DNA from: Microbacterium mitrae | Lineage (GTDB): Bacteria > Actinomycetota > Actinomycetes > Actinomycetales > Microbacteriaceae | DNA length: 64,000 bases | Assembly (NCBI RefSeq): GCF_008017445.1 | Contig: NZ_VRSW01000002.1 | Location: 372,001-436,000, forward strand | Direction: 5' to 3' | Part shown: piece by piece, positions 1 to 64,000 of the stretch | How the letters are laid out: each line of letters starts with the position of its first letter | How positions within the stretch are numbered: position 1 is the stretch's first letter | Program-made: the position numbers and the translations under genes | Notes under the pieces: model-generated | What the model was told of the DNA's origin: nothing | Seen by the model: only the letters and a program-made list of their open reading frames with translations | The model's database searches: none

Positions 1-1891
1 GCGAACCACGAACCATTCGCGGTAGCCTCGTGCCAAGCGGCAAGGACCGACGGGCGATGAAGACGTTTGGTCCGTCGGCCAAATATCCATTGATGTTTGA
101 AGCTTTGATCTGAAGGCCATCCGTGAAGATGTACTTCTCACTCATCGAAAAGTTCCGAAGATTGATCACCGCGACGGTCACGCCGGCGTTTCGCTTCGCG
201 TTGTTCTCCCATTTGAACGATGTGTGAGCAAAACCGATCTCGATGTCATCGCTGAGCACGGTCGGGAACATCAAGCCAACATGGTCACCTTGCGACACTG
301 AGTTAGTGGTTACGAATGCGAGCTGAGCCTGCGTATCCCGGATGTAGTCGGCACCCTTGACGAACCAAAGCGAGATGTAATCAAGATTCGGAGAGAACGG
401 GCGCTCTCCAAGAACCGACTTAAACTCGCCCTTCTGCTCCTTGGTCTGCATGCTGGAGCCCACATAAGGAGGGTTCCCGATCAGATAAATCTCCGTCTCG
501 CCGTCGTTCGGGCAGACCTCATTCCAGTCCACCCGCGTCGCGTTCCCAGCCTTGATCTGCCCGGTCTCTTTCAGTGGGATCAGAGGGATCGGCACGCCGA
601 ACTTCGCACGGAACTCAGCATTCATCTGATGCTTTGCTATCCAGAGCGACAGGATCGCCACCTCGACGGCGAAGTCGTCGATCTCGATTCCGTAGAAGTT
701 CTCGATGTTGATCCTCGAGTCCGTCCACAGCGTCTGGTGCGACGGGCTCAGCTCGGCGAGCCGCTCGAGAATCGCGTGCTCGAGCTTGCGCAGCTCCTTA
801 TACGCGATGACGAGGAAGTTGCCCGATCCACATGCGGGGTCGAACACCTTGATTGCCGCGATCCGGTCCAGAAGGCGGACCAGGCGGCGCTCGCTGTCCT
901 GCGCCTCGTTGATCTCCTCCTTCAGATCGTCCAGGAACAGCGGCTCGATCGTCTTCAGGATGTTCGGCACTGATGTGTAGTGCTGGCCGAGGTCGCTGCG
1001 CTTGCCGGGCGTGACGATCGCTTGAAACATCGAGCCGAAGATGTCGGGGTTGATGTCGCGCCAGATCAGCGTGCCCGAGGCGATGAGCTCGTCGCGCGCT
1101 TGCTTCGTGAACCGCGGCACGACCTGCTCGTCGGTGACCGTGAACAGTCGGCCGTTCACGTACGGGAAGTCCGCGAGGTGCGTCGGCTTGTCGGCCGGAT
1201 CGGCGGTGTCCAGAGCCTTGAACAGGTCGGTCAGGAACTCTGCGAGGTCAGACCCATCGGACTGGGTCTGCGACCCGACCGCGTTCGTGAACTGGTTGTG
1301 GTCGAAGATCCCTGTGTCCTCGGCGAAGAAGCAGAACAGCAGCCGGGTGAAGAAGATGTTCAGCGAGTGACGCCCCTGCGCGTCGTCGAAGATGCCCGGG
1401 TTCGCGTGCAGCAGCTCGTCGAAGAGCTTGCCCATGCGCTCGGCCGCCTTGACGTCGGCGTGCGACTCCGCGGCGTACTGAGCTTTCTCCATGCCGGCCC
1501 ACGGCAGGAAGAAGGTGAAGTGCTGGTCGATCTCTCGGATCGGGAAGCCGATCGTCTCGTTCGTCTTGGTGTCGTGCGCGACGACGTCGACGTAGTCGGT
1601 GACGATCATGAAACGCGTGCTGAAGCGCACGACCGCCGGCGTCGTCTTGAGCTCCTCGGCGACCTCGAGCGGGTCGCCGGCAGTCTCCTTGAAGTAGACG
1701 ACGTTCTTCTGAGCGACCTCGGTCGTTGGATCGACGGCGACGTTCAACGAGCCGTTGCGCAGCCGGGTGACGTTTCCCTGCGGTTTCCCGTAGGCGAGCA
1801 GGAGATCGAAGACGAACTCCCGGTCATACGTATCGCGCCCGGCCAGCGGGGCGACCCGCTCCTCGACCGACTTGAGGCTCAATCTCGCCAT
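1..1891 (-). CDS. MmeI-like class I DNA methyltransferase, 3' end outside window
   Basis: The open frame runs 630 codons from ATG 1891 to the left edge, so the C-terminus is missing. An AGGA box sits 7 bases before the ATG and a TGA lies just upstream in frame, which fixes the start. Around residue 350 is FDPACGSGNFL, the SAM-binding motif I, and around residue 473 is NPPY, the catalytic motif IV of amino-methyltransferases that make N6-adenine. The stretch before them (RLRNGS...QKNVVYFKE, then RFMIVTDYVDVV) resembles the N-terminal part of MmeI/type IIL restriction-modification proteins. I do not see the D-x8-ExK nuclease motif such enzymes carry near their N-terminus, so it may only methylate. 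The target-recognition domain would lie beyond the edge. It is the last visible gene of the minus-strand island and probably protects the host or takes part in phage defence. Confidence 0.85.
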   Translation of the reverse strand, partial: MARLSLKSVEERVAPLAGRDTYDREFVFDLLLAYGKPQGNVTRLRNGSLNVAVDPTTEVAQKNVVYFKETAGDPLEVAEELKTTPAVVRFSTRFMIVTDYVDVVAHDTKTNETIGFPIREIDQHFTFFLPWAGMEKAQYAAESHADVKAAERMGKLFDELLHANPGIFDDAQGRHSLNIFFTRLLFCFFAEDTGIFDHNQFTNAVGSQTQSDGSDLAEFLTDLFKALDTADPADKPTHLADFPYVNGRLFTVTDEQVVPRFTKQARDELIASGTLIWRDINPDIFGSMFQAIVTPGKRSDLGQHYTSVPNILKTIEPLFLDDLKEEINEAQDSERRLVRLLDRIAAIKVFDPACGSGNFLVIAYKELRKLEHAILERLAELSPSHQTLWTDSRINIENFYGIEIDDFAVEVAILSLWIAKHQMNAEFRAKFGVPIPLIPLKETGQIKAGNATRVDWNEVCPNDGETEIYLIGNPPYVGSSMQTKEQKGEFKSVLGERPFSPNLDYISLWFVKGADYIRDTQAQLAFVTTNSVSQGDHVGLMFPTVLSDDIEIGFAHTSFKWENNAKRNAGVTVAVINLRNFSMSEKYIFTDGLQIKASNINGYLADGPNVFIARRSLPLGTRLPRMVRGS

Positions 1892-2050
1892 AACGATGTC
1901 CTGTTCTCATACGGGCCGTTCGGGGGAAATCGGCCAGTCATCGCGCACGTACGCCTCTGCTGCGAGGCGGGCGCTGCGTCGTGGACATCCTATCGGCGGG
2001 GTCCGACACGGCTTCGGCCAACCGCCGTCGGATGGTGATACATCAGGGTG

Positions 2051-2336
2051 TCAGTGCAAGGGCCTAAACGGGGCGGCCCGGCTTGGCTCGGCTTCTCTGA
2101 GCAAGATGTCCGCGAAGAGCCGGTCGTTGCTCAAGGCGGTGCTGATGTCCCAGTAGTGCTGCGCCCGCTCGCTGCCGAAGTTCCCAAATCTCGACGCGCT
2201 CGAGCATGTCGAGCCGCCGTCGCAGTGCCGCGCGCGACCACGGAATCGCTTCGAAACAGTACTCAGCGCGAAGCGAAGCGACGGCACTCCCGGGGTTGCC
2301 CCCAGAAGTCCGGCTCGTGGCCGGCGAGGCACTCGA
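2051..2336 (-). pseudogene. Degenerate ORF between DUF3644 gene and methyltransferase
   Basis: Three reading frames each hold a piece that reads like protein: IECLAGHEPDFWGQP, then EYCFEAIPWSRAALRRRL, then ERAQHYWDISTALSNDRLF ending at a TGA at 2053-2051. The pieces follow one another in order, so the simplest view is a short gene broken by two frameshifts. It starts at the very end of the DUF3644 gene. I do not recognise the family. It could also be chance coding-like sequence in GC-rich DNA. Confidence 0.35.
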
Positions 2337-3416
2337 TCAGGATTTGGCCTTGGCCGGCTTCGTCCGCGGCTCCCGGCCCGTCATCTCCAAGAAGCCCTCT
2401 GGCGTCGAGCACTTCTTGATCAAGCGCTGGACCCAAGCTTTCGTATATCTGTAGGTCTTCGTCGGTTCGTCGTACTCGCAGAAGTCCGTGTTCGTCCGTG
2501 ACGGATTGTCGTCACCGTTGGGCGGACGGATCTTCGCCTTCTTCCAGGAGTCTGTGAAGTGCGCCATGTTGTAAACGTACGGTATCGCTGCCTGGATCTC
2601 CTTCACGGCCTTCGTCGGCATCACTCGGCCGAAGCCCGAGACGTTCTGTTTCCTGTCGCGGACGATCACTTGGCCGCGACGCCCGAGCTCCTCCGCGAAG
2701 GCGCGCTCGTCGTCTGTCATATCGTCGTACTTCGTGAATTGCAGCGCGATCGCATCAGGATCCTTCGGCGCGAGCTCGACGATCGCCCTGATCCTGAACT
2801 CGTAGCGCGAGTCGTTTGTGACCGACTCGTCCAGGCCGGCCTCGTAGCTCGTAACGAAGGTCCTGATGTCATTCGGCAGGGTGCTCCGGAACCTCCGCAG
2901 AGCCTGCTCTCCCTCGGAAGTGAACGTACCGACGAAGATTGGGATCCTGAGCCGCATCGCCAGCGATTGGTTGTCGCCGAACTGCTCGGTCAGCTCGGTC
3001 TCGAAGTTCACGAGCAGAGCGTGCGCGTGGCCGGCGAGGTTTAGCATCAGCGCCTCGTCGGCGTGCGCATGGCGATGCTCCAAGCGATTCCGCAGCTTGA
3101 TGAACAGCGAGAGGTTCGCACGAACCGGATCGGCGTCCGACGGCCAGCGCTCCTTCATGGAGCGCTCGAGTTCCCAGCGTTTCGCCTCCCCGTCGATCTT
3201 GAGCAGCCTCTTCTTAAACTGCGGGTCCCAGTAGCGGAAGTCCACGTCGTCGCGGATGAACTGCGCGTGCAGCAGGTAGAGCCATGCCAGGTGCATGTGG
3301 ATCACGAAGCCCTCGAACGAGCGCGACTCCGCGGGATCGTTGTACAGCCTTACTGCGAGGCACGCCTCTTCCAAGCTCGCGTCGAGAGTCGTCTGCCATC
3401 GGGGAGGTCGTGCCAT
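2337..3416 (-). CDS. DUF3644 domain protein with HEPN-like motif
   Basis: This 359-residue protein matches what I know of DUF3644 proteins: an N-terminal helical part (LEEACLAVRLYNDP), then IKLRNRLEHRHAH. Residues 109-114, RNRLEH, fit the R-x4-H signature of HEPN-fold ribonucleases. The C-terminal part contains FGRVMPTKAVKEIQ and YRYTKAWVQRLIK, which looks like a DNA- or RNA-binding tail rich in Lys/Arg. DUF3644 genes are typically strain-specific. Here it lies between a RecB-like nuclease candidate and a methyltransferase inside a tRNA-bounded island, which suggests defence, but no activity has been shown by the sequence. The gap to the upstream gene is 151 bases, so separate transcription is possible. 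The start ATG 3416 is the first in frame. Confidence 0.8.
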   Translation of the reverse strand: MARPPRWQTTLDASLEEACLAVRLYNDPAESRSFEGFVIHMHLAWLYLLHAQFIRDDVDFRYWDPQFKKRLLKIDGEAKRWELERSMKERWPSDADPVRANLSLFIKLRNRLEHRHAHADEALMLNLAGHAHALLVNFETELTEQFGDNQSLAMRLRIPIFVGTFTSEGEQALRRFRSTLPNDIRTFVTSYEAGLDESVTNDSRYEFRIRAIVELAPKDPDAIALQFTKYDDMTDDERAFAEELGRRGQVIVRDRKQNVSGFGRVMPTKAVKEIQAAIPYVYNMAHFTDSWKKAKIRPPNGDDNPSRTNTDFCEYDEPTKTYRYTKAWVQRLIKKCSTPEGFLEMTGREPRTKPAKAKS

Positions 3417-3567
3417 GTCATGAGGCTATCGGCAACCTATGACACGCGAGCGAAGTAGGGTCAAGCCCCTCTTACCTTGCGATCGGTCCCGACCTCCCGA
3501 AGACGTGCGCACAGCGCACCTCGTTGACCGTGATATTCATCAATGCAGCACTCGACGCTTGTCGTGC

Positions 3568-4458
3568 TCACACGTCGTACCCGATCACGTCGCGCCGCAC
3601 CGTTTCGATTACATCAGCCGGCAGCTCCATCACTTCGAGGCGTGAGACAACGTTCAACCGAGGGTTGAAGATGCCGACGGAGGTGATGTCCTCGAAGTCC
3701 GGCAGGCTCGACTGCTTGCCCATCAGGAAGTACATCAGCAACTGCAGAGTATGGTCCTTGGTCGGCTTCGACGCGGAAACCTTGAAGTCCCACAGCGTGT
3801 CGGCGGTCAGAAAGTCTCCGTCGCCGCTGTCCACCAGATCGGTGTACCCGCCGCGGCCGCCGACAGCGTGCGCTTCTTCGCTGACGAAGATGAAGCCATC
3901 CGTCGTCACTGGGCCGTACTGCTCAAAGAACTTTGCAGCCCGTTGGATCATGGTCAGAATATGGGCCGTCGTGACTTCATCCGGCGCGAGCTGCGTACTC
4001 TGCGGGTTGTAGAACACCACCCCCGCGCGCAGGCCCACGTCGTACGTCGACAACCGGCAGGCCCGGCGCACCGCATCCGCATCGATCACGTATTTCACTG
4101 CGCCGTCGTCGAGCTGCGTCATCTCGAACCCGAGGACCACAGCCTTCGCGTCTGCCGCGATCGACTCATCACCGCCGAAATCGCTGAGGCGCTCAGAACC
4201 CATCACTGAAGCGCGGAAGACGTCTGCCGCTTGACGCACCGCCTCTTCCGTGTTCTTCGCGCTAATCCGCGCCAGCCGGCTCAGATAGTCGACGGCCAGT
4301 CCGACGATCGACGCGTGGATATTCTCCAGTTTGTGGTCCAGCGCGCCCTGCTCGTCGTCGAACTGCGTCGCCGTCAAGAGCTTCGGATTGATCAGCCCGC
4401 CACGAGGCTGACCAACTTCCTTGTTGTATTGCTTGATGCGTTGTGTTACTGAGGCCAT
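3568..4458 (-). CDS. Putative RecB-like PD-(D/E)XK nuclease, hypothetical
   Basis: No family name comes to mind for this 296-residue protein, but its C-terminal half carries the motif set of RecB-type nucleases: GGYTDLVD (D207, D210), then LWDFKVS (D224-x-K226) as the catalytic hairpin, then QLLMY (Q239-x3-Y243), the QxxxY helix. The N-terminal half is helical and charged with no recognisable domain. It opens the minus-strand gene set of the island. AGGTGGGG lies about 6 bases before ATG 4458, supporting that start. The likely role is DNA cleavage in a defence or mobile-element function; the fold call is by motif only. Confidence 0.6.
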   Translation of the reverse strand: MASVTQRIKQYNKEVGQPRGGLINPKLLTATQFDDEQGALDHKLENIHASIVGLAVDYLSRLARISAKNTEEAVRQAADVFRASVMGSERLSDFGGDESIAADAKAVVLGFEMTQLDDGAVKYVIDADAVRRACRLSTYDVGLRAGVVFYNPQSTQLAPDEVTTAHILTMIQRAAKFFEQYGPVTTDGFIFVSEEAHAVGGRGGYTDLVDSGDGDFLTADTLWDFKVSASKPTKDHTLQLLMYFLMGKQSSLPDFEDITSVGIFNPRLNVVSRLEVMELPADVIETVRRDVIGYDV

Positions 4459-4921
4459 TCGAACCCCACCTGTTCAATTGTCGTTCGGCCCCAAGGCCCG
4501 TGATTCAAGTGTAGGTCGACAGAGAGCCTCGCTTCCAGTCGCCGCGCACGGCTCGGCGCGTCAGCTGACGGGCCTCACATCAGCACGGGAATCGACCTCG
4601 CAGCACTCCGACGAAGGACCTGGCTCAGCGCTACTCACGAGTCGACTCAGGCGAAATATACTCCGGCTCAATTCGAGCGCCTGAGGTTCAAATCGATGAA
4701 GATGCTCCGGCCGAACGCTAGATGCTCGACCAGCTCGCTCGAGCACGCTCTGGAGCGCTCGAAACGCTCCAAGAATGTACACGCAGATGTACACGCAAGG
4801 ATCAGGATGTACACGTATCCGGCGGGAATCGCCGGGAAGGGGCGATGCCTCGCGAGCCCTACTCCCGTCTGGCATCGCGAGCTACCGAGCGCTCCTGCGG
4901 GAGATGCTGGCAGCGTCTCAA
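4459..4921. other. Gene-free edge of island between nuclease gene and tRNA scar
   Basis: No convincing ORF is present. The left part must hold the promoter of the minus-strand nuclease gene. The right part is rich in short repeats: three copies of ATGTACACG and several GGAGCGCTC/CGCTCC palindromic elements around 4750-4770 and 4895. Such repeats close to an attachment site may be integrase or excisionase arm sites. No integrase gene is in the window. Confidence 0.5.
4775..4816 (+). repeat. Three direct copies of ATGTACACG beside the attachment scar
   Basis: Copies start at 4775, 4787 and 4807, that is 12 and 20 bases apart. The core TGTACA is itself palindromic. They lie 105-150 bases from the tRNA-Pro fragment. 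Possible roles are integrase arm-binding sites or repressor operators of the element; this is inference. Confidence 0.55.
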
Positions 4922-4955
4922 GGGGTCGCAGGTTCAAATCCTGTCAGCCCGACCA
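4922..4955 (+). other. tRNA-Pro 3' fragment, integration (att) scar
   Basis: The stretch GGGGTCGCAGGTTCAAAT and what follows to GACCA reproduces the variable loop, T arm, 3' acceptor strand and CCA tail of an actinobacterial tRNA-Pro. The T stem GCAGG pairs with CCTGT. The 5' half of a tRNA is absent upstream. A fragment ending in CCA followed at once by a terminator is the displaced 3' end of a tRNA gene after integration of an element, so this marks the right end of the island. The rebuilt full tRNA should lie to the left of the window. Confidence 0.8.
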
Positions 4956-4958
4956 AAG

Positions 4959-4992
4959 AATCGCGGAAATTCAAGGGTTTCCGCGATTTTTT
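4959..4992 (+). terminator. Terminator of the split tRNA-Pro gene
   Basis: AATCGCGGAAA pairs with TTTCCGCGATT around an 8-base loop and runs into a T tract. It starts 3 bases after the CCA of the tRNA-Pro fragment, as expected for the original tRNA terminator. Confidence 0.85.
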
Positions 4993-5079
4993 CGTTGGTG
5001 ACATGTGATCCGGTCCTCACAACCCATCTTTTTGACAAGCCGACGTGGTACGCGGGCCTTTGTCACCCGGCATGGCTCT

Positions 5080-5936
5080 TTCATCAGCTCGCGACCGCGG
5101 CGTCGGTCCTCGTGCCGGTAGGCGGCGATCATGCGCTGATAGATGCCCCAGGTCGCCTCGACCTCGACATGTTCTCGGTCGCGAACAACACCCTCAGCCG
5201 GGAGGCCTGCTTGTCGGTGAGCAGGTCGGCGACGGTGTGCAGGGTCCGCCTGGCCGAGTAGGGCGGGTCTCCCTTCATCCCGCGGTGGCCGTAGATGGCT
5301 TGCTACACACGCCGGCGGCACCGGTCGAGTGCGTCGCCGGCGAGGCGGACGACGTGGAAGGGATCCATGACCGCGACCGCATCGCGCCACGCCTGGTGTG
5401 GCAGCACAGTGCTCATCGACGCCGACGACCTTTACGCCATCGAACCGGTCGGCGTCTCGATCAGGACCCTCTTGCCCTCGGCCAGGACCGCATCGTTGGC
5501 GGTGTTCCAGGTGAGGTCGAGCCCCTCGGCGATCCGGGCAACAGTGAGGTGCTGCACGACGAGCGCTTCGAGTGCCCACCGCAGCCCGCGGCGCGAGAGC
5601 TTCGCCCGTGGGTCGGCCGCGCGGGTGGTTTCTTGGCGCCACACGCGCCCGCAGCCGGTGCAACGGTAGCGACGCACCGCGATTTCAAATACGGTGGGTC
5701 GCCACGTCCAGCGCCTCGTGCGCGAGTCGACGGATGACCGTGTCCCGAGCAGCGCCCTCGGCGCCGCAGCATCGGCACCACTCATCAGGGGTCAGGACCG
5801 GGCAAGCGAGCACCGCACGCGCGGGCTCGAGGCGTTGACCGGTCACGACGAGGTCGAGCTCATCGCGGCGGCAGAACGTGGTCAGGTCAGGGCGGGCGAA
5901 CGCGCCAGAGCGCTCGCCGACGGTAGCGTCAGACAA
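5080..5936 (-). pseudogene. ISL3-family transposase, decayed
   Basis: From ATG 5936 the frame gives DLTTFCRRDELDLVVTGQRL and a CRCCG zinc-binding motif, then shifts near 5700 into RYRCTGCGRVWRQ and VVQHLTVARIAEGLDLTWNT, then shifts again near 5450 into GVKVVGVDEH, the first catalytic Asp region of ISL3 transposases. After VDEH a large middle segment is missing; the next recognisable pieces are VMDPFHVVRLAGDALDRCRR, an in-frame stop, ARRTLHTVADLLTDKQ and VEATWGIYQRMIAAYR. The C-terminal third is lost. With several frameshifts, a stop and an internal deletion it cannot be active. An intact copy would be about 430 residues. Confidence 0.9.
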
Positions 5937-6046
5937 GTCAAGGTCTCTCGGATGCAGCGTGTAGGAACCTTCATCCTCGGGAGATCTCGACGTCTATCCC
6001 GGGACCGCCACGCCAACGCCAACTACACCCTCATCTGGGATGAGCC
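5080..6046 (-). mobile_element. Remnant of an ISL3-family insertion sequence
   Basis: The transposase pseudogene is preceded by a leader running to 6046 on the minus strand. This leader begins GGCTCATCCCAGATGAGG, which resembles the terminal inverted repeat of actinobacterial ISL3 elements. The other end cannot be seen, because the C-terminal part of the transposase is missing. The visible end stops 5 bases before the tRNA-Thr fragment. Confidence 0.75.
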
Positions 6047-6051
6047 TGATT

Positions 6052-6084
6052 AGGTCGTCGGTTCGATTGCGACAGGCGGCTCCG
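6052..6084 (+). other. tRNA-Thr 3' fragment, second integration scar
   Basis: AGGTCGTCGGTTCGATTG, then CGACAGGCGGCTCC, matches the 3' part of an actinobacterial tRNA-Thr whose acceptor strand is AGGCGGC with discriminator T. Two bases depart from a functional tRNA: the T stem has a G where C is needed (6069), and the tail reads CCG instead of CCA. There is no 5' half. A hairpin follows. I read it as an old, mutating attachment-site copy. Confidence 0.65.
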
Positions 6085-6090
6085 GCGAAT

Positions 6091-6124
6091 AGCCCCTGAC
6101 CTGTGGAAACGCAGGGCAGGGGCT
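6091..6124 (+). terminator. Hairpin behind the tRNA-Thr fragment
   Basis: AGCCCCTG pairs with CAGGGGCT and an inner CCTG pairs with CAGG around TGGAAACG, giving one long stem with a single mismatch. The T tract is weak (TTCCGTTC). Its place fits the former terminator of the tRNA gene. Confidence 0.6.
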
Positions 6125-6304
6125 GTTCCGTTCTGGTGGTCGCGATGCGGCGGGGCGTTGTGTCGCGACCTGGACGTGCGAGGTGTCAACGGTGCATAGC
6201 CGCAGCGATCGTTCGGCCCGTCGGGGATCATCAACGTGGTGCGGGTGTCGAGGCGGTCGGGTCCGGAGGCTCGGCGGGGCGCGATCGTCTCGTGCGTTGG
6301 CGGA

Positions 6305-6616
6305 CTACGGAAGCTTGGACGCCAGGACGTCGGCCGCCAGGATCTCGGGTGCTGCGGCGAGGAGGTGCTGGTTGGCCATCAGGGCGGTGACGATGGCGCC
6401 GTTGGCGTGGGCGTCGCGAGCGGCCTCGTCGGGGAATGCATCGAAGATCCAGAAGGTGTCGGCGTGGGTCCTGACCGCGAACCAGACAATCGTTCCTACT
6501 TCTTCGTTGGCGAGTGCGACAGCACCGGCGAGCAGATCGGCGAGCGAGTCGTGCTGTCCATCGGCCGCGACGATCTTGGCGACGAAGGCATACGGAAGTG
6601 ATGTGGGTGTGGACAT
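6305..6616 (-). CDS. Antibiotic biosynthesis monooxygenase (ABM) domain protein
   Basis: The 103-residue protein has the ABM/dimeric alpha-beta barrel pattern: LPYAFVAKIVAADGQHDSL at the start, then GTIVWFAVRTHADTFWIFDAF, then AARDAHANGAIVTALM and a C-terminal APEILAADVLASKLP. Small ABM proteins are dimeric and act as quinol monooxygenases or degrade heme, but the substrate cannot be told here. AAGGAG lies 7 bases before ATG 6616. It is divergent from a GlxA-type regulator 107 bases away, which is probably its controller. Confidence 0.85.
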   Translation of the reverse strand: MSTPTSLPYAFVAKIVAADGQHDSLADLLAGAVALANEEVGTIVWFAVRTHADTFWIFDAFPDEAARDAHANGAIVTALMANQHLLAAAPEILAADVLASKLP

Positions 6617-6690
6617 GAGGGACTCTCCTTGAGGTCGGGGTTCTTCGTGAGACGAGTTCAGCCTATGACGAGCGAGAGCCGGTGGGGAGT

Positions 6691-6723
6691 GGCGTATACG
6701 GCAGTAATGCTACTATTTACGCC
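6691..6723 (+). promoter_or_regulatory. Leaderless promoter and inverted repeat of the GlxA-type regulator
   Basis: TACTAT at 6711-6716 makes a good -10 box 7 bases before ATG 6724, so the transcript probably starts at or next to the ATG. The box is enclosed by GGCGTA (6691-6696) and TACGCC (6718-6723), an inverted repeat with a 21-base spacer that could be an operator, perhaps for autoregulation. Confidence 0.5.
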
Positions 6724-7665
6724 ATGCGTATTGGACTGATCGCGATCGACGGCTGCTTCGGTTCGGCTATCGCGTCGATCATTGACATCGTGCGGGTGGC
6801 CGACGGAGCCCGCGGCGATGTCGACCCGCGGATCGAGCCGATCGAACTCGCCATCCTCGGACCGAAACGGCGAGTGACCACGACGGCATCGATGACCCTG
6901 TCGGTGGACCACCCGCTGTCGGCGTCCGGAGAGTTCGACGTGGTCGTCGTCCCTGCGCTTGGAACCCTCACGGCCGCCGATACCAACGACGCCCTCCAGA
7001 GCCGAGATGCTCGTTCGGTGATCGCCTCGCTCGGGCGCCTCGACGAGGCGACCACCCGGATCGCCGCGGCGTGCACCGGTGTGTTCGCCGTCGCCGAGAC
7101 CGGACGGATGCATCATCGGCGGGCGACGACGAGCTGGTTCCTAGGGCCGGAGTTCCTGAAGCGCTATCCGACCGTCGCCCTCGATCTCGACACCATGGTC
7201 GTGGTCGACGGGAACCTCGTCACCGCCGGCGCCGCGTTCGCCCACATCGACCTCGCGCTCTCACTCGTGCGATCGATCAGCCCCGACCTGGCCCAACATG
7301 TCGCCAAGCTCCTCATCATCGACGAGCGGCCGTCGCAGGCGGCCTTCGTCGCCTACGAACATCTCCGGCACGAGGACCCGATCGTCGTCGAGTTCGAACG
7401 CTTCGTGCGCGCCCGCCTGGACGAACCGTTCAACGTCGCCTTCGTCGCGCAGTCGCTGGGCACCAGCCGGCGCACCCTCGAACGACGAATCCGTGCGGCG
7501 CTCAACCTCACTCCGCTCGGCTTCGTCCAACGGCTTCGCATCGAACGAGCTCGGCACCTCTCAGCAACCACGGACCTCACCTCCGCCGAGATCGCGCTAC
7601 GGGTCGGCTACGCGAACGCCGAGACTCTGCGCTCCCTCCTGCGCAGGGAGCGACGCCGTTCCTGA
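6724..7665 (+). CDS. GlxA-family transcriptional regulator (DJ-1/PfpI plus AraC domains)
   Basis: Residues 1-180 form the DJ-1/PfpI-like domain (MRIGLIAIDGCFGSAIAS, IAAACTGVFAVAETG, TAGAAFAHIDLALSLV), and residues 215-313 an AraC-type double HTH (VAFVAQSLGTSRRTLERRI and SAEIALRVGYANAETLRSLL). I prefer ATG 6724 to the upstream ATG at 6682, because conserved sequence begins there and a -10 box lies just in front. The protein ends in RRERRRS, whereas relatives continue with a segment like GATP..YR. The +1 frame right after the stop reads ATPFLTYRHAL, so a one-base change near 7655 may have cut off about 12 residues. It probably controls the divergent ABM gene. Confidence 0.85.
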   Translation: MRIGLIAIDGCFGSAIASIIDIVRVADGARGDVDPRIEPIELAILGPKRRVTTTASMTLSVDHPLSASGEFDVVVVPALGTLTAADTNDALQSRDARSVIASLGRLDEATTRIAAACTGVFAVAETGRMHHRRATTSWFLGPEFLKRYPTVALDLDTMVVVDGNLVTAGAAFAHIDLALSLVRSISPDLAQHVAKLLIIDERPSQAAFVAYEHLRHEDPIVVEFERFVRARLDEPFNVAFVAQSLGTSRRTLERRIRAALNLTPLGFVQRLRIERARHLSATTDLTSAEIALRVGYANAETLRSLLRRERRRS

Positions 7666-8063
7666 CCTATCGCCATGCTTTAGGACCACCTCTCAGCACG
7701 TCGCGTCGACGCTCGAGCCTGTTTGGCGATCAGCCGACAAAGTTTTGGATCTTTACGAAACAGAAGAGGCAATCGCTGACGAAGTGCACCGCTCGCTTGA
7801 ACGCGCGTACTGCGCACGGAACGACCGCTATCTCAATGCGGCCTGTTGGATTGCCGCTGCGAGATGGTCATAGCCGACGACTGCGACGGCGAGCAGCTGT
7901 GCAGTGCGGTGCGACGACCCACAGTAGTTCTTGGGATGGCGCTGGCCGCGCCCGCGGATCGCCGATAGCCGCAGAACACGGGCCGAATAATCGGGGCCCA
8001 ATCCGTATTGCGCTAGTTTGAGGATGGATTGCTCGGTGTGGTCGGGTCGAGAGGAAAATTGCT
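7666..8063. other. Spacer with a possible gene fragment
   Basis: The only protein-like sequence is a frame ending at 7873 that reads STLEPVWRSADKVLDLYETE, continues with EAIADEVHRSLERAYCARND, and ends in RYLNAACWIAAARWS. It has no start codon of its own and is probably the C-terminal end of a lost gene; I do not recognise the family. The rest up to 8060 holds the promoter of the PH-SHOCT gene. Confidence 0.35.
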
Positions 8064-8576
8064 GTGGCAAAGTCGGAAAAGCTTGTCGAACAGGCGAAGG
8101 GGCATTTTGAGGTCGGCGAGGTGCTGAGAGGCGCCGTTCGGGGCGCGTACGAGGTCAAGATCATGGGATCCGACAGTGTTCGGAATGGGGTGCTCATCGC
8201 GACAGACCGAAGGGTGATCTTCTACGCCAAGAAGTTGGGTGGGTTCGATCTCGAGTCATTCCCGTATGGCAATATTTCGAGTTTCGAGCAAGGCAAAACC
8301 CTGATGGGGCACCATGTCACATTCCATGCGTCTGGCAACCGTGTCTCCGTGAAGTGGCTCCAACCTGCGAACGAGTTTGCGGACTTCCTGTCGGCTGTGA
8401 AGCAAGGGATGAATGCGAAGCATGTTCGCTCTGATGCTCAGGCTCCGGCGCAGAACGTCGTTGCCGGCGCTGACGTCATGCTCCAATTGCAACAATTAGG
8501 TTCGCTGCGGGACGCCGGTATCGTCACCGCTGATGAGTTTGAGACGAAGAAGGCGGAACTACTTAAGAGGCTCTGA
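8064..8576 (+). CDS. PH domain (YokE-like) and SHOCT domain protein
   Basis: In this 170-residue protein, residues 20-115 look like a bacterial PH domain: GVLIATDRRVIFYAKK, then FPYGNISSFEQGKTLMGHHV, then VKWLQPANEFADFLSAVK. Residues 138-170 are a SHOCT motif, QLGSLRDAGIVTADEFETKK ending AELLKRL. SHOCT tails are usually oligomerisation or interaction elements on small membrane-associated or phage-like proteins. The start is GTG 8064 with GAGGA 9 bases upstream. It stands alone on the plus strand. The biological role is not known. Confidence 0.8.
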   Translation: MAKSEKLVEQAKGHFEVGEVLRGAVRGAYEVKIMGSDSVRNGVLIATDRRVIFYAKKLGGFDLESFPYGNISSFEQGKTLMGHHVTFHASGNRVSVKWLQPANEFADFLSAVKQGMNAKHVRSDAQAPAQNVVAGADVMLQLQQLGSLRDAGIVTADEFETKKAELLKRL

Positions 8577-8823
8577 CTTGGCCCCGCCTGCGTGGTCGAA
8601 GTTCTGCGGCTCGTGTGGGGTCAATCGGATCGCTGATGGACATCGACGCTGGCGCCCGGCTCACATCTTAGGGCGGCTGCTAGATTGCTCGAGGGCGCGT
8701 GGGAAACGCTTGTGCGCCGTGGTGTTTCGGAGCCCGGGCTCTTCCCTCAGATGAATGGATCTGCGCGTCGATCCGTGATACGGATGGCTGCGTCGCCTGG
8801 CCACCTCGTATTCTGGATCAATC

Positions 8824-9908
8824 ATGAGCGAACACTTCAAGGACGTCGCGCGTCGCATCGAGGCGAACCCGCTCGGCCGCCTCATGTACGGGCAGCGCGA
8901 GCTGTTCCACTCCAATCTCATCGGCTGGTTCTTCGATCAGCTTCCCGCATCGGCTGACGCAACGTTCCGCCCGTTCGCAGGGGACGGTTCCGACTCGCAT
9001 CGCTTCGTGGAGCGCGAGCGCGGACATATGGATCTCGTGTTCCACTGGCCAGATCGCGCGCCATTGGTCATCGAGAACAAGGTTTTCTCGTTACCGCAAC
9101 GCGACCAATTGGAGGAGTATCAGGCTGCAACAGCCGGGTGGTCGCACGCACCACCCCTCTCGTACTGCTGTCGGTGAGTGCGCCAGACTTCGATCTCGGC
9201 ACTTGGCGCTATCTCAGCTACGCAGAATTCGGGGCACGGATCCTTGAAGCGCTCCCCGCCGATTCGTCATACGAGGTCGAGACGATGCGCCGCTACGCCG
9301 CGCTCATTAGCGATCTGCACCAGTTGGTCTCTGCCACCGACGTACGCTCCGACAATGAACCCGTGTGGCTGTCTGAAACACTGCTCTCATCGATTTCCAG
9401 TTCACAGATGCGCGCCGCGTTGCACAAGGCACGCGCCCAGCGCGTCGCGCGCGCACTCAACGATTTTCTGCCTGAACTTGAGCAACCTGCGGCTGGTGGC
9501 ATGAGCAACGCGACCCCGCTGGTGGAGTCATTCGAGTACGTATACACGCGGGGACAGCATGTGCATCTCGGTTGGCAGCTCCAAGGCAACCAGTTCCGCC
9601 GTGCCGTCGTCTACCACGACCAATCGATAGCGGGTCGGAGCCAGGAATCACGACGTCTACGTGAGGACATAAGTCGGCGGCACCCCGAGTTCTATGCTTT
9701 TCCAATGCCGCTACCTCAAGTCCCTGGCGGAAGAAAGGAGTTCAATCACTTCGCTCCGTCTTTCGTTTATAGGTACGTGAAGACACCCGATCTCACAATT
9801 TCTGACTTGAAAGCGGCAGCCTCAGCGGTGCACGGGGAGATTGAGCAACATCGCGCTGAAGGTTCCGTAGAGCCTCGCCCCATCGATACTGCGCGAACAG
9901 CGCCGTAA
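8824..9908 (+). pseudogene. PD-(D/E)XK nuclease family gene, frameshifted
   Basis: The first frame (8824-9177) gives the catalytic half: ELFHSNLIGWFF, then GHMDLVFHW (D70), LVIENK (E84-x-K86) and QLEEY, the motif order of PD-(D/E)XK family proteins. It ends early in APPLSYCCR. The second frame, readable from about 9140 to 9908, goes on with TPLVLLSVSAPDFDLGTWRY and about 240 more residues, including FARPH-like C-terminal segments such as FNHFAPSFVYRYV. The two frames overlap near 9145-9165, so one indel there splits a gene of about 360 residues. Whether it is a true mutation or a sequencing error cannot be told. All three active-site residues are in the first piece. Confidence 0.8.
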
Positions 9909-10001
9909 CGCGTTCTCCGCACGCGCCGCATTGCGGCTAGCTGAGGGAACCAACGCCAGTATCACCATGGCGCGCACGGCACCCCCGCCATGCACACCCC
10001 G

Positions 10002-11465
10002 TTACTCCAACATTCCGCGCAACCGCTCGTGAAACTGGGTGGAGCGGGAGTCGAGGCCCACGAAGTGCACAGTGATGTCGTGCTCGCGATATTTCGTTTC
10101 GACGGAGTCGAGGGCGGCGACGGTTGACGCGTCCCAGATCTGTGCCGCCGAGAAGTCCACCGTCACCTCAGCCGGGTCTTCGGCGTATGAAAACTGTTCG
10201 ACGAGGTCGTTGCTGCTGCCAAAGAAAAGCGGGCCGTGCACGGCATAGGCAACACTCGTTCCCGACACCTGTCGCGTCAGGGTCACGACATGCGCCACGC
10301 GCCGCGCGAACAGCACCATGGCCAGCAATACGCCAACGCCCACGCCAATCGCGAGGTTGCTCGTGGCGACCACGACGACAATGGTCACCACCATCACCGC
10401 CGTCTCGGAAAGCGGCATGCGGCGCAACGTAGACGGCCGAATGCTGTGCACGTTGATCGTCGAGATGGCTACCACCATCATCACGGCAGCCAGCGCGACC
10501 ATGGGAATCTGTTCCATCACGTCGCTCAGCACCGTCACGAGCACAAGCAAGAACGCACCTGCCACAAACGTCGACAACCGCGTGCGTGCGCGCCCCAGCT
10601 TGACGTTAACCACCGTCTGGCCGATCATCGCGCACCCGGCGATGCCGCCCCACAGCCCGGCGAAAATGTTCGAGACGCCCAACGCCCACGACTCACGGCC
10701 CTTGTGCGATCGGGTGTCGGTGATGTCATCGACGAGCTTCGCCGTGAGGAGCGTCTCCATCAGCCCGACAAACGCGACGCTCACGGCCGTCGGGGCAATG
10801 ATGCCCAACGTCTCCATCGACAGCGGAACCAGCAGTGGCGTGATTCCGGGGAGCCCGCCCGCCACCTCTCCCTGATCGCCCACGGCCGGAACACTCAGCT
10901 GCGCAATCATCGTGATCGCCGTCACGACGACAATCGCCACCAGGGGCGCGGGTACCGCCTTCGTGAGACGCGGTAGCCCCACCACAATCACGATCGTCAG
11001 CGCGAAAAGCGGATACACCAGCCAGGGCACATCGAGCAGATGGGGAACCTGCGCGGCGAAGATCAGAATGCCGAGCGCATTGACGAACCCCAGCATCACC
11101 GACCGCGGAATGAAGCGCATCATGCGCGCGAGGCCGGTCACACCAAACAGAATCTGAATGGTTCCGGCCACGATGACCGTTGGCAGCAGGTACTCGACTC
11201 CGTGCTCGCGCACCAGGGGCGCCACCACCAGAGCCACCGCGCCTGCGGCCGCCGTGATCATCGCGGGGCGACCGCCCAAGATTGACATCGAAATCGCCAG
11301 CACCACCGAGGCGATCAGGCTCACCTTGGGATCAACGCCCGCGATCACCGAAAACGAAATCACTTCGGGAATCAGAGCCAGTGTCGTGACGATTCCCGCG
11401 AGCACTTCCGTCGCGAAGAGTCGGGGGTTGCGCAGGGCCTGTATCACAGACGGAGAAGTCTTCAC
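10002..11465 (-). CDS. SulP-family anion transporter with STAS domain
   Basis: The 487-residue membrane protein begins LFATEVLAGIVTTLALIPEV, the first transmembrane region typical of SulP (SLC26) carriers, followed by about ten more hydrophobic segments up to residue 390. Residues 400-487 form a cytoplasmic STAS domain (VSGTSVAYAVHGPLFFGSSN, VDFSAAQIWDASTVAALDSV). Such carriers move sulfate, bicarbonate or dicarboxylates, and the substrate cannot be assigned here. No carbonic anhydrase gene is next to it. It is divergent from a broken GH1 gene. Confidence 0.9.
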   Translation of the reverse strand: MKTSPSVIQALRNPRLFATEVLAGIVTTLALIPEVISFSVIAGVDPKVSLIASVVLAISMSILGGRPAMITAAAGAVALVVAPLVREHGVEYLLPTVIVAGTIQILFGVTGLARMMRFIPRSVMLGFVNALGILIFAAQVPHLLDVPWLVYPLFALTIVIVVGLPRLTKAVPAPLVAIVVVTAITMIAQLSVPAVGDQGEVAGGLPGITPLLVPLSMETLGIIAPTAVSVAFVGLMETLLTAKLVDDITDTRSHKGRESWALGVSNIFAGLWGGIAGCAMIGQTVVNVKLGRARTRLSTFVAGAFLLVLVTVLSDVMEQIPMVALAAVMMVVAISTINVHSIRPSTLRRMPLSETAVMVVTIVVVVATSNLAIGVGVGVLLAMVLFARRVAHVVTLTRQVSGTSVAYAVHGPLFFGSSNDLVEQFSYAEDPAEVTVDFSAAQIWDASTVAALDSVETKYREHDITVHFVGLDSRSTQFHERLRGMLE

Positions 11466-11547
11466 TGATTAACTTTAGGCGTTCCGCCCGGCGCCGAGCG
11501 GCACAGAACCCTTGCCCTGGCGCGGGAGTGCTCCTAAGCTACGGGAA

Positions 11548-11565
11548 GTGGGACAAGTGTCCCAC
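11548..11565 (+). promoter_or_regulatory. Palindromic operator, same type as at 17998
   Basis: GTGGGACA and TGTCCCAC form a perfect 8-base inverted repeat with a 2-base spacer, lying 83 bases from the SulP start and 41 bases from the GH1 start. Its outer and inner bases match the palindrome in front of the TetR gene (AAGTGGGAC...CCCACT), so the same or a related regulator may bind both. Confidence 0.55.
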
Positions 11566-11605
11566 TCTGTGACTGGGCGAACGATGACGTTAGCCGGGGG
11601 AGGCG

Positions 11606-12103
11606 ATGATGTTTCACGAACCGCACGCTGGCGCCAACCCGGTAGCGCTGGGTCAGGCCCTTCCGCCCTCCTTTGTTCTGGGCACGGCAACCGCATCGGC
11701 GCAGATCGAATGTGCAACCACCGTCGGCCGGCGCACCCCCAGCGCGTGGGATCGCTTTAGCGCCGAACCCGGCCGTATTCTCGACGCCAGCACGACGGCG
11801 GTGACCGCCGATCACTATCACCGTGTCTCCGAAGACGTGCGCCTCATGGCGGCGCTCGGCTTTGACGCCTACCGCTTCTCCCTCGGCTGGACCCGCCTGC
11901 AACCCGAGGGGCGCGGCCCGCTCGACCCCACCGGCGTCGACTTCTACGACCGCTTGCTCGATGAGCTGCACGCCGCCAACATCACGCCATTCGCCACGAT
12001 CTTTCACTGGGATCTCCCGGCCCGAGGCCGTACACGCGGTCGCCAGCATGCTCGACGACGCCGACACCCCACGGTGACGCAACCGGCGGTCACCCCACGG
12101 TGA
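11606..12103 (+). pseudogene. Glycoside hydrolase family 1, truncated
   Basis: Residues 22-139 are a clear GH1 beta-glucosidase N-terminus: FVLGTATASAQIECA, TPSAWDRF, TADHYHRVSEDVRLMAALGF, YRFSLGWTRLQPEG and ITPFATIFHWDLPA. After HWDLPA the family sequence stops abruptly and 26 unrelated residues follow. A functional GH1 enzyme has about 450 residues, and both catalytic glutamates lie downstream of the break, so this gene is dead. Another frame just after the break reads RPEAVHAVASMLDDADTPR and stops at 12077, possibly the tail of the same or another deleted gene. Start ATG 11606 or 11609, with GGGGGAGG in front. The palindrome at 11548 probably controlled it. Confidence 0.85.
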
Positions 12104-12116
12104 CGGAACCGGCGGT
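12065..12116 (+). repeat. 26-bp tandem direct repeat, two copies
   Basis: Unit 12065-12090 (CACCCCACGGTGACGCAACC...) is repeated at 12091-12116 with one mismatch. It fills the gap between the truncated GH1 gene and the end of the dGTPase gene. Confidence 0.8.
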
Positions 12117-12118
12117 GA

Positions 12119-13741
12119 CTACGCGGTGCCGGTGAGGGTGCGGTGCGTGGCGATCGCCTGCTGATCACTCAACGACGACACGTAGTCGACGATCGCGCGG
12201 CCGCGCGCCTGACGACGAAGCCCGGCATCGCTCGCCTCGCCCACGATGCTTTCGGGTCGCGATTGCCGCAGCGCAAACATGTTGTGCGTGACCTCCTCGA
12301 CCCACTCCTGCAGGCGCCGTGGTGCTCGCGGTGCGTCATCGGAGTCGGTCAGCCAGGCGTCAAAGCCAAGAGCGAGATCGGTGACGATGCGTGCCTGACC
12401 GCGTTGCGGTAGCGCAAGCTCCGGGCGCTCCAAGACAAAGTGCGCGTGCACAAACTTCAGCACGATGACTTCGTGCCACGCGCGCTGATTCAGTCGAACG
12501 TGGCCGCTGCGCACATGCGGGTTACGCTCCACCACGACCGAGGTGCGCAAGTGTTCAATCCATCGTCGAGTAAAACCCGAGACCGCACGCTCACTGTCGA
12601 TGCCGCCATCGTAAGCGGCGGCTAGCAGCGAGCCGCTGATGCTTTCGCTCACCCGTTGCACGGCCTCGGCGAAGGCGTCGCGGTCGGCAATCCACGCGTC
12701 TTTCATTGAGGCGCGACGCCACAAGAGCTCCAGTGCCGTTCCGGGTGCGCGCCGCGTTGCGGCCAGTTCGGTCTCGTCCATCGTTGAAAACGCGGCAGCG
12801 GCCGACAGCCAAGCCCGAAACTCTGCGGCGACTTCGGACTGCTGCAGCACGCCTGCGCGCGCAAACTCGTCCAGATCATGAACGGCGTAGGCGATATCGT
12901 CGGCGAGATCCATGACCGCGCACTCGATCGTTTGCTGCCCCGGAGCGATCGTGGGGAAGGCGCTGCGAGCCTGTTCCATTTGCGCCGCATCCAGCGCATA
13001 GGCCGAAAACTTGCCCGCTCCTGCAATCGGGTCGGCGCCCACGCCGCGACGGCGATCAGAGACCGCCAGATCCGAGATGGACACCCCGATCCACTCGCCA
13101 CGCGTCCACGGGTACTTGAGCGTGGCCGCGCGCGTGCTTGCGGTCAGGTTGAGGCCAGGAAAATTGCGCCCGAGCGTATCGAGCTGCACCAGAATGCGAA
13201 ACGACTGCGCGTTGCCCTCGAACCCTTCGAGCAGCCCCAACCGCTCGCGTGCGACGCGGTCCAGCACCCGCTCACCGAGGTGCCCGAACGGTGGGTGACC
13301 GAGGTCGTGGGCATGCGCGGCTGCCTGGGCGACGATCGTGTCACACCCGCCGAGCATCTCAATGGTGGCGCCGGTTGCATCGTCTTCGCGGCGCTCACCG
13401 CGGGTGAAAGCGCGGCGCCGTGCGGCAGTACCGGCGAGGTTGGCGGCAATCACGCGGGCGACGGCGCTCACCTTGAGCGAGTGGGTCAGGCGGTTGTGCG
13501 CCATCGGCCCAACACCGGAGAGCGGAACCACCTGCGTCACATCGGAAAGCCGCCCGAAATAGGGGGAGAAACGGATGCGTTCGAGGTCAATGCGGTATTG
13601 CTCGGTCGCGAGCGAGCCGTTGCTGGCTCCCTCGTCGGCGCCGGCAACATCTTCGACCGACAGCGCGGAGTGCTGGGAAGATTCGGCCTCGGCGTATCGG
13701 CGCGATGTACGTGCCAGAGAGGGGGCATCCGCGAATGTCAT
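12119..13741 (-). CDS. dgt: dGTP triphosphohydrolase (HD domain)
   Basis: The HD-domain metal ligands are visible: NRLTHSLK (H87), AHAHDLGHPPFGH (H145-D146) and, after a helix, EGNAQSFR, all typical of dGTPase-type enzymes that cleave dNTPs to nucleosides and triphosphate. At 540 residues it is longer than the common 420-residue actinobacterial enzyme; the extra length is in the C-terminal half. The N-terminus has SPYFGRLSDVTQVV, which fits the substrate-pocket region. I chose ATG 13741 over an upstream TTG (13753), because a purine-rich stretch lies in front of it. It probably keeps dNTP pools in check. It is followed by a tandem repeat and preceded by a strong hairpin. Confidence 0.85.
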   Translation of the reverse strand: MTFADAPSLARTSRRYAEAESSQHSALSVEDVAGADEGASNGSLATEQYRIDLERIRFSPYFGRLSDVTQVVPLSGVGPMAHNRLTHSLKVSAVARVIAANLAGTAARRRAFTRGERREDDATGATIEMLGGCDTIVAQAAAHAHDLGHPPFGHLGERVLDRVARERLGLLEGFEGNAQSFRILVQLDTLGRNFPGLNLTASTRAATLKYPWTRGEWIGVSISDLAVSDRRRGVGADPIAGAGKFSAYALDAAQMEQARSAFPTIAPGQQTIECAVMDLADDIAYAVHDLDEFARAGVLQQSEVAAEFRAWLSAAAAFSTMDETELAATRRAPGTALELLWRRASMKDAWIADRDAFAEAVQRVSESISGSLLAAAYDGGIDSERAVSGFTRRWIEHLRTSVVVERNPHVRSGHVRLNQRAWHEVIVLKFVHAHFVLERPELALPQRGQARIVTDLALGFDAWLTDSDDAPRAPRRLQEWVEEVTHNMFALRQSRPESIVGEASDAGLRRQARGRAIVDYVSSLSDQQAIATHRTLTGTA

Positions 13742-13768
13742 GGCCCTATTCAACCAGCCTGGGGCAGA

Positions 13769-13811
13769 CGCGTGAGGGAGGCGAAGACCGCGTCTTCGTC
13801 TCCCTCACGCG
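13769..13811 (-). terminator. Hairpin between bdhA-like gene and dgt
   Basis: CGCGTGAGGGAGGCGAAGAC pairs over 20 bases with the sequence ending CTCCCTCACGCG, with one G-T pair and a 3-base loop. It lies just behind the dehydrogenase stop and ends transcription before dgt. No T tract follows. Confidence 0.75.
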
Positions 13812-13825
13812 GTGATCACACCGTG

Positions 13826-14914
13826 TTATTCGGCAGATTCGAGCCCGGCGCCCGAGGGCGACACTAGAATCTTCACGGCCGTCTCGTTGCGGTTGATGAG
13901 GGTGTCAAAGCCCTCGTCAACGATGTGCTCCATACCGATCTTTCCCGTGATGAACGGCTTGAGGTCGATCTTGCCCGACTCCACCAGCGCAATCGTCGCA
14001 GGGTGCGAGTTAACGTAACCAATGGTTCCGCGCACATCGAGCTCTTTCATCACGAGCTTGTGCATGTCGAACGTCGCAGGCTTACCCCAGATCGACACCA
14101 CAACGATGACGCCGGTGGGGCGCACGGCGTCCATCAGCGTGTCAAAGACAACCTGCACAGACGTTGCTTCAAAGGCAACATCGGCGCCCTGACCGCCGGT
14201 GAGCTTCTTCACCTCGGCCACCACGTCGACCTCGGCCGGGTTCAACGCCACATCGGCGACGCCGGCATCGAGAGCCTTCTGACGGCGCAACGGCGACAGC
14301 TCCGAAATGATGACGCGAACATCGAGAGCGTGCAGCACGGCGGCAGTGAGCTGACCGATGGGGCCAGCACCGCCAACGAGCGCGGTTTGACCAGCCTTGA
14401 CGCCCGAGCGCATGACGGCGTGGTAGGCAACTGAGAGCGGCTCGATGAGGGCGGCTTCATCGAGGGCAACAGCCTTGTCAATCTTGTGCACCCATCGGCG
14501 CTTGACGACGATGTTTTCAGCCAGTCCGCCACCGCGGCCGGCGAGGCCGATGAAGTTCATGTCTTCAGACAGGTGGTAGTCGTTCGAGTCAGGGCCGGTG
14601 TTGACGTCATCGTGAATGATGTACGGCTCAACAACGACGTGGTCGCCGACCGCGAGATCGGTGACACCCTCACCCAGTTCAGATACCACACCCGAGAACT
14701 CGTGGCCGAGCGTGATGGGTGCCGATTCTCCCGAAATCGGGTGCGGCTGACCCGGAGCCGGAACGAAGATCGGGCCCTCGAGATATTCGTGCAGATCGGT
14801 GCCGCAAATCCCCGTCCATGCCACATCGATACGCACCGTTCCCGGCTCCAGCGGCTGCTGTTCGATGTCTTCAATGCGAATGTCGTTGCGGCCGTAGTAG
14901 CGTGCTGCCTTCAC
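13826..14914 (-). CDS. Zinc-dependent 2,3-butanediol dehydrogenase-like MDR enzyme
   Basis: This is a medium-chain dehydrogenase/reductase of 362 residues. GICGTDLHEYLEGPIF carries the catalytic zinc Cys and the spacing seen in 2,3-butanediol dehydrogenases; GHEFSGVV holds the catalytic His-Glu; LVGGAGPIGQLTAAVL is the NAD-binding Rossmann motif. The four-cysteine structural-zinc loop of many alcohol dehydrogenases is replaced by a segment with few cysteines (PYIIHDDVNTGPDSNDYHLS), as in BdhA-type enzymes. It probably interconverts acetoin and butanediol with NAD(H), though other secondary alcohols are possible. AAAGG is 9 bases before GTG 14914 but directly abuts the upstream TTG 14923, so GTG 14914 is preferred. 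Confidence 0.8.
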   Translation of the reverse strand: MKAARYYGRNDIRIEDIEQQPLEPGTVRIDVAWTGICGTDLHEYLEGPIFVPAPGQPHPISGESAPITLGHEFSGVVSELGEGVTDLAVGDHVVVEPYIIHDDVNTGPDSNDYHLSEDMNFIGLAGRGGGLAENIVVKRRWVHKIDKAVALDEAALIEPLSVAYHAVMRSGVKAGQTALVGGAGPIGQLTAAVLHALDVRVIISELSPLRRQKALDAGVADVALNPAEVDVVAEVKKLTGGQGADVAFEATSVQVVFDTLMDAVRPTGVIVVVSIWGKPATFDMHKLVMKELDVRGTIGYVNSHPATIALVESGKIDLKPFITGKIGMEHIVDEGFDTLINRNETAVKILVSPSGAGLESAE

Positions 14915-15407
14915 GATGATCAACCTTTCATGCGCCGACGCGCGAGGCGAAAGCGCGCGGTGGCATGCTTTCGCTTCATCGCTTCGATGACTGGATTAGT
15001 CCAATAGAAGCAAGACAGTGCGCAGGTCGTTCGGCTATCAGAGCAACGCGGCCTAACAGGGCTCAGCGTCTCAAACGATCACACTGCTTGATACCTTCAG
15101 CCTACGCCTGATCGCGCTGCTGGGGGTCGCCGACTGCGCCGGAAATAACCGCATGCGCGTCGCTCTGCTGCCCTGAGCGCAAGCGTCGTGGGGCAACACA
15201 AGCACACCAGCACCGGTGAGGAGAGGCAGCGACGGGGCGAGCGGCAATTCAGCGACCGTCAGGCTCAGCACCAGAATGAGCACGTTCAATCGTGTGGTGA
15301 GCGCGGAGCGCAACCTCATGGTGCCGTCTGCCGGCGGCAAACGCTGCGAAAAGCCAACCCGAGATCTCGGTCATGCCGCTCGCGCTGGCGTACGCCGGCG
15401 AAAATCA
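14915..15407. other. Long spacer with possible membrane-protein remnant
   Basis: The part nearest 14915 should hold the dehydrogenase promoter. On the minus strand at 15071-15340 there is a hydrophobic frame (LNVLILVLSLTVAELPLAPS, LLTGAGVLVL). It has no ribosome-binding site and ends in arginine-rich sequence, so it may be a remnant of a membrane protein or chance. Nothing else is visible. Confidence 0.35.
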
Positions 15408-17051
15408 CTAAGGCGTGGAGGCCGGCCGATGCGCTGCACCGGCCGCACGACGCAACCGCGCGGCTCCAACGAAGCCGAGCAGGAGGAAGATGGCTGCGAC
15501 GAGAAGTGACGCGCGGGTGGCGTCGGAAAAACCAGATGCCAGAGCGTCGATGGCTTGCGGCGTTTGGTCTCCGAGTGCGCTCGCGGCACCCTCAGCGCGC
15601 AACTGTGCAATCGTGGTTCCGGCGGTGAGACGCGTCGACTCGGCTAGCTGTTCGGCCTGCGAGCCCGTGATACCGGCCTCGCCCAGCGCGGTCGGCACGG
15701 TGATCGCGAGGGACACGGCCAGGGCGGCTCCGGCGAAGGCCGTTCCCAGCGCTGAGCCCACCTGGCGTACCGTGCTCTGCGTGGCCGAGCCCTGACCCGA
15801 GATCTCGACCGGAATATCTTGCAAGACGGTTCCCGTGAGTTGTGCAGACGCGAGGCCCAGGCCTAAGCCATAAACAACGAGGGGGAGAGCGACAATCCAC
15901 CCCGGCGTTGTCGCTTGCACCACGAGCGCAAGCGCAACAACGCCCAGGACCTCGAGTCCGAGACCGATCAGCACCGTGCCCGGTGAGCCGAAGCGGGCGG
16001 CGAGATGACGCGCCGATGCGCCCGAAAAGAACGCACCGAGCGCCATCGCCGCGAGCACGAGACCTGCACCCATCACGTCGAGTCCCAGCGCGTTGATCAG
16101 GTACAGCGGCAACACGAAGATGATCGCAAACTCACCCACAGCCACCATCGCGGCCGTGAGATTGCCCCATGAGAATGTCGAATAACTGAACAGGTTGAGA
16201 TCGAGCAGGGCGGCTCGCTGCACCTTCTCACGGTGCCGCTCCCACACCACGAAGAGCACGAGAGCAATGGCGGCGACGGCGAAGGCGACCGGAACCACAG
16301 AGATGGGCGCATCGATGGGCCACTCCCAGCCGAAAAGGGAGAATTCGCCGGCGGGGGAGAGCCAGCCGAGATCGGGGCCCTCGATCACCGCGAAGACGAG
16401 CGCGCCGAAACCGATCGCGCTGAGGAGCGCGCCATCAACATCAACACCGGGTCGAGTCTTGACGCCACGGGTCTCGGGCACCGTGACGATAGCGGCGATG
16501 AGAACCGCGATGCCCACCGGCACGTTAACGAGAAAGATCCAGTGCCATGAGGTCCATTGCACGAGGGCCCCGCCGGCCAGGGGGCCGACGGCGGCCGCAC
16601 CCGAAATGACCGCGCCCCACACCCCGAAGGCGGCGCCGCGGTACCGCCCCCGGAACACGGCGTTGACCGTGGAGAGAGTGGACGGCATGATGAGCGCGGC
16701 TCCCACGGCTTGGACGGCGCGCGCGGCAATCAGCATGCCCGCCGTCGAGGACGTTGCGGCGAACACGCTGGCGGCCATGAAGACGATCAGGCCCACGAGG
16801 AAGAGGCGCTTGCGGCCCCACCGATCGGCGAGGTTGCCCGTGGAGAGCAGCAGAGCCGCCAACAAGACCGCATACAGGCTGTTGACCCACTGCGCATCGG
16901 TGAGGTCAAGGCCGAGATCACCGATGATGGCGGGGAGCGCCACACCCACGATCGTGCCGTCCAGCACGATGAGTCCGAGGCCGATAGAGAGCACAGCCAG
17001 GGCCGCCCAATCACGCCGTGTCGGAGCCGGTGACTGTTGCGGTGTCGTCAT
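15408..17051 (-). CDS. DHA2-family MFS drug/proton antiporter
   Basis: The 547-residue protein has about 14 transmembrane segments, as in EmrB/QacA exporters. Motif A appears as GNLADRWGRKRLFLVG between TM2 and TM3, WVNSLYAVLLAALLL precedes it, and GAALIMPSTLSTVNAVFRGR marks TM4. Antiporter motif C-like sequence SGAAAVGPLAGGALVQW follows in TM5. It should pump a toxic organic compound out in exchange for protons; the substrate is unknown. AGGAGG precedes ATG 17051. The DUF2871 gene lies 29 bases upstream on the same strand, so the two may be co-transcribed. The TetR gene at 18069 is a candidate regulator. Confidence 0.9.
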   Translation of the reverse strand: MTTPQQSPAPTRRDWAALAVLSIGLGLIVLDGTIVGVALPAIIGDLGLDLTDAQWVNSLYAVLLAALLLSTGNLADRWGRKRLFLVGLIVFMAASVFAATSSTAGMLIAARAVQAVGAALIMPSTLSTVNAVFRGRYRGAAFGVWGAVISGAAAVGPLAGGALVQWTSWHWIFLVNVPVGIAVLIAAIVTVPETRGVKTRPGVDVDGALLSAIGFGALVFAVIEGPDLGWLSPAGEFSLFGWEWPIDAPISVVPVAFAVAAIALVLFVVWERHREKVQRAALLDLNLFSYSTFSWGNLTAAMVAVGEFAIIFVLPLYLINALGLDVMGAGLVLAAMALGAFFSGASARHLAARFGSPGTVLIGLGLEVLGVVALALVVQATTPGWIVALPLVVYGLGLGLASAQLTGTVLQDIPVEISGQGSATQSTVRQVGSALGTAFAGAALAVSLAITVPTALGEAGITGSQAEQLAESTRLTAGTTIAQLRAEGAASALGDQTPQAIDALASGFSDATRASLLVAAIFLLLGFVGAARLRRAAGAAHRPASTP

Positions 17052-17080
17052 AAGGGTGGCCCTCCTGCTCGCGCTTATGG

Positions 17081-17533
17081 TTAGGCTTGCGTGGTGCTCT
17101 CCACGATGGCAGGTTGCGCGGGTGAGTGGAAGATCGCGCGGCGCAAGGCGATGAAGAAGACGATCATGCCCGCCGTGATGCTGATGTGGCCGAGACCCGC
17201 GATGCCGGAGATCATGGCGCTGGACTCTTTCCCCAGCACGGTCAAGGTTCCGTGCCAGATCAACATGGCCGACGTCACACCGACACCGGCGTTGTACAGC
17301 CAGAAGAACCAGGCGAAGAGCCGCGGGCTCGCCGAGATTCGAAAGGCCTTCTCAACCACCAGCACGATCAGCAAGACAATGAATCCGAGCGTGAGGAGGT
17401 GAGTGTGGGCGAGGCCGAGCTGGGTGAACTGCCCCTCAGGAAAGTCGTTCAGCTTCGTGAACTCGCGATAGAACAGTCCGGAACCCACGCCCAAGACCAT
17501 GTACACCAGGGCGGCGTTGAACAGTTTCTTCAT
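17081..17533 (-). CDS. DUF2871 family small membrane protein
   Basis: The 150-residue protein has four hydrophobic segments (FNAALVYMVLGVGSGLFYRE, HTHLLTLGFIVLLIVLVVEK, WFFWLYNAGVGVTSAMLIW, ISITAGMIVFFIALRRAIF) and the conserved GLAHTHLLTLG block of DUF2871 proteins. The histidines resemble those of heme-copper oxidase-related proteins, but no function is established. AGGAGAAA stands before ATG 17533; the open frame extends further upstream but has no site there. It leads the DHA2 exporter gene. Confidence 0.85.
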   Translation of the reverse strand: MKKLFNAALVYMVLGVGSGLFYREFTKLNDFPEGQFTQLGLAHTHLLTLGFIVLLIVLVVEKAFRISASPRLFAWFFWLYNAGVGVTSAMLIWHGTLTVLGKESSAMISGIAGLGHISITAGMIVFFIALRRAIFHSPAQPAIVESTTQA

Positions 17534-17604
17534 GGTGATTTCTCCTGTGATGTTTAACTCTCCTTCGAGTTCATCACCCCGTGGTTCCGGCGTCATCGCG
17601 AGGA

Positions 17605-17627
17605 ATGGTGAATGCACTATCACCCAT
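17605..17627 (-). promoter_or_regulatory. Imperfect palindrome in the DUF2871 promoter region
   Basis: ATGGTGA and TCACCCAT form an imperfect inverted repeat with an 8-base spacer, 72 bases upstream of the DUF2871 start and 47 bases before the next plus-strand gene. It may be an operator. Its sequence differs from the TetR-type palindrome at 17998. Confidence 0.35.
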
Positions 17628-17673
17628 TTGGATGATGTCATTCGCCAGCCCGCCGATTGCCTAGGCTTATGAC

Positions 17674-17932
17674 ATGGATGCCATGCCGAGCGGAGCACGC
17701 CGTTACATCAAGCACGTCTCGACCGAAGAGGGCGTGTACGGCCTGATCTTGGTCTCGGGTTTGATCGCAGCAGCGGGCATCGCCCATTCGTCGGCGGGGC
17801 AGATTCTCGTGATTGGAACCGTCACTCACGTTGTGTTTTGGCTGGCTCATGTCTACTCAGGTGTCGTAGCGGGTCATGGTCGGCGCGACCGGCCTGATTA
17901 TCGTGGTCGCCAAGCTCGTCGTCATGCACTAG
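17674..17932 (+). pseudogene. Small membrane protein gene with internal deletion
   Basis: From ATG 17674 the frame reads RRYIKHVSTEEGVYGLILVS and TVTHVVFWLAHVYSGVVAGH, which looks like the N-terminus of an actinobacterial four-TM membrane protein. The frame then turns into arginine-rich nonsense. In another frame, directly after the same point, VMVGATGLIIVVAKLVVMH runs to a TAG at 17932, which reads as the natural C-terminal membrane segment. About 100 residues between the two halves appear to be missing. A TAGGCT box 7 bases before the ATG suggests a leaderless promoter is still present. Confidence 0.65.
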
Positions 17933-17997
17933 CCAGTCGCTCTCCTCTCGTGGATGAGCGGAACCATCACGGTGGCGGCCGCGTGAACGTGAGAAAT

Positions 17998-18019
17998 AAG
18001 TGGGACGAACGCCCCACTT
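17998..18019 (+). promoter_or_regulatory. TetR operator palindrome
   Basis: AAGTGGG and CCCACTT form a 7-base perfect inverted repeat with spacer ACGAACGC, 49 bases before the TetR start. The layout is typical of an autoregulatory TetR site. It shares AAGTGGGAC and CCCACT with the palindrome at 11548. Confidence 0.65.
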
Positions 18020-18068
18020 CGATTAGCCTTAGTGCAAGGCACGACGACGACGTCGAGGGGTGACACAT

Positions 18069-18671
18069 ATGGCGCGAACACCGGTTGATGAACGTCGACG
18101 CGCTCTGTTGGCCGCGACCCTTCGTGTTGTCGCCTCACGCGGCCTCGCCGCGGCGTCAACGCGTGCCATCGTGGCCGAAGCCGATATGTCGCTCGCGAGC
18201 TTTCACTATGCCTTCGACTCACGCGATGAATTGCTTGAGGTACTCATCGGCGAGGTCGTCGCTCTTGAGGAGCGCGCCATCGCGCCCACCGACGTCGAGG
18301 GTAAGAGCCTGCATGATCTGGTCTACGAAGGGCTGCGCGGATACCTCCGGCACCTGCAGGCAGACCCGCCGCATGAGCTCGCCATGCTCGAACTCACGCA
18401 ATACGCGTTGCGGGAGAAAACCGACCTCGCCCGCGAGCAGTACGCCGCCTACACGCGCTTAGTGACGCAAGCTCTCGATATCGGCGCCCAAGCAACCGGC
18501 GCCCACTGGTTGGTTCCGCTGCCGACCGTCGCACGCCTGCTCATTACCCTGACCGATGGTCTCACCCTGACGTGGTTGGTCGATCGCGATGACGAGCTCG
18601 CTGAAAGCGTCATCGCCGCCGCAGCCCGGGCCGTCGTGGCGCTCGCGGCAGACACCGACGCCACTGGCTGA
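18069..18671 (+). CDS. TetR-family transcriptional regulator
   Basis: Residues 8-55 form the TetR HTH (RRRALLAATLRVVASRGLAA, TRAIVAEADMSLASFHYAF), followed by a helical ligand-binding domain with a TetR C-terminal dimer region. ATG 18069 is preferred to GTG 18060 because GAGGGG lies 8 bases before it. A palindrome 49 bases upstream suggests autorepression. The lipase gene follows 66 bases downstream on the same strand, so the regulator may also control it, and the related palindrome at 11548 points to a second target near the GH1 and SulP genes. Confidence 0.9.
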   Translation: MARTPVDERRRALLAATLRVVASRGLAAASTRAIVAEADMSLASFHYAFDSRDELLEVLIGEVVALEERAIAPTDVEGKSLHDLVYEGLRGYLRHLQADPPHELAMLELTQYALREKTDLAREQYAAYTRLVTQALDIGAQATGAHWLVPLPTVARLLITLTDGLTLTWLVDRDDELAESVIAAAARAVVALAADTDATG

Positions 18672-18737
18672 TCCGTCGCGTTCAGCGAGCGCCGACCGCT
18701 AGGCTCGCACCATCTCACCCATCGCGAATCGAACGCC

Positions 18738-20537
18738 GTGACATCTCAAGAATCTTCGTCTTCGCCGCGCCCTGGCTTATGGGCTCAGCTCGCCAAGCCC
18801 TACTGCCGGCTGTTGACCCAACCGCCCCGGTGGGTCACGTTTGTGATTGCGATCACGTGCATTCTCGCGGGCCTTTATGTCGTGCTTCGTCCGTTCTTGG
18901 CGTGGGGGCTGTTGATCTTCGTCGTGATCGGCGCGATCCTCCTGACCGGCTTCGCACACGTCTTTTCTCCCGGGCCGTGGTGGGCGCGGGTGCTTCCCGC
19001 GGCCGCAGCTGTGGGTGTGGTTGCAACGATTCTCATCTACCCGGGCATGACCATCTCGCTCCTGGTGTTGTTGGCCGCGGCGTCGCTCATCATCACCGCG
19101 CTCAGCCGCATGATCGGAGCGGTGCGCGGGAGGCACGGCGACCGTTATGCATCCATGGTCTCGGGTCTCGCGGCCCTCCTCCTGGCGGTGACCGCCCTGG
19201 CGTGGCCCGACGCCACGGTCTTCCTTGTGGCAACCATCTTTGGCGTGTATCTGGTTCTCTTTGGCGTCGAGCTACTCGTCCATGTGTGGCGAGGTGCGCG
19301 GAGCGACCGAGACTCCTCGACTGCGGCATCGATCGTGCCATCGCGCGGCGCCCGCGTGCGCACGGGCGTCGCTGCCAGCCTCGCACTCGTCGGGTCGATT
19401 GCGCTCGTCGCGGGCGGCCTCGCGCTGAGCGGTACCCCGCAACCCGACGGTTTCTACACGCCACCCGACGGCTTGCCCCCTCAGGCTGGCGTGCTCTTGT
19501 CTGCGCAGGTGTTTACGCGAGACGTACCGGCCGGGGCCGAGGGATGGCGCATCCTGTACACCACGACCAACGGCGACGACGAGATCATCACGGCGTCTGG
19601 TCTGGTTATTGCGCCGGCTGATGCCACACGGTCTCCGGTTATTGCCTGGGCGCATGGAACCACGGGTTTCGCTCGAGGGTGCGCTCCGTCGCTCTTGGAA
19701 CACCCGTTTGTCGCCGGCGGAATGCCGGCGACCGAGGATGCTCTCGCCGCCGGGTGGAGCATCGTGGCGACTGACTACCCCGGCTTGGGAACAACCGGGG
19801 TGCAGCCGTATCTGATTGGCCAAGGGGAAGGGCGAGCGGTGCTGGACGCCGTCCGTGCCGCTCGGCAACTGGAGTCGATCTCGCTCGCAGAAGAAACCGT
19901 GATCTGGGGGCATTCGCAAGGAGGGCACGCGAGCCTCTGGGCAGGGGGTCTTGCCAGCACATACGCTCCAGAACTCACTATTTCGGGTGTCGCCGCAATG
20001 GCTCCGGCCAGTGACCTGCCGGTTCTCTTGGAAGCAATCGCAGACCAGCCGGTTGGTTCCGTCTTCGGGTCTTTCGCGCTGGCCGCCTACGCCGGAACCT
20101 ACGATGACGTCGCGACCACCGACTATGTGCGCCCCGGTGCTCACATCATGATGCAAGAAATGCAGTCACGCTGTCTTACCGATGCGTCCTCGTTGGTGTC
20201 GATCGCGACGGCGCTGTCAGCAGATGCCAGCGTGTGGGCGCAGTCGCCGGGTGATGGTGCGTTGGGAGAGCACGCCGAGCGGTATGTGCCTCGATTGCTG
20301 ATTTCTGCGCCCGTTTTTCTCGCTCAGGGTCTCACCGATACGCTCGTGGTTCCGGCGATGCAGCAGGGGTACGTCTCCGAGCGGTGCGCGGCGGGCCAAG
20401 TCATCGACTATCGGGAGTATCCCGATGCCGATCACATGGGTTTGGTCGCTGACCAAACCCTGCTTGACGACCTGATGTCTTGGACGACGGATCGGTTTGC
20501 GGGCCAGTCAGCTGCCACCGAATGCGCTCGCGGCTGA
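18738..20537 (+). CDS. Secreted-lipase-family alpha/beta hydrolase fused to membrane domain
   Basis: Two parts are visible in 599 residues. Residues 30-175 hold six hydrophobic segments arranged like an HdeD/DUF308 membrane domain (WVTFVIAITCILAGLYVVLR, ISLLVLLAAASLIITALSRM), and another segment at 210-235 (AASLALVGSIALVAGGLAL) leads out of the membrane. Residues 240-590 are a secretory-lipase (LIP) type hydrolase: WAHGTTGFARGCAPS, WGHSQGG with the nucleophile Ser near residue 395, LAQGLTDTLVVPAMQQ and PDADHMG, which should hold the catalytic His. The enzyme part probably acts outside the cell while tethered. Substrate: esters or triglycerides, not determined. Start GTG 18738; a weak site precedes it. 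Confidence 0.8.
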   Translation: MTSQESSSSPRPGLWAQLAKPYCRLLTQPPRWVTFVIAITCILAGLYVVLRPFLAWGLLIFVVIGAILLTGFAHVFSPGPWWARVLPAAAAVGVVATILIYPGMTISLLVLLAAASLIITALSRMIGAVRGRHGDRYASMVSGLAALLLAVTALAWPDATVFLVATIFGVYLVLFGVELLVHVWRGARSDRDSSTAASIVPSRGARVRTGVAASLALVGSIALVAGGLALSGTPQPDGFYTPPDGLPPQAGVLLSAQVFTRDVPAGAEGWRILYTTTNGDDEIITASGLVIAPADATRSPVIAWAHGTTGFARGCAPSLLEHPFVAGGMPATEDALAAGWSIVATDYPGLGTTGVQPYLIGQGEGRAVLDAVRAARQLESISLAEETVIWGHSQGGHASLWAGGLASTYAPELTISGVAAMAPASDLPVLLEAIADQPVGSVFGSFALAAYAGTYDDVATTDYVRPGAHIMMQEMQSRCLTDASSLVSIATALSADASVWAQSPGDGALGEHAERYVPRLLISAPVFLAQGLTDTLVVPAMQQGYVSERCAAGQVIDYREYPDADHMGLVADQTLLDDLMSWTTDRFAGQSAATECARG

Positions 20538-20543
20538 CACGCG

Positions 20544-21197
20544 CTACCGGGTGTCGTCGGCGGGCTCAGCTGACGTCGTGTCGTTGTCGATGGTGCGTCG
20601 AGTGAGCATGACCTGACACTGATGCGCCGTGACGAATGGCTGCAGTTTGCGAAGCGCGAGCGGGCCGTTGGTTTGCCGCAAGACATCTTGCACGAGGCGG
20701 GCGTGCACCCCACACACGAGCGCGCGATCTTCGTCGATCATGTCGTGATAGCGGCAGGGAGCAAGCTCAAACGTGAGGGATTCTTCGTTGACACGGGGGT
20801 CGAGGCCGGCGTCTTCGAGATGTTCGTAGAGAACGTCGATTTGCCGCTGGGCGTCGTCTTCGAGCGGTGCGGATGTCGCGTCGGTCACAGCGCGCAAGAG
20901 GCGCCCGCGCTCGCTGGCACTGGCAACCCGTGCCGCAGCAACCGGATGCTGTGTCGCATCACGCACCGGGGAATACGTCACCGGCGGGCGCCCCGCCGTT
21001 CCGACCTGAACCGTGTCTGCGCGGATCAAACCCTCATCTTCGAGTACCCGCAGGTGATCGCGCACGGTGTTCAGCGGAATGCCCGTCTCGGAGGCGATCT
21101 CGCCCGCACGCCGACCCGGTACCCGCTGAATTGCGCGCAGCAGGGTAAGCCTGCGGGGTTGGGTTAACCCACGAAAGTCATGTGCGCGGCGCGGCAT
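20544..21197 (-). CDS. HTH regulator with SufR-like cysteines, next to hmp
   Basis: Residues 10-75 are a winged HTH of the ArsR/SufR kind (TQPRRLTLLRAIQRVPGRRA, LNTVRDHLRVLEDEGLI). The C-terminal half contains APCRYHDM, LVCGVHARLVQDVL and LQPFVTAHQCQVML, three cysteines spaced x13 and x31. SufR-type regulators bind a [Fe-S] cluster through a similar set, and the sequence around the second and last Cys is alike. Lying back to back with the NO-detoxifying flavohemoprotein, it is a good candidate for an NO- or redox-sensing controller of hmp. Cluster binding is inferred. 217 residues; ATG 21197, 136 bases from the hmp start. Confidence 0.75.
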   Translation of the reverse strand: MPRRAHDFRGLTQPRRLTLLRAIQRVPGRRAGEIASETGIPLNTVRDHLRVLEDEGLIRADTVQVGTAGRPPVTYSPVRDATQHPVAAARVASASERGRLLRAVTDATSAPLEDDAQRQIDVLYEHLEDAGLDPRVNEESLTFELAPCRYHDMIDEDRALVCGVHARLVQDVLRQTNGPLALRKLQPFVTAHQCQVMLTRRTIDNDTTSAEPADDTR

Positions 21198-21333
21198 GCA
21201 ACCAGGCTAAACCGAGGGGATGAGACCGGGCTGACCGTTCGGCCGGATAAAACCGGTGGAAAATCCTCCTCCCTTTTTCGAACGCGGCGACAGTAGGAAC
21301 TGTTGCTGACACCATCACGAGAAACGGACAGCC

Positions 21334-22551
21334 ATGAAGCTCTCACCTGAGTCGGAAGCCATCGTCGCCGCGACCGCCGGAGTCGTCGCTGAAAACGCTG
21401 AAGCCATCACACGAGTGTTCTACCCGTTGATGTTTGACGCTCACCCCGAACTATTGAACGTTTTCAATCGCGCGAACCAGGCGATCGGTGAGCAACCCAA
21501 AGCGCTGGCGGCATCGGTCGTCGCGTTTGCGGTGCAGCTCATCACGCCCGATGCCCCCGACTTCGCACCCGTGATGCGACGGATCGCGCACAAGCACGTC
21601 TCGTTGGGCATTCCGGCTCGCTCCTACACGATTGTCGGCCGTCACCTGCTGGATGCAGTCGGAATCGTGCTGGGTGATGCGGTGACTCCCGAGGTTCGGG
21701 CCGCGTGGGACGAGGTGTATTGGCTGTTCGCCACCGCACTGATCGCCGAAGAAGCCAAACTCTACGCACTGGGTGGCACTGACCCGGAAAACCCCTGGCG
21801 CGAGTACCGGGTGGTCGAGCGCGCCGAGGAATCAGGTGACGCCTTCTCCCTTGTTCTCGCTCCGGTCGCCGGTGAAACCCCGGCGCATCACACCGGCCAG
21901 TACGTTGCGATTGCCGTCGATCTGCCCGACGGAACCCGCCAGCCTCGCCAGTACACGATCTCATCGGGGCCGCGTGGCGATGCCTTGCGAGTGACGGTGA
22001 AGCGTGTTCGCGGAGTGAATGGCAATCCCGACGGTCAGGTCTCGAACTGGCTGTATGACAACGCGAAGCCCGGCGCTGTTTTGTTGTTGTCGCAACCTGC
22101 CGGGGATGTGGTTCTGGACAGCTCGGATGAGCCTCTGGTTTTGGTGTCAGCGGGCATCGGTATCACGCCGGTTGCCGCGATCTTGGAGGATCTCTCGCGC
22201 CGCCAACCCGCGCGCACGGTGCGGTTGTTCCACGCGGACCGCGACCACGATTCGCATGCGCTCTACGCGTCGCTGCGCAGTCAGATTGTCGCGATGAGCG
22301 ATGCGAAAGCACAGAACTGGTATGAGGCGGGTGCGGAGTCGGCTCCCACGATTCATCCCGCCAAATCGGGCTTCATGAACCTCGATGACGTCGACCTGCC
22401 CGACAACCCTCGCGTTTTCATGTGCGGTCCGCTCGCGTTCATGCAGTCGGCGCGCGGCACGCTCATGCGCCGCGGTGTGGCCAGCGAGCGCATTCACTAC
22501 GAAGTCTTCGGCCCCGACCTGTGGGCGCAGCAGCCGGACAACGCAGGCTGA
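21334..22551 (+). CDS. hmp: Flavohemoprotein, nitric oxide dioxygenase
   Basis: All three domains are present in 405 residues: a globin (residues 1-140, with HKHVSLGI holding the proximal His and ITRVFYPLMF the distal Tyr), an FAD domain (YVAIAVDLPDGTRQPRQYTI, where RQYTIS binds FAD) and an NAD domain (LVLVSAGIGITPVAAILEDL, FMCGPLAFMQ). The enzyme oxidises NO to nitrate with O2 and NAD(P)H. ATG 21334 is preceded by GAGAAACGGACAGCC, a weak ribosome site. Divergent from the cysteine-bearing regulator. A hairpin directly behind the stop ends transcription. Confidence 0.95.
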   Translation: MKLSPESEAIVAATAGVVAENAEAITRVFYPLMFDAHPELLNVFNRANQAIGEQPKALAASVVAFAVQLITPDAPDFAPVMRRIAHKHVSLGIPARSYTIVGRHLLDAVGIVLGDAVTPEVRAAWDEVYWLFATALIAEEAKLYALGGTDPENPWREYRVVERAEESGDAFSLVLAPVAGETPAHHTGQYVAIAVDLPDGTRQPRQYTISSGPRGDALRVTVKRVRGVNGNPDGQVSNWLYDNAKPGAVLLLSQPAGDVVLDSSDEPLVLVSAGIGITPVAAILEDLSRRQPARTVRLFHADRDHDSHALYASLRSQIVAMSDAKAQNWYEAGAESAPTIHPAKSGFMNLDDVDLPDNPRVFMCGPLAFMQSARGTLMRRGVASERIHYEVFGPDLWAQQPDNAG

Positions 22552-22559
22552 TGAGTGAG

Positions 22560-22590
22560 GCGCCCGGGTGTCTTTGGGCATCCGGGCGTC
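22560..22590 (+). terminator. Hairpin behind hmp
   Basis: CGCCCGGGTG pairs with CATCCGGGCG (one G-T pair) around an 11-base loop, 9 bases after the hmp stop. No T tract; the tandem repeat starts inside its right arm. Confidence 0.65.
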
Positions 22591-22677
22591 GCGCGTTTGG
22601 TGCGAACGGGCGCCGCGCGTTTGGTGCGAACGGGCGCCGCGCGTTTGGTGCCTACTCGGATCGCGTTTGGTGCTAAC
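22586..22677 (+). repeat. 24-bp tandem repeat, about 3.5 copies
   Basis: Units begin at 22586, 22610 and 22634 (core GCGCGTTTGGTGCGAACGGG), with a shorter diverged fourth copy to about 22677. It fills the gap between the convergent hmp and dnaE2 genes and slightly overlaps the dnaE2 stop. In one frame it would encode repeated RRAFGANG, but no ribosome site is present. Confidence 0.85.
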
Positions 22678-25600
22678 GGAAGTCACGCGAGTTGTGCTGT
22701 AACCCGACACGAAGATCTTCGAAACCATCGGCGATAATATTCGTCACCCCCTCCGGCGATCGTTCCACGATGCCACGGACGATGAGTGCGGGGGAGTCTC
22801 GCACGATGGAACGATATTTGTTCCATACGCCCACAGAACAAATGACGTTGGTGAGGCCAGCCTCATCTTCGAGGTTGATGAAGGTAATGCCCGAAGCTGT
22901 GGCCGGGCGCTGCCTGTGGGTGACGAGCCCAGCGACAAAAACGCGCCGCTCATTCTCATGCGTGCGCAACTCCCGCGAAGTGAGCACACCGCGAGCGTCG
23001 AGCTGAGCACGGAAATGCGTGATCGGATGATCTGTTGTGGAGATGCCGGTCGCCCACAAATCCGAGGCCAGTGTTTCGTAACTGGTGGGGTCGGTGAACA
23101 GCGGTGGTTGCACGGCCATCACGGTGCCGGGAAGAAACTCCGGGCGGTCAAGTGCCGCGTTGCCTGCGAGCCACAGTGCTTCGCGGCGAGAGATGCCCAG
23201 ACAATCGAATGCACCTGCCGTGGCGAGAGCCTCAACCTGGGCTGAGGTGATGCCGGTGCGGCGAACAAGGTCATGGAGATCATGGAACATCCCGTGCTTA
23301 TCCCGTTCATCGACGATTCGCTGTGCGGTCTTATCGCCAACACCCGTGACCCCAGCGAGCCCCAAACGCACGGCAAACGCTCCGTCACGCCGGTGCTTCG
23401 CCGTGTCTTCTGGGTCGGTGATACGGAACACTCCAACGGGAGGCTGTTCTCGACGAGTGCACTGATCGACGCCCGTTGGCGCAGTGCTGTCGCCCAGGGC
23501 TTCCAGCCCGTCGGCGGCGTGGGAGAGGGCAAGGTCGGGTCGCAGAACCTGAACGCCGTGGCGGCGAGCGTCGGCGACCAGCGTCGCCGGTGAATAGAAA
23601 CCCATCGGCTGGGCTCGAAGCAGGCCGGCGAGAAAGGCTGCCGGATAATGCAGTTTGAGCCAGGAGCTGGCATAAACCAAAAGCGCGAAGGAGAGTGAAT
23701 GTGATTCGGCAAATCCGAAGTTCGCAAATGCTTGAATCTTCGTATAAATCGCGTCAGCTTCTTCGGTACTGAGCCCATTGCGGGCCATACCTGCGTACAG
23801 CTTTTCTTTCAGCGAGTCGATGCGTTCCAACCCGCGCTTCGACCCCATCGCACGGCGCAAGAGATCGGCATCTTCCCCCGAACAATCGCCAATAGCCATC
23901 GCCATCTGCATGAGTTGTTCTTGAAAGACCGGAATGCCCAGTGTGCGCTCGAGCACCGGTTTGAGCTTGGGGTGCGCGTAGGTGACCTCTTCTTGTCCCA
24001 GCTTGCGCCGGACGAACGGATGCACGGCGCCACCCTGAATGGGGCCGGGTCTGATGAGAGCGATCTGGATGACGAGTTCATAAAAGCGTCGAGGTTGCAG
24101 GCGGGGCAACAGCCCCATTTGGGCGCGCGACTCGACCTGAAAGACACCGATCGAATCGGCGCGACACAGCATGTCGTATACGCCCTTCTCCTCCTTGGGG
24201 ATGGAATCAAGAGACCATCGTTCTGCCGTGGTGTCAGCGATGAGATCGAAACAGTGTTGGAGCGCAGCCAGCATGCCCAACCCCAGCAGATCAAACTTCA
24301 CCAAGCCCATCCAGGCAGCATCATCTTTGTCCCACTGGATCACGGTGCGATTTTCTTTGGTGGCGTGTTCGACCGGAACAACCTCACCGACAGGGCGGTC
24401 AGTGAGCACCATCCCACCGGAGTGAATACCGAGGTGCCGCGGCGCCTTAAGGAGCTCCGTGGCGTACTCGATGACCTGATCGGGAATGTCGTGAGCTGTT
24501 TGCGTTGACAGCTCTGCTCCCCAGCGTTCAACCTGCTTCGACCAGGCATCTTGTTGGCCAGTGGAGTATCCGAGTGCTTTCGCCATGTCGCGCACCGCAT
24601 TTTTGGGCCGGTACTGAATGACGTTGGCCACCTGCGCTGCCCGCTCTCGTCCGTAGCGGCCGTACACCCATTGGATGATTTCTTCGCGTCGCTCTGAATC
24701 GAAGTCGACGTCGATATCTGGCTCTTCATCACGCAGCGTCGACAAAAAACGTTCAAAGGGGAGGTCGTAGGCGATGGCGTCGACAGCCGTGATGTGCAGG
24801 AGATAACAGACCGCGCTGTTGGCGGCAGAGCCTCGCCCCTGACAGAGAATGCCGCGGCGGCGTGCCTCCTGAACGATGTCATGAACGATGAGGAAGTACC
24901 CCGGAAAGTCTTTACGCTCGATAACGTCGAGCTCTTTGTTGATGCGATCTCTGTTTTCAGGCGTCAGACGGGGGTATTTCTCGGGCACGGCCTCCCAAAC
25001 GAGATGACGAAGCCAGCTCATGGGGGTGTGGCCAGGCGGAACCTCCTGCTGAGGCAACGCCGGACGCGCTCGACGGAGGGGGAAAGCCAGCTCATCGGCC
25101 AGCGTCACGGTGTTGGCGACGGCGCCGGGATATCGCTGAAAACGGGCCGTCATTTCGACTCCCGAGCGAAGGAATGCGCCGCCGGTCGAGGGGAGCCAGC
25201 CATCGAGGTCTTCCATGCTGCGGTTTGCCCGCACGGCGGCGACAGCCGCATGCAGTCGAGCCTGAGGCGGTGTGGCATAGTGCACGTTGTTGGTGGCGAG
25301 AAGGGGAAGGCGATGCTTGCTCGCGAGCGCAGCGAGAGCATCGTTGCGCACGGTATCGCGCGGGTTTCCCTGGTCGGTGAGCTCAATGTAGACGTTGTCG
25401 TGGCCAAACAGCGCCGTCAGCCGATCAATTTCGCGAGAAGCAGCGCTTTCGCTCTCGGCGAGCGCTTGAAGCACCGAACTCTTTCGACACCCCGTGAGCA
25501 CAGCCCACTCGTGCCCCGAGGCAGCAGCGAGCTCTTCCCAGACATAAACCGGACGCCCCTTTTGCCTGCCCTGCAGCTGACCGTGGGTGAGGGCGCCGGC

Positions 25601-26065
25601 CAACCGGTGGTAGCCCTCTTCGCCGCGCGCGAGGATGAGTGCATGCGTTCCGACGGGGTCAGCCTCACCGTTTTGTCGATTCGGGAGATGAAGCGATAGC
25701 TCGCTCCCGAAGACCGTTTTGAGTGCGGTTTGTTCTGCCGCTTCGGCAAACCGCACGATGCCGTAGAAACCATCGTGATCGGTCAGCGCCAGGGCGTGAA
25801 GCCCCAGTCGGTCTGCTTCTTCAACGAGTTCTTCTGGGCTGGAGGCGCCGTCAAGAAAAGAGAACGAGGAGTGAGCGTGCAGCTCGGCATACGGAACCGT
25901 ATTGCGGGGACGCTCGCTTACCGGCGCAACGTATTCACCGCGCTTGTGAGACCACGCGGGGGAGTCGCCGCCATCAGCGCCCGTTGGGGTCGTTTTGGGT
26001 CGGCGAGTTTCGGTGAGTACGCGCTCAAGCTCCGACCAGGAGATGGGGGGATTGGAAAAGCCCAT
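22673..26065 (-). CDS. dnaE2: Error-prone DNA polymerase III alpha subunit DnaE2
   Basis: The 1130-residue protein has a PHP domain (YAELHAHSSFSFLDGASSPE, residues 58-78), the polymerase palm acids in EEPDIDVDFDSERR (D450, D452, D454) and a C-terminal OB fold (VFVAGLVTHRQRPATASGIT). This is the translesion DnaE2 type, shorter than replicative DnaE1. With ImuA' and ImuB it forms the mutasome that copies past damaged bases after SOS induction. The ATG overlaps the stop of imuB (TGATG), so translation is coupled. A 24-bp tandem repeat lies at its 3' end. Confidence 0.95.
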   Translation of the reverse strand: MGFSNPPISWSELERVLTETRRPKTTPTGADGGDSPAWSHKRGEYVAPVSERPRNTVPYAELHAHSSFSFLDGASSPEELVEEADRLGLHALALTDHDGFYGIVRFAEAAEQTALKTVFGSELSLHLPNRQNGEADPVGTHALILARGEEGYHRLAGALTHGQLQGRQKGRPVYVWEELAAASGHEWAVLTGCRKSSVLQALAESESAASREIDRLTALFGHDNVYIELTDQGNPRDTVRNDALAALASKHRLPLLATNNVHYATPPQARLHAAVAAVRANRSMEDLDGWLPSTGGAFLRSGVEMTARFQRYPGAVANTVTLADELAFPLRRARPALPQQEVPPGHTPMSWLRHLVWEAVPEKYPRLTPENRDRINKELDVIERKDFPGYFLIVHDIVQEARRRGILCQGRGSAANSAVCYLLHITAVDAIAYDLPFERFLSTLRDEEPDIDVDFDSERREEIIQWVYGRYGRERAAQVANVIQYRPKNAVRDMAKALGYSTGQQDAWSKQVERWGAELSTQTAHDIPDQVIEYATELLKAPRHLGIHSGGMVLTDRPVGEVVPVEHATKENRTVIQWDKDDAAWMGLVKFDLLGLGMLAALQHCFDLIADTTAERWSLDSIPKEEKGVYDMLCRADSIGVFQVESRAQMGLLPRLQPRRFYELVIQIALIRPGPIQGGAVHPFVRRKLGQEEVTYAHPKLKPVLERTLGIPVFQEQLMQMAMAIGDCSGEDADLLRRAMGSKRGLERIDSLKEKLYAGMARNGLSTEEADAIYTKIQAFANFGFAESHSLSFALLVYASSWLKLHYPAAFLAGLLRAQPMGFYSPATLVADARRHGVQVLRPDLALSHAADGLEALGDSTAPTGVDQCTRREQPPVGVFRITDPEDTAKHRRDGAFAVRLGLAGVTGVGDKTAQRIVDERDKHGMFHDLHDLVRRTGITSAQVEALATAGAFDCLGISRREALWLAGNAALDRPEFLPGTVMAVQPPLFTDPTSYETLASDLWATGISTTDHPITHFRAQLDARGVLTSRELRTHENERRVFVAGLVTHRQRPATASGITFINLEDEAGLTNVICSVGVWNKYRSIVRDSPALIVRGIVERSPEGVTNIIADGFEDLRVGLQHNSRDFR

Positions 26066-27639
26066 CAGTCATACCTGCCTTCTGCGCACCATTCGTCTGA
26101 CTGGTAGAGAACGACCCAGGCTCGATGACGTTCATCGACGATTTGAAACCGGTAGCGGGGTGGTTGCCGCTGACCATGAAGCCAAAACCGCTCCGCGAGC
26201 GGCCACGGACCTGCCCACGATGAAATTCGCAGGCGCTGCCGATTGATGACGATGTGCGTGGGGGTTCCGGTGGTATCTCCGCGCTCAGTGACCTGTACGC
26301 GCTCACCGTCTGCGGTGAGAACATCGATGTCATCGTGGGGGGTGAGGGTTGTGGGTACGGGGGGCTCGAGATGGCCCGGCCAGGGGCGATCTCGCACGGT
26401 TGTCGAGACGATGCGGTCTCCCCAGGGCACCAGGTGCTGGCGGTCGCCGAGGAGTCGCCCGCCGGTGACCTCGGCGGTGACAACGCCGCGGTGGCCAAGA
26501 ATTGCCTGCACGCGGGAGAGCGCGTGATGAACACGGGCATCGGGACCGCGCCCCACGAGGGCGGGTTGGTGGTGCACGGCATCGTCAACGGCTTCGGGAA
26601 TGAGGCGAACCTGGGCGATGGGGTTCTGGGTTGCCTGATCGGGGCTTTCCCATGCGGCTTGCAATTGCCAACGCACGCGATCGACAAGAGCGGCGGCATC
26701 AAAGCAGGTGGGGTGTAGCCACACCCGGTCAGACATGATGCCGCGATCGTCAGTGAACTCGATGCGAATTTCTGTGCACACCAGCGCCGCAGCTGCCACG
26801 GCGGCAACCACCTCGTCGGCGGTCTGACGCACGGCAAAGGCAACCTGCTCGGCAATCTCTAGCGGGGATTCGAAAGCTACGTCGCGGGCTAGCTCGGGAG
26901 GGGGAATTCGTGGGGTGATTTCCCGGGAGTCACGGCCGCCCGCCAATGCCTGCAGCTGCGCCCCGCGTTCGGCGAGGCGGTCACGCACCAGCGTCTCGTC
27001 GAGCGCAGCAAATTGCCCGAGCGTATGTACTCCGAGCCGTGACAGCAGGCTCGCCAAATCGGTGTCGTCGAGAATGGCGATGGGAAGAGGAGCGAGGAAA
27101 GCCGCGGCCTCGCCCACGGCGACGATACGAATGTGGTTGTCGCCGACATCAATGCTCGCAGTGCGCGCCGCTTGTTCTGCCGTGAAAGCACCGTCGGCTA
27201 TGCCGGCCTGAACCGCGTCGACACCGTGCTCGCGGGCCGCGTCGATGAGAACACGAGCGGCTTCACGCTCACCGCCATAGTAACGAGCCGGACCTCGAGA
27301 TCGAAGCATGCACAGCCCCGGCCGCACAATATGAACCCCGGGAGCTTGGGCTTCGATGCGGGAGACAACAGGGCTGAACGCTCGTGCATCGCGGTCAGGA
27401 TCGTGGGGCATGAGGCGGAGATCAGAACACGCAGCCTGCGCATCGCGTCGTCGTTGGCCGCGCCGGACTCCGGCGGCACGGGCAGCGGCAGAGCAGGCCA
27501 CGATGGTGTTGCCGTGCGTGACGGCGATCGGGGCATCAGCTACCCACCCCGTGGGTGTGGTGAGCGCGCGTGCGGTCACGGGCCAATCAGGAAACCACAG
27601 TGCGATGGTGCGCTGCGGCGCAGCGGTGATTGAAGACAT
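26065..27639 (-). CDS. imuB: ImuB, inactive Y-family polymerase of the mutasome
   Basis: The 524-residue protein starts TIALWFPDWPVTARALTTP, the ImuB version of the Y-polymerase N-terminus, in which the first metal-binding acid is lost. DLASLLSRLGVHTLGQFAAL is the helix-hairpin-helix thumb. The C-terminal part (YRFQIVDERHRAWVVLYQSD) resembles the ImuB tail that links partners. In mycobacteria ImuB binds the sliding clamp and recruits DnaE2. ATG 27639 overlaps the stop of imuA' (TAATG). An upstream extension to 27855 lies in imuA' and is rejected. Confidence 0.9.
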   Translation of the reverse strand: MSSITAAPQRTIALWFPDWPVTARALTTPTGWVADAPIAVTHGNTIVACSAAARAAGVRRGQRRRDAQAACSDLRLMPHDPDRDARAFSPVVSRIEAQAPGVHIVRPGLCMLRSRGPARYYGGEREAARVLIDAAREHGVDAVQAGIADGAFTAEQAARTASIDVGDNHIRIVAVGEAAAFLAPLPIAILDDTDLASLLSRLGVHTLGQFAALDETLVRDRLAERGAQLQALAGGRDSREITPRIPPPELARDVAFESPLEIAEQVAFAVRQTADEVVAAVAAAALVCTEIRIEFTDDRGIMSDRVWLHPTCFDAAALVDRVRWQLQAAWESPDQATQNPIAQVRLIPEAVDDAVHHQPALVGRGPDARVHHALSRVQAILGHRGVVTAEVTGGRLLGDRQHLVPWGDRIVSTTVRDRPWPGHLEPPVPTTLTPHDDIDVLTADGERVQVTERGDTTGTPTHIVINRQRLRISSWAGPWPLAERFWLHGQRQPPRYRFQIVDERHRAWVVLYQSDEWCAEGRYD

Positions 27640-28367
27640 TAGGCCACCACCGTGAGATGAGCGCGCCGGTCGGCCGGCGCCGGCGAGTCGATGGGTGTCA
27701 CCGAACTGGCCGCGGGGGTGAACGCCACCACCGCTCCCGATGGGCCGGGAAGGAGAACCCGAGCACGCCGCGCAGCCGGAAACCTGCGTCCTCGCGCCGA
27801 AATGGTAACCGCACGAGACTGTAGGGCTCCATACCCCTGACCAATGCCGCGCCAACTGGTCTCGGATAGCGAGAGTGTTGCTTCAGCGCCCGGCCACTCG
27901 CCAAGCACCAGGAGAACCCCGCCGCGCTCACGAAGGCGTGCACTGAGCCGGGAGATGTCGGCATCGCGGGGGCGAGAGGGAGGGCGAATTGCGATGACGG
28001 GGATGACTTCGGCGAGCGCTGCCACCACGGCCAGCCACCGGGTTCCGGGGTTGGGAACCATGACGAAACGTTCGAGTGTAATGCCGAAGCCCTCAACGGC
28101 TTCGGCGGCCAGAGAGTCAAAACCCACGGCAGCGCACCAGGAGCCAGCCGTTGACGTTTCGGCCATGAGCGACAGCATGACGCTGACAGAAGAATCAATG
28201 GCATAGGTGGCTCCTGGTTTGAGCCCGCCATCGAAGAACAACGGAACCAGGGGCGCAGACACGGGAATGATCGCAGTATCGGCACGCCGGCGTTCCGCAC
28301 GCTCAATCTGCTCGCGCAGACCCTGGAGCGACGCGGGAGTGGAACTCGCGCGGAGGGGAACAGCCAT
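27639..28367 (-). CDS. imuA: ImuA'-like RecA-related mutasome protein
   Basis: The 242-residue protein resembles the RecA-like ImuA' of actinobacteria by its place and by segments such as LREQIERAERRR, ALAEVIPVIAIRPPSRPRD and RLRERGGVLLVLGEWPGAEA. No intact Walker A motif is seen, as is usual in ImuA'. It is first in the imuA-imuB-dnaE2 operon. AGGA is 7 bases before ATG 28367; GTG 28373 is less likely. A LexA-type box lies 11 bases upstream, which places the operon in the SOS response. Confidence 0.8.
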   Translation of the reverse strand: MAVPLRASSTPASLQGLREQIERAERRRADTAIIPVSAPLVPLFFDGGLKPGATYAIDSSVSVMLSLMAETSTAGSWCAAVGFDSLAAEAVEGFGITLERFVMVPNPGTRWLAVVAALAEVIPVIAIRPPSRPRDADISRLSARLRERGGVLLVLGEWPGAEATLSLSETSWRGIGQGYGALQSRAVTISARGRRFPAARRARVLLPGPSGAVVAFTPAASSVTPIDSPAPADRRAHLTVVA

Positions 28368-28377
28368 AGCCACATCC

Positions 28378-28393
28378 TAGAAAGTATGTTCTA
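28378..28393 (-). promoter_or_regulatory. LexA (SOS) box of the mutasome operon
   Basis: TAGAACATACTTTCTA on the minus strand is a 5-base inverted repeat around a 6-base centre and keeps the GAAC half of the actinobacterial SOS box GAAC-N4-GTTC, with one mismatch in the other half (TTTC). It lies between the imuA promoter region and the start codon. Confidence 0.7.
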
Positions 28394-28481
28394 ACTAATC
28401 AACCTGTGAAGCAACGTTATATCGAAGATCGGACATTGCGCCTTCGGGCTGAAGGGAGGGCTCACCGACTAGGGTTTTCCC

Positions 28482-28778
28482 ATGCGCATCGAATTCGAAT
28501 CCACGCTGTGGCTGTGGGAAGCCAAGACGGAGGCGTGGACGTTTGTCACCGTTCCGACGGAGCTCTCCGACATGATTCGTGAAATTCCGCGCGTGCCGCG
28601 GGGGTTTGGGTCTGTGCGTGTGCGGGTGCGCCTTGCTGACCAGGAGTGGAGCACATCGATCTTTCCGAGTGTGTCGGAGCAGGGCTATGTGCTGCCCATC
28701 AAGCGGGCAATTCGCGATGCCGTTGGGCTCACTGTTGGTGACGCCTGTTCAATTCACCTGGATATTCTTGACGCCTAG
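28482..28778 (+). CDS. DUF1905 domain protein
   Basis: The 98-residue protein fits DUF1905 over its full length: FESTLWLWEAKTEAWTFVTV, FGSVRVRVRLADQEWSTSIF and GYVLPIKRAIRDAVGLTVGD. The fold is a small beta barrel; no activity has been assigned. Start ATG 28482. It is divergent from the mutasome operon, 114 bases from imuA, and could share its promoter region. Confidence 0.85.
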   Translation: MRIEFESTLWLWEAKTEAWTFVTVPTELSDMIREIPRVPRGFGSVRVRVRLADQEWSTSIFPSVSEQGYVLPIKRAIRDAVGLTVGDACSIHLDILDA

Positions 28779-29009
28779 CTCATCGGCTTTGTAGATAGCC
28801 GCTAGGTGCGGGTGGGTGTGGCGCGAGATTGCCCCACATCGTGCACAAAATCCTGGCAATTGCCCGAGCGGGGCTTGCATCTTTATGAGAAGTGTCTCAT
28901 TATTGAAGAGTCCCTGGCGCGGATATCCGCACTGCGAGAAGTCGAACACCCCTTAGTTCGTTTCGCGGAGTCCGCAATACCAGACCACGACAGTTTCTGA
29001 AGACTGTCA
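28779..29009 (+). other. AT-richer spacer ending in a strong terminator, possible small RNA or small ORF
   Basis: After the DUF1905 stop there are 230 bases with lower GC than the surroundings, containing a perfect inverted repeat ATGAGA-AGTG-TCTCAT (28885-28900). A 41-codon frame from TTG 28875 (LHLYEKCLIIEESLARISAL) ends 11 bases before the terminator and uses rare ATA and TTA codons. It has no ribosome site I can trust. It could be a 3' UTR, a small RNA, or a gene remnant. Confidence 0.35.
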
Positions 29010-29060
29010 GGATTCGGTCCGGCCCATTCGTCCCCACGAGGCCGGGCCGAATCCTTTTTT
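29010..29060 (+). terminator. Rho-independent terminator
   Basis: GGATTCGGTCCGGC pairs with GCCGGGCCGAATCC (14 base pairs with one T-G), loop of 16 bases, followed by six Ts. Plus-strand orientation; it closes transcription coming from DUF1905 or the spacer. Confidence 0.9.
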
Positions 29061-29126
29061 ATCCACAGGTTTGTTGAGGCAAGCCGGTCCTCATCGTCGC
29101 TTCGATACGCTCCTCGCGGAGGGGCA

Positions 29127-29747
29127 ATGTCAGCGACGATCCAGAAGACGAAGAGCGCGATGCGGCAGCACCGCCTCAGTGTCGCCGTGCTGAGCGCTGT
29201 TGGCATCGGAATCGCGGTGCTCATGCTGGCCGCCGGAGGGTTCTCCCGGGCTAACCCGGCGGGTGGTTGGATGGCCAACGTTCTGCTGTGTCTCGGGCTC
29301 GTTGTGCTCGCTGTTTCCAGTGCGTGCCTGGTTATTACCGACGCTTTTCACCACATCTTGCCCCACATCATCATGGGCCCGCTGGCCGTCATGACTCTTC
29401 TCATCATGCTCATGGCCGTGATTGCCGGCGCCGACGGACAGGCGGCGCTATGGGGGCTGGGTATCGGGGTCGCCACGGGGTTGGTGTTGCTCGCCCTGGC
29501 GATAATCCCTGGGGCTGGGCTCGGGGGAGGAGACGTCAAGCTCGCGGCGATTCTCGCTGCGATCGTGGCGTGGTTCAATCTGCCTGCGTTGCCGTTCGCG
29601 CTGCTGAGCGCGCTGATGTCGGCGAGCGTTTTCGCGATCATCGCAATGGTGACGGGGCGTGCGACACGAAAGACGGCCATCGCTCTCGGTCCCTTTCTCA
29701 TTTTCGGAGCGTGGCTTGCCCTCGCGCTCAGCGTTGTCCCGAGCTAG
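29127..29747 (+). CDS. A24-family prepilin-peptidase-like aspartic protease
   Basis: The 206-residue integral membrane protein has about six hydrophobic segments. Both catalytic aspartates of A24 peptidases can be seen: ITDAFHHILPHIIMGP (first Asp, with the following Pro) and GAGLGGGDVKLAAIL (GxGxxDVK-type second Asp). It lacks the N-terminal methyltransferase domain of PilD. It would cleave type IV/Flp-type prepilin leaders in the membrane, but no pilin gene is in the window. GGAGGGG lies close to ATG 29127. Confidence 0.85.
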   Translation: MSATIQKTKSAMRQHRLSVAVLSAVGIGIAVLMLAAGGFSRANPAGGWMANVLLCLGLVVLAVSSACLVITDAFHHILPHIIMGPLAVMTLLIMLMAVIAGADGQAALWGLGIGVATGLVLLALAIIPGAGLGGGDVKLAAILAAIVAWFNLPALPFALLSALMSASVFAIIAMVTGRATRKTAIALGPFLIFGAWLALALSVVPS

Positions 29748-29866
29748 TGGAGATCCCCTCTGAAAAATGAGGAAAATGAGAAACCTGAGACGGTGAATTT
29801 TGTGCAGGTTTCACACCTGCTTGTGTGGCTTGTGCCACCACCGTGGGGCTGGTCTACCATGTGCAC

Positions 29867-30082
29867 ATGGCTATTGCACGACTCACGGGCGGTCCGCTCG
29901 ATGGTCAGCTGATTCCGATGGATGATGCTGACGAAACGCAACTCATCTTGCCGTACACCGAAGGGCAACTGATCTATCGCCGCGTCGGTGATGCGGAGAA
30001 CACCGGCGACAGCGACGGAGCGACGCAGATCGCGTTTGCCTACGACGAGTCAACGGAACCCATTGACCCCGCCGACGACTGA
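29867..30082 (+). CDS. Small conserved hypothetical protein
   Basis: 71 residues: ARLTGGPLDGQLIPMDDADE, then LILPYTEGQLIYRRVGDAEN and an acidic tail ending EPIDPADD. I recall similar short proteins in Microbacteriaceae but no function. ATG 29867; an upstream extension has no conserved look. The CYTH gene begins inside its last 20 bases. Confidence 0.7.
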   Translation: MAIARLTGGPLDGQLIPMDDADETQLILPYTEGQLIYRRVGDAENTGDSDGATQIAFAYDESTEPIDPADD

Positions 30083-30692
30083 GCCAGAACGCTCGGTTGA
30101 AATCGAGCACACGTATGACGTCGATGCCGAAACGGCGGTGCCGGACTGGTGCGCGCTGGCTGGCGTGGCCACGGTCGAAGGGCCGGAACGGCGCAGTCTC
30201 GACGCCCACTACATTGATACTCCAGATGCGGGTCTGGCTCGTCGCGGTGTTGCGATCCGGCGCCGCACGGGTGGTCCCGATGCCGGATGGCATCTGAAGG
30301 GTCCCTTGGTTGACGACGCGCGGGTCGAACTACGCTGGCCCTTGGGGAGCGCAGACACTATTCCCGACGCCATTCGTGAGACCGCAGCGGAGTGGGCGCG
30401 CGGCGACCTGGTTCCGTTGGCCCGCGTTCGCAACGAACGCGATGCCTACACGCTGCGCGACGCCGACGGCGGGGTCATCGCCGAGTTCGTCGATGACCAT
30501 GTCGTTGCCGATGACCTGCGCGAAGGCGCCCAGCGCGCCTGGCGGGAGTGGGAGTTCGAGCTTGGCCCCGCTGCTCCGGCTGAAAAAGAACAGCGGGCAG
30601 CGCTCTTCGCCGCGGCGCGAGACATTGCTTATGCACACGGAGCCCGCCCGGCGGCTTCCGCGTCAAAGCTGGCCCGAGCGCTCGGCCAGTAG
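30063..30692 (+). CDS. CYTH-domain protein (triphosphate tunnel family)
   Basis: About 209 residues with the CYTH layout: SVEIEHTYDVD near the start, RRSLDAHYIDTPDAGLARRG, AIRRRTGGPDAGWHLKGPL, VELRWPL, ARVRNERDAYTLRDADGGVI, AEFVDDHV and WREWEFELGPA. Tunnel enzymes hydrolyse inorganic triphosphate or thiamine triphosphate. The hallmark ExExK reads EIEHT here: both glutamates are kept but the lysine is replaced. The start is uncertain; TTG 30063, which overlaps the previous gene, is the closest usable codon, since upstream frame sequence lies inside that gene. Confidence 0.7.
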   Translation: MTPPTTEPERSVEIEHTYDVDAETAVPDWCALAGVATVEGPERRSLDAHYIDTPDAGLARRGVAIRRRTGGPDAGWHLKGPLVDDARVELRWPLGSADTIPDAIRETAAEWARGDLVPLARVRNERDAYTLRDADGGVIAEFVDDHVVADDLREGAQRAWREWEFELGPAAPAEKEQRAALFAAARDIAYAHGARPAASASKLARALGQ

Positions 30693-30705
30693 CGCCCGCG
30701 CACAA

Positions 30706-30729
30706 ACCCAAACGCAAACGCAAACACAA
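30706..30729 (+). repeat. Short CAAACG/CAAACC tandem repeat
   Basis: Four to five imperfect copies of a hexamer CAAACG lie just behind the CYTH gene. A low-complexity spacer with no other signal. Confidence 0.6.
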
Positions 30730-30732
30730 AGG

Positions 30733-30791
30733 GCAACCGCACGCGGTTGCACCAAAACAACGGAGGCGGCTCCCGACTGGGAACCGCCTCC
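30733..30791. terminator. Two hairpins between the convergent CYTH and lpdA genes
   Basis: GCAACCGC-AC-GCGGTTGC (30733-30750) is a perfect 8-base hairpin. Behind it GGAGGCGGCTCCC pairs with GGAACCGCCTCC (30762-30791), followed by TTT on the plus strand. Together they can stop transcription from both sides. Confidence 0.75.
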
Positions 30792-30807
30792 TTTCATGTC
30801 TGTCAGA

Positions 30808-32208
30808 TCAGAAGTTGATCATGTGGCCAGCAAGACCGTGGAACGTCTCTTGCAGCGCTTCAGACAGCGTCGGGTGCGTGTGCACGTTGCGCGCCATCTC
30901 CACAGCCGTCAGATCCCACTTCTGCGCCAGTGTCAGCTCGGGCAGAAGCTCCGAAACGTCTGGTCCGATCATGTGGGCGCCCAGCAATTCGAGGTGCTCA
31001 GCGTCAGCGATCACCTTGACGAAACCAACGGGCTCGCCGAGGCCGTGTGCCTTGCCGTTGGCCATGAACGGGAAGACCGAGACCTTGATCTCGTGGCCCT
31101 CATCCTTAGCCTGCTGCTCGGTGAGACCGAACGAAGCAACCTGGGGCTGGCAGAACGTTGCACGCGGCATCATGCGGTAGTCGCCCAGGGTCTGGGTCTC
31201 CGCGTTGCCGATCGTCTCCGCAGCGACAACACCCTGCGCCTCAGCAACGTGAGCGAGCTGAAGCTTCGCGGTGACGTCACCGATAGCGAAGATGTGCGAA
31301 ACGTTGGTGCGCATGTAGTCGTCGATGGCGATCGCACCGCGCTCCGTGAGCTCGACACCCGTGTTCTCCAGGCCGTAGCCGGTGACGTTCGGCGCGAAAC
31401 CAACCGACATCAGAACCTTGTCCGGTTCGATCGTGGCAGTGTTGCCGTCCTTGCCCGTGTAGGTCACGGTGACCGACGAACCGTTGTCAACGACCGACTC
31501 AACCTTGGTGGACGTGAGAATGTCGATGCCGTAGTTGCGGTACTGCTTCTGGATTTCCTTCGAGACGTCGGGGTCTTCGTTGGGCAGTGCGCGGTCGAGG
31601 AACTCGATGATGGTGACCTTGACGCCGTAGTTGGAGAGCACGTAGGCAAACTCCATACCGATGGCGCCGGCGCCGACGATGACGATCGAGCCGGGCAGGT
31701 CGCGCGTCAGAATCTGCTTCTCGTATGTGACGACGTTCTCGCTGAGCTCAACGCCCGGCAGCAGGCGAACGGTCGACCCGGTGGCGATGATGACGTTGTC
31801 GAACGTGACCGTCTCGGTTCCGCCGTTGCTGAGGGCGACCTCAATGGTCTTGGCATCAGTGAAGGAGCCGCGGCCATCGAATTCGGTGACCTTGTTCTTC
31901 TTCATCAGGTAGTGAATACCCTTGACGCGACCCTCAGCCACGTCGCGGCTACGGTCAAATGCGACGCCGAAGTCCATGGAGATGTTCTCGCCCGTGATGC
32001 CGAAGAAATCAGCCTTGTGCGCGAGCGTGTGCGCAAGTTCGGCGTTCTTCAGCAGCGACTTCGAGGGAATGCATCCCACGTTGAGGCAGACGCCGCCCCA
32101 GTACTTCTCTTCAATGATGGCCGTATTCAGGCCGAGCTGTGCGCTTCGCACGGCCGCGACGTAACCGCCGGGGCCGGCACCGAGGATGACGACGTCAAAA
32201 TGTGGCAT
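30808..32208 (-). CDS. lpdA: Dihydrolipoyl dehydrogenase (E3)
   Basis: 466 residues. FAD-binding [20 protein letters not shown] opens the protein; [14 protein letters not shown] carries the redox disulfide C41/C46; [20 protein letters not shown] is the NAD site; [16 protein letters not shown] is the second FAD motif; [12 protein letters not shown] near the C-terminus supplies the catalytic His-Glu of the partner subunit. It re-oxidises lipoamide in the 2-oxoacid dehydrogenase complexes. TAGGCT lies 7 bases before ATG 32208, so it may be leaderless. The adjacent garA encodes a regulator of 2-oxoglutarate dehydrogenase, which fits the context. Confidence 0.95.
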
Positions 32209-32377
32209 GCCATAAGCCTACAAGGCCGTGCGCGCCTCGTGGACCGCTGTGGAACCACGTAAATATGTGCGAGCTGTGCGAAAAATCCGTAGGATCGCAC
32301 CCCAGATGCCTGCCGGAGCGAGAATCGGCTCCCGACCGCGTGAGCAATTCCGATAGGCTGAAAGGAAGGAGGCCAGC

Positions 32378-32860
32378 GTGTCAGAAGTACAAGGACAAAG
32401 CCCGTTCCGCGGCGGTCACGAACCGCGCGAAGCGGCGACCGACACCACGCAGACGTTCGGGCACGACTCCGACCTGTCGTTTATCCCGTTCGGTGTCGAA
32501 CTGTCAGATGTCGAGCTTGAAGCCATTGGTGCGCTTCCGCAGGGAGCGGCGCTACTCATCGTGCGCTCTGGCCCGACGGCCGGCGCCCGCTACCTGGTTG
32601 ACACCGACGTCACAACGATCGGTCGTCACCCCGACGCTGACATCTTCTTCGATGACGTCACCGTCTCTCGTCGTCACGCTGAGATTCAGCGCACCGAAGG
32701 CGTGTTCGAGCTCATCGATCAGCGTTCCCTCAACGGCTCGTATCTTGAGGGCGAACGCGTTGACCGCGGCGTTCTCACCAACGGTGCTGAGTTGCGCATC
32801 GGAAAGTTCCGCATGAACTTCTTTTCATCGCCGGCTGACGTAGCGAGTTCCGCAGCATAA
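32378..32860 (+). CDS. garA: FHA-domain protein GarA/OdhI homologue
   Basis: 160 residues. Residues 79-130 are an FHA domain with the phosphopeptide-binding set GRH (R83), SRRH (S97-H100) and SLNGSY (N119). Before it lies TDTTQTFGHD, which corresponds to the ETTS-type site where PknB/PknG kinases phosphorylate GarA. Unphosphorylated GarA/OdhI inhibits 2-oxoglutarate dehydrogenase and thereby steers carbon to glutamate. Start GTG 32378 behind AAGGAAGGAGG. It overlaps the following MerR gene by one base (TAATG), so both are co-translated. Confidence 0.9.
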   Translation: MSEVQGQSPFRGGHEPREAATDTTQTFGHDSDLSFIPFGVELSDVELEAIGALPQGAALLIVRSGPTAGARYLVDTDVTTIGRHPDADIFFDDVTVSRRHAEIQRTEGVFELIDQRSLNGSYLEGERVDRGVLTNGAELRIGKFRMNFFSSPADVASSAA

Positions 32861-33543
32861 TGCCCAGCACTGCACGCGATCGGTCTTCCGCTGGCGGCCT
32901 GCTGAGCATCGGCCAGGTGCTCGCGCGCCTGGAGAATGAGTTTCCTGGGTTGTCCAGCTCGAAACTGCGCTTTCTTGAGGCGCAGGGCATTGTGAACCCT
33001 GCTCGCACCGAGTCGGGCTACCGCAAGTTTTCGCACGCCGACGTTGAGCGTGTTCGTCTTGCTCTCACCCTGCAGCGCGATCATTACCTGCCCCACTCGG
33101 TCATTCGCGAGCACCTGGCAGATATCGATGCGGGCAACAGCCCCGATGTTCCGGTGCCGCCGTCGATTCACTCGACGGCGCGTCGCTACAAGCGAGCCGA
33201 CCTGCTTGCCGCAGCCTCGGCCCCCACACAGTTGTTGAATGATGCGATTTCAACCGGTGTGCTGGTTGCCGCTGAATCGTACGGTGAAGATGCGGTGACG
33301 CTGTTGCGTGCACTTGTTGCGCTTGACCGTCACGGCATCGAGCCGCGTCACGTTCGCGGAATGCGCCAGACCGTTGACCGCGAGGTTTCGCTGATTGAGT
33401 CGGCTCTTGCCGCCTACCTGCGGCGCTCTGACGCGACGGCGCGAGCTCGCGCTGACGAGTTGGCGCCGGAGCTGGCGAGTCGCCTGGATGAGGTTCGCCG
33501 CATCTTCACGCAGAGTGCCCTGGAGCGGATGCTGTCGTCGTAA
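32860..33543 (+). CDS. ftsR: MerR-family regulator, FtsR type
   Basis: 227 residues. The N-terminal MerR HTH reads GLLSIGQVLARLENEFPGLS, KLRFLEAQGIVNPARTESGY, RKFSHADVERVRLALTLQRD. The middle and C-terminal helices (ALDRHGIEPRHVRGMRQTVD) are like those of Rv1828/FtsR, which activates ftsZ in corynebacteria. Place directly behind garA matches mycobacteria and corynebacteria. Start ATG 32860 in the TAATG overlap. The ligand is unknown. Confidence 0.85.
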   Translation: MPSTARDRSSAGGLLSIGQVLARLENEFPGLSSSKLRFLEAQGIVNPARTESGYRKFSHADVERVRLALTLQRDHYLPHSVIREHLADIDAGNSPDVPVPPSIHSTARRYKRADLLAAASAPTQLLNDAISTGVLVAAESYGEDAVTLLRALVALDRHGIEPRHVRGMRQTVDREVSLIESALAAYLRRSDATARARADELAPELASRLDEVRRIFTQSALERMLSS

Positions 33544-33652
33544 CCGGACCGTGATGAAACACGCGGCGACGCGCGCATCGAATGTCCTGGTTCCAGACGA
33601 CCCCCTGCTCTAGGTTTGAAGTAGTTGTTGAAGCTTTTGAGGAGGTGCGGGC

Positions 33653-34198
33653 ATGGAGCTCGACGCGAGCAACCCTGACGCCACGTTGACGGCTGACCTT
33701 CTCTTCACGGACGGAATGCCCGAGCTGAGCAACGAGGTCGGCTACACCGGCAAGCAGGCCGCTAAGGCCGCAGGAATCACCTACCGCCAGCTTGACTACT
33801 GGGCACGCACCGAGCTGGTCGAGCCCACCGTTCGCGGCGCCTCGGGTTCCGGCTCCCAGCGCCTGTATGGCTTCCGCGACATTCTCGTTCTTAAGCTGGT
33901 GAAGCGACTGCTCGATACCGGTATTTCGCTGCAGCAGATTCGCACCGCCGTTGAGCAGCTTCGCGCCGCAGGCATCCGCGATCTTGCCGGAACCACGCTG
34001 ATGAGCGACGGTGCATCTGTCTACCTCTGCACCTCAAACGACGAGGTCATCGACCTCGTTAGCCGCGGCCAGGGCGTATTTGGCATCGCCGTCGGCAAGG
34101 TGCTGCACGAAGTGGAATCGACGTTGCTCGAGTTTGACCCGACGGCGCCTGACCCGGTTGATGAGCTGGCTGCGCGCCGCGCACGTCGCACCGCATAG
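33653..34198 (+). CDS. MerR-family regulator, second in garA locus (Rv1830/McdR-like)
   Basis: 181 residues. The HTH is NEVGYTGKQAAKAAGITYRQ, LDYWARTELVEPTVRGASGS, followed by RLYGFRDILVLKLVKRLLDT and a ligand or dimer helix QQIRTAVEQLRAAGIRDLAG. It corresponds in order to mycobacterial Rv1830, which follows garA, Rv1828 and a DUF151 nuclease gene; here the nuclease gene is absent and the gap is 109 bases. TTTTGAGGAGG lies before ATG 33653. A terminator ends the unit 18 bases downstream. Confidence 0.85.
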   Translation: MELDASNPDATLTADLLFTDGMPELSNEVGYTGKQAAKAAGITYRQLDYWARTELVEPTVRGASGSGSQRLYGFRDILVLKLVKRLLDTGISLQQIRTAVEQLRAAGIRDLAGTTLMSDGASVYLCTSNDEVIDLVSRGQGVFGIAVGKVLHEVESTLLEFDPTAPDPVDELAARRARRTA

Positions 34199-34215
34199 CC
34201 CACAAATCTTGCATT

Positions 34216-34243
34216 GCCCCCGTCAACTGGCGGGGGCTTTTTT
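34216..34243 (+). terminator. Rho-independent terminator of the garA-merR unit
   Basis: GCCCCCG pairs with CGGGGGC around TCAACTGG, followed by six Ts. Confidence 0.9.
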
Positions 34244-34396
34244 GGTGGCTTGCGGATCGCACAGCGCCAAGTTGGCGTCATTGCACCCAAAAGTGAAACA
34301 CTTCGTAACGTGTGACCGAATCGTCACAATCACTGAAACGGGGCCGTGAGGCACGCGTCGCGGGCGCGACAATCAGCGCCTGAAGCGGTGCGGAAC

Positions 34397-35218
34397 CTAC
34401 GGGCCGGTGGGCGCGTCGTTAGCGACCGGAATGCGGCCGGCACGGATGATGCGGTCAAGCAGCGCATCGAAGTCGGCGGCAAGCTCCTGTGCGGAATCGC
34501 CGGGCCAGATGTGCAGCGGCTTCGCGGCACCCTGAGCCTGCTGCAACGAGGTGCGCTCTGGCAACTGCGGTGACAGCACCAGCGGGCCGAACATGTCTCG
34601 CAGTTCCTTGATGCGGAACTGGTGCTCGATCGACTGCGGGCGCACGCGGTTGACCACAATGCCCAACGGCTGCAGGCGAGGGGAGAGGCCGCGACGAATC
34701 TCTTCGATCGCGCGCAGGGCGCGGTCAGCGGCGGCAACCGAGAAAAGCCCTGGTTCCGTCACAACAACGACACGGTCAGATGCGGCCCACGCGGTGCGCG
34801 TGAGCGCGTTGAGCGATGGCGCACAGTCGATAAGAACGAGGTCGTAGTCGGCCTCGATCGTGGCGAGTGCCTCCTCCAACTTCCACACGTCGCGCACGCT
34901 CGGGTGCGGGCCGTCGAAGTTGATTGCCGAGGGGCTACCGATCAGAACGTCAATGGTTCCGGGGTGTACCTTCGCCCAACCCGAGCTGGTGATCGCCTGG
35001 CGAACCACCTTCTCCTTGGGGTTGGCGAGAACATCCGCGATGTTCAGGCGGCCGGCGACCTGAATGTCAAGGCCGGTCGAAACGTCGGACTGGGGGTCGA
35101 GGTCGACAACAAGCGTCCGGATTCCTCGGGCAAATGCGGCCGACGCCAGACCCAGGGTTACGGTCGTCTTGCCGACGCCGCCCTTGAGAGAGCTGACAGA
35201 TAGTACGTGCACAATCAA
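34397..35218 (-). CDS. ParA-family ATPase
   Basis: 273 residues. Deviant Walker A KGGVGKTT (residues 12-19), LVVDLDPQSDVSTGLD (Walker A') and YDLVLIDCAPSLNALTRTAW (Walker B) are intact. Such ATPases position chromosomes, plasmids or protein clusters. No parB or parS site is next to it, so it is more likely an orphan ParA than the chromosomal one. TTG 35218 has GGAAGG 8 bases in front; GTG 35212 is the alternative. It is divergent from pyruvate carboxylase. Confidence 0.85.
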   Translation of the reverse strand: MIVHVLSVSSLKGGVGKTTVTLGLASAAFARGIRTLVVDLDPQSDVSTGLDIQVAGRLNIADVLANPKEKVVRQAITSSGWAKVHPGTIDVLIGSPSAINFDGPHPSVRDVWKLEEALATIEADYDLVLIDCAPSLNALTRTAWAASDRVVVVTEPGLFSVAAADRALRAIEEIRRGLSPRLQPLGIVVNRVRPQSIEHQFRIKELRDMFGPLVLSPQLPERTSLQQAQGAAKPLHIWPGDSAQELAADFDALLDRIIRAGRIPVANDAPTGP

Positions 35219-35284
35219 CCACGTTACCTTCCCCTAGGCTGGGGATGCTATTTCCCCCGCTCCAAAACGGAAGTCCGAGGTGCC

Positions 35285-38200
35285 ATGTTCTCCAAGATCC
35301 TCGTCGCAAACCGCGGTGAAATCGCGATTCGTGCTTTTCGCGCTGCCTTCGAAGCCGGCGCACGAACCGTGGCTGTGTTTCCATACGAAGACCGCTTCTC
35401 CCTGCACCGTCTGAAGGCGGACGAGGCCTACCAGATCGGCGAAGTTGGGCACCCTGTGCGTGCTTATCTCGATGTGGACGAGATTATTCGGGTGGCTCTG
35501 GAGAGCGGGGCAGATGCCATCTACCCGGGGTACGGATTCTTGTCTGAAAACCCCGAATTGGCTGCCAAGGCGGCGGCCAACGGAATCACCTTTATTGGCC
35601 CTCCTGCGAATGTGCTGGAAATGGCTGGCAACAAGGTGACAGCGAAGGAACACGCCATCGCGGCGGGCGTTCCGGTGCTGCGCTCGACCCCTGCATCTGA
35701 CGATGTCGACGCGCTGGTGGCGCAGGCAGACGAGATCGGATTCCCGCTGTTTGCGAAGGCGGTCGCCGGCGGCGGCGGTCGCGGCATGCGGCGCGTCGAG
35801 ACGAAGGGCGAGCTGGCTCCAGCCCTTGCCGAGGCCATGCGTGAGGCCGGTAGTGCCTTTGGTGACCCGCGCATGTTCTTGGAGCAGGCGGTGCTTCGCC
35901 CGCGCCACGTTGAGGTTCAGATTCTCGCCGACGCGCACGGCAACACGGTTCACCTGTTCGAGCGTGACTGCTCGGTGCAGCGTCGCCACCAGAAGGTCAT
36001 CGAGATCGCCCCGGCGCCCAACCTCGACGAGAATATTCGTCAAGACCTGCACCGCTATGCGGTCGCTTTTGCCGAGTCGATCGGCTACATCAACGCCGGA
36101 ACCGTCGAGTTCTTGCTGGAGACGGCCGGCCCGCGTACCGGCGAGGTCGTCTTCATTGAGATGAACCCCCGCATTCAGGTGGAGCACACGGTGACCGAGG
36201 AGGTCACAGACGTTGACCTGGTGCAGTCGCAGATTCGCATTGCCGCGGGTGTGACGCTCGATGATCTCGGGCTTCGTCAAGAAGACATTCACCTGCGTGG
36301 TGCCGCCCTGCAGTGCCGCATCACCACCGAAGACCCCACCCAGGGGTTCCGCCCCGACACGGGCAAGATCACGACGTACCGCTCGCCGGGTGGCGCCGGC
36401 ATCCGTTTGGATGGCGGAACCACGGCTGCGGGCTCGCAGATCAGCCCGCACTTTGACTCGATGCTGTCTAAGCTCACGTGCCGCGGGCGTGACTTCCGCG
36501 CTGCCGCCTCGCGCGCGCGCCGCGCCCTGGCGGAGTTCCGCATTCGTGGCGTTTCTACCAACATCCCGTTCTTGCAGGCCGTGCTCGAAGACGAAGACTT
36601 CCTTAACGGCAACCTGTCGACGTCGTTCATTGATGAGCGTCCGCAGCTGCTGCAGGGCCGTGAGTCAAAGGACCGCGGATCGAAGGTGCTCAACTGGCTC
36701 GTTGACGTCACCGTCAACAAGCCGAACGGCGAGGCGCCCATTGGTGTGGCTCCGGCCGCGAAACTGCCGTCCGTTGACCTGAAGACGCCGGCACCGAACG
36801 GTTCACGCCAGAAGCTGCTGGAGCTGGGCCCCGCGGCGTTCGCAACGGCCCTGCGCGAGCAGAAGGCGCTGGCCGTCACCGACACGACGTTCCGTGATGC
36901 CCACCAGTCGCTGCTGGCGACCCGGGTGCGCACCAAAGACCTGCTGACGGTGGCTCCGTATGAGGCTCGGCTGCTGCCGCAGCTGTTGTCGGTTGAGGCC
37001 TGGGGTGGTGCAACCTATGACGTTGCGCTGCGATTCCTCGGTGAAGACCCGTGGGAGCGCCTGGCTGCGCTTCGCGAGGCGCTTCCGAATATCAACATCC
37101 AGATGCTGCTGCGCGGACGCAACACGGTGGGCTATACGCCGTACCCGACAGAGGTTACCGACGCGTTTGTTGCTGAGGCGGCCTCAACCGGTGTCGATAT
37201 CTTCCGCATCTTCGATGCCCTCAACGATGTCAACCAGATGCGGCCCGCGATCGAGTCGGTGCTCACCACCAACACGGCCATTGCCGAGGCCGCGCTCTGC
37301 TACACCGGTGACCTGCTGAACCCGGGCGAGACGCTGTACACGCTGGACTACTACCTGCGCCTTGCCGAGCAGATGGTCGAAGCAGGCGCTCACGTGCTGG
37401 CCATTAAAGACATGGCAGGGTTGCTGCGCCCCGGCGCCGCCTCCAAGCTTGTGACGGCGCTGCGTGAGCGCTTTGACCTGCCCGTGCACGTGCACACCCA
37501 CGACACCCCGGGAGGCCAGCTGGCCACCCTGTTGGCAGCCGCAGCGGCTGGCGCCGACGCGGTCGATGCGGCCTCGGCACCGATGAGCGGAACCACGAGT
37601 CAGCCGTCGCTGTCGGCGCTGGTTGCGGCGCTGTCGCACACCGAGCGCGACACCGGGCTCGACCTGGATGCCGTGTCTGACCTCGAACCCTACTGGGAGG
37701 CCGTACGCCACATGTACCGGCCGTTCGAGTCGGGGCTTCCGGGCCCCACGGGTCGGGTGTATCACCACGAAATTCCGGGTGGACAGCTCTCCAACCTGCG
37801 TCAGCAGGCGATCGCCCTCGGCCTTGCCGATGATTTCGAACTCATCGAAGACATGTACGCCGCGTCCGACCGCATTCTGGGCCGCGTGCCCAAGGTGACG
37901 CCGTCATCCAAGGTGGTTGGCGACCTGGCACTGTACCTGGCTGCTGTGAAGGCAGATCCGGCTGACTTCGAGGCGAATCCTGAGAAGTACGATGTGCCCG
38001 ACTCAGTAGTCAGCTTCATGGCTGGCGAACTCGGCGATCTGCCGGGTGGTTGGCCGGAGCCGTTCCGCTCGAAGGTGCTCGCTGGCCGCGAGATCAAGTC
38101 GTCGCTAACGGAGCTGACCGACGAGCAATCGGCAGCCCTGAACGCCGACTCGGCTACGCGGCGCACCATGCTGAACGAGCTGCTTTTCCCGGCGCCGACG

Positions 38201-38692
38201 AAGATTTTCGCCGAGGTTCGCGAGAAGTATGGCGACCTGTCGAAGCTCGACACCGCTGACTACCTCTACGGCCTTGCCGAAGGTTCCGAGCACGCCATCG
38301 ACCTGGACCGCGGCGTGCGGCTGTACTTCGGCCTCGAGGCTATCGGCGCCCCCGATGCCAAGGGCATGCGCACGGTGATGACCACACTCAACGGTCAACT
38401 TCGTCCGGTGTTCGTTCGTGACCGCAGCATTGAGGTCGAGGCACGCGAGGCTGAGAAGGCCGATACCTCCAAGCCGGGTCAGGTGGCCGCTCCCTTCTCG
38501 GGCGTCGTCACCATCAAGGCCGCCGTCGGCGACAAGGTTGAGGCGGGCCAGCCGGTGGCATCGATTGAAGCCATGAAGATGGAGGCCGCAATCACGGCGC
38601 CCACCGCGGGTGTCGTGGAGCGCATCGCTATCGCGACGACGCAGCAGGTGGAGGCTGGCGATCTTTTGGTCGTAGTGCGCCCAGCGCATTAG
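35285..38692 (+). CDS. pyc: Pyruvate carboxylase
   Basis: One chain of 1135 residues with all parts: biotin carboxylase (residues 1-450; MFSKILVANRGEIAIRAF, AVAGGGGRGMR, EMNPRIQVEHTVTE), carboxyltransferase of the HMGL type (about 545-810; VTDTTFRDAHQSLLATRVRT, HVHTHDTPGG), the PYC/OADA domain, and a C-terminal biotinyl domain with EAMKMEA, where K1098 carries biotin. It makes oxaloacetate from pyruvate and bicarbonate with ATP, refilling the TCA cycle. ATG 35285 is chosen because conserved sequence begins there; the open frame extends 78 bases further upstream without support. Confidence 0.97.
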   Translation: MFSKILVANRGEIAIRAFRAAFEAGARTVAVFPYEDRFSLHRLKADEAYQIGEVGHPVRAYLDVDEIIRVALESGADAIYPGYGFLSENPELAAKAAANGITFIGPPANVLEMAGNKVTAKEHAIAAGVPVLRSTPASDDVDALVAQADEIGFPLFAKAVAGGGGRGMRRVETKGELAPALAEAMREAGSAFGDPRMFLEQAVLRPRHVEVQILADAHGNTVHLFERDCSVQRRHQKVIEIAPAPNLDENIRQDLHRYAVAFAESIGYINAGTVEFLLETAGPRTGEVVFIEMNPRIQVEHTVTEEVTDVDLVQSQIRIAAGVTLDDLGLRQEDIHLRGAALQCRITTEDPTQGFRPDTGKITTYRSPGGAGIRLDGGTTAAGSQISPHFDSMLSKLTCRGRDFRAAASRARRALAEFRIRGVSTNIPFLQAVLEDEDFLNGNLSTSFIDERPQLLQGRESKDRGSKVLNWLVDVTVNKPNGEAPIGVAPAAKLPSVDLKTPAPNGSRQKLLELGPAAFATALREQKALAVTDTTFRDAHQSLLATRVRTKDLLTVAPYEARLLPQLLSVEAWGGATYDVALRFLGEDPWERLAALREALPNINIQMLLRGRNTVGYTPYPTEVTDAFVAEAASTGVDIFRIFDALNDVNQMRPAIESVLTTNTAIAEAALCYTGDLLNPGETLYTLDYYLRLAEQMVEAGAHVLAIKDMAGLLRPGAASKLVTALRERFDLPVHVHTHDTPGGQLATLLAAAAAGADAVDAASAPMSGTTSQPSLSALVAALSHTERDTGLDLDAVSDLEPYWEAVRHMYRPFESGLPGPTGRVYHHEIPGGQLSNLRQQAIALGLADDFELIEDMYAASDRILGRVPKVTPSSKVVGDLALYLAAVKADPADFEANPEKYDVPDSVVSFMAGELGDLPGGWPEPFRSKVLAGREIKSSLTELTDEQSAALNADSATRRTMLNELLFPAPTKIFAEVREKYGDLSKLDTADYLYGLAEGSEHAIDLDRGVRLYFGLEAIGAPDAKGMRTVMTTLNGQLRPVFVRDRSIEVEAREAEKADTSKPGQVAAPFSGVVTIKAAVGDKVEAGQPVASIEAMKMEAAITAPTAGVVERIAIATTQQVEAGDLLVVVRPAH

Positions 38693-38737
38693 CCTAGGGC
38701 GGGCGAGAAATCTCGCAGCAACAGGAGTGTGAACGTA

Positions 38738-41095
38738 GTGCCGTCTGATCGCAACAACATGGATTCCATCGAGGAACCGGAAAACGGGGTCCTCGCGGAG
38801 TCCAGCAGCGACACATCGTCGCTCGGATTCCTCGGCGGAAACACCGCGCAAATCAGTGTGATTTTGCCCGGTGCCGCCGCGGATGACGACGACGATCTCG
38901 TTGACGACGACACGGACGATGTGCACCTGCTGTTTGACGCACTTCTCAACCCCGAAATCGCACCCGTGTCGGCTTCTGACGCCGCAGACGTCATCATCGA
39001 AACCACCGTTTCAATTGACGACGCAGAAGCCGACACGGCGATCACCCACGAGCCGGCCGCTGACGTGGTCGCGCCAGAAATGATCGCGCCGGAACCAGCA
39101 GCAAAGTCGAAGGTTCGACTCGGCAAGCGCAAGAACGCGGAACCGTCTGCCGACTCTGACGCTGAAGAAGAGACCGAAGACGTCGTTATTGCCGAGTTGG
39201 AAGACACCGACTCGGGTTACGACGCGGAGACCGACGGCGACATCGCTGATGAAGAAGCTGCCGAGGCGGAACGGTTGGCCGCGGAAGAGGCTGAGGCTGC
39301 CCGCGTGGCCGAGGAAGAAGCTGCCCGCGTGGCCGCGGAAGAAGCGGCTGAGGCTACCCGCGTGGCCGAGGCACAGGCTGAAGCCGCCCGCGTCGCCGAG
39401 GAAGAAGCTGCCCGCGTCGCCGAGCAAGAGGCAGCCGCAGAGGCTGTCCGCCTGGCCGAGGCGGAGGCCGAAGCTGCTCGAGTGGCTGCCGAAGAGCAAG
39501 CTGAGGCTGAGCGGCTTGCCGCGGAAGTGGCCGAGGCGGCTCGTGTGGCCGCGGAAGAGGCCGAGGCCGAGCGTGTCGCCGCCGAAGAGGCCGAAGCTGC
39601 CCGTGTCGCCGCCGAAGAGGCCGCGGCTGTTCGCCTGGCCGCCGAAGAAGCCGAGGCCGCCCGCCTCGCCGAAGAGGCCGAGGTCGCTCGTTTGGCCGAG
39701 GAAGAGGCCGAGGCCGCTCGACTCGCCGAAGAGGAGGCCGCGGCGGAGGCCGCGCGCCTCGCCGACGAAGAAGAACAAGCCGCCCGGTTGGCCGCAGAAG
39801 AGGCCGCCGCCGCGTTGCTCGAAGATGGCGACGAAGACGGCGACGAGGCTGATGGCGAGGTCGAAGACGAGATCGTTGAAGACGAACTCGATGAACTCGC
39901 CGAAGCCGAAGCCGAAGCCGAAGCCGAAGCCGAAGCCGAGATCGACGAGGTTGACGCCGAGGGAGATGAGATTTTCACGGCAGACGCAGAATCTGCGCAG
40001 ACCGTCGAGACAAACGAAATGGAAGAGGAAACCACTGTGACTGGTGAAGCTGCGCCGACGGCAAAGCGTGACCCGCGTGATCTGGAGCGGGTGAAGACCC
40101 GTCAGGAGATTCCGATGACTTCCAAGCGGCTCGATGACCTGAGCTCGTCGGCGCGCGAGACGAGCGACCTGCTCACGGCAGATCGTCTCCTTGACCGCTC
40201 GCAGTTGACGAAGCCCGAGCCCGAGGGCGCCTGGCGCCACCTGGTGTACTCCGTGACGGGCAAGCGCATCAACCTGGGTGACAGCAAGCGCGCTCGCGCC
40301 CGCAAGGCGCTCACCGCCCAGATTGCGGCACCGCTCACGGGCGGCAGCCGATTCGTTCCGGTGCTCAGCCGCAAGGGTGGCGTTGGCAAGACCACCGTCA
40401 CGGCGCTCTTGGGCATGGCGCTCGCCGACGCGCGCGACGACCGTGTCATCGCCGTCGACGCCAACCCCGACCGCGGCACCCTGGCCGAGCGCATTGCGCG
40501 CCCGACCAGCAAGACCGTGCGTGATCTGGTCCGCGCCCGCGACGACATTCGCGGCTACAACGACATCTCCGACATCGTGGCACGTGACGAAACGCGCCTC
40601 GACGTGCTGGCGAGCGACTCCGACCCCCGGGTTTCTGAGGCTTTCAGCGACGAAGACTATCGGGCCGTCGCTGATGTCACCGCTCGCTACTACTCGCTGG
40701 TGCTGACCGACACCGGAACCGGCATCGTGCACTCCGTCATGGGGGCAACGCTCGACCTCGCCGATCAGCTCATCATTGTTGCCGGACTCAGCGTTGACGA
40801 GGCGAAGCTCGCGTCTGAAACGCTGACATGGCTTGAGACCAACGGTTACGCAGAGCAGGCACAGAACGCCATTGTGGTGCTCAACCAGGCATCGGTCGGT
40901 CGCCCGCTCGTGCATCGCAACGAGTTGGAGTCCCACTTCCGCACGCGCGTACGCGACGTCATTAGCGTTCCATACGACGCCATGATTGCCACCGGCAGCG
41001 CAATCTCGTTCCGTGATCTGCAGCCCGAGACCCGAGACGCCGCACGTGCACTTGCCGCGAAGGTGATCGACGCTCTGCGCAAGCCCGCCAACTAA
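38738..41095 (+). CDS. ParA/MinD-like ATPase with long Ala/Glu coiled coil
   Basis: 785 residues in two halves. Residues 1-165 are acidic and probably disordered. Residues 170-370 are a long Ala/Glu/Arg-rich stretch with repeated blocks such as [10 protein letters not shown], which should form a coiled coil, then an [10 protein letters not shown] tract coded by six GAAGCC hexamers (39902-39937). Residues 460-785 are a ParA-like ATPase: [17 protein letters not shown] (Walker A around 547), [35 protein letters not shown] and [14 protein letters not shown]. The protein could tie a ParA motor to the membrane or a scaffold; a role in secretion or polar growth is a guess. GTG 38738 is preferred, since AGGAG is 10 bases upstream but touches GTG 38729. 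def follows after one base. Confidence 0.8.
39250..39937 (+). repeat. Degenerate coding repeats of the Ala/Glu region
   Basis: Imperfect repeats of 24-33 bases such as GCCGAAGAGGCCGAAGCTGC fill 39250-39800, and six exact GAAGCC copies follow at 39902-39937. They keep the reading frame, so length changes here would lengthen or shorten the coiled coil without breaking the gene. Confidence 0.8.
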
Positions 41096-41096
41096 C

Positions 41097-41588
41097 ATGG
41101 CCGTACGCGAGATCCGTCTCTACGGAGACCCGGTACTGACAACCCCGAGCGCCGAAATCATCGATATCGACGATGGCGTGCGTGCTCTCGTGCAAGACCT
41201 TCTCGATACCGTGAAGCTGCCGGGCCGCGCCGGCGTTGCCGCACCACAGATCGGCGTGAACCTGCGCGCGTTCAGCTACAACATCGACGGCGACATTGGC
41301 TACGTGCTGAACCCTCGCATCGTCGAGCTGCGCGGCGAGCCACAGCCGACGGGGGAGGGATGCCTCTCCGTTCCCGGGCTCTGGCATGACGCCCTGCGCA
41401 GTGACTACGCACGTGTTGAGGGCATTGATCTTGACGGCAATCGCGTCGTGCTTGAAGGCACGGGGCTGATGGCACAGGCACTGCAACACGAGACCGATCA
41501 CCTCGATGGCATGGTCTATTTGCGTCGGCTCACGCCGGAAGATCGAAAGGTCGCCATGAAGCAGGTGCGCGAAAGCTCCTGGTTCTAA
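41097..41588 (+). CDS. def: Peptide deformylase
   Basis: 163 residues with all three motifs: GVAAPQIG (Q51), EGCLSVPG (metal ligand C89) and QHETDHLDG (H131-E132-x2-H135). It removes the formyl group from the N-terminal Met of new proteins. The start ATG 41097 follows the ParA-like gene stop after one base, so it is probably co-translated with it. A very long hairpin follows. Confidence 0.95.
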
Positions 41589-41597
41589 CACCTGAAT

Positions 41598-41647
41598 CCG
41601 ATGAGGAGGGGCCCCGGATCCGAAGATCCGGGGCCCCTCCTCATCGG
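41598..41647. terminator. Perfect 23-bp hairpin between convergent def and fadD-like genes
   Basis: CCGATGAGGAGGGGCCCCGG and three more bases are matched perfectly in reverse around the tetraloop CGAA. It should stop transcription from both sides although no T tract follows on either strand. Confidence 0.85.
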
Positions 41648-41651
41648 GTTG

Positions 41652-43478
41652 TTAGCCGATCGAGACGTTGATCGTCGCGACGGGCTCGGAGTACAGAGCC
41701 TCAATGTCGTCGGCAAAGTCGGTCGTGATGACGTGACGCTTGATCGACATCTTCGGCGTCAGGTGGCCAGATGCCTCTGTCCACTCCGTCGGCAGAATCA
41801 CGAACTTGCGGATCGACTCGGCACGCGAGACGGTCTTGTTCGCGCGGTCAATTGCACGCTGCACCTCGGCACGAACGGTCGCGTTCGTTGCAGCCTCGGC
41901 GAGAGACATCTTCGCGTTCAGTCCGTTGTTCTCGAGCCACGTGGGAAGCATCTCCGGGTCAAGCGTGATCAGTGCCGCGATGAACGGGCGCTGGTCACCA
42001 ACAACCACAACCTGGCCAACAATCGGGTTCGCGCGGATCGGGTCTTCGAGAGCTGCGGGGGAGACGTTCTTGCCACCAGCGGTGACCAAAATCTCCTTCT
42101 TGCGACCGGTGATCGTCAAGAAGCCCTCGCTGTCGAACGATCCGAGGTCGCCCGTCTTGAACCAGCCGTCGTTAAACGCGGCGGCGGTTGCCTCGGGGTT
42201 ACGCCAGTACTCCTTGAAGACGTTGACGCCGCGAACCTCGATCTCGTTGTCTTCGCTCAGGCGAACGCCAACTCCGGGCAGAACCGGACCAACGGTTCCG
42301 ATCTTCGACTTGCGCGCCTGGTTAACGGTGGCCGGAGCCGTCGTCTCGGTCAGGCCGTAGCCCTCGAGAATCGTGATTCCGAGGCTGTGGAAGAAGTGTC
42401 CGAGGCGGGCGCCGAGAGGTGCGGAACCAGAGACGGCGTACGCGATGTTGCCACCCATGGCGGCGCGCAGCTTGCTGTAGACGAGCTTGTCGAACACCGC
42501 GAACTTGATCTTGAGACCAAGCGGAATCTTCTTGCCCTCCTGCAGCAGCGTGGAGTGCTCGATAGCTGCCGCGGCGGCGGAGCGGAAGATCTTGCCCTTG
42601 CCGCCAGCCTCGGCCTTCTGCTCTGCCGAGTTGTACACCTTCTCGAAGACGCGGGGCACGGCGAGCAAGAATGTCGGCTTGAACGAGCCGAGAGCCGGAA
42701 GCAGGTTCTTCGTGTTGGGCTCGTGGCCGGTGCGAACGCCGGAGTGAATCGTGAGGATCGAGATAAAGCGCGCGAAAACATGGGCCGTCGTGATGAACAG
42801 CACGGTCGATGCGCCGGGCATCTCCAGCACCTCAGCGAGCGACTTGGCGGCGTTGCGCGACAGCTCAACGAAGTTTGCGTGGGTCAGCACGCAGCCCTTC
42901 GGCTTGCCGGTCGAGCCCGAGGTGTAGATCAGCGTCGCAATGTCTTCGCCGTTGGCGATGGTGCGGCGGCGCTCAACCTCAGCGTCATCGACGCCCTTGC
43001 CCTCTTCGACGAGCTTTGCGAGGTCGCCGAGGTGCATCTGCCACGTCTTACGGATCAGGGGCAGGTCACCGCGCACCTCTTCGAAGCGCGCGAAGTGCTC
43101 AGGCGACTCGAGAATCACGGCAACGGCGCCGGAGTCTTCGAGGTTCCACTGGATCTGAGCGGGCGAGCTGGTTTCGTAAATCGGAACCATCACCGCGCCG
43201 GCGTAGAACAGGGCAAAATCGACCAGCGTCCACTCGTACGTGGTGCGTGCGGCGAAACCAACCTTGTCGCCGGGCTCAATGCCGTTTGCGATGAAACCCT
43301 TGGCGAGCGCAATAACCTGCTGCTCGAACTCGGAGGCGGTGATGTCTCGCCAGCCATCGCCGTCGGGAACGCTAAATAGAACTCGGTTCGGCGTCTTTTT
43401 TACGCGTTCGACGAGTAGATCAGTGATGTTCGCCTGCGGATCGGCGGGGACGATAGCAGGAACTTCGAACTGGACCAC
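41652..43478 (-). CDS. Long-chain acyl-CoA synthetase (AMP-forming)
   Basis: 608 residues of the ANL superfamily. The P-loop-like motif YTSGSTGKPKG lies near residue 190; GYGLTETTAPATV (residue 370 area) and WFKTGDLGSFDSEGFLTITG, RKKEILVTAGGKNVSP follow in the usual order. The layout resembles FadD15 of mycobacteria. It activates fatty acids with ATP and CoA for breakdown or lipid synthesis; chain length cannot be read from sequence. Convergent with def. Start ATG 43478 next to a GGAGTTG site. Confidence 0.9.
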   Translation of the reverse strand: MVQFEVPAIVPADPQANITDLLVERVKKTPNRVLFSVPDGDGWRDITASEFEQQVIALAKGFIANGIEPGDKVGFAARTTYEWTLVDFALFYAGAVMVPIYETSSPAQIQWNLEDSGAVAVILESPEHFARFEEVRGDLPLIRKTWQMHLGDLAKLVEEGKGVDDAEVERRRTIANGEDIATLIYTSGSTGKPKGCVLTHANFVELSRNAAKSLAEVLEMPGASTVLFITTAHVFARFISILTIHSGVRTGHEPNTKNLLPALGSFKPTFLLAVPRVFEKVYNSAEQKAEAGGKGKIFRSAAAAAIEHSTLLQEGKKIPLGLKIKFAVFDKLVYSKLRAAMGGNIAYAVSGSAPLGARLGHFFHSLGITILEGYGLTETTAPATVNQARKSKIGTVGPVLPGVGVRLSEDNEIEVRGVNVFKEYWRNPEATAAAFNDGWFKTGDLGSFDSEGFLTITGRKKEILVTAGGKNVSPAALEDPIRANPIVGQVVVVGDQRPFIAALITLDPEMLPTWLENNGLNAKMSLAEAATNATVRAEVQRAIDRANKTVSRAESIRKFVILPTEWTEASGHLTPKMSIKRHVITTDFADDIEALYSEPVATINVSIG

Positions 43479-43729
43479 GGCAACTCCTTCGGTACCGGAC
43501 GTGTCGGGCAGATGTGCTCGATCGAGTCTATGGCAGAAAGAGCATGCGGCGCTGAAACTGAGTCCGACGATTTTTGAAACTCAGTACGATTCGCGCTCAC
43601 GTCCGCACCTGACGGTTCTCGATTTCACGTTTTCGGTCGGGGTGACACCCGCGACATCTCCTCACACCGGTACTCGGGATCGCTAGACTTCTATGGCTCC
43701 CGCGAGTGTCGGGGACGAGAAAGGGCGTT
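43479..43729. promoter_or_regulatory. Divergent promoter region of fadD-like and glucokinase genes
   Basis: TAGACT at 43684-43689 is a likely -10 box for the glucokinase operon. At 43555-43586 the blocks AAACTGAGT and AAACTCAGT contain the inverted halves CTGAGT and ACTCAG, a possible operator. Nothing else stands out. Confidence 0.4.
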
Positions 43730-44665
43730 GTGTTCACGATCGGCATCGACATCGGCGGAACCAAGATCGCGGCGGGTCTCGTCGCCGAAGACGGATCCCT
43801 TCATCGCCCGACGCGCGTTGCGACCTCGCCGTCATCGGATGCGATTGTTGCGGCCGTGGTGCACCTGGTGCACGAGCTCAGCGCCGACGCCGAGGTCTCG
43901 GCCGTGGGCGTTGCAGCCGCGGGTTTTGTCGACCACGAAGCCGGAACTATCTCCAGCCCAAACATTGCCTGGCGCGATGAGCCGTTGCGCGAGCGCGTGC
44001 AGAGCGAGATCGATCTCCCCATGGTGCTGGAAAACGACGCCAACGCGGCGGGGTGGGCCGAATACCGCTTTGGCGCCGGACGGGACGTTCGCAACATGGT
44101 GATGCTCACCATGGGAACAGGCATCGGCGGCGCCGTCGTCTCTGACGGCGTTTTGCACCGCGGCGCCACCGGCATGGGTGCCGAACTCGGCCACGTACGT
44201 TTCGAGCGCGGCGGGCTGCTTTGCGGTTGTGGCCAGCGCGGTTGCATCGAGCAGTATGCGTCTGGGCGTGCGCTGCAACGCGTGGCGAACGATCTGGCCG
44301 ACGCCGGCGGAATCGGCGTCATGCTTGCGGAGCGTCGTGCCCGCGACGGCGAGATTGCCGGCCACGCGATTTCCGAACTCGCCCTGGCAGGAGATCGTGG
44401 AGCGCTTGAGGCCGTGCGTTCCGTCTCAGCAGCGTTGGGGGAGGCTTGCGGCTCATTCCACGCCATTTTGGAACCACAGCGCTACGTCATCGGCGGTGGC
44501 GTTGCGGCGCTCGGCGAACTGGTGCTCTCGCCCCTGCGCGAAGCGTTCTTGGTGCACAGCCCGATGCATCAAAAGCCGGTCGATGACATGTTCCAAATCG
44601 CGCAGCTCGTCAATGACGCCGGCGTGATCGGAGCGGGCGACCTAGCCCGAGCGGAGACCAGCTGA
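43730..44665 (+). CDS. ROK-family glucokinase
   Basis: 311 residues. IGIDIGGTKIAAGLV is the ATP phosphate-binding motif; VLENDANAAGWAEYRFGAGR carries the catalytic Asp; GTGIGGAVV follows; CGCGQRGCIEQYASG is the ROK zinc signature with its cysteines. It phosphorylates glucose to glucose 6-phosphate with ATP; a repressor role is unlikely, as no HTH is present. GTG 43730 is preferred to GTG 43706 because AAAGGG stands 5-6 bases before it. It overlaps plsC by one base (TGATG). Confidence 0.85.
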   Translation: MFTIGIDIGGTKIAAGLVAEDGSLHRPTRVATSPSSDAIVAAVVHLVHELSADAEVSAVGVAAAGFVDHEAGTISSPNIAWRDEPLRERVQSEIDLPMVLENDANAAGWAEYRFGAGRDVRNMVMLTMGTGIGGAVVSDGVLHRGATGMGAELGHVRFERGGLLCGCGQRGCIEQYASGRALQRVANDLADAGGIGVMLAERRARDGEIAGHAISELALAGDRGALEAVRSVSAALGEACGSFHAILEPQRYVIGGGVAALGELVLSPLREAFLVHSPMHQKPVDDMFQIAQLVNDAGVIGAGDLARAETS

Positions 44666-45348
44666 TGTTCTATTGGATGATGAAGTACATCTTCATCGGG
44701 CCTATCGTCAAGGCAATTTGGCGGCCGTGGGTTGTCGGACGCCGAAACATTCCGGTGTCAGGTGGTGCAATTCTCGCCTCCAACCACCTGTCGTTCGCCG
44801 ACTCTATCTTTCTGCCCCTCATGATCGATCGCCCGGTCAGCTTTCTCGCCAAGAGCGATTACTTCACGGGCAAGGGCATCAAGGGCTTCATGACGAAGCT
44901 GTTCTTCAAGGGAACGGGCCAACTACCCATCGACCGCTCCGGCGGCAAGGCATCGGAGGCGTCACTCAACACCGGTCTGCGTGTGTTGGGGCGCGGCGAC
45001 CTGTTGGGAATTTACCCCGAAGGAACGCGTAGCCCAGACGGAACGCTGTACCGCGGTCGCACGGGCATCGCGCGTATGGCGTTGGAGGCGAAGGTTCCGG
45101 TGATTCCGGTCATCATGGTCGACACCGACACCATGATGCCGATTGGTCAGCGCATGCCCCGCGTTGTGCGCGTCGGCGTGGTGATTGGTGAGCCCCTTGA
45201 CTTCTCCCGCTTTGAGGGAATGGAGTCTGACCGATACATCCTGCGAAGCGTGACCGATGAAATCATGGTGGCCCTGCAGCAGCTGGGCGATCAGAAGTAT
45301 GAAGACGTGTATGCGTCAACGGTGAAAGACCGCCTGAAGGCCAGCTAG
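44665..45348 (+). CDS. plsC: 1-acylglycerol-3-phosphate acyltransferase (PlsC family)
   Basis: 227 residues. NHLSFAD (H41-x4-D46) is the catalytic motif, FFKGTGQLPIDRSGG the second block, YPEGTRSPDG the substrate-binding EGTR block and VPVIPVIMV the fourth. It transfers an acyl chain to lysophosphatidic acid to make phosphatidic acid. Translationally coupled to the glucokinase gene, an arrangement I have seen in related actinobacteria. Confidence 0.9.
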   Translation: MFYWMMKYIFIGPIVKAIWRPWVVGRRNIPVSGGAILASNHLSFADSIFLPLMIDRPVSFLAKSDYFTGKGIKGFMTKLFFKGTGQLPIDRSGGKASEASLNTGLRVLGRGDLLGIYPEGTRSPDGTLYRGRTGIARMALEAKVPVIPVIMVDTDTMMPIGQRMPRVVRVGVVIGEPLDFSRFEGMESDRYILRSVTDEIMVALQQLGDQKYEDVYASTVKDRLKAS

Positions 45349-45412
45349 ATTCACGCCACGCCCGGCCGTGTGGCGCCGCGTCACACAGGGCCGCGCGCCC
45401 CGGTCACCACCG

Positions 45413-45418
45413 TAGGAT
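45413..45418 (+). promoter_or_regulatory. Leaderless -10 box of aroG
   Basis: TAGGAT ends 6 bases before ATG 45425. There is no ribosome-binding site between the box and the ATG, so the transcript probably starts on or beside the start codon. Confidence 0.55.
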
Positions 45419-45424
45419 GGAACC

Positions 45425-46762
45425 ATGCCCGCAGTAGACCTCGATTCCTGGCGTTCACTTCCTATCAAGCAACAGCCGCACTGGCCTGACGCCGAGAAGG
45501 TGGCGGAAGCATCGCGCAAGTTGGCGGCATTTCCTCCGCTGGTGTTTGCCGGTGAGGTAGACAAGTTGCGCGAGCGCCTCGCAGCCGCAGCATCAGGCAA
45601 CGCCTTCTTGCTGCAGGGTGGCGACTGCGCCGAAACGTTCGCCGGCGCCAACGCTGACAACATTCGCAACCGCATCAAGACGCTGCTGCAGATGGCCGTC
45701 GTGCTGACCTACGGCGCATCGATGCCGGTCATCAAGATGGGCCGCATGGCCGGTCAGTTCGCCAAGCCCCGCTCTAGCGACTTTGAAACGCGTGGTGATG
45801 TCACGTTGCCCGCCTACCGCGGCGACATTGTGAACGGCTACGACTTCACCGAGGCCTCCCGCACCGCCGACCCGGAACGACTGCTGCAGGGCTACCACAT
45901 GGCGGCCTCCACGCTGAACCTGATTCGCGCGTTCACGCAGGGTGGTTTTGCCGACCTGCGCGAAGTGCACCGTTGGAACCAGGGCTTCGCCGCCAACCCG
46001 GCAAACCAGCGCTACGAGCGCCTCGCCGCTGAGATCGATCGCGCCATCAAGTTCATGGAGGCTGCTGGCGCAGACTTCGATGAGTTGCGCAACGTCGAGT
46101 TCTACACCGGCCACGAGGGCCTGCTGATGGACTACGAGCGCCCCATGACGCGCATCGACTCGCGCACCGGAACGCCGTACAACACCTCGGGTCACTTCCA
46201 GTGGATCGGTGAGCGTACGCGTGAGCTCGATGGCGCACACGTCGACTACTTCTCTAAGATTCGTAACCCCATTGGTGTGAAGCTCGGCCCAACGACAACG
46301 GCGGAGACGGCGCTTGCGCTGATCGACAAGCTTGACCCGGAGCGTGAGCCCGGTCGTTTGACCTTCATCACCCGCATGGGCGCAGGCAAGATTCGCGACG
46401 CTCTGCCGCCGCTGCTGGAGGCCGTCAAGGCCTCGGGCGCGACCCCGCTGTGGGTGACTGACCCGATGCACGGCAACGGCATCACCACCCCGAACGGCTA
46501 CAAGACCCGTCGCTTCGACGATGTGGTTGATGAGGTGCGCGGCTTCTTCGAGGCGCACCGCGCGGTTGGCACGCACCCCGGCGGTATCCACGTTGAACTC
46601 ACCGGAGATGACGTCACCGAATGCCTCGGTGGTTCCGAGCACCTCGACGAGGCATCGCTGGCGACGCGTTACGAGTCGCTGTGCGACCCGCGCCTGAACC
46701 ACATGCAGTCGCTGGAACTTGCCTTCCTCGTCGCCGAAGAGCTCGAGAAGCGCCCGCGCTAG
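45425..46762 (+). CDS. aroG: Class II 3-deoxy-7-phosphoheptulonate synthase
   Basis: 445 residues, the plant/mycobacterial class II DAHP synthase. FLLQGGDCAETF, GRMAGQFAKPRS, YRGDIVNGYDFTEASRT, FYTGHEGLLMDYE, HFQWIGERTRELDGAHVDYF and WVTDPMHGNG are all in place. It condenses phosphoenolpyruvate and erythrose 4-phosphate, the first step of aromatic amino-acid synthesis. Located beside the PASTA kinase and the Rv2175c homologue as in mycobacteria. Confidence 0.95.
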   Translation: MPAVDLDSWRSLPIKQQPHWPDAEKVAEASRKLAAFPPLVFAGEVDKLRERLAAAASGNAFLLQGGDCAETFAGANADNIRNRIKTLLQMAVVLTYGASMPVIKMGRMAGQFAKPRSSDFETRGDVTLPAYRGDIVNGYDFTEASRTADPERLLQGYHMAASTLNLIRAFTQGGFADLREVHRWNQGFAANPANQRYERLAAEIDRAIKFMEAAGADFDELRNVEFYTGHEGLLMDYERPMTRIDSRTGTPYNTSGHFQWIGERTRELDGAHVDYFSKIRNPIGVKLGPTTTAETALALIDKLDPEREPGRLTFITRMGAGKIRDALPPLLEAVKASGATPLWVTDPMHGNGITTPNGYKTRRFDDVVDEVRGFFEAHRAVGTHPGGIHVELTGDDVTECLGGSEHLDEASLATRYESLCDPRLNHMQSLELAFLVAEELEKRPR

Positions 46763-46772
46763 CGCAGGAATC

Positions 46773-46810
46773 TATGAGTATGGCCCCGTCGAGACGGGGC
46801 CATACTCATA
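46773..46810. terminator. 18-bp hairpin between aroG and the kinase gene
   Basis: TATGAGTATGGCCCCGTC pairs perfectly with its reverse complement around GA. It sits in the gap of the convergent genes and can serve both. Confidence 0.85.
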
Positions 46811-46847
46811 TGTGTTGCGGCTGCATCCGCAGAACGTCCGCGCCCGG

Positions 46848-48851
46848 TCAGATGACGAGCTTCACCTGAAGATAGACCGTCGTTCCGGGCAGGAATTCGT
46901 CACCGGCCGACACGGACTTGCCATTGACTCGCATCTCGGTGACTTCGAGGAAGTCGCCGCTGATGATGCTGATCTCGGCATAGTCGACGTTGAAGCCAGC
47001 ATTGAGCAAGATCGCCTCGGCGTCGGTTCGCGACTCACCGATGACATCGGGCAGCGCGATCGGGCGCGGGCCGATCGACACCGTGAGGTTCACCTCGGCG
47101 CCAGGGCGGTAGATGCCGTCTTCCTGGTTGTTGGACATCGCCATCACGTTGCCGCTGGCGACGTCGTTCGAGTATTCCTCCGTGACGGTTCCGACGGTCA
47201 TTTGTTGAGCTTCGATTGCCTTGCGGGCATCATCGAGGCTGGTCGGAGTCGAGACCAGGTCAACGACCGGGCCGAGCGAAACCCAAATTCGTGCGGTGTC
47301 ACCGGCATATGCGGTGCACGTGTCGCCGCATTGGAAGTAGTCATTCTCGCCGCCACCGCGCGGGTAGATGACCATCCAGATCACTTCGCCTGCGGGCTTT
47401 TCCGCGCTGTACTCGGTTTGAATTCGCTCTGCGGGCAGCTCAATTCCGAGCTCTTTCAACGTGGCGGTGAGCGACTCCTGCGTCTGCCCAAACGTCGAGG
47501 GCACACTCACCTGCTGCGGACCGGTCGACACCGTCAGCGTGATGACGCTCTCCGGCTTCACCGAGGTTCCGGCCCCCGGGTCTGACGAAATGACGGAACC
47601 AGCAGCAACTTCGAGACTGGGAGCCTCGGCTCGCTGCACCTCAAGATTGGCATCTGCCAGCCGCACGCTCGCCGTTTCAAAGGTTTCCCCAGCGACAACC
47701 GGAACCTTGACGTTGGAGCCGGGGCCGGCACCGAAGTACCAGCCGGCGCCGGCGGCGGCAACCGCGAGCACCATGATCAGCACGAGCGCGATGACGCTGC
47801 GGCGTCGGCGCTTGACCGCCACGCGGCGCAAGCGGGTGGCGTTATCGGGCGCGGCCTCGGCAGGCGAGGTCGGACCGGTTGCGTTGAGGCCAAGCGCCAT
47901 CGATCCGGTCGTTGGCAACACCGACGTGTGTCCGCCGGTGTCGTACTCATCAAGGATGACGGTTTGGTTGGTGAAAGCCTCTTCTTCCGTGATGACGGGC
48001 GCGATGCCGAGATCGCGTTCAATCTCACGCAGCCGATCCAACATCACCTGCGCATCGCGGGGGCGCGCGTCTGGCTCTTTTTCGGTCGCCCACAGCACCA
48101 GCTCGTCGAGCTGTTCTGGAACCCCGGGGTTTTTGGCGCTGGGGCGTGGCACCGAATCGGTGGCGTGCTGAAACGCGATCTGCATCGGCTGCTCGCCGCG
48201 GTAGGGCTGCTCGCCGGCGAGCATTTCGTAGAGCATGATGCCGACCGAATAGATGTCGCTGCGAGCATCGGCAGTGCCCCGAGTCACAAGCTCCGGCGCC
48301 AAGTAGGCGATGGTTCCCATCAGCTGCGCACCGCTCGCGGTGTTGGCGGTGGTCGCACGCGCCAGGCCGAAATCACCGATCTTGATGCGACCGTCTTCGG
48401 CGAGCAGCACGTTTTCTGGCTTGACGTCGCGGTGCACAATATCGGCGCGGTGCGCGGCAGCAAGGCCAGCGAGAGTTGCGTCCATCACCGTGATGGTCTG
48501 GGCAATCGAGAGGCGCCGCTGGTCTTTCAGAAGCTCGCGCAACGTGATACCCGGCAGATACTCCATCACCAGGTAGGCGAGCTCGCCATCTTGACCCTGA
48601 TCGAACACATTGACAACGTGCGGGTCGGCCAGGCGCGCGGCAGCACGGGCTTCCTGAATGAAGCGCCCCTGAAAAACAGTGTCATCGCTCAGGTGCGCGT
48701 GCATCACCTTCAGTGCGACGCGCCGCTCCAACCGAAGGTCGGTGGCGACATATACCGTGGCCATACCGCCGCGGGCGATCCGGGCGCGTACCCGGTATCG
48801 GCCGTCGACAAGCCGCCCGATGAGCGGGTCATTCGGCTGGGTAGGGCTCAC
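46848..48851 (-). CDS. PASTA-domain Ser/Thr protein kinase (PknL/PknB type)
   Basis: 667 residues. The cytoplasmic kinase domain covers residues 15-275: glycine loop RIARGGMATVY, K48, HRDVKPENVLL with D142, DFG at 160 and an activation loop with SGAQLMGTIAYLAPE. A transmembrane helix is near 345-365 (RSVIALVLIMVLAVAAAGAG). Outside follow about four PASTA repeats to residue 667 that bind cell-wall fragments or lipid II. It signals wall state to division and metabolism; GarA and the Rv2175c-type protein next door are plausible substrates. TAGACT lies 6 bases before GTG 48851, so it may be leaderless. Confidence 0.92.
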   Translation of the reverse strand: MSPTQPNDPLIGRLVDGRYRVRARIARGGMATVYVATDLRLERRVALKVMHAHLSDDTVFQGRFIQEARAAARLADPHVVNVFDQGQDGELAYLVMEYLPGITLRELLKDQRRLSIAQTITVMDATLAGLAAAHRADIVHRDVKPENVLLAEDGRIKIGDFGLARATTANTASGAQLMGTIAYLAPELVTRGTADARSDIYSVGIMLYEMLAGEQPYRGEQPMQIAFQHATDSVPRPSAKNPGVPEQLDELVLWATEKEPDARPRDAQVMLDRLREIERDLGIAPVITEEEAFTNQTVILDEYDTGGHTSVLPTTGSMALGLNATGPTSPAEAAPDNATRLRRVAVKRRRRSVIALVLIMVLAVAAAGAGWYFGAGPGSNVKVPVVAGETFETASVRLADANLEVQRAEAPSLEVAAGSVISSDPGAGTSVKPESVITLTVSTGPQQVSVPSTFGQTQESLTATLKELGIELPAERIQTEYSAEKPAGEVIWMVIYPRGGGENDYFQCGDTCTAYAGDTARIWVSLGPVVDLVSTPTSLDDARKAIEAQQMTVGTVTEEYSNDVASGNVMAMSNNQEDGIYRPGAEVNLTVSIGPRPIALPDVIGESRTDAEAILLNAGFNVDYAEISIISGDFLEVTEMRVNGKSVSAGDEFLPGTTVYLQVKLVI

Positions 48852-48951
48852 GAATCGAGTCTACGAAGAGCAACCCTGAGAACTTGGCAACGGCTCACCA
48901 TGTAATGCCGAGAATCTGCCATCACGAGGCCGGAGATGGCATAGTGAGAGG

Positions 48952-49302
48952 GTGAATGCAGAGAGCACGTCCCCTGTTGAAACTGACTGGCTTGCGATTC
49001 CTGACCTCGTCGAGATTCTCGGCGAATCGGTCGGTCGCGTCCGCCGTCTGATTGACGAGAACTTTCTTATTGGTAGCCGTCGACACGGCGCGCTCAAGGT
49101 TCCGTCGGTATTTATTGTCGACGGCGAGCCGCTGTCGTCGCTGCGCGGAACCATCATCGTCTTGAAAGACCTCGGGTTTTCAGATGACGAGACCATTGAC
49201 TGGTTGCTGAATGTCGAGCCGCTCATGGGGCAGGCTCCGATCGCGTCGCTTCGCGCCGGACGAAAGTCTGAAGTGCGGCGCATCGCACGCACGCTGATCT
49301 AG
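48952..49302 (+). CDS. Rv2175c-family DNA-binding protein
   Basis: 116 residues: DWLAIPDLVEILGESVGRVR, RLIDENFLIGSRRHGALKVP and LRGTIIVLKDLGFSDDETID. This is the winged-helix Rv2175c family, whose mycobacterial member binds DNA and is phosphorylated by the neighbouring kinase PknL near its N-terminus. TSP and TDW residues precede the HTH here. Divergent from the kinase gene. GTG 48952. Confidence 0.85.
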   Translation: MNAESTSPVETDWLAIPDLVEILGESVGRVRRLIDENFLIGSRRHGALKVPSVFIVDGEPLSSLRGTIIVLKDLGFSDDETIDWLLNVEPLMGQAPIASLRAGRKSEVRRIARTLI

Positions 49303-49375
49303 GCTCTCCTCGCCGCCGCGGGCGCCGTGGACGCTGCGGCTCGCAAGGCCCGCGCTGGGCGATTGTGAAGAGTGT

Positions 49376-50449
49376 CTAGGCGCGGCGGTGAATCGCGGCC
49401 TCGGCGAGGCGCGCGAGGTCTTCACGCGCGCCTTCCTGCAGTGGCGCGGTGGCGAGCACACCCAGTGCTGCGGTGGCGTTTTCTTCAATGATGCTCTCGA
49501 CCCGATCGAGCGCTCCGGAGGTCTGCATCTCCTGCTGAATGTGATGCACCTCGTCGGTCGACAAATCCCGATCACCGAGCGCCTCGTCAAACCGGTCTTT
49601 GGCGTCGGGGGAGAGCCGCTCGCGCGTGTACGCGACCAGGATAGTGCGCTTGCCCTCGCGAATGTCGTCGCCCGCCGGCTTACCGGTTTCGGCGGTGTCG
49701 CCGAAAACGCCCAACACGTCATCACGCAGTTGGAAGGCGATGCCGATGTGGTGGCCGAATTCACGAAGGCTTGAGCGCTGATCTTCCGTCGCGCCCGCAA
49801 GAGCTGCGCCAATGATGAGTGGCTGTTCCACGCTGTAGCGCGCCGATTTCAGCGAGGCGATTTCGAGCGCGCGGTCGGCGTGTTCCGCCTCGGGCTGCGT
49901 CACCCACGCCGACTCCTGGGCGACATCGAGAAACTGTCCGAGGGTCACGTCTCGCCGCATGCGTCCGTACTCGGCGCGCACCAGGGGCGCGTGCAGATGG
50001 CCCGCGACGGCTTCTTCGAGAAGGTCATCGCTCCATGCGACCAGGAGATCGCCGAGCAGAATGGCGCCGGAGACACCGAAATCTTCACTGCTTCCGCTCC
50101 AGCCAGCGTCGCGGTGAGCGATTTCCAATGCGCGGTGAGCGGCGGGGCGCCCCCGCCGGGTATCGGAATGGTCGATGAGATCGTCATGCACGAGAGCCGC
50201 GGCTTGAAAAATCTCCAGCGAGCTCGCGACCGCTATCGCTTCTTCTGCGTACGGCTCGCCACCCGCGGCGACCCAACCGGTGTGGCAAAACTGGGCACGA
50301 AGCCGCTTGCCACCGGTCAAAGTCATGGCCGCGGCATCGAATAGTTGGCGTGCAATCGGGCCGGTGCTCGCCGCAACATCACGTTGATCGGCGACGAATC
50401 TACCGAGTCGCTGAGAAACTTCTTCCATAACGTGCATCGGGTCGCTCAC
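49376..50449 (-). CDS. Polyprenyl diphosphate synthase
   Basis: 357 residues. The first aspartate-rich motif is DDLIDHSDTRRGRPA (D89, D90, D93), the second DDVLGVFGD near 240, with KRTILVAYTRER after it. Such trans-prenyltransferases add isopentenyl units to make C15-C40 products (IdsA-type); chain length is not certain. In mycobacteria a similar gene (idsA2) is in the same neighbourhood. TAGGCT lies 7 bases before GTG 50449, so it may be leaderless. Convergent with the Rv2175c homologue. Confidence 0.9.
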   Translation of the reverse strand: MSDPMHVMEEVSQRLGRFVADQRDVAASTGPIARQLFDAAAMTLTGGKRLRAQFCHTGWVAAGGEPYAEEAIAVASSLEIFQAAALVHDDLIDHSDTRRGRPAAHRALEIAHRDAGWSGSSEDFGVSGAILLGDLLVAWSDDLLEEAVAGHLHAPLVRAEYGRMRRDVTLGQFLDVAQESAWVTQPEAEHADRALEIASLKSARYSVEQPLIIGAALAGATEDQRSSLREFGHHIGIAFQLRDDVLGVFGDTAETGKPAGDDIREGKRTILVAYTRERLSPDAKDRFDEALGDRDLSTDEVHHIQQEMQTSGALDRVESIIEENATAALGVLATAPLQEGAREDLARLAEAAIHRRA

Positions 50450-50518
50450 GAGGCCTAGCCTAGTGTTGATCCTCCGGGATAAACTGGGGTGAACTCGATA
50501 TCGACCAAGGGGGGCCGC

Positions 50519-50950
50519 ATGCCACTCTCAGAACAAGAGCAGCGAATGCTCGATGAGATGGAGCGCAATCTGCTGCGCACAGACGCAGACGTTGTGAGCG
50601 CGACGCCCACGGGTGCGCCCCTGAACTATCGCAACCTGGTGCTTGGCGCGGTTTTCGTGGTCATCGGCCTCGGCGCGATGGTTGCGGGCGTTGCGATGTT
50701 CCAGAGCCTGGGCTCTTCGCAGTTCATCGGCATCATTGTCGGCCTCGCCGGATTCGCGCTGATGTTCTTTGGCGTGGTCTTCGCGGTGCGTCCCTCGGCG
50801 AAGACTGAGATTCCCGCCCACCTCGACGACTCGTTCGCCAGCGCGCCCAGCGCAGCTCGTGGTTCCGCTCCTCGCCCCAACACCAAGCAGTCCGGCTTCA
50901 TGGATCGCATGAACGACCGCTGGGATCGCCGACAGAACCCCTCCGACTAA
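50519..50950 (+). CDS. DUF3040 membrane protein
   Basis: 143 residues. MPLSEQEQRMLDEMERNLLR is the DUF3040 signature. Two transmembrane helices follow at about 42-62 and 69-90, and the C-terminus is basic (FMDRMNDRWDRRQNPSD). AAGGGGGG precedes ATG 50519, so the open frame beginning at 50489 is not used in full. Genes of this family often stand just ahead of mraZ in actinobacteria. Confidence 0.9.
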   Translation: MPLSEQEQRMLDEMERNLLRTDADVVSATPTGAPLNYRNLVLGAVFVVIGLGAMVAGVAMFQSLGSSQFIGIIVGLAGFALMFFGVVFAVRPSAKTEIPAHLDDSFASAPSAARGSAPRPNTKQSGFMDRMNDRWDRRQNPSD

Positions 50951-50961
50951 GACTTTCGTCT

Positions 50962-50994
50962 AAAACCCCGCACCGAACTGGTGCGGGGTTTTTT
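50962..50994 (+). terminator. Terminator behind the DUF3040 gene
   Basis: CCCCGCACC pairs with GGTGCGGGG around GAACT, framed by AAAA and TTTTTT. Confidence 0.95.
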
Positions 50995-51490
50995 CGTGCG
51001 CTCACGGCGGGGGCTTTTCGTGCCGCCATCGCTCGTGGCGAGGTTGTGGTGGTTCCTCCACTTTCCTCCCGCGTTTTTCGAGAGCCTGCGGAGACGCCGG
51101 GTTGGCCCGCGCGTCGCGCCGTCCACCGGCTTCCGCCGGCGTCGAACCCGCGGCTCGCAGGTTCCGCGACGCTCGCAGCACGCACTGCGCGACGGTTGTG
51201 CAGGAAAAATTTCTGCGATGCCCCGTTTTTCCGCTGTTTTTGGTTCGCTCCGGCATGTTTTTCCTGCAGAACCGTGGGAGAGCGGTGAAGGACCCGCCAC
51301 TAGCGGTCGCGGGACGGAACCACGGTGCGGTCGCGGGGCGGAACCAGGGTGCTGTCGCGGGACGGAACCACGTTGCGGTCGCGAGGGAAGCAGCGGAACC
51401 ATGGCGCGCCATTTCCCTCCACCGGAATCTTCCGCGTCATTACGCGGATCTCCACCGGTCGAATTGTATTTCGGGCGAGTTTTCGTAGAC
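50995..51490. other. 500-base gene-free leader of the dcw cluster
   Basis: No convincing gene on either strand; open frames here are GC-rich shadows. The left half is rich in TTTTCCGC-like stretches with some T runs, and the right half holds a 24-bp tandem repeat. It must contain the main promoter(s) of the division cluster, but I cannot single out one box. Confidence 0.5.
51305..51380 (+). repeat. 24-bp tandem repeat ahead of mraZ, about three copies
   Basis: Units start at 51305, 51329 and 51353 (consensus GGTCGCGGGACGGAACCA plus CGGTGC) with one to three mismatches; a partial copy begins at 51377. It is in the untranscribed or leader part of the dcw cluster. Confidence 0.85.
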
Positions 51491-51518
51491 GAAGTGGGGG
51501 GAAGTGGAGTAAAGTGGG
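51491..51518 (+). promoter_or_regulatory. MraZ boxes
   Basis: AAGTGGGG, AAGTGGAG and AAGTGGGG start at 51492, 51502 and 51512, exactly 10 bases apart. TGGGN-type direct repeats with this spacing in front of mraZ are the known binding site of MraZ, which represses its own operon. Confidence 0.8.
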
Positions 51519-51562
51519 GCGCATACCGAACCGAGGCCGACGGGAAGGGGGGTGAAAGGCCG

Positions 51563-51994
51563 ATGTTGCTGGGTACCCACTCACCGAAGCTCGATGACAA
51601 AGGTCGCGTCATTCTTCCCGCGAAGTTTCGCGAAGACCTCGCCGGGGGCGTCGTCATCACCCGCGGTCAAGAACGGTGCCTGTATGTGTTCTCGAACGCG
51701 GAGTTCGAGTCGGTGCACGAGCGCATTCGCCAAGCGCCCCTCAGCAACAAGCAGGCTCGCGACTTTCTGCGCATGTTCCTCTCCGGCGCTAGCGCCGAAA
51801 TGCCCGACAGCCAGAACCGCATCACGATTCCGCCGGCGCTTCGCCAGTACGCCGGTCTCGAAAAAGAACTCGTCGTCACTGGCGTCGGCGCTCACGCCGA
51901 AATCTGGAACGCCGATGCCTGGAACAACTACCTGGCCGGAAACGAAGAAGCCTACGCAGAGATGGAGCAGGAGGTGATTCCTGGTCTGTTCTAG
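51563..51994 (+). CDS. mraZ: Transcriptional regulator MraZ
   Basis: 143 residues. Two AbrB-like halves are visible: [20 protein letters not shown], and [20 protein letters not shown] (the DxKGR/DxxxR pair). It forms rings that bind the repeats in front of the gene. GGGGGGTGAAAGG stands before ATG 51563; upstream frame sequence is not conserved. First gene of the dcw cluster. Confidence 0.95.
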
Positions 51995-52089
51995 CCCTGC
52001 GCTGTGACTCCTCGCCGCGCGCCCTGACTTCACTTCCCCGATGGCAGGTCACGCGGAGGGGCATCAGAGCACAGGGAGACCCGAAACTC

Positions 52090-53039
52090 ATGAACCCGAA
52101 CGAAATTCACACCCCAGTCATGCTCGAGCGTTGCGTCGAGCTCCTGCAGCCAGCGATCTCTCGCCCCGGCGCGGTCTTCGTCGACGCCACCCTCGGCATG
52201 GGCGGTCACTCCGAGGCCATTCTGGACCGCTTCGACGGCCTCACCCTGATTGGGCTTGACCGCGACACCGATGCCCTGCGAATTGCGGGGGAGCGGCTCG
52301 CGCGCTTTGGCGACCGGTTCCGCCCCGTGCACACGGTGTACGACGGCATCGCCGATGCGGTCGATGGTGAAGGCTTTTCGCAGATTGACGGCGTGCTGTT
52401 CGATCTGGGTGTGTCGTCGCTGCAGCTCGATATGGCGGAACGAGGTTTTGCGTACGCGAAGGATGCACCGCTGGACATGCGGATGGATCAGACGCAGGGC
52501 GTGAGGGCGGCTGACATTCTGGCGACGTACTCCGAGGGCCAACTGCGACGGATCTTCGAGGTGTACGGCGAAGAGAAGCTTGCCGGCCGCTACGCTCGCG
52601 CAATCCTCAGCGCCCGCGAGGTGGCGCCAATTGAGACCTCGAGCCAACTGGTGTCAATCCTCACCGATGCGACACCGGGCGCGCTGCTCAGCGCGGGGCA
52701 CCCGGCCAAGCGCGTCTTTCAGGCGCTGCGCATCGAGGTCAACGCCGAACTTGCCGCCGTCGAGGCGGCGATTCCGGCGGCGATGAGCCTGCTGAACGTC
52801 GGCGGGCGCATCGTCGTGATGTCGTACCAGTCGCTCGAAGACCGCTTCGTCAAGCGGGCCTTCGCTGCCGCGAGTTCGTCCACCGGCCCGAAGGGCCTTC
52901 CGGTGGAACTCGAAGAGTTTGCTCCGCGGTTCCGTCTGGTGACCAAGGGCGCCGAGCTCGCCGATGAGGCCGAGCGTCAGCGCAACCCACGATCTATTCC
53001 GGTCCGCACGCGTGCGGCTGAGCGTGTGAGGGAGGCACG

Positions 53040-53043
<4 letters not shown>
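52090..53043 (+). CDS. rsmH: 16S rRNA (cytosine-1402 N4) methyltransferase
   Basis: 317 residues. [16 protein letters not shown] is the SAM motif; [19 protein letters not shown] and DMRMDQ are RsmH signatures; [14 protein letters not shown] lies near the C-terminus. It methylates C1402 in the ribosomal P site. Stop and ftsL start overlap (ATGA). Confidence 0.95.
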
Positions 53044-53720
<677 letters not shown>

Positions 53721-53735
53721 AGAATCGGAGCTCAG

Positions 53736-55511
53736 ATGACCACGCGAGCTACCCGCACGCCTCGCCGGCGCACTTCGGTGGCTCTGCTGCTGATCTTTGC
53801 GATTATCGCCGCCTTCACCATTCGTCTGATCGACATTCAGGTGGTCAAGGCCGACGAGTACACGGATGCGTTCCGCAATGCGCGACTGGCGCAGGGATCG
53901 GTGCTCTACGGAACCCGGGGAGAGATCGTCGACATGGACGGCGCCGTGCTTGCGTCGACCTCGGTCGAGTACGAGACCATGCTTGATCCGTCGATCGTGA
54001 AGGACTATGAGGTCTATTACGGCGACGACAAAGAACCCACGATCGTCACGTGGGAGATGGCACGCGCCAAGATCGCCGCAGCCACAGATATGACGGAAGC
54101 CGAGGTTCAGACGGCGTTGGAGAACGCCCCGAGCCCTCAGTGGGCTCCCGTGAAGAGCGGGCTGACCACGCAGCAGTATCTCGACTTGCGTGCGATCGGT
54201 GTGCCATACATCGCTTCGGTTCCGACCGAGAAGCGGGTATACCAAAACGGTGCTGTCGGCGGCAACATCATCGGCTTCACCGGCTCTGATGGCGCACCGC
54301 TGGCCGGCATTGAGTTGATGGAAGACGCGTGTCTGTCGGCAACGAACGGCGCGACGACCTACGAGGTCGGTGGTAGCGGCGAAATCATTCCCGGTTCGCT
54401 CGAAACCAAGCCTGCCGTCGACGGTGGCACGGTTCAGCTGACCCTTGACGCTGACCTGCAGTGGTACATGCAGCAAATGATCACCGAAGAGGTGGGCATT
54501 CAGGGGGCAAAGTACGGCTCTGTGCTTGTGGTGGAATCTAAGACCGGCAAGATCCGGGCGGCCGCCGAATATGACACCGTCGACTCGAACAACGCGGTCG
54601 GCGCGTCCGGTACCTCCAAACTCTTCAACGACCAGAAGGAGCCCGGCTCGACATTCAAGGCCGTCACAGCTGCGATGATCATGCAGGAGCGCGTGGCCAC
54701 CCCGATGACGTCGGTGTGGGCGAGCGGCTACGAAACGTTTGAGAACGGCGCAGCCGTCGGCGATGCGTTCAGCCACGAAAGCTATCACTACACGCTCGCG
54801 GGTGCGCTTATTGACTCCTCAAACGTCGCGGTCAGCAAGTTCGGAACCATGCTGTCGCCCGAGAAGCGCTACGAGTGGCTGCAGAAGTTCGGCATCGGCG
54901 AAACCACCAACGTCAACTTTCTTGGCGAGTCGGTTGGCGTTCTCCACCCGGCCGAGAACTGGGATAACCAGACGATCTACGCCTCAACGTTCGGCCAATC
55001 CTTTACCGTCACGGCGCCGCAGGTGGCGAGCGCGTACCAAATCTTCGCGAACGGCGGCGTCAAGCAGCCGTTGCAATTGGTGGAGTCGTGCACCGGGGCC
55101 GACGGAACGGTCGTGAAGCCTGACGTTCCTGAGCCCGAGCGCATTCTCGATGAAGACGTGGCGGCTGACATGTCGCTCATGATCGAAAACGTGGCAGAGC
55201 AGGGCGGTGTCGCCGACCTGATTCGCGTACCCGGCTACCGCATCGCGGCTAAGACCGGAACCGCGCAGACCTACGACCCCGCAACCGGCGGCTACAAGGC
55301 AAACGTTTACGACACCTCGATCGTCGGATTCGCGCCGGCCGACGACCCCGAGTACGTCGTCATGATCTCCCTCGAAGAGCCGACTAGGGTAACCTCGTCT
55401 ACGGCTACAGCACCGGCCTTTCAGAAGGCCATGACCCAGGTTCTGAAGAACTACCGCGTTATGCCGTCCGAGTCGCCGCTCCCCGAACTTCTGCCGAAGT
55501 TCGCCGAGTAG
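53736..55511 (+). CDS. ftsI: Septal transpeptidase FtsI (PBP2-class)
   Basis: 591 residues. One N-terminal membrane helix (SVALLLIFAIIAAFTIRLID), a dimerisation domain with YGTRGEIVDMDGAVLA, then the penicillin-binding transpeptidase: STFK (nucleophile S305), SSN (361-363) and KTGT (506-509). It crosslinks peptidoglycan at the division site and is a beta-lactam target. GAATCGGAGCTCAG precedes ATG 53736. Confidence 0.93.
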   Translation: MTTRATRTPRRRTSVALLLIFAIIAAFTIRLIDIQVVKADEYTDAFRNARLAQGSVLYGTRGEIVDMDGAVLASTSVEYETMLDPSIVKDYEVYYGDDKEPTIVTWEMARAKIAAATDMTEAEVQTALENAPSPQWAPVKSGLTTQQYLDLRAIGVPYIASVPTEKRVYQNGAVGGNIIGFTGSDGAPLAGIELMEDACLSATNGATTYEVGGSGEIIPGSLETKPAVDGGTVQLTLDADLQWYMQQMITEEVGIQGAKYGSVLVVESKTGKIRAAAEYDTVDSNNAVGASGTSKLFNDQKEPGSTFKAVTAAMIMQERVATPMTSVWASGYETFENGAAVGDAFSHESYHYTLAGALIDSSNVAVSKFGTMLSPEKRYEWLQKFGIGETTNVNFLGESVGVLHPAENWDNQTIYASTFGQSFTVTAPQVASAYQIFANGGVKQPLQLVESCTGADGTVVKPDVPEPERILDEDVAADMSLMIENVAEQGGVADLIRVPGYRIAAKTGTAQTYDPATGGYKANVYDTSIVGFAPADDPEYVVMISLEEPTRVTSSTATAPAFQKAMTQVLKNYRVMPSESPLPELLPKFAE

Positions 55512-55536
55512 GGCGCACCTGCCCGGAGAATCTCAC

Positions 55537-56949
55537 ATGATTACCCTCACTCTCGCCGAGGTTGCAACGATCGTCGGCGGAACACTTCACGTGCGTCGTG
55601 ACGAGTCCGCCGAGACCGTTGTCTCCGGCGTCGTTGATACCGACTCTCGTAACATGCAGCCCGGCGGCATCTTCGTCGCCAAGCCAGGGGATACCACCGA
55701 CGGCCACCGCTTTGTCGGTGCCGCGGTCGCCAATGGCGCCACCCTCGCCCTCGTCGAACACCTGGTTGACGAAGACATCACGCAGATCGTGGTGGCCGAT
55801 GTCGTCATGGCTATCGCCGACCTCGCGCGCGAGGTGGTCGCTCGCGTTCGCGCGCACGGAACCCTCAAGATCGTTGGCATCACCGGCTCCAACGGCAAGA
55901 CCACCACGAAGAACATGCTGGCTCGCATTCTGCAGGATGAGGGCGAGACCGTCGCTCCGATTGCTTCGTACAACAACGAGGTTGGCGCGCCCCTCACCAT
56001 GCTTCGCGTCACCGACACCACGAAGTACCTGGTCTCTGAATTCGGAGCCTCGGGTCCCGGAGAGATTGCCCGCCTGGCCGGCCTGGTGAATCCTGACGTG
56101 AGCGTCGAGCTCATGGTCGGCATGGCTCACGCCGGCGGCTTTGGCGGCATCGAGGCCACGGTGAAAGCTAAGACCGAGCTGGTGCACGCGCTGGCGCCAG
56201 GCGGAACCGCGGTGCTGAACGCCGATGACCCGCGCGTTGCGGGCATGGCGCCGGTGGCCGAGGCGCAGGGTAACGACGTGGTGTGGTTTGGCCATGCCCC
56301 GACCGCAGATGTGCGGGCCAGCGACGTAACGGTCACGGCCAGCGGAACCACGAGCGAAGTCCTCGTCGATGGCGCGACAATTCCGATGAACCTCAAGGTG
56401 CTGGGCGCCCACCACGTCATGAACGCTCTGGCTGCCATCACGGCCGCCCGCGTGCTCGGCATCGAGCCTGCGACGTCAATTGCCCGCCTCGAAACCATGG
56501 ATTTGGCCGAACGCTGGCGCATGCAGGTGCTCGGCAACGACCGGGTCACCATCATCAACGACGCCTACAATGCAAGCCCGGATTCCATGGCCGCGGCGCT
56601 TCGTACCCTGGCGCAAATCACCGAACCGCACGAGCGCACCGTTGCCGTGTTGGGCGCGATGAGCGAACTGGGTGAGTTTGACGGTGAAGAACATGACCGA
56701 ATCGGTCTGTTGGCCGTGCGGCTGCGCATTCAGCGCATTGTGGTGGTCGGCTCGGCCGCTCGTCGCCTGTTCATCTCAGCCATTGGTGAGGGGTCGTGGG
56801 ACGGCGAACCGGTGTTCTTCGACGACGCCGATGCAGCCTTTGAGTACCTGAAAGGCGAGCTCCGTGACGGCGACCGCGTGCTCGTGAAATCGTCGAATGC
56901 CGCCGGTCTCCGCTTTCTGGGCGATCGTCTGGGAGGATTGTTCTCGTGA
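55537..56949 (+). CDS. murF: UDP-MurNAc-tripeptide:D-Ala-D-Ala ligase
   Basis: 470 residues. ITGSNGKTTTKNML (residues 115-128) is the Mur-ligase P-loop; YNNEVGAPLTMLR and ASGPGEIARLAGLVNPDVS are in place; INDAYNASPDSMAAALRTL is the MurF-specific block. It adds D-Ala-D-Ala to the cell-wall precursor. murE, which usually stands before murF, is not present in this cluster. The mraY start lies inside the last codons. Confidence 0.95.
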   Translation: MITLTLAEVATIVGGTLHVRRDESAETVVSGVVDTDSRNMQPGGIFVAKPGDTTDGHRFVGAAVANGATLALVEHLVDEDITQIVVADVVMAIADLAREVVARVRAHGTLKIVGITGSNGKTTTKNMLARILQDEGETVAPIASYNNEVGAPLTMLRVTDTTKYLVSEFGASGPGEIARLAGLVNPDVSVELMVGMAHAGGFGGIEATVKAKTELVHALAPGGTAVLNADDPRVAGMAPVAEAQGNDVVWFGHAPTADVRASDVTVTASGTTSEVLVDGATIPMNLKVLGAHHVMNALAAITAARVLGIEPATSIARLETMDLAERWRMQVLGNDRVTIINDAYNASPDSMAAALRTLAQITEPHERTVAVLGAMSELGEFDGEEHDRIGLLAVRLRIQRIVVVGSAARRLFISAIGEGSWDGEPVFFDDADAAFEYLKGELRDGDRVLVKSSNAAGLRFLGDRLGGLFS

Positions 56950-58052
56950 GATCACTCCTTTCGGCAGCCGTCATCGCGTTTGCCTTCACCCTGTTCCTCA
57001 CCCCGGTCTTTCTGAAGTTCTTCCGAAAGTGGGGCTGGGGCCAGGTCATTCGCACGCCCGAAAGCGCCAACAACCCCAAGCACGGCGCAAAACGCGGCAC
57101 CCCGACCATGGGTGGCGTGATCTTCATCCTGGGCACCCTCGTCGGCTACCTCATCGGTACCTACACCGGCAACAACCCGCCAACAATCTCGGGCCTGTTG
57201 GTGTTGTGGCTCATGGTCGGATTCGGCATCGTCGGCTTTATTGACGACTACATGAAGGTCAGCAAGCAAAATAGCCTCGGCCTCAGCGGCTGGCGCAAAA
57301 TTATCGGCCAGCTCCTGGTGATGGTTCCGTTTGGCATCCTCTCGCTTAACTTTCCCAACGAATACAACGTCACCCCTGCCAGTGATTCGATCTCGCTGTT
57401 TCGCGATATCGCCGTCCTGAGCTTCATGCCACTCGGTTTCGTGCTCGGTTGGCTGCTGTACCTGGCGTGGATCTCGCTCATTGGCGTCGCCACCTCCAAC
57501 GCCACCAACCTCACCGATGGCCTCGATGGTCTTGCGGCTGGTTCCGGAGTCTTCGTTATCGGCACCTACAGCCTCATCGCGTTCTGGCAGTTCAACCAGC
57601 GGTGCGAGGTTGCTCCTGAAGAGCTCATCGCCGGCTGCTACGGCAACATTCGCGATCCGCTTGACCTTGCCATTGTCAGCGCCGCCTTCGTGGGCTCGCT
57701 CGTCGGTTTCTTGTGGTGGAACGCGCCCAAGGCGAAGGTCTTCATGGGCGACACCGGTTCGCTCGCGATCGGTGGTGTGCTGACCGCCATGGCGATCCTC
57801 ACTCACACCGAACTGCTGCTGGTCGTTATCGGCTTCGTCTTCTTGATGGGGCCGGGCTCGGTAATTCTGCAGCGCTACTACTTCAAGATCACCAAGGGCA
57901 AGCGCCTCTTTCTCAATAGCCCGTTCCACCACCACCTCGAAATGCGTGGCTGGCCGGAACCGACGATCGTCGTGCGCATGTGGATCATCGCGGGCGCGTG
58001 CGCGGTCACCGGAATGGGTCTCTTCTACGTGGAATGGCTATCTCGCACATGA
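56946..58052 (+). CDS. mraY: Phospho-MurNAc-pentapeptide transferase
   Basis: 368 residues and ten hydrophobic helices. KHGAKRGTPTMGGVIFIL, FIDDYMKVSKQNSLGLSG (Asp pair), TDGLDGLAAG, FMGDTGSLAIGG and FLNSPFHHHLEMRGW are the MraY signature loops. It makes lipid I at the inner membrane face. GTG 56946 overlaps murF (GTGA), and its stop overlaps murD. Confidence 0.95.
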   Translation: MRSLLSAAVIAFAFTLFLTPVFLKFFRKWGWGQVIRTPESANNPKHGAKRGTPTMGGVIFILGTLVGYLIGTYTGNNPPTISGLLVLWLMVGFGIVGFIDDYMKVSKQNSLGLSGWRKIIGQLLVMVPFGILSLNFPNEYNVTPASDSISLFRDIAVLSFMPLGFVLGWLLYLAWISLIGVATSNATNLTDGLDGLAAGSGVFVIGTYSLIAFWQFNQRCEVAPEELIAGCYGNIRDPLDLAIVSAAFVGSLVGFLWWNAPKAKVFMGDTGSLAIGGVLTAMAILTHTELLLVVIGFVFLMGPGSVILQRYYFKITKGKRLFLNSPFHHHLEMRGWPEPTIVVRMWIIAGACAVTGMGLFYVEWLSRT

Positions 58053-59581
58053 ACCTCGATCACCTCACCAGCTGGTACTCCGACTGGAAGGGACTGCGCG
58101 TCGCCGTTCTCGGGTTGTCGTCAACGGGGTTCTCCGTGGCAGACACGCTCGCTGAGCTCGGCTCGACCGTGACGGTCTTCACGGAGGGATCGAGCGAAGA
58201 GTACGCGCGACTGCTTCCGGTGATCGGCGTCGATCTGGTTGAGAAGTCGTTGCAAGAGGTGCCAGACGAGCTGCTCACTTTCGCGCCAGACGTTGTGATC
58301 GCCTCGCCCGGTTTTGCCCCGCACCACCCGCTGATTCAGTGGGTACAGCAGCAGGGCATTGCGCTGTGGGGCGATATCGAGCTGGGTTGGCGCGTGCGTG
58401 ACAAGGTCGTGCGTGCCGACGGAACGCCGGCGGAGTGGGTGCTGGTCACCGGAACCAATGGCAAGACCACGACAACGCGGCTGGCAGCATCCATGCTGGT
58501 TGCGGGCGGGCAGAAGGCCGCTCCGTGCGGAAACATTGGTGTTCCGATTCTCGACGCGGTGCGCGACCCCGAGGGGTTTGACGCTCTCGTTGTCGAACTT
58601 TCCAGCCACCAGCTGTGGTACCTCGGGCTTGCCACGCCAGCCGGGCAACCGGTTCCGGCCGCCAGCGTGTGCCTGAACCTGGCCGACGACCATCTGGTGT
58701 GGCACGGCTCGTTCGAGGCCTACCGCGATGCGAAGGCCCTGGTCTACCGCAACACCAAGTTCTCCTGCGTCTACAACAAGGCCGACCTCGCCACTCGCGA
58801 CATGGTTGAAGAAGCCGAAGTTATCGAGGGCGCGCGAGCCATTGGGTTCGATCTGGGTGTTCCTGGTCCGAGTGATTTTGGCGTCGTTGACGGCCTGCTG
58901 GTCGATCGAGCCTTCTTGGATGACCGGCGCAACGCCGCTCTAGAAATCATCGAACTGTCGGAGCTCGCGCAACGTAACCTTGCCGCCCCGCACATTGTTG
59001 CCAATATTCTGGCGGCCGCAGCACTCAGCCGCACTCTCGGAATCACGCCGGAAGACGTGAACCTGGCGCTGCAAACGTTCCAGCTCGACCCGCACCGCAT
59101 TGAACTGGTCGCACAGGTGGGCGGTGTGGCCTGGGTCGATGACTCCAAGGCCACCAACCCGCACGCCGCGGCTTCATCGTTGCGCGCATTCCCTGGTTCC
59201 GTCTGGGTTGTCGGCGGTCAACTCAAGGGGGTCGACATCTCTGATCTCGTTGCCTCGCGGGGCGTCAAGGCTCGTGCAGCGATCATTATCGGCACCGAGC
59301 GCGGTGCCGTGGTCGAGGCGTTCGCACGACACGCCCCCAATGTGCCCGTGTTCGAAGCGGTGGCAACCGAAACTGAAGAGGTCATGGACGCGGTGGTGCG
59401 CATTGCTGCCGAGATCGTGACAGACGGGGATGTGGTCTTGTTGGCGCCGGCAGCGGCTTCATTTGACCAGTTCACCGGATACGACGACCGCGGCGACCGC
59501 TTCGCACGGGCCGTGCGCGATTGGGCAGAGAAGGAGTCAGGCGATGACCAGCAACACGACGTCGCCGACCCTGAACTCTAA
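58049..59581 (+). CDS. murD: UDP-MurNAc-L-Ala:D-Glu ligase
   Basis: 510 residues. VTGTNGKTTTTRLAASM (residues 133-149) binds ATP; IELGWRVRD, VVELSSHQLWY and VDDSKATNPHAAASSL are Mur-ligase blocks. It adds D-glutamate in the cytoplasm. ATG 58049 overlaps the mraY stop (ATGA); 38 bases at the 3' end overlap ftsW. Confidence 0.95.
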   Translation: MNLDHLTSWYSDWKGLRVAVLGLSSTGFSVADTLAELGSTVTVFTEGSSEEYARLLPVIGVDLVEKSLQEVPDELLTFAPDVVIASPGFAPHHPLIQWVQQQGIALWGDIELGWRVRDKVVRADGTPAEWVLVTGTNGKTTTTRLAASMLVAGGQKAAPCGNIGVPILDAVRDPEGFDALVVELSSHQLWYLGLATPAGQPVPAASVCLNLADDHLVWHGSFEAYRDAKALVYRNTKFSCVYNKADLATRDMVEEAEVIEGARAIGFDLGVPGPSDFGVVDGLLVDRAFLDDRRNAALEIIELSELAQRNLAAPHIVANILAAAALSRTLGITPEDVNLALQTFQLDPHRIELVAQVGGVAWVDDSKATNPHAAASSLRAFPGSVWVVGGQLKGVDISDLVASRGVKARAAIIIGTERGAVVEAFARHAPNVPVFEAVATETEEVMDAVVRIAAEIVTDGDVVLLAPAAASFDQFTGYDDRGDRFARAVRDWAEKESGDDQQHDVADPEL

Positions 59582-60785
59582 CGACGACGAGGGCGGCGAG
59601 CGCGGTCAGGCCGCGCGCGTCTTTCTCGGCCTGAAGATCAAGCCCGTCCCTGCGGAGTTCTTGCTCATCGCCTCGGCGGCGTTATTGCTCACGATTTTCG
59701 GGCTCGTGATGGTGCTATCGGCATCGAGCGCTTCACCGACCGGGCCGTTTGACACGTTCATGAAGCAGGGCATTTTTGCCCTCATCGGCGTTCCGCTGAT
59801 GTTCGTGCTTAGCCGTTTTCCGATGACCTTCTTCAAGAAGATGGCGTGGCCCATTCTTGCCCTGGCATTGGCACTGCAATCGCTGATCCACTCGCCTCTT
59901 GGTGTCAGAAATGACGGAAACACCGCCTGGATTCAGGTTGGCGGCTTTCAGTTGCAACCTGCCGAATTCTTGAAGATCGCGACGGCCATTTGGGTTGGCT
60001 ACGTGCTCTACCGCAAGCAATCATTGTTGGGCATGTGGCGGCACGTATTCATCCCGCTCGTTCCCGTCTCCGCGCTTATTCTCGGCGCCGTCCTCAGTGG
60101 CGAGGACCTTGGTTCCACCATGATCCTGCTCATGATCATTCTCTCCGGACTGTTCTTCTCCGGCGTGCGGTTGCGGGTCTTCATCCTTCCGCTCGTGCTC
60201 GGCGCCATTGGCGTGGCGGTGGCCGCTATTTTGAGCCCGAACCGCGTCGGGCGCATTCTCACCGTCTTCAGCGATTGCTCCAGCGCAGCGGAGTATGACG
60301 CCGCCTGTTACCAGCCCATGCACGGGGTGTGGGGGCTTGCGAGCGGCGGCATCTTTGGCCTCGGGCTCGGCAACTCCAAGATGAAGTACGAGTGGCTACC
60401 GGCCGCACAAAACGACTACATTTTCGCGATCGTCGGCGAAGAGCTCGGCCTCATCGGCTGCCTCGTCGTGCTGGCCCTGTTTGCAACGTTCGCCGTTGGT
60501 GCGTTCCGCATTGTGCGCCGCACGCCCGACCCCTTCGTGCGCATCGTCTCCGGTTCCATCGCCGTCTGGATCGTCGGCCAGGCCCTCATCAACATCGGCG
60601 TCGTGTTGCGCCTCTTCCCGCCGCTGGGCGTGCCATTGCCATTCATGTCGCAGGGCGGAACCTCGCTGCTGAGTGTGCTGATCGCCTGCGGAGTGCTGCT
60701 GTCGTTTACCCGCACGCTGCCGGAGCTTCCGGCCAGCGCGCTCACCGCTCCCATGGCGCCGCGGCGCTTGACCGGTCACGCCTGA
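59544..60785 (+). CDS. ftsW: Lipid II polymerase FtsW (SEDS)
   Basis: 413 residues and ten membrane helices after a charged N-terminus of about 40 residues. LIASAALLLTIFGLVMVLSA is the first helix, AWIQVGGFQLQPAEFLKIAT carries SEDS sequence, and QAMINI-like VGQALINIGVVLRLFPPLGV, LPFMSQGGTSLLSVLIACG ends the core. With FtsI it polymerises septal glycan strands. AAGGAG lies before ATG 59544, inside murD. Confidence 0.95.
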   Translation: MTSNTTSPTLNSNDDEGGERGQAARVFLGLKIKPVPAEFLLIASAALLLTIFGLVMVLSASSASPTGPFDTFMKQGIFALIGVPLMFVLSRFPMTFFKKMAWPILALALALQSLIHSPLGVRNDGNTAWIQVGGFQLQPAEFLKIATAIWVGYVLYRKQSLLGMWRHVFIPLVPVSALILGAVLSGEDLGSTMILLMIILSGLFFSGVRLRVFILPLVLGAIGVAVAAILSPNRVGRILTVFSDCSSAAEYDAACYQPMHGVWGLASGGIFGLGLGNSKMKYEWLPAAQNDYIFAIVGEELGLIGCLVVLALFATFAVGAFRIVRRTPDPFVRIVSGSIAVWIVGQALINIGVVLRLFPPLGVPLPFMSQGGTSLLSVLIACGVLLSFTRTLPELPASALTAPMAPRRLTGHA

Positions 60786-60820
60786 GAGGTCAGTTCAGCC
60801 GGGTGTGGCAGGATTTCTAG

Positions 60821-61894
60821 GTGACAACCTACTTGCTTGCCGGCGGCGGAACCGCTGGCCACGTCAACCCGCTCCTTGCCGTTGCCGACGGATTGCGGGA
60901 GCGCGATGAGACCGCACACGTTTTGGTTCTCGGCACCAAGGAGGGCCTCGAAGCTCGCCTCGTGCCGCAGCGCGGCTATGAGCTGTTGATCGTTGACAAG
61001 GTGCCTTTTCCGCGCCGCCCCAACAAAGCCGCCCTCATGTTCCCCTCCCGCTTCCGTCGCGCGATTGCGCAGGTGCGTGACCACATTCGTGCGCATCACG
61101 TCGATGTCGTCGTCGGTTTCGGCGGCTACGCGTCGGCCCCCGCCTATGTCGCGGCGCGCAAAGAAGATGTTCCGTTCATCGTTCACGAAGCCAACGCTCG
61201 ACCGGGCCTCGCCAACGTGCTGGGTGCGCGCCGTGCCGCTGGCATCGGTGTGGCGTTCGCCGGAACCCCGTTGAAGGGCTCAGAAGTGGTCGGCATGCCG
61301 CTGCGCAAGGAGGTTGTCGAACTCGACCGCGCCGCTCGCCGCGCCGAGGCCGCAGAGTTCTTTGGGCTCGACGCTGCCAAGCCGACGCTCCTGGTTTTCG
61401 GCGGGAGCCTCGGCGCCCAACGCCTCAACGAAGCTCTCGAAGGCTCGTGGGAAGACATTCTCGCCACCGGGTGGCAGCTGATTCACATCACGGGGGAGAA
61501 GTCCGAGTACGCCGACCCGGACGCGCCTGGCTACGTCGTTCGCCGATATGTAGACCGCATGGACTTGGCGTTCGCGATCGCCGATATGGTGGTGTCGCGC
61601 TCGGGAGCTGCGACCGTCAGTGAGATCAGTGCCCTGGGCCTGCCCGCCATCTATGTGCCCTACGCCGTCGGCAACGGTGAGCAGCGCCTCAACGCGGCGT
61701 CGGCCGTTGAAGCGGGGGCGGCTCTCATCATCGACAACGCCGACTTCACGGCCGATACGGTTCGCGATGAGGTTGTGCCGCTGCTTCGGGACGACGAACG
61801 CCGCCGCGGTATGGAACACGCAGCGCTCAGCGTCGGTATTCGCACCGGCACCGAAAACGTCATCACGATGATCGACGAGGCGCTCGTCCGCTAA
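60821..61894 (+). CDS. murG: Lipid II-forming GlcNAc transferase
   Basis: 357 residues, GT-B fold. YLLAGGGTAGHVNPLLAVAD is the lipid-binding glycine loop; GFGGYASAPAYVAA and HEANARPGLANVLGAR follow; VSRSGAATVSEISALGLPAI binds UDP-GlcNAc. It adds GlcNAc to lipid I. GTG 60821, 35 bases after ftsW. Confidence 0.95.
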   Translation: MTTYLLAGGGTAGHVNPLLAVADGLRERDETAHVLVLGTKEGLEARLVPQRGYELLIVDKVPFPRRPNKAALMFPSRFRRAIAQVRDHIRAHHVDVVVGFGGYASAPAYVAARKEDVPFIVHEANARPGLANVLGARRAAGIGVAFAGTPLKGSEVVGMPLRKEVVELDRAARRAEAAEFFGLDAAKPTLLVFGGSLGAQRLNEALEGSWEDILATGWQLIHITGEKSEYADPDAPGYVVRRYVDRMDLAFAIADMVVSRSGAATVSEISALGLPAIYVPYAVGNGEQRLNAASAVEAGAALIIDNADFTADTVRDEVVPLLRDDERRRGMEHAALSVGIRTGTENVITMIDEALVR

Positions 61895-61958
61895 CCCTCA
61901 CCGGCGAGGCGTCTGAGTCGAATGCTTTCGCTGCGGCGGTTCGTCTCGATGCGCTTGC

Positions 61959-62330
61959 TCAACGGGCAGGTGGCGCGGAGGATTTCAGGGCGCGCGTGAC
62001 GAGGTCGATGGCCACCTCGTCACTCACGTGGAGGGAGCGCGCCACGGCGACGAACGCCGCGGCAGCATGCTGTACCGCTTGCTCAGTGGCATCGCCGTGG
62101 GCTGACACAAAGGTGCCCTGGCGGCCGCGCGTGGTGACCACCCCGGCCTCTTCCAGCTCGCGATAGGTGCGCGCCACGGTTCCGGCGGCCGTGCCCAGCT
62201 CATCCGCCAGCGCCCGCACCGTCGGCAACCGCGTATCAACCGCGAGGCTGCCTGCGGCAATCGCCTCAATGATCTGCGAGCGCAGCTGCTCGTAGGGGGC
62301 AACGGTGCTGGAGCGATCGATCTGAAACAT
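61959..62330 (-). CDS. Small GntR-family regulator (YtrA type) inside the dcw cluster
   Basis: 123 residues. The HTH is VAPYEQLRSQIIEAIAAGSL, LPTVRALADELGTAAGTVAR, TYRELEEAGVVTTRGRQGTF. The C-terminal part is only about 45 residues, as in YtrA-type GntR proteins without a ligand domain. It lies on the strand opposite to murG and murC, between them, and is not a standard member of the cluster. ATG 62330; the open frame upstream reaches into murC and is rejected. Confidence 0.85.
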   Translation of the reverse strand: MFQIDRSSTVAPYEQLRSQIIEAIAAGSLAVDTRLPTVRALADELGTAAGTVARTYRELEEAGVVTTRGRQGTFVSAHGDATEQAVQHAAAAFVAVARSLHVSDEVAIDLVTRALKSSAPPAR

Positions 62331-62402
62331 GGCGCCACGGTACCAGCCACGGGTCACAGCCGATGCCGGGCGTGCCGAGGAACACACCGGCGGTGTGGCA
62401 CC

Positions 62403-62408
62403 TACACT
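62403..62408 (+). promoter_or_regulatory. Possible separate -10 box for murC
   Basis: TACACT ends 9 bases before ATG 62418, followed by TTGAGAGGTC, which could also act as a ribosome site. Since the GntR gene separates murC from murG, murC may need its own promoter. Confidence 0.45.
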
Positions 62409-62417
62409 TGAGAGGTC

Positions 62418-63818
62418 ATGATTCGACCCGATTTGAGCCTCCCCATTCCCGACACGATCGATGCCGCGCACTTTATCGGCATCGGTGGCTCGGGCATGAG
62501 CGGATTGGCGCGCATGTTTCTTGCCCGCGGCATTCGTGTCTCCGGATCAGACCGGGCAGACAGCCCCGGTCTGCGCGAACTGGAGGCGCTAGGCGCGACG
62601 GTCTACGTCGGCCACGACGCCGAGAACCTGGCCGACGTCGACACGGTGATTCACACCGGCGCTATCTGGCCAGAAAACCCCGAGTTTGTCACGGCTAAGG
62701 CGCGTGGCCTGCACGTGATTCACCGGTCGCAGGCGCTGCACTGGCTGATCGGCGCGCGGCGTCTCGTTTCGGTCGCGGGTGCCCATGGCAAGACCACGTC
62801 GACCGGAATGATCGTCACGGGTCTGCGCGCCCTCGGCGATGACCCCACGTTCGTCAACGGTGGCGTGATCGCCTCACTCGGTGTCTCGAGTGCCCCCGGC
62901 AGCGACGAGCTGTTTGTCATCGAGGCCGACGAATCAGACGGCACCTTCTTGCTGTACGACACCTCGATCGCGCTCATCACCAACGTCGACCCGGATCACC
63001 TCGACCACTACGGTTCGCGCGACGCGTTTGACGCTGCTTTTGCCACCTTCGCCAATGAGGCTCGCGAGGCTGTCGTCATCTCGGCCGACGACCCGGGCGC
63101 GATCGCCGTTCGCCAGCGCATCACCCACCCCAACGTGATCACCTTCGGCCAGTCGGCTGACGCCGACGTACGCCTGCACGACGTTGAAAGCAATGCTTCG
63201 GGTGTCTCCTTCACCATCGCGCAGGGTGACCAGAGCGCCGCAACGCACCTGCCGGTTCCGGGCGTTCACAACGCCCTCAACGCCGCCGGCGCCGCCGCCG
63301 TGCTCGTCGCCCTTGGCCACGATCTGGCCTCGGCCGTCGCGTCGCTGGCGGAGTTTGGCGGAACCGCGCGCCGCTTCGAACTGCACGACACCGTTGCGGG
63401 CGTGAGCGTCTACGACGACTACGCCCACCACCCGACGGAGGTTGACGCCGCACTGGCGGCAGCCCGCACCGTCGTTGGCGCCGGCCGCATCATCGCGTTG
63501 CACCAACCGCACACCTACTCGCGTACACAGCTCATGCACCGTGAGTTCGCTGAGGTGCTCGAGAACCGAGCCGACCACACCATCGTGCTCGACGTGTACG
63601 GTGCGCGCGAAGACCCGGTCGAGGGGGTTACGGGCGAGCTCGTCTCCAACGATTTTGCCGACCCCAGCCATGTGCACTTCGTCGCCGACTGGCAGGCAGC
63701 CGCAGACTACGCCGCACAGGTGGCGCGAGAGGGCGACTTCATCGTGACCCTCGGTTGCGGCAACGTCAATTTGATCATCCCGCAGGTGCTTGAGGCGCTG
63801 GCCGCTCGTTCGAAGTAA
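62418..63818 (+). CDS. murC: UDP-MurNAc:L-alanine ligase
   Basis: 466 residues. [20 protein letters not shown] is the N-terminal Rossmann loop; [15 protein letters not shown] (119-133) the ATP loop; [38 protein letters not shown] and FQPHTYSRT-like [12 protein letters not shown] are all conserved. It adds the first residue of the peptide stem. The start of ftsQ follows after 3 bases. Confidence 0.95.
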
Positions 63819-63821
63819 TTC

Positions 63822-64000
63822 ATGCGTCGCCCTGATCCGCTGCCACAACGACCTCGCGTCGAGGCGCCCGTCGAGCCCGTCATCGACCCCGTCGAGGTCA
63901 TCGCCGATGAGCCTGTCGCGATCGAAGACGCGCTTTCGGATGAGGGTGAATTATCGGTGCCCGAGGCTGACGCGTTCTCGGATTTCGCGAGCGTCGATGA
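63822..64000 (+). CDS. ftsQ: Start of a probable ftsQ, cut by window edge
   Basis: The frame from ATG 63822 stays open for 59 codons to the edge. The visible part is acidic and Pro/Val-rich (RRPDPLPQRPRVEAPVEPVI), as in the long cytoplasmic N-tails of actinobacterial FtsQ; membrane helix and POTRA domain would lie outside. Assigned mainly from its place 3 bases behind murC. Confidence 0.7.
   Translation, partial: MRRPDPLPQRPRVEAPVEPVIDPVEVIADEPVAIEDALSDEGELSVPEADAFSDFASVD

Follow-up and report, generated by a model that had tools for sequence, protein, structure and literature searches.

The question raised by this locus, at one end of a 64,000-nucleotide stretch of Microbacterium mitrae DNA (the window), is whether adjacent genes for a DNA methyltransferase, a possible DNase and a possible RNase make up one multi-layer defence system, as a sequence-only reading had proposed, or are neighbours with separate functions. 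The genes, and the repeats between which they lie, are as follows (window positions, or G000:C3 positions for the feature outside it).

1..1891, minus strand: 5' part of a DnmA/YeeA-type MmeI-like DNA methyltransferase gene, 630 of 908 codons, running on to G000:C3:371165
2337..3416, minus strand: DUF3644 gene, 359 amino acids, N-terminal HEPN domain at about residues 1-150, PADLOC candidate PDC-S19
3568..4458, minus strand: PD-(D/E)XK nuclease gene, 296 amino acids, RecB/Cas4/MGME1-like predicted fold, PADLOC candidate PDC-S61
4918..4953, plus strand: 36-bp perfect repeat of the tRNA-Pro(GGG) 3' end, the right attachment-site repeat
G000:C3:365822-365857: left copy of the attachment-site repeat, inside the intact tRNA-Pro(GGG) gene

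The three neighbouring minus-strand genes are real open reading frames with family matches far beyond chance, and the residues to which attention had been drawn, D224/K226 (in WDFK), R109/H114 (in RNRLEH) and the NPPY motif of the methyltransferase, are all present. All three are of defence type, one having a probable DNase fold and one a probable RNase fold. Their adjacency stands, but as a set they are cut by the window edge: the methyltransferase frame (2-1891, 630 amino acids) is open there, the complete protein has 908 amino acids, and three further genes follow it in the same direction outside the window.

The methyltransferase and its partners

The methyltransferase matches MmeI_Mtase of Pfam (2.2e-99) and REase_MTase_IIG of PADLOC (3.3e-191) and carries all five Pfam domains of the MmeI family (MmeI_Mtase, TRD, hel, N and C). 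The N-terminal nuclease stretch with the D..EMK (PD-ExK) motif, present in the stand-alone MmeI-family enzyme of plasmid L016, is missing from all eight aligned split-type proteins, the window's and seven relatives. A single-chain MmeI type IIL restriction enzyme is ruled out, since the nuclease motif is missing from the chain. Membership of MADS was rejected at 22.8 bits for MAD2 against a cut-off of 720, and of BREX at no more than 37.7 bits for the PglX models against cut-offs of at least 400.

Directly downstream, with a 4-bp overlap (L002 13165-13168), lies the gene for an SF2 helicase, YeeB (DEAD domain, 1.4e-08), in which the blocks APPASGKS, DE.HH and QI.GR, which we take to be helicase motifs, are conserved in the alignment with relatives. 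The next gene, again overlapping, encodes the GIY-YIG protein YeeC, which matches both MUG113 (3.8e-13) and T5orf172 (2.8e-12) above the cut-off. Both genes lie outside the window. The order methyltransferase, helicase, GIY-YIG is kept in 10 of 10 helicase-anchored loci (L008-L012, L018, L019, L161, L163 and L164). The partners of the methyltransferase are thus the SF2 helicase and the GIY-YIG/T5orf172 protein, and the three genes are a DnmA-YeeB-YeeC cluster. In PMC9973331 such a cluster is described as a possible Type I-like restriction-modification (R-M) system; an effect is reported there for a cluster of this type in Vibrio, and the function is disputed.

The fourth gene, coupled to yeeC, encodes 601 amino acids with one C-terminal membrane-like segment. 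As a conserved member of the cluster it was rejected: its relatives are found in three plasmid records, the best 28% identical, and YeeABC is absent from the examined flank of L155, the single locus of such a relative that was read. The 56 residues matched in L161 are encoded where the frame overlaps yeeC.

The island might be a decayed relic in which YeeABC no longer works as an R-M system and is retained for its methyltransferase, now an orphan. PMC9973331 proposes this for Bacillus subtilis, where deletions of dnmA, yeeB and yeeC had no effect on phage in the published tests. No integrase was found among the six island genes scanned, which would fit such decay. Against this, every YeeABC frame is open, the YeeB and YeeC domains show no obvious loss when aligned with seven relatives (L011 being represented by the longer annotated piece of yeeC only), and YeeB is 94% identical in two genomes of the genus, so that we consider a relic unlikely.

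The HEPN protein and the PD-(D/E)XK nuclease

The DUF3644 protein matches its Pfam family at 3.5e-46 and PDC-S19 at 2.8e-85. Its Rx4H motif, R109-N110-x-x-E113-H114, has all four named residues unchanged in each of 40 aligned proteins. From this alignment L044 and L068 were omitted as duplicates of other neighbourhoods, L067 because its frame is interrupted and L074 as a fragment. L021, with an in-frame stop, was likewise set aside. The N-terminus is predicted to have a HEPN fold: compared with HEPN protein 2hsb the model gave a best Z of 9.1 (rmsd 2.8 over 118 residues), the first clearly unrelated entry scoring 5.5; for helical bundles a Z under some 13 counts as weak. Foldseek with the model returned nothing at E < 0.3, and a PDB profile search with the alignment no meaningful sequence match.

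In Microbacterium arabinogalactanolyticum the same tRNA-Pro island holds a 94% identical DUF3644, whose neighbour is an R-M-type gene of another kind, an HSDR_N-methylase fusion. Blocks of DNA similarity end near gene edges, and the spacer between DUF3644 and methyltransferase is not shared. On plasmid L016 the gene follows the stand-alone MmeI-family enzyme by 59 bp, on plasmid L014 it is one of a row of genes that includes an N-6 methylase gene, and on a third plasmid a DNA methyltransferase gene is 3.4 kb away. Because of the arrangements in L016 and L014 a loose link between DUF3644 and R-M genes does exist. It could mean that DUF3644 is a loose helper of any R-M system in its island, a breach of restriction triggering the RNase and stopping growth. 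In addition to these cases, a methylase family is common to the neighbourhoods of L032, L034 and L035, and an association of HEPN proteins with R-M operons is in print (PMC3710099). The neighbours are mixed, however, and R-M genes are no commoner near DUF3644 than far from it. R-M-like frames, identified with a small protein panel, occur within 3.5 kb in 2 of 28 loci and at 6-9.5 kb in 2 of 28, and methyltransferase motifs within 5 kb in 3 of 28 and at 5-10 kb in 4 of 28, the 28 being those of the 43 loci with long flanks (93 of 123 near frames); both tests miss the known case L032, and the motif test also L013, L014 and L016. PADLOC and Pfam assign the neighbours to various defence families, none of them a constant partner. 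A helper of this kind seems quite unlikely, and the data give no support to a coupling between the HEPN protein and R-M systems nearby. We hold it very unlikely, too, that DUF3644 serves R-M systems as a portable suicide back-up, a HEPN RNase that moves among tRNA-Pro islands, pairs anew with different R-M types and fires upon a restriction breach. Such re-pairing would comprise DnmA-YeeBC here, the HSDR_N-methylase fusion in M. arabinogalactanolyticum and the MmeI-type and N-6 methylases on the plasmids.

A fixed partner was also sought by all-against-all clustering of the open reading frames within 5 kb in 43 loci, and none was constant among the matches listed. The clusters among those matches were overlapping frames of the DUF3644 gene itself, a recombinase family in four loci, a methylase family in three and pairs, many of which stem from the near-identical contigs L043/L044 and L067/L068. 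In L015 an annotated PDDEXK nuclease domain protein lies on the opposite strand, 1.4 kb from DUF3644; tblastn gave no match between it and the window's nuclease.

The 296-residue nuclease matches PDC-S61 at 7e-89. Residues D213, D215, K226, Q239 and Y243 are invariant in 7 of 7 proteins and position 224 is D or E in all seven; the aspartate of DxK is not kept in relative L025. Presumably GD.D, DxK and Q...Y are the motifs of RecB/Cas4-type PD-(D/E)XK nucleases. A RecB/Cas4/MGME1-like fold is predicted from a model of pLDDT 90.5, for which VIA-align gave a best Z of 10.3 with MGME1 (rmsd 4.0 over 157 residues); Foldseek with the model found nothing at E < 0.1 and a PDB profile search with the alignment no meaningful sequence match. 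The proteins encoded upstream of this gene in L026 and L151 are unrelated, and a fixed upstream partner was rejected.

Recurrence of the set

The nuclease, the methyltransferase, YeeB, YeeC and the fourth gene were found in 0 of 43 DUF3644 loci (two of them duplicates, some with short flanks), the other two genes in 0 of 14 nuclease loci (some flanks short), and DUF3644 or the nuclease in 0 of 10 DnmA-YeeBC loci within the examined flanks, some of them short. Among 296 genomes of the class, that of M. mitrae included, DUF3644 occurs in four, the nuclease in two and YeeB in two, and all occur together in M. mitrae only; among 99 genomes of the genus the counts are two, three and four. One of these, G499, holds both YeeABC and a relative of the nuclease, on different contigs. 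The closest relatives of the modules lie in different places. A failure to recur together was one of the outcomes that the sequence-only reading had named as refuting it, and every sample read shows that failure. For DUF3644 the literature yielded one paper. No description of the three-gene set was found in the literature, where the families were queried separately and subscription papers fall mostly outside the coverage. It is highly improbable that the genes form one multi-layer system of the kind first proposed, with self DNA carrying the methyltransferase's mark, the RecB-like nuclease cleaving DNA that lacks it and the HEPN protein killing the cell should this fail: they are adjacent, on one strand and all of defence type, and the printed association of HEPN proteins with R-M operons noted above would suit it, but nowhere in the loci read do they recur together and the methyltransferase has conserved helicase and nuclease partners of its own.

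A probable composite island at a tRNA-Pro hotspot

The island spans 11.1 kb, from the intact tRNA-Pro(GGG) gene (G000:C3:365783-365857, by ARAGORN, outside the window) to the 36-bp copy of its 3' end. The locus had been called tRNA-bounded; the island does lie at a tRNA gene, but one of its bounds is merely the repeat, and ARAGORN found no tRNA within the window. No Rfam match reached the gathering score in window positions 1-20000. The three reported genes are half of the island, which has six in all, co-directional and with intergenic gaps of 151 and 445 bp. Because of this shared direction and the short gaps co-transcription is possible.

In 19 of 98 other genomes of the genus the repeat occurs a second time no more than 65 kb away, on the same contig and strand; the count leaves out G558 (three copies, on a contig other than that of its tRNA) as well as G491 and G499, whose copies are on separate contigs. 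From 14 of these 19 islands, 10 of 84 mechanically called frames of at least 150 amino acids were scanned, the 10 coming from eight islands. CBASS, SIR2 and integrase families are among their products. Because these frames were picked by eye for resembling defence or integrase genes, the scan gives no rate. The tRNA-Pro site is a hotspot with swapped defence cargo, relatives carrying CBASS, SIR2 or other cargo.

Very probably, then, what lies here is a composite defence island integrated at tRNA-Pro, in which the three genes are independent modules and not one system. The genes are better explained in this way, as separate modules each known, or listed as a candidate, in defence; the methyltransferase has its known helicase and nuclease partners just outside the window, so the set is real but largely ordinary. 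Pointing the other way are the common direction and short gaps of the six genes, the adjacency of DUF3644 and R-M genes in L016 and L014, the co-occurrence in G499, albeit on different contigs, the lack of phage protection by the B. subtilis cluster in the published tests (PMC9973331), and the lack of an integrase among the six genes scanned.

For the modules of such a composite island we infer the following activities and anti-phage roles. In the first, the DnmA-YeeB-YeeC split R-M cluster, the MmeI-like methyltransferase would mark one strand of an asymmetric site and confer target recognition; translocation along unmodified DNA is probably the task of the SF2 helicase, and cleavage probably that of the GIY-YIG protein. 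The DUF3644 HEPN protein, the second, is probably a solo infection-triggered RNase acting by abortive infection, and the third, the small RecB/Cas4-type nuclease, probably attacks invading DNA. A reading limited to a window can thus mistake part of a known cluster and two solo genes for a new system. Here the methyltransferase is reunited with its helicase and nuclease. The locus adds a further DnmA-YeeB-YeeC cluster, its three frames open, to a kind whose function is disputed, and a tRNA-Pro hotspot at which defence cargo is exchanged.

Compared with known systems, the nuclease is a full-length match to PDC-S61, with inserts that make it longer than the profile of 253 positions; in the literature that name was met in a single table entry, for S. 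thermophilus. For the name PDC-S19 no literature was found. The DUF3644 protein shows no difference of kind from PDC-S19 and Pfam DUF3644 (HEPN superfamily), with a full-length match, the Rx4H motif and the predicted HEPN fold; unlike at the other DUF3644 loci read, it neighbours a DnmA-type cluster. Residues 91-902 of the methyltransferase correspond to 107-914 of MmeI (type IIL, PDB 5hr4; E 1e-175), whereas its N-terminal nuclease stretch is unaligned and lacks D..EMK. The B. subtilis DnmA(YeeA)-YeeB-YeeC cluster has the same three families in the same order and a methyltransferase without the nuclease motif, a likeness of families and order rather than of direct protein alignment, but here the cluster has a coupled fourth gene and shares its tRNA-Pro island with two other genes of defence type.

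The gene run and its recurrence

The three minus-strand open reading frames that the sequence-only reading placed within positions 1-4458 of the window, and which in its view would fit a multi-layer anti-phage system, are present as claimed, and their combination in this genome is real. The window spans G000:C3:372001-436000. The adjoining stretch to the left on the same contig (L002) completes the methyltransferase at 908 residues and continues with a 660-residue SF2 helicase (YeeB), a 395-residue protein with a GIY-YIG/T5orf172 domain at its C-terminal end (YeeC) and, as the fourth gene counted from the methyltransferase and the last of the run, a 639-residue frame, the start of which is probably the ATG overlapping the preceding stop, giving 601 residues. 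The methyltransferase and helicase genes overlap by 4 bp, as do the helicase and GIY-YIG genes. With these three further genes, the noted set is therefore half of a six-gene run.

Features of the run and its island (protein genes from reading of the open frames)
Window 3568-4458, minus: PDDEXK nuclease gene, 296 aa
Window 2337-3416, minus: DUF3644 gene, 359 aa
Window from 1891 past the left window edge, minus: methyltransferase frame
L002 7783-7857 (G000:C3:365783-365857): intact tRNA-Pro(GGG) gene
Window 4918-4953: att repeat, a perfect copy of the final 36 bp of tRNA-Pro(GGG), 11,096 bp from the tRNA copy

A scan anchored on DUF3644 (genome_contigs) gave 43 loci of 94% to 31% identity, including two duplicates and about a dozen with short flanks; the PDDEXK protein, methyltransferase, YeeB, YeeC and fourth gene were found at none of them (tblastn, 1e-4, in the flanks available). 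At five plasmid and one genus DUF3644 loci, window-type PDDEXK, YeeB and YeeC were likewise absent, and one of these six (plasmid L016) carried an MmeI-family enzyme. The other modules were found at 0 of 14 PDDEXK loci (six plasmid, six viral-contig and two genus, some with short flanks) and 0 of 10 DnmA-YeeBC loci (one, L008, with only 1.2 kb upstream). Among 296 genomes of the class, this one included, DUF3644 occurred in four, PDDEXK in two and YeeB in two, all three together only in the window's own genome; among 99 of the genus the counts were two, three and four, with one genome (G499) holding YeeB and PDDEXK on different contigs. Since the genes are so rare, these samples alone could not reveal linkage and the anchored loci weigh most. 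Without joint recurrence there, the proposal of one system finds no support.

Separate histories at a tRNA-Pro hotspot

The nearest relatives point in different directions. YeeB is 94% identical to relatives in G499 and a second genome, G524, and neither DUF3644 nor PDDEXK was found in the stretches read around them. In Microbacterium arabinogalactanolyticum (L032) a DUF3644 protein, also 94% identical, occupies the same tRNA-Pro site, where the tRNA lies on one side of it and a second att copy on the other, and adjoins an 876-residue HSDR_N-methylase gene. The nearest PDDEXK relative found is in G499 (55% identity over residues 10-294); another, on a Microbacterium plasmid (54%), lies beside a type I R-M system. 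In another family of the same order (L019), a DnmA-YeeBC cluster also directly follows tRNA-Pro(GGG). DNA similarity (blastn, 1e-10) extends no further than 22 bp upstream of the methyltransferase start, in locus L018, and no further than 73 bp past the DUF3644 stop, in L032, so the 445-bp gap between these genes is mostly common to neither. The locations of the relatives and these edges are consistent with modules stacked at a hotspot.

A second repeat copy, with at most one mismatch and no more than 65 kb away on the contig and strand of the first, is present in 19 of the 98 other genus genomes, bounding islands of 3-64 kb. None of the six island genes matched in any of 14 islands fetched from the 19. 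Ten ORFs from eight of the 14, chosen by eye and non-randomly so that they give no rate, comprised among others three tyrosine-type phage integrases, two AAA ATPases and two without a match; one island (L135) holds two proteins of CBASS type, a SMODS cyclase and a JAB-TIR-SAVED protein, and another (L147) a SIR2-like protein. Thus tRNA-Pro(GGG) is an integration hotspot of the genus, its cargo changing and partly of defence type (CBASS or SIR2 genes in some islands). No integrase was seen among the six island genes scanned here. Just right of the att repeat (window 4971-5785, minus), overlapping frames resemble by eye a transposase remnant, and at 8824-9908 (plus) a possible PD-(D/E)XK-type nuclease appears, also by eye, to be broken over two overlapping frames.

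The PDDEXK and DUF3644 proteins

The PDDEXK protein matches the PADLOC candidate defence family PDC-S61 (7e-89). Its model (pLDDT 90.5, pTM 0.88) matches MGME1 (Z 10.3, rmsd 4.0, 157 aligned) as well as AdnA, the Cas4 family protein ACE1 and AddAB; Foldseek gave nothing at E <0.1. Asp213, Asp215, Lys226, Gln239 and Tyr243 are invariant in 7/7 sequences, and position 224 is Asp or Glu. A PDC-S61 relative on an IMG/VR contig (L154 8001-8753) lies inside an apparent tail-gene run, by eye, like prophage cargo.

DUF3644, PDC-S19 in PADLOC, has already been assigned to the HEPN superfamily, whose members are linked to R-M and abortive infection, in PMC3710099. Arg109, Asn110, Glu113 and His114 are invariant, RNxxEH being kept in 40/40 aligned proteins. 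The model has a mean pLDDT of 80.5 (below 50 at 162-165, 210-229 and 243-260) and pTM 0.57. Residues ~1-150 match HEPN proteins, best 2hsb (Z 9.1, rmsd 2.8, 118 aligned), with ten of the best 20 titles naming HEPN and two Csm6; the first clearly unrelated row stands at Z 5.5, and the structure tool itself warns that Z values such as these, the best included, are weak for helical bundles. Foldseek gave nothing at E <0.3.

A specific link of DUF3644 to R-M systems, as a helper, is unproven. R-M-type neighbours are scattered (L032 and plasmids L013, L014 and L016), and one methylase family is common to the L032, L034 and L035 neighbourhoods; R-M genes, however, are no richer near DUF3644 than far from it. 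R-M-like ORFs by protein panel (93 near, 103 far ORFs) occur at 2/28 loci within 3.5 kb versus 2/28 at 6-9.5 kb, and methyltransferases by motif rule at 3/28 within 5 kb versus 4/28 beyond, both methods overlooking known R-M neighbours, L032 included. Among the Pfam matches listed (top 25 families), the near side has DEAD (5), ResIII (3), Phage_integrase (3) and GmrSD (2), with single Type ISP, HamA, Mrr and cytosine methylase matches, and the far side Helicase_C (3), SNF2 (2), N6_Mtase (2) and NaeI (1), metabolic families being commoner far than near. PADLOC defence families occur on both sides. DUF3644 is a defence-island resident.

The methyltransferase and the DnmA-YeeB-YeeC cluster

The slot directly after yeeC varies in gene content among clusters. 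Here it holds the fourth gene (L002 8200-10005, minus, G000:C3:366200-368005; 601 aa, one C-terminal membrane-like segment), in L008 (7082-8572) a 496-residue protein that matches PDDEXK_9 weakly (0.01) and in L163 (11356-12096) one of 246 residues that matches NucS_C weakly (8e-4), each overlapping yeeC. No same-strand gene overlaps yeeC in the eight other clusters read, the plasmid gene tables being incomplete.

All five Pfam domains of MmeI are found in the methyltransferase, which also matches MmeI itself (5hr4) at 1e-175, although the N-terminal nuclease region does not take part in the alignment. The stand-alone MmeI-family enzyme of L016 keeps a D..EMK stretch, which is missing from the methyltransferase of the window and from all seven relatives of the split type aligned with it. 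The methyltransferase would mark self DNA by methylating one strand; on unmarked DNA the helicase would translocate and the GIY-YIG subunit cut. The frames here are all open, with good conservation of both the helicase domain and the GIY-YIG domain. The methyltransferase, YeeB and YeeC together make up a DnmA-YeeB-YeeC cluster, a type already published: in PMC9973331 it is described as conserved, the B. subtilis cluster genes had no effect on three phages, and a study cited there is reported to have found Vibrio crassostreae more sensitive to some phages on deletion of dnmA and yeeB.
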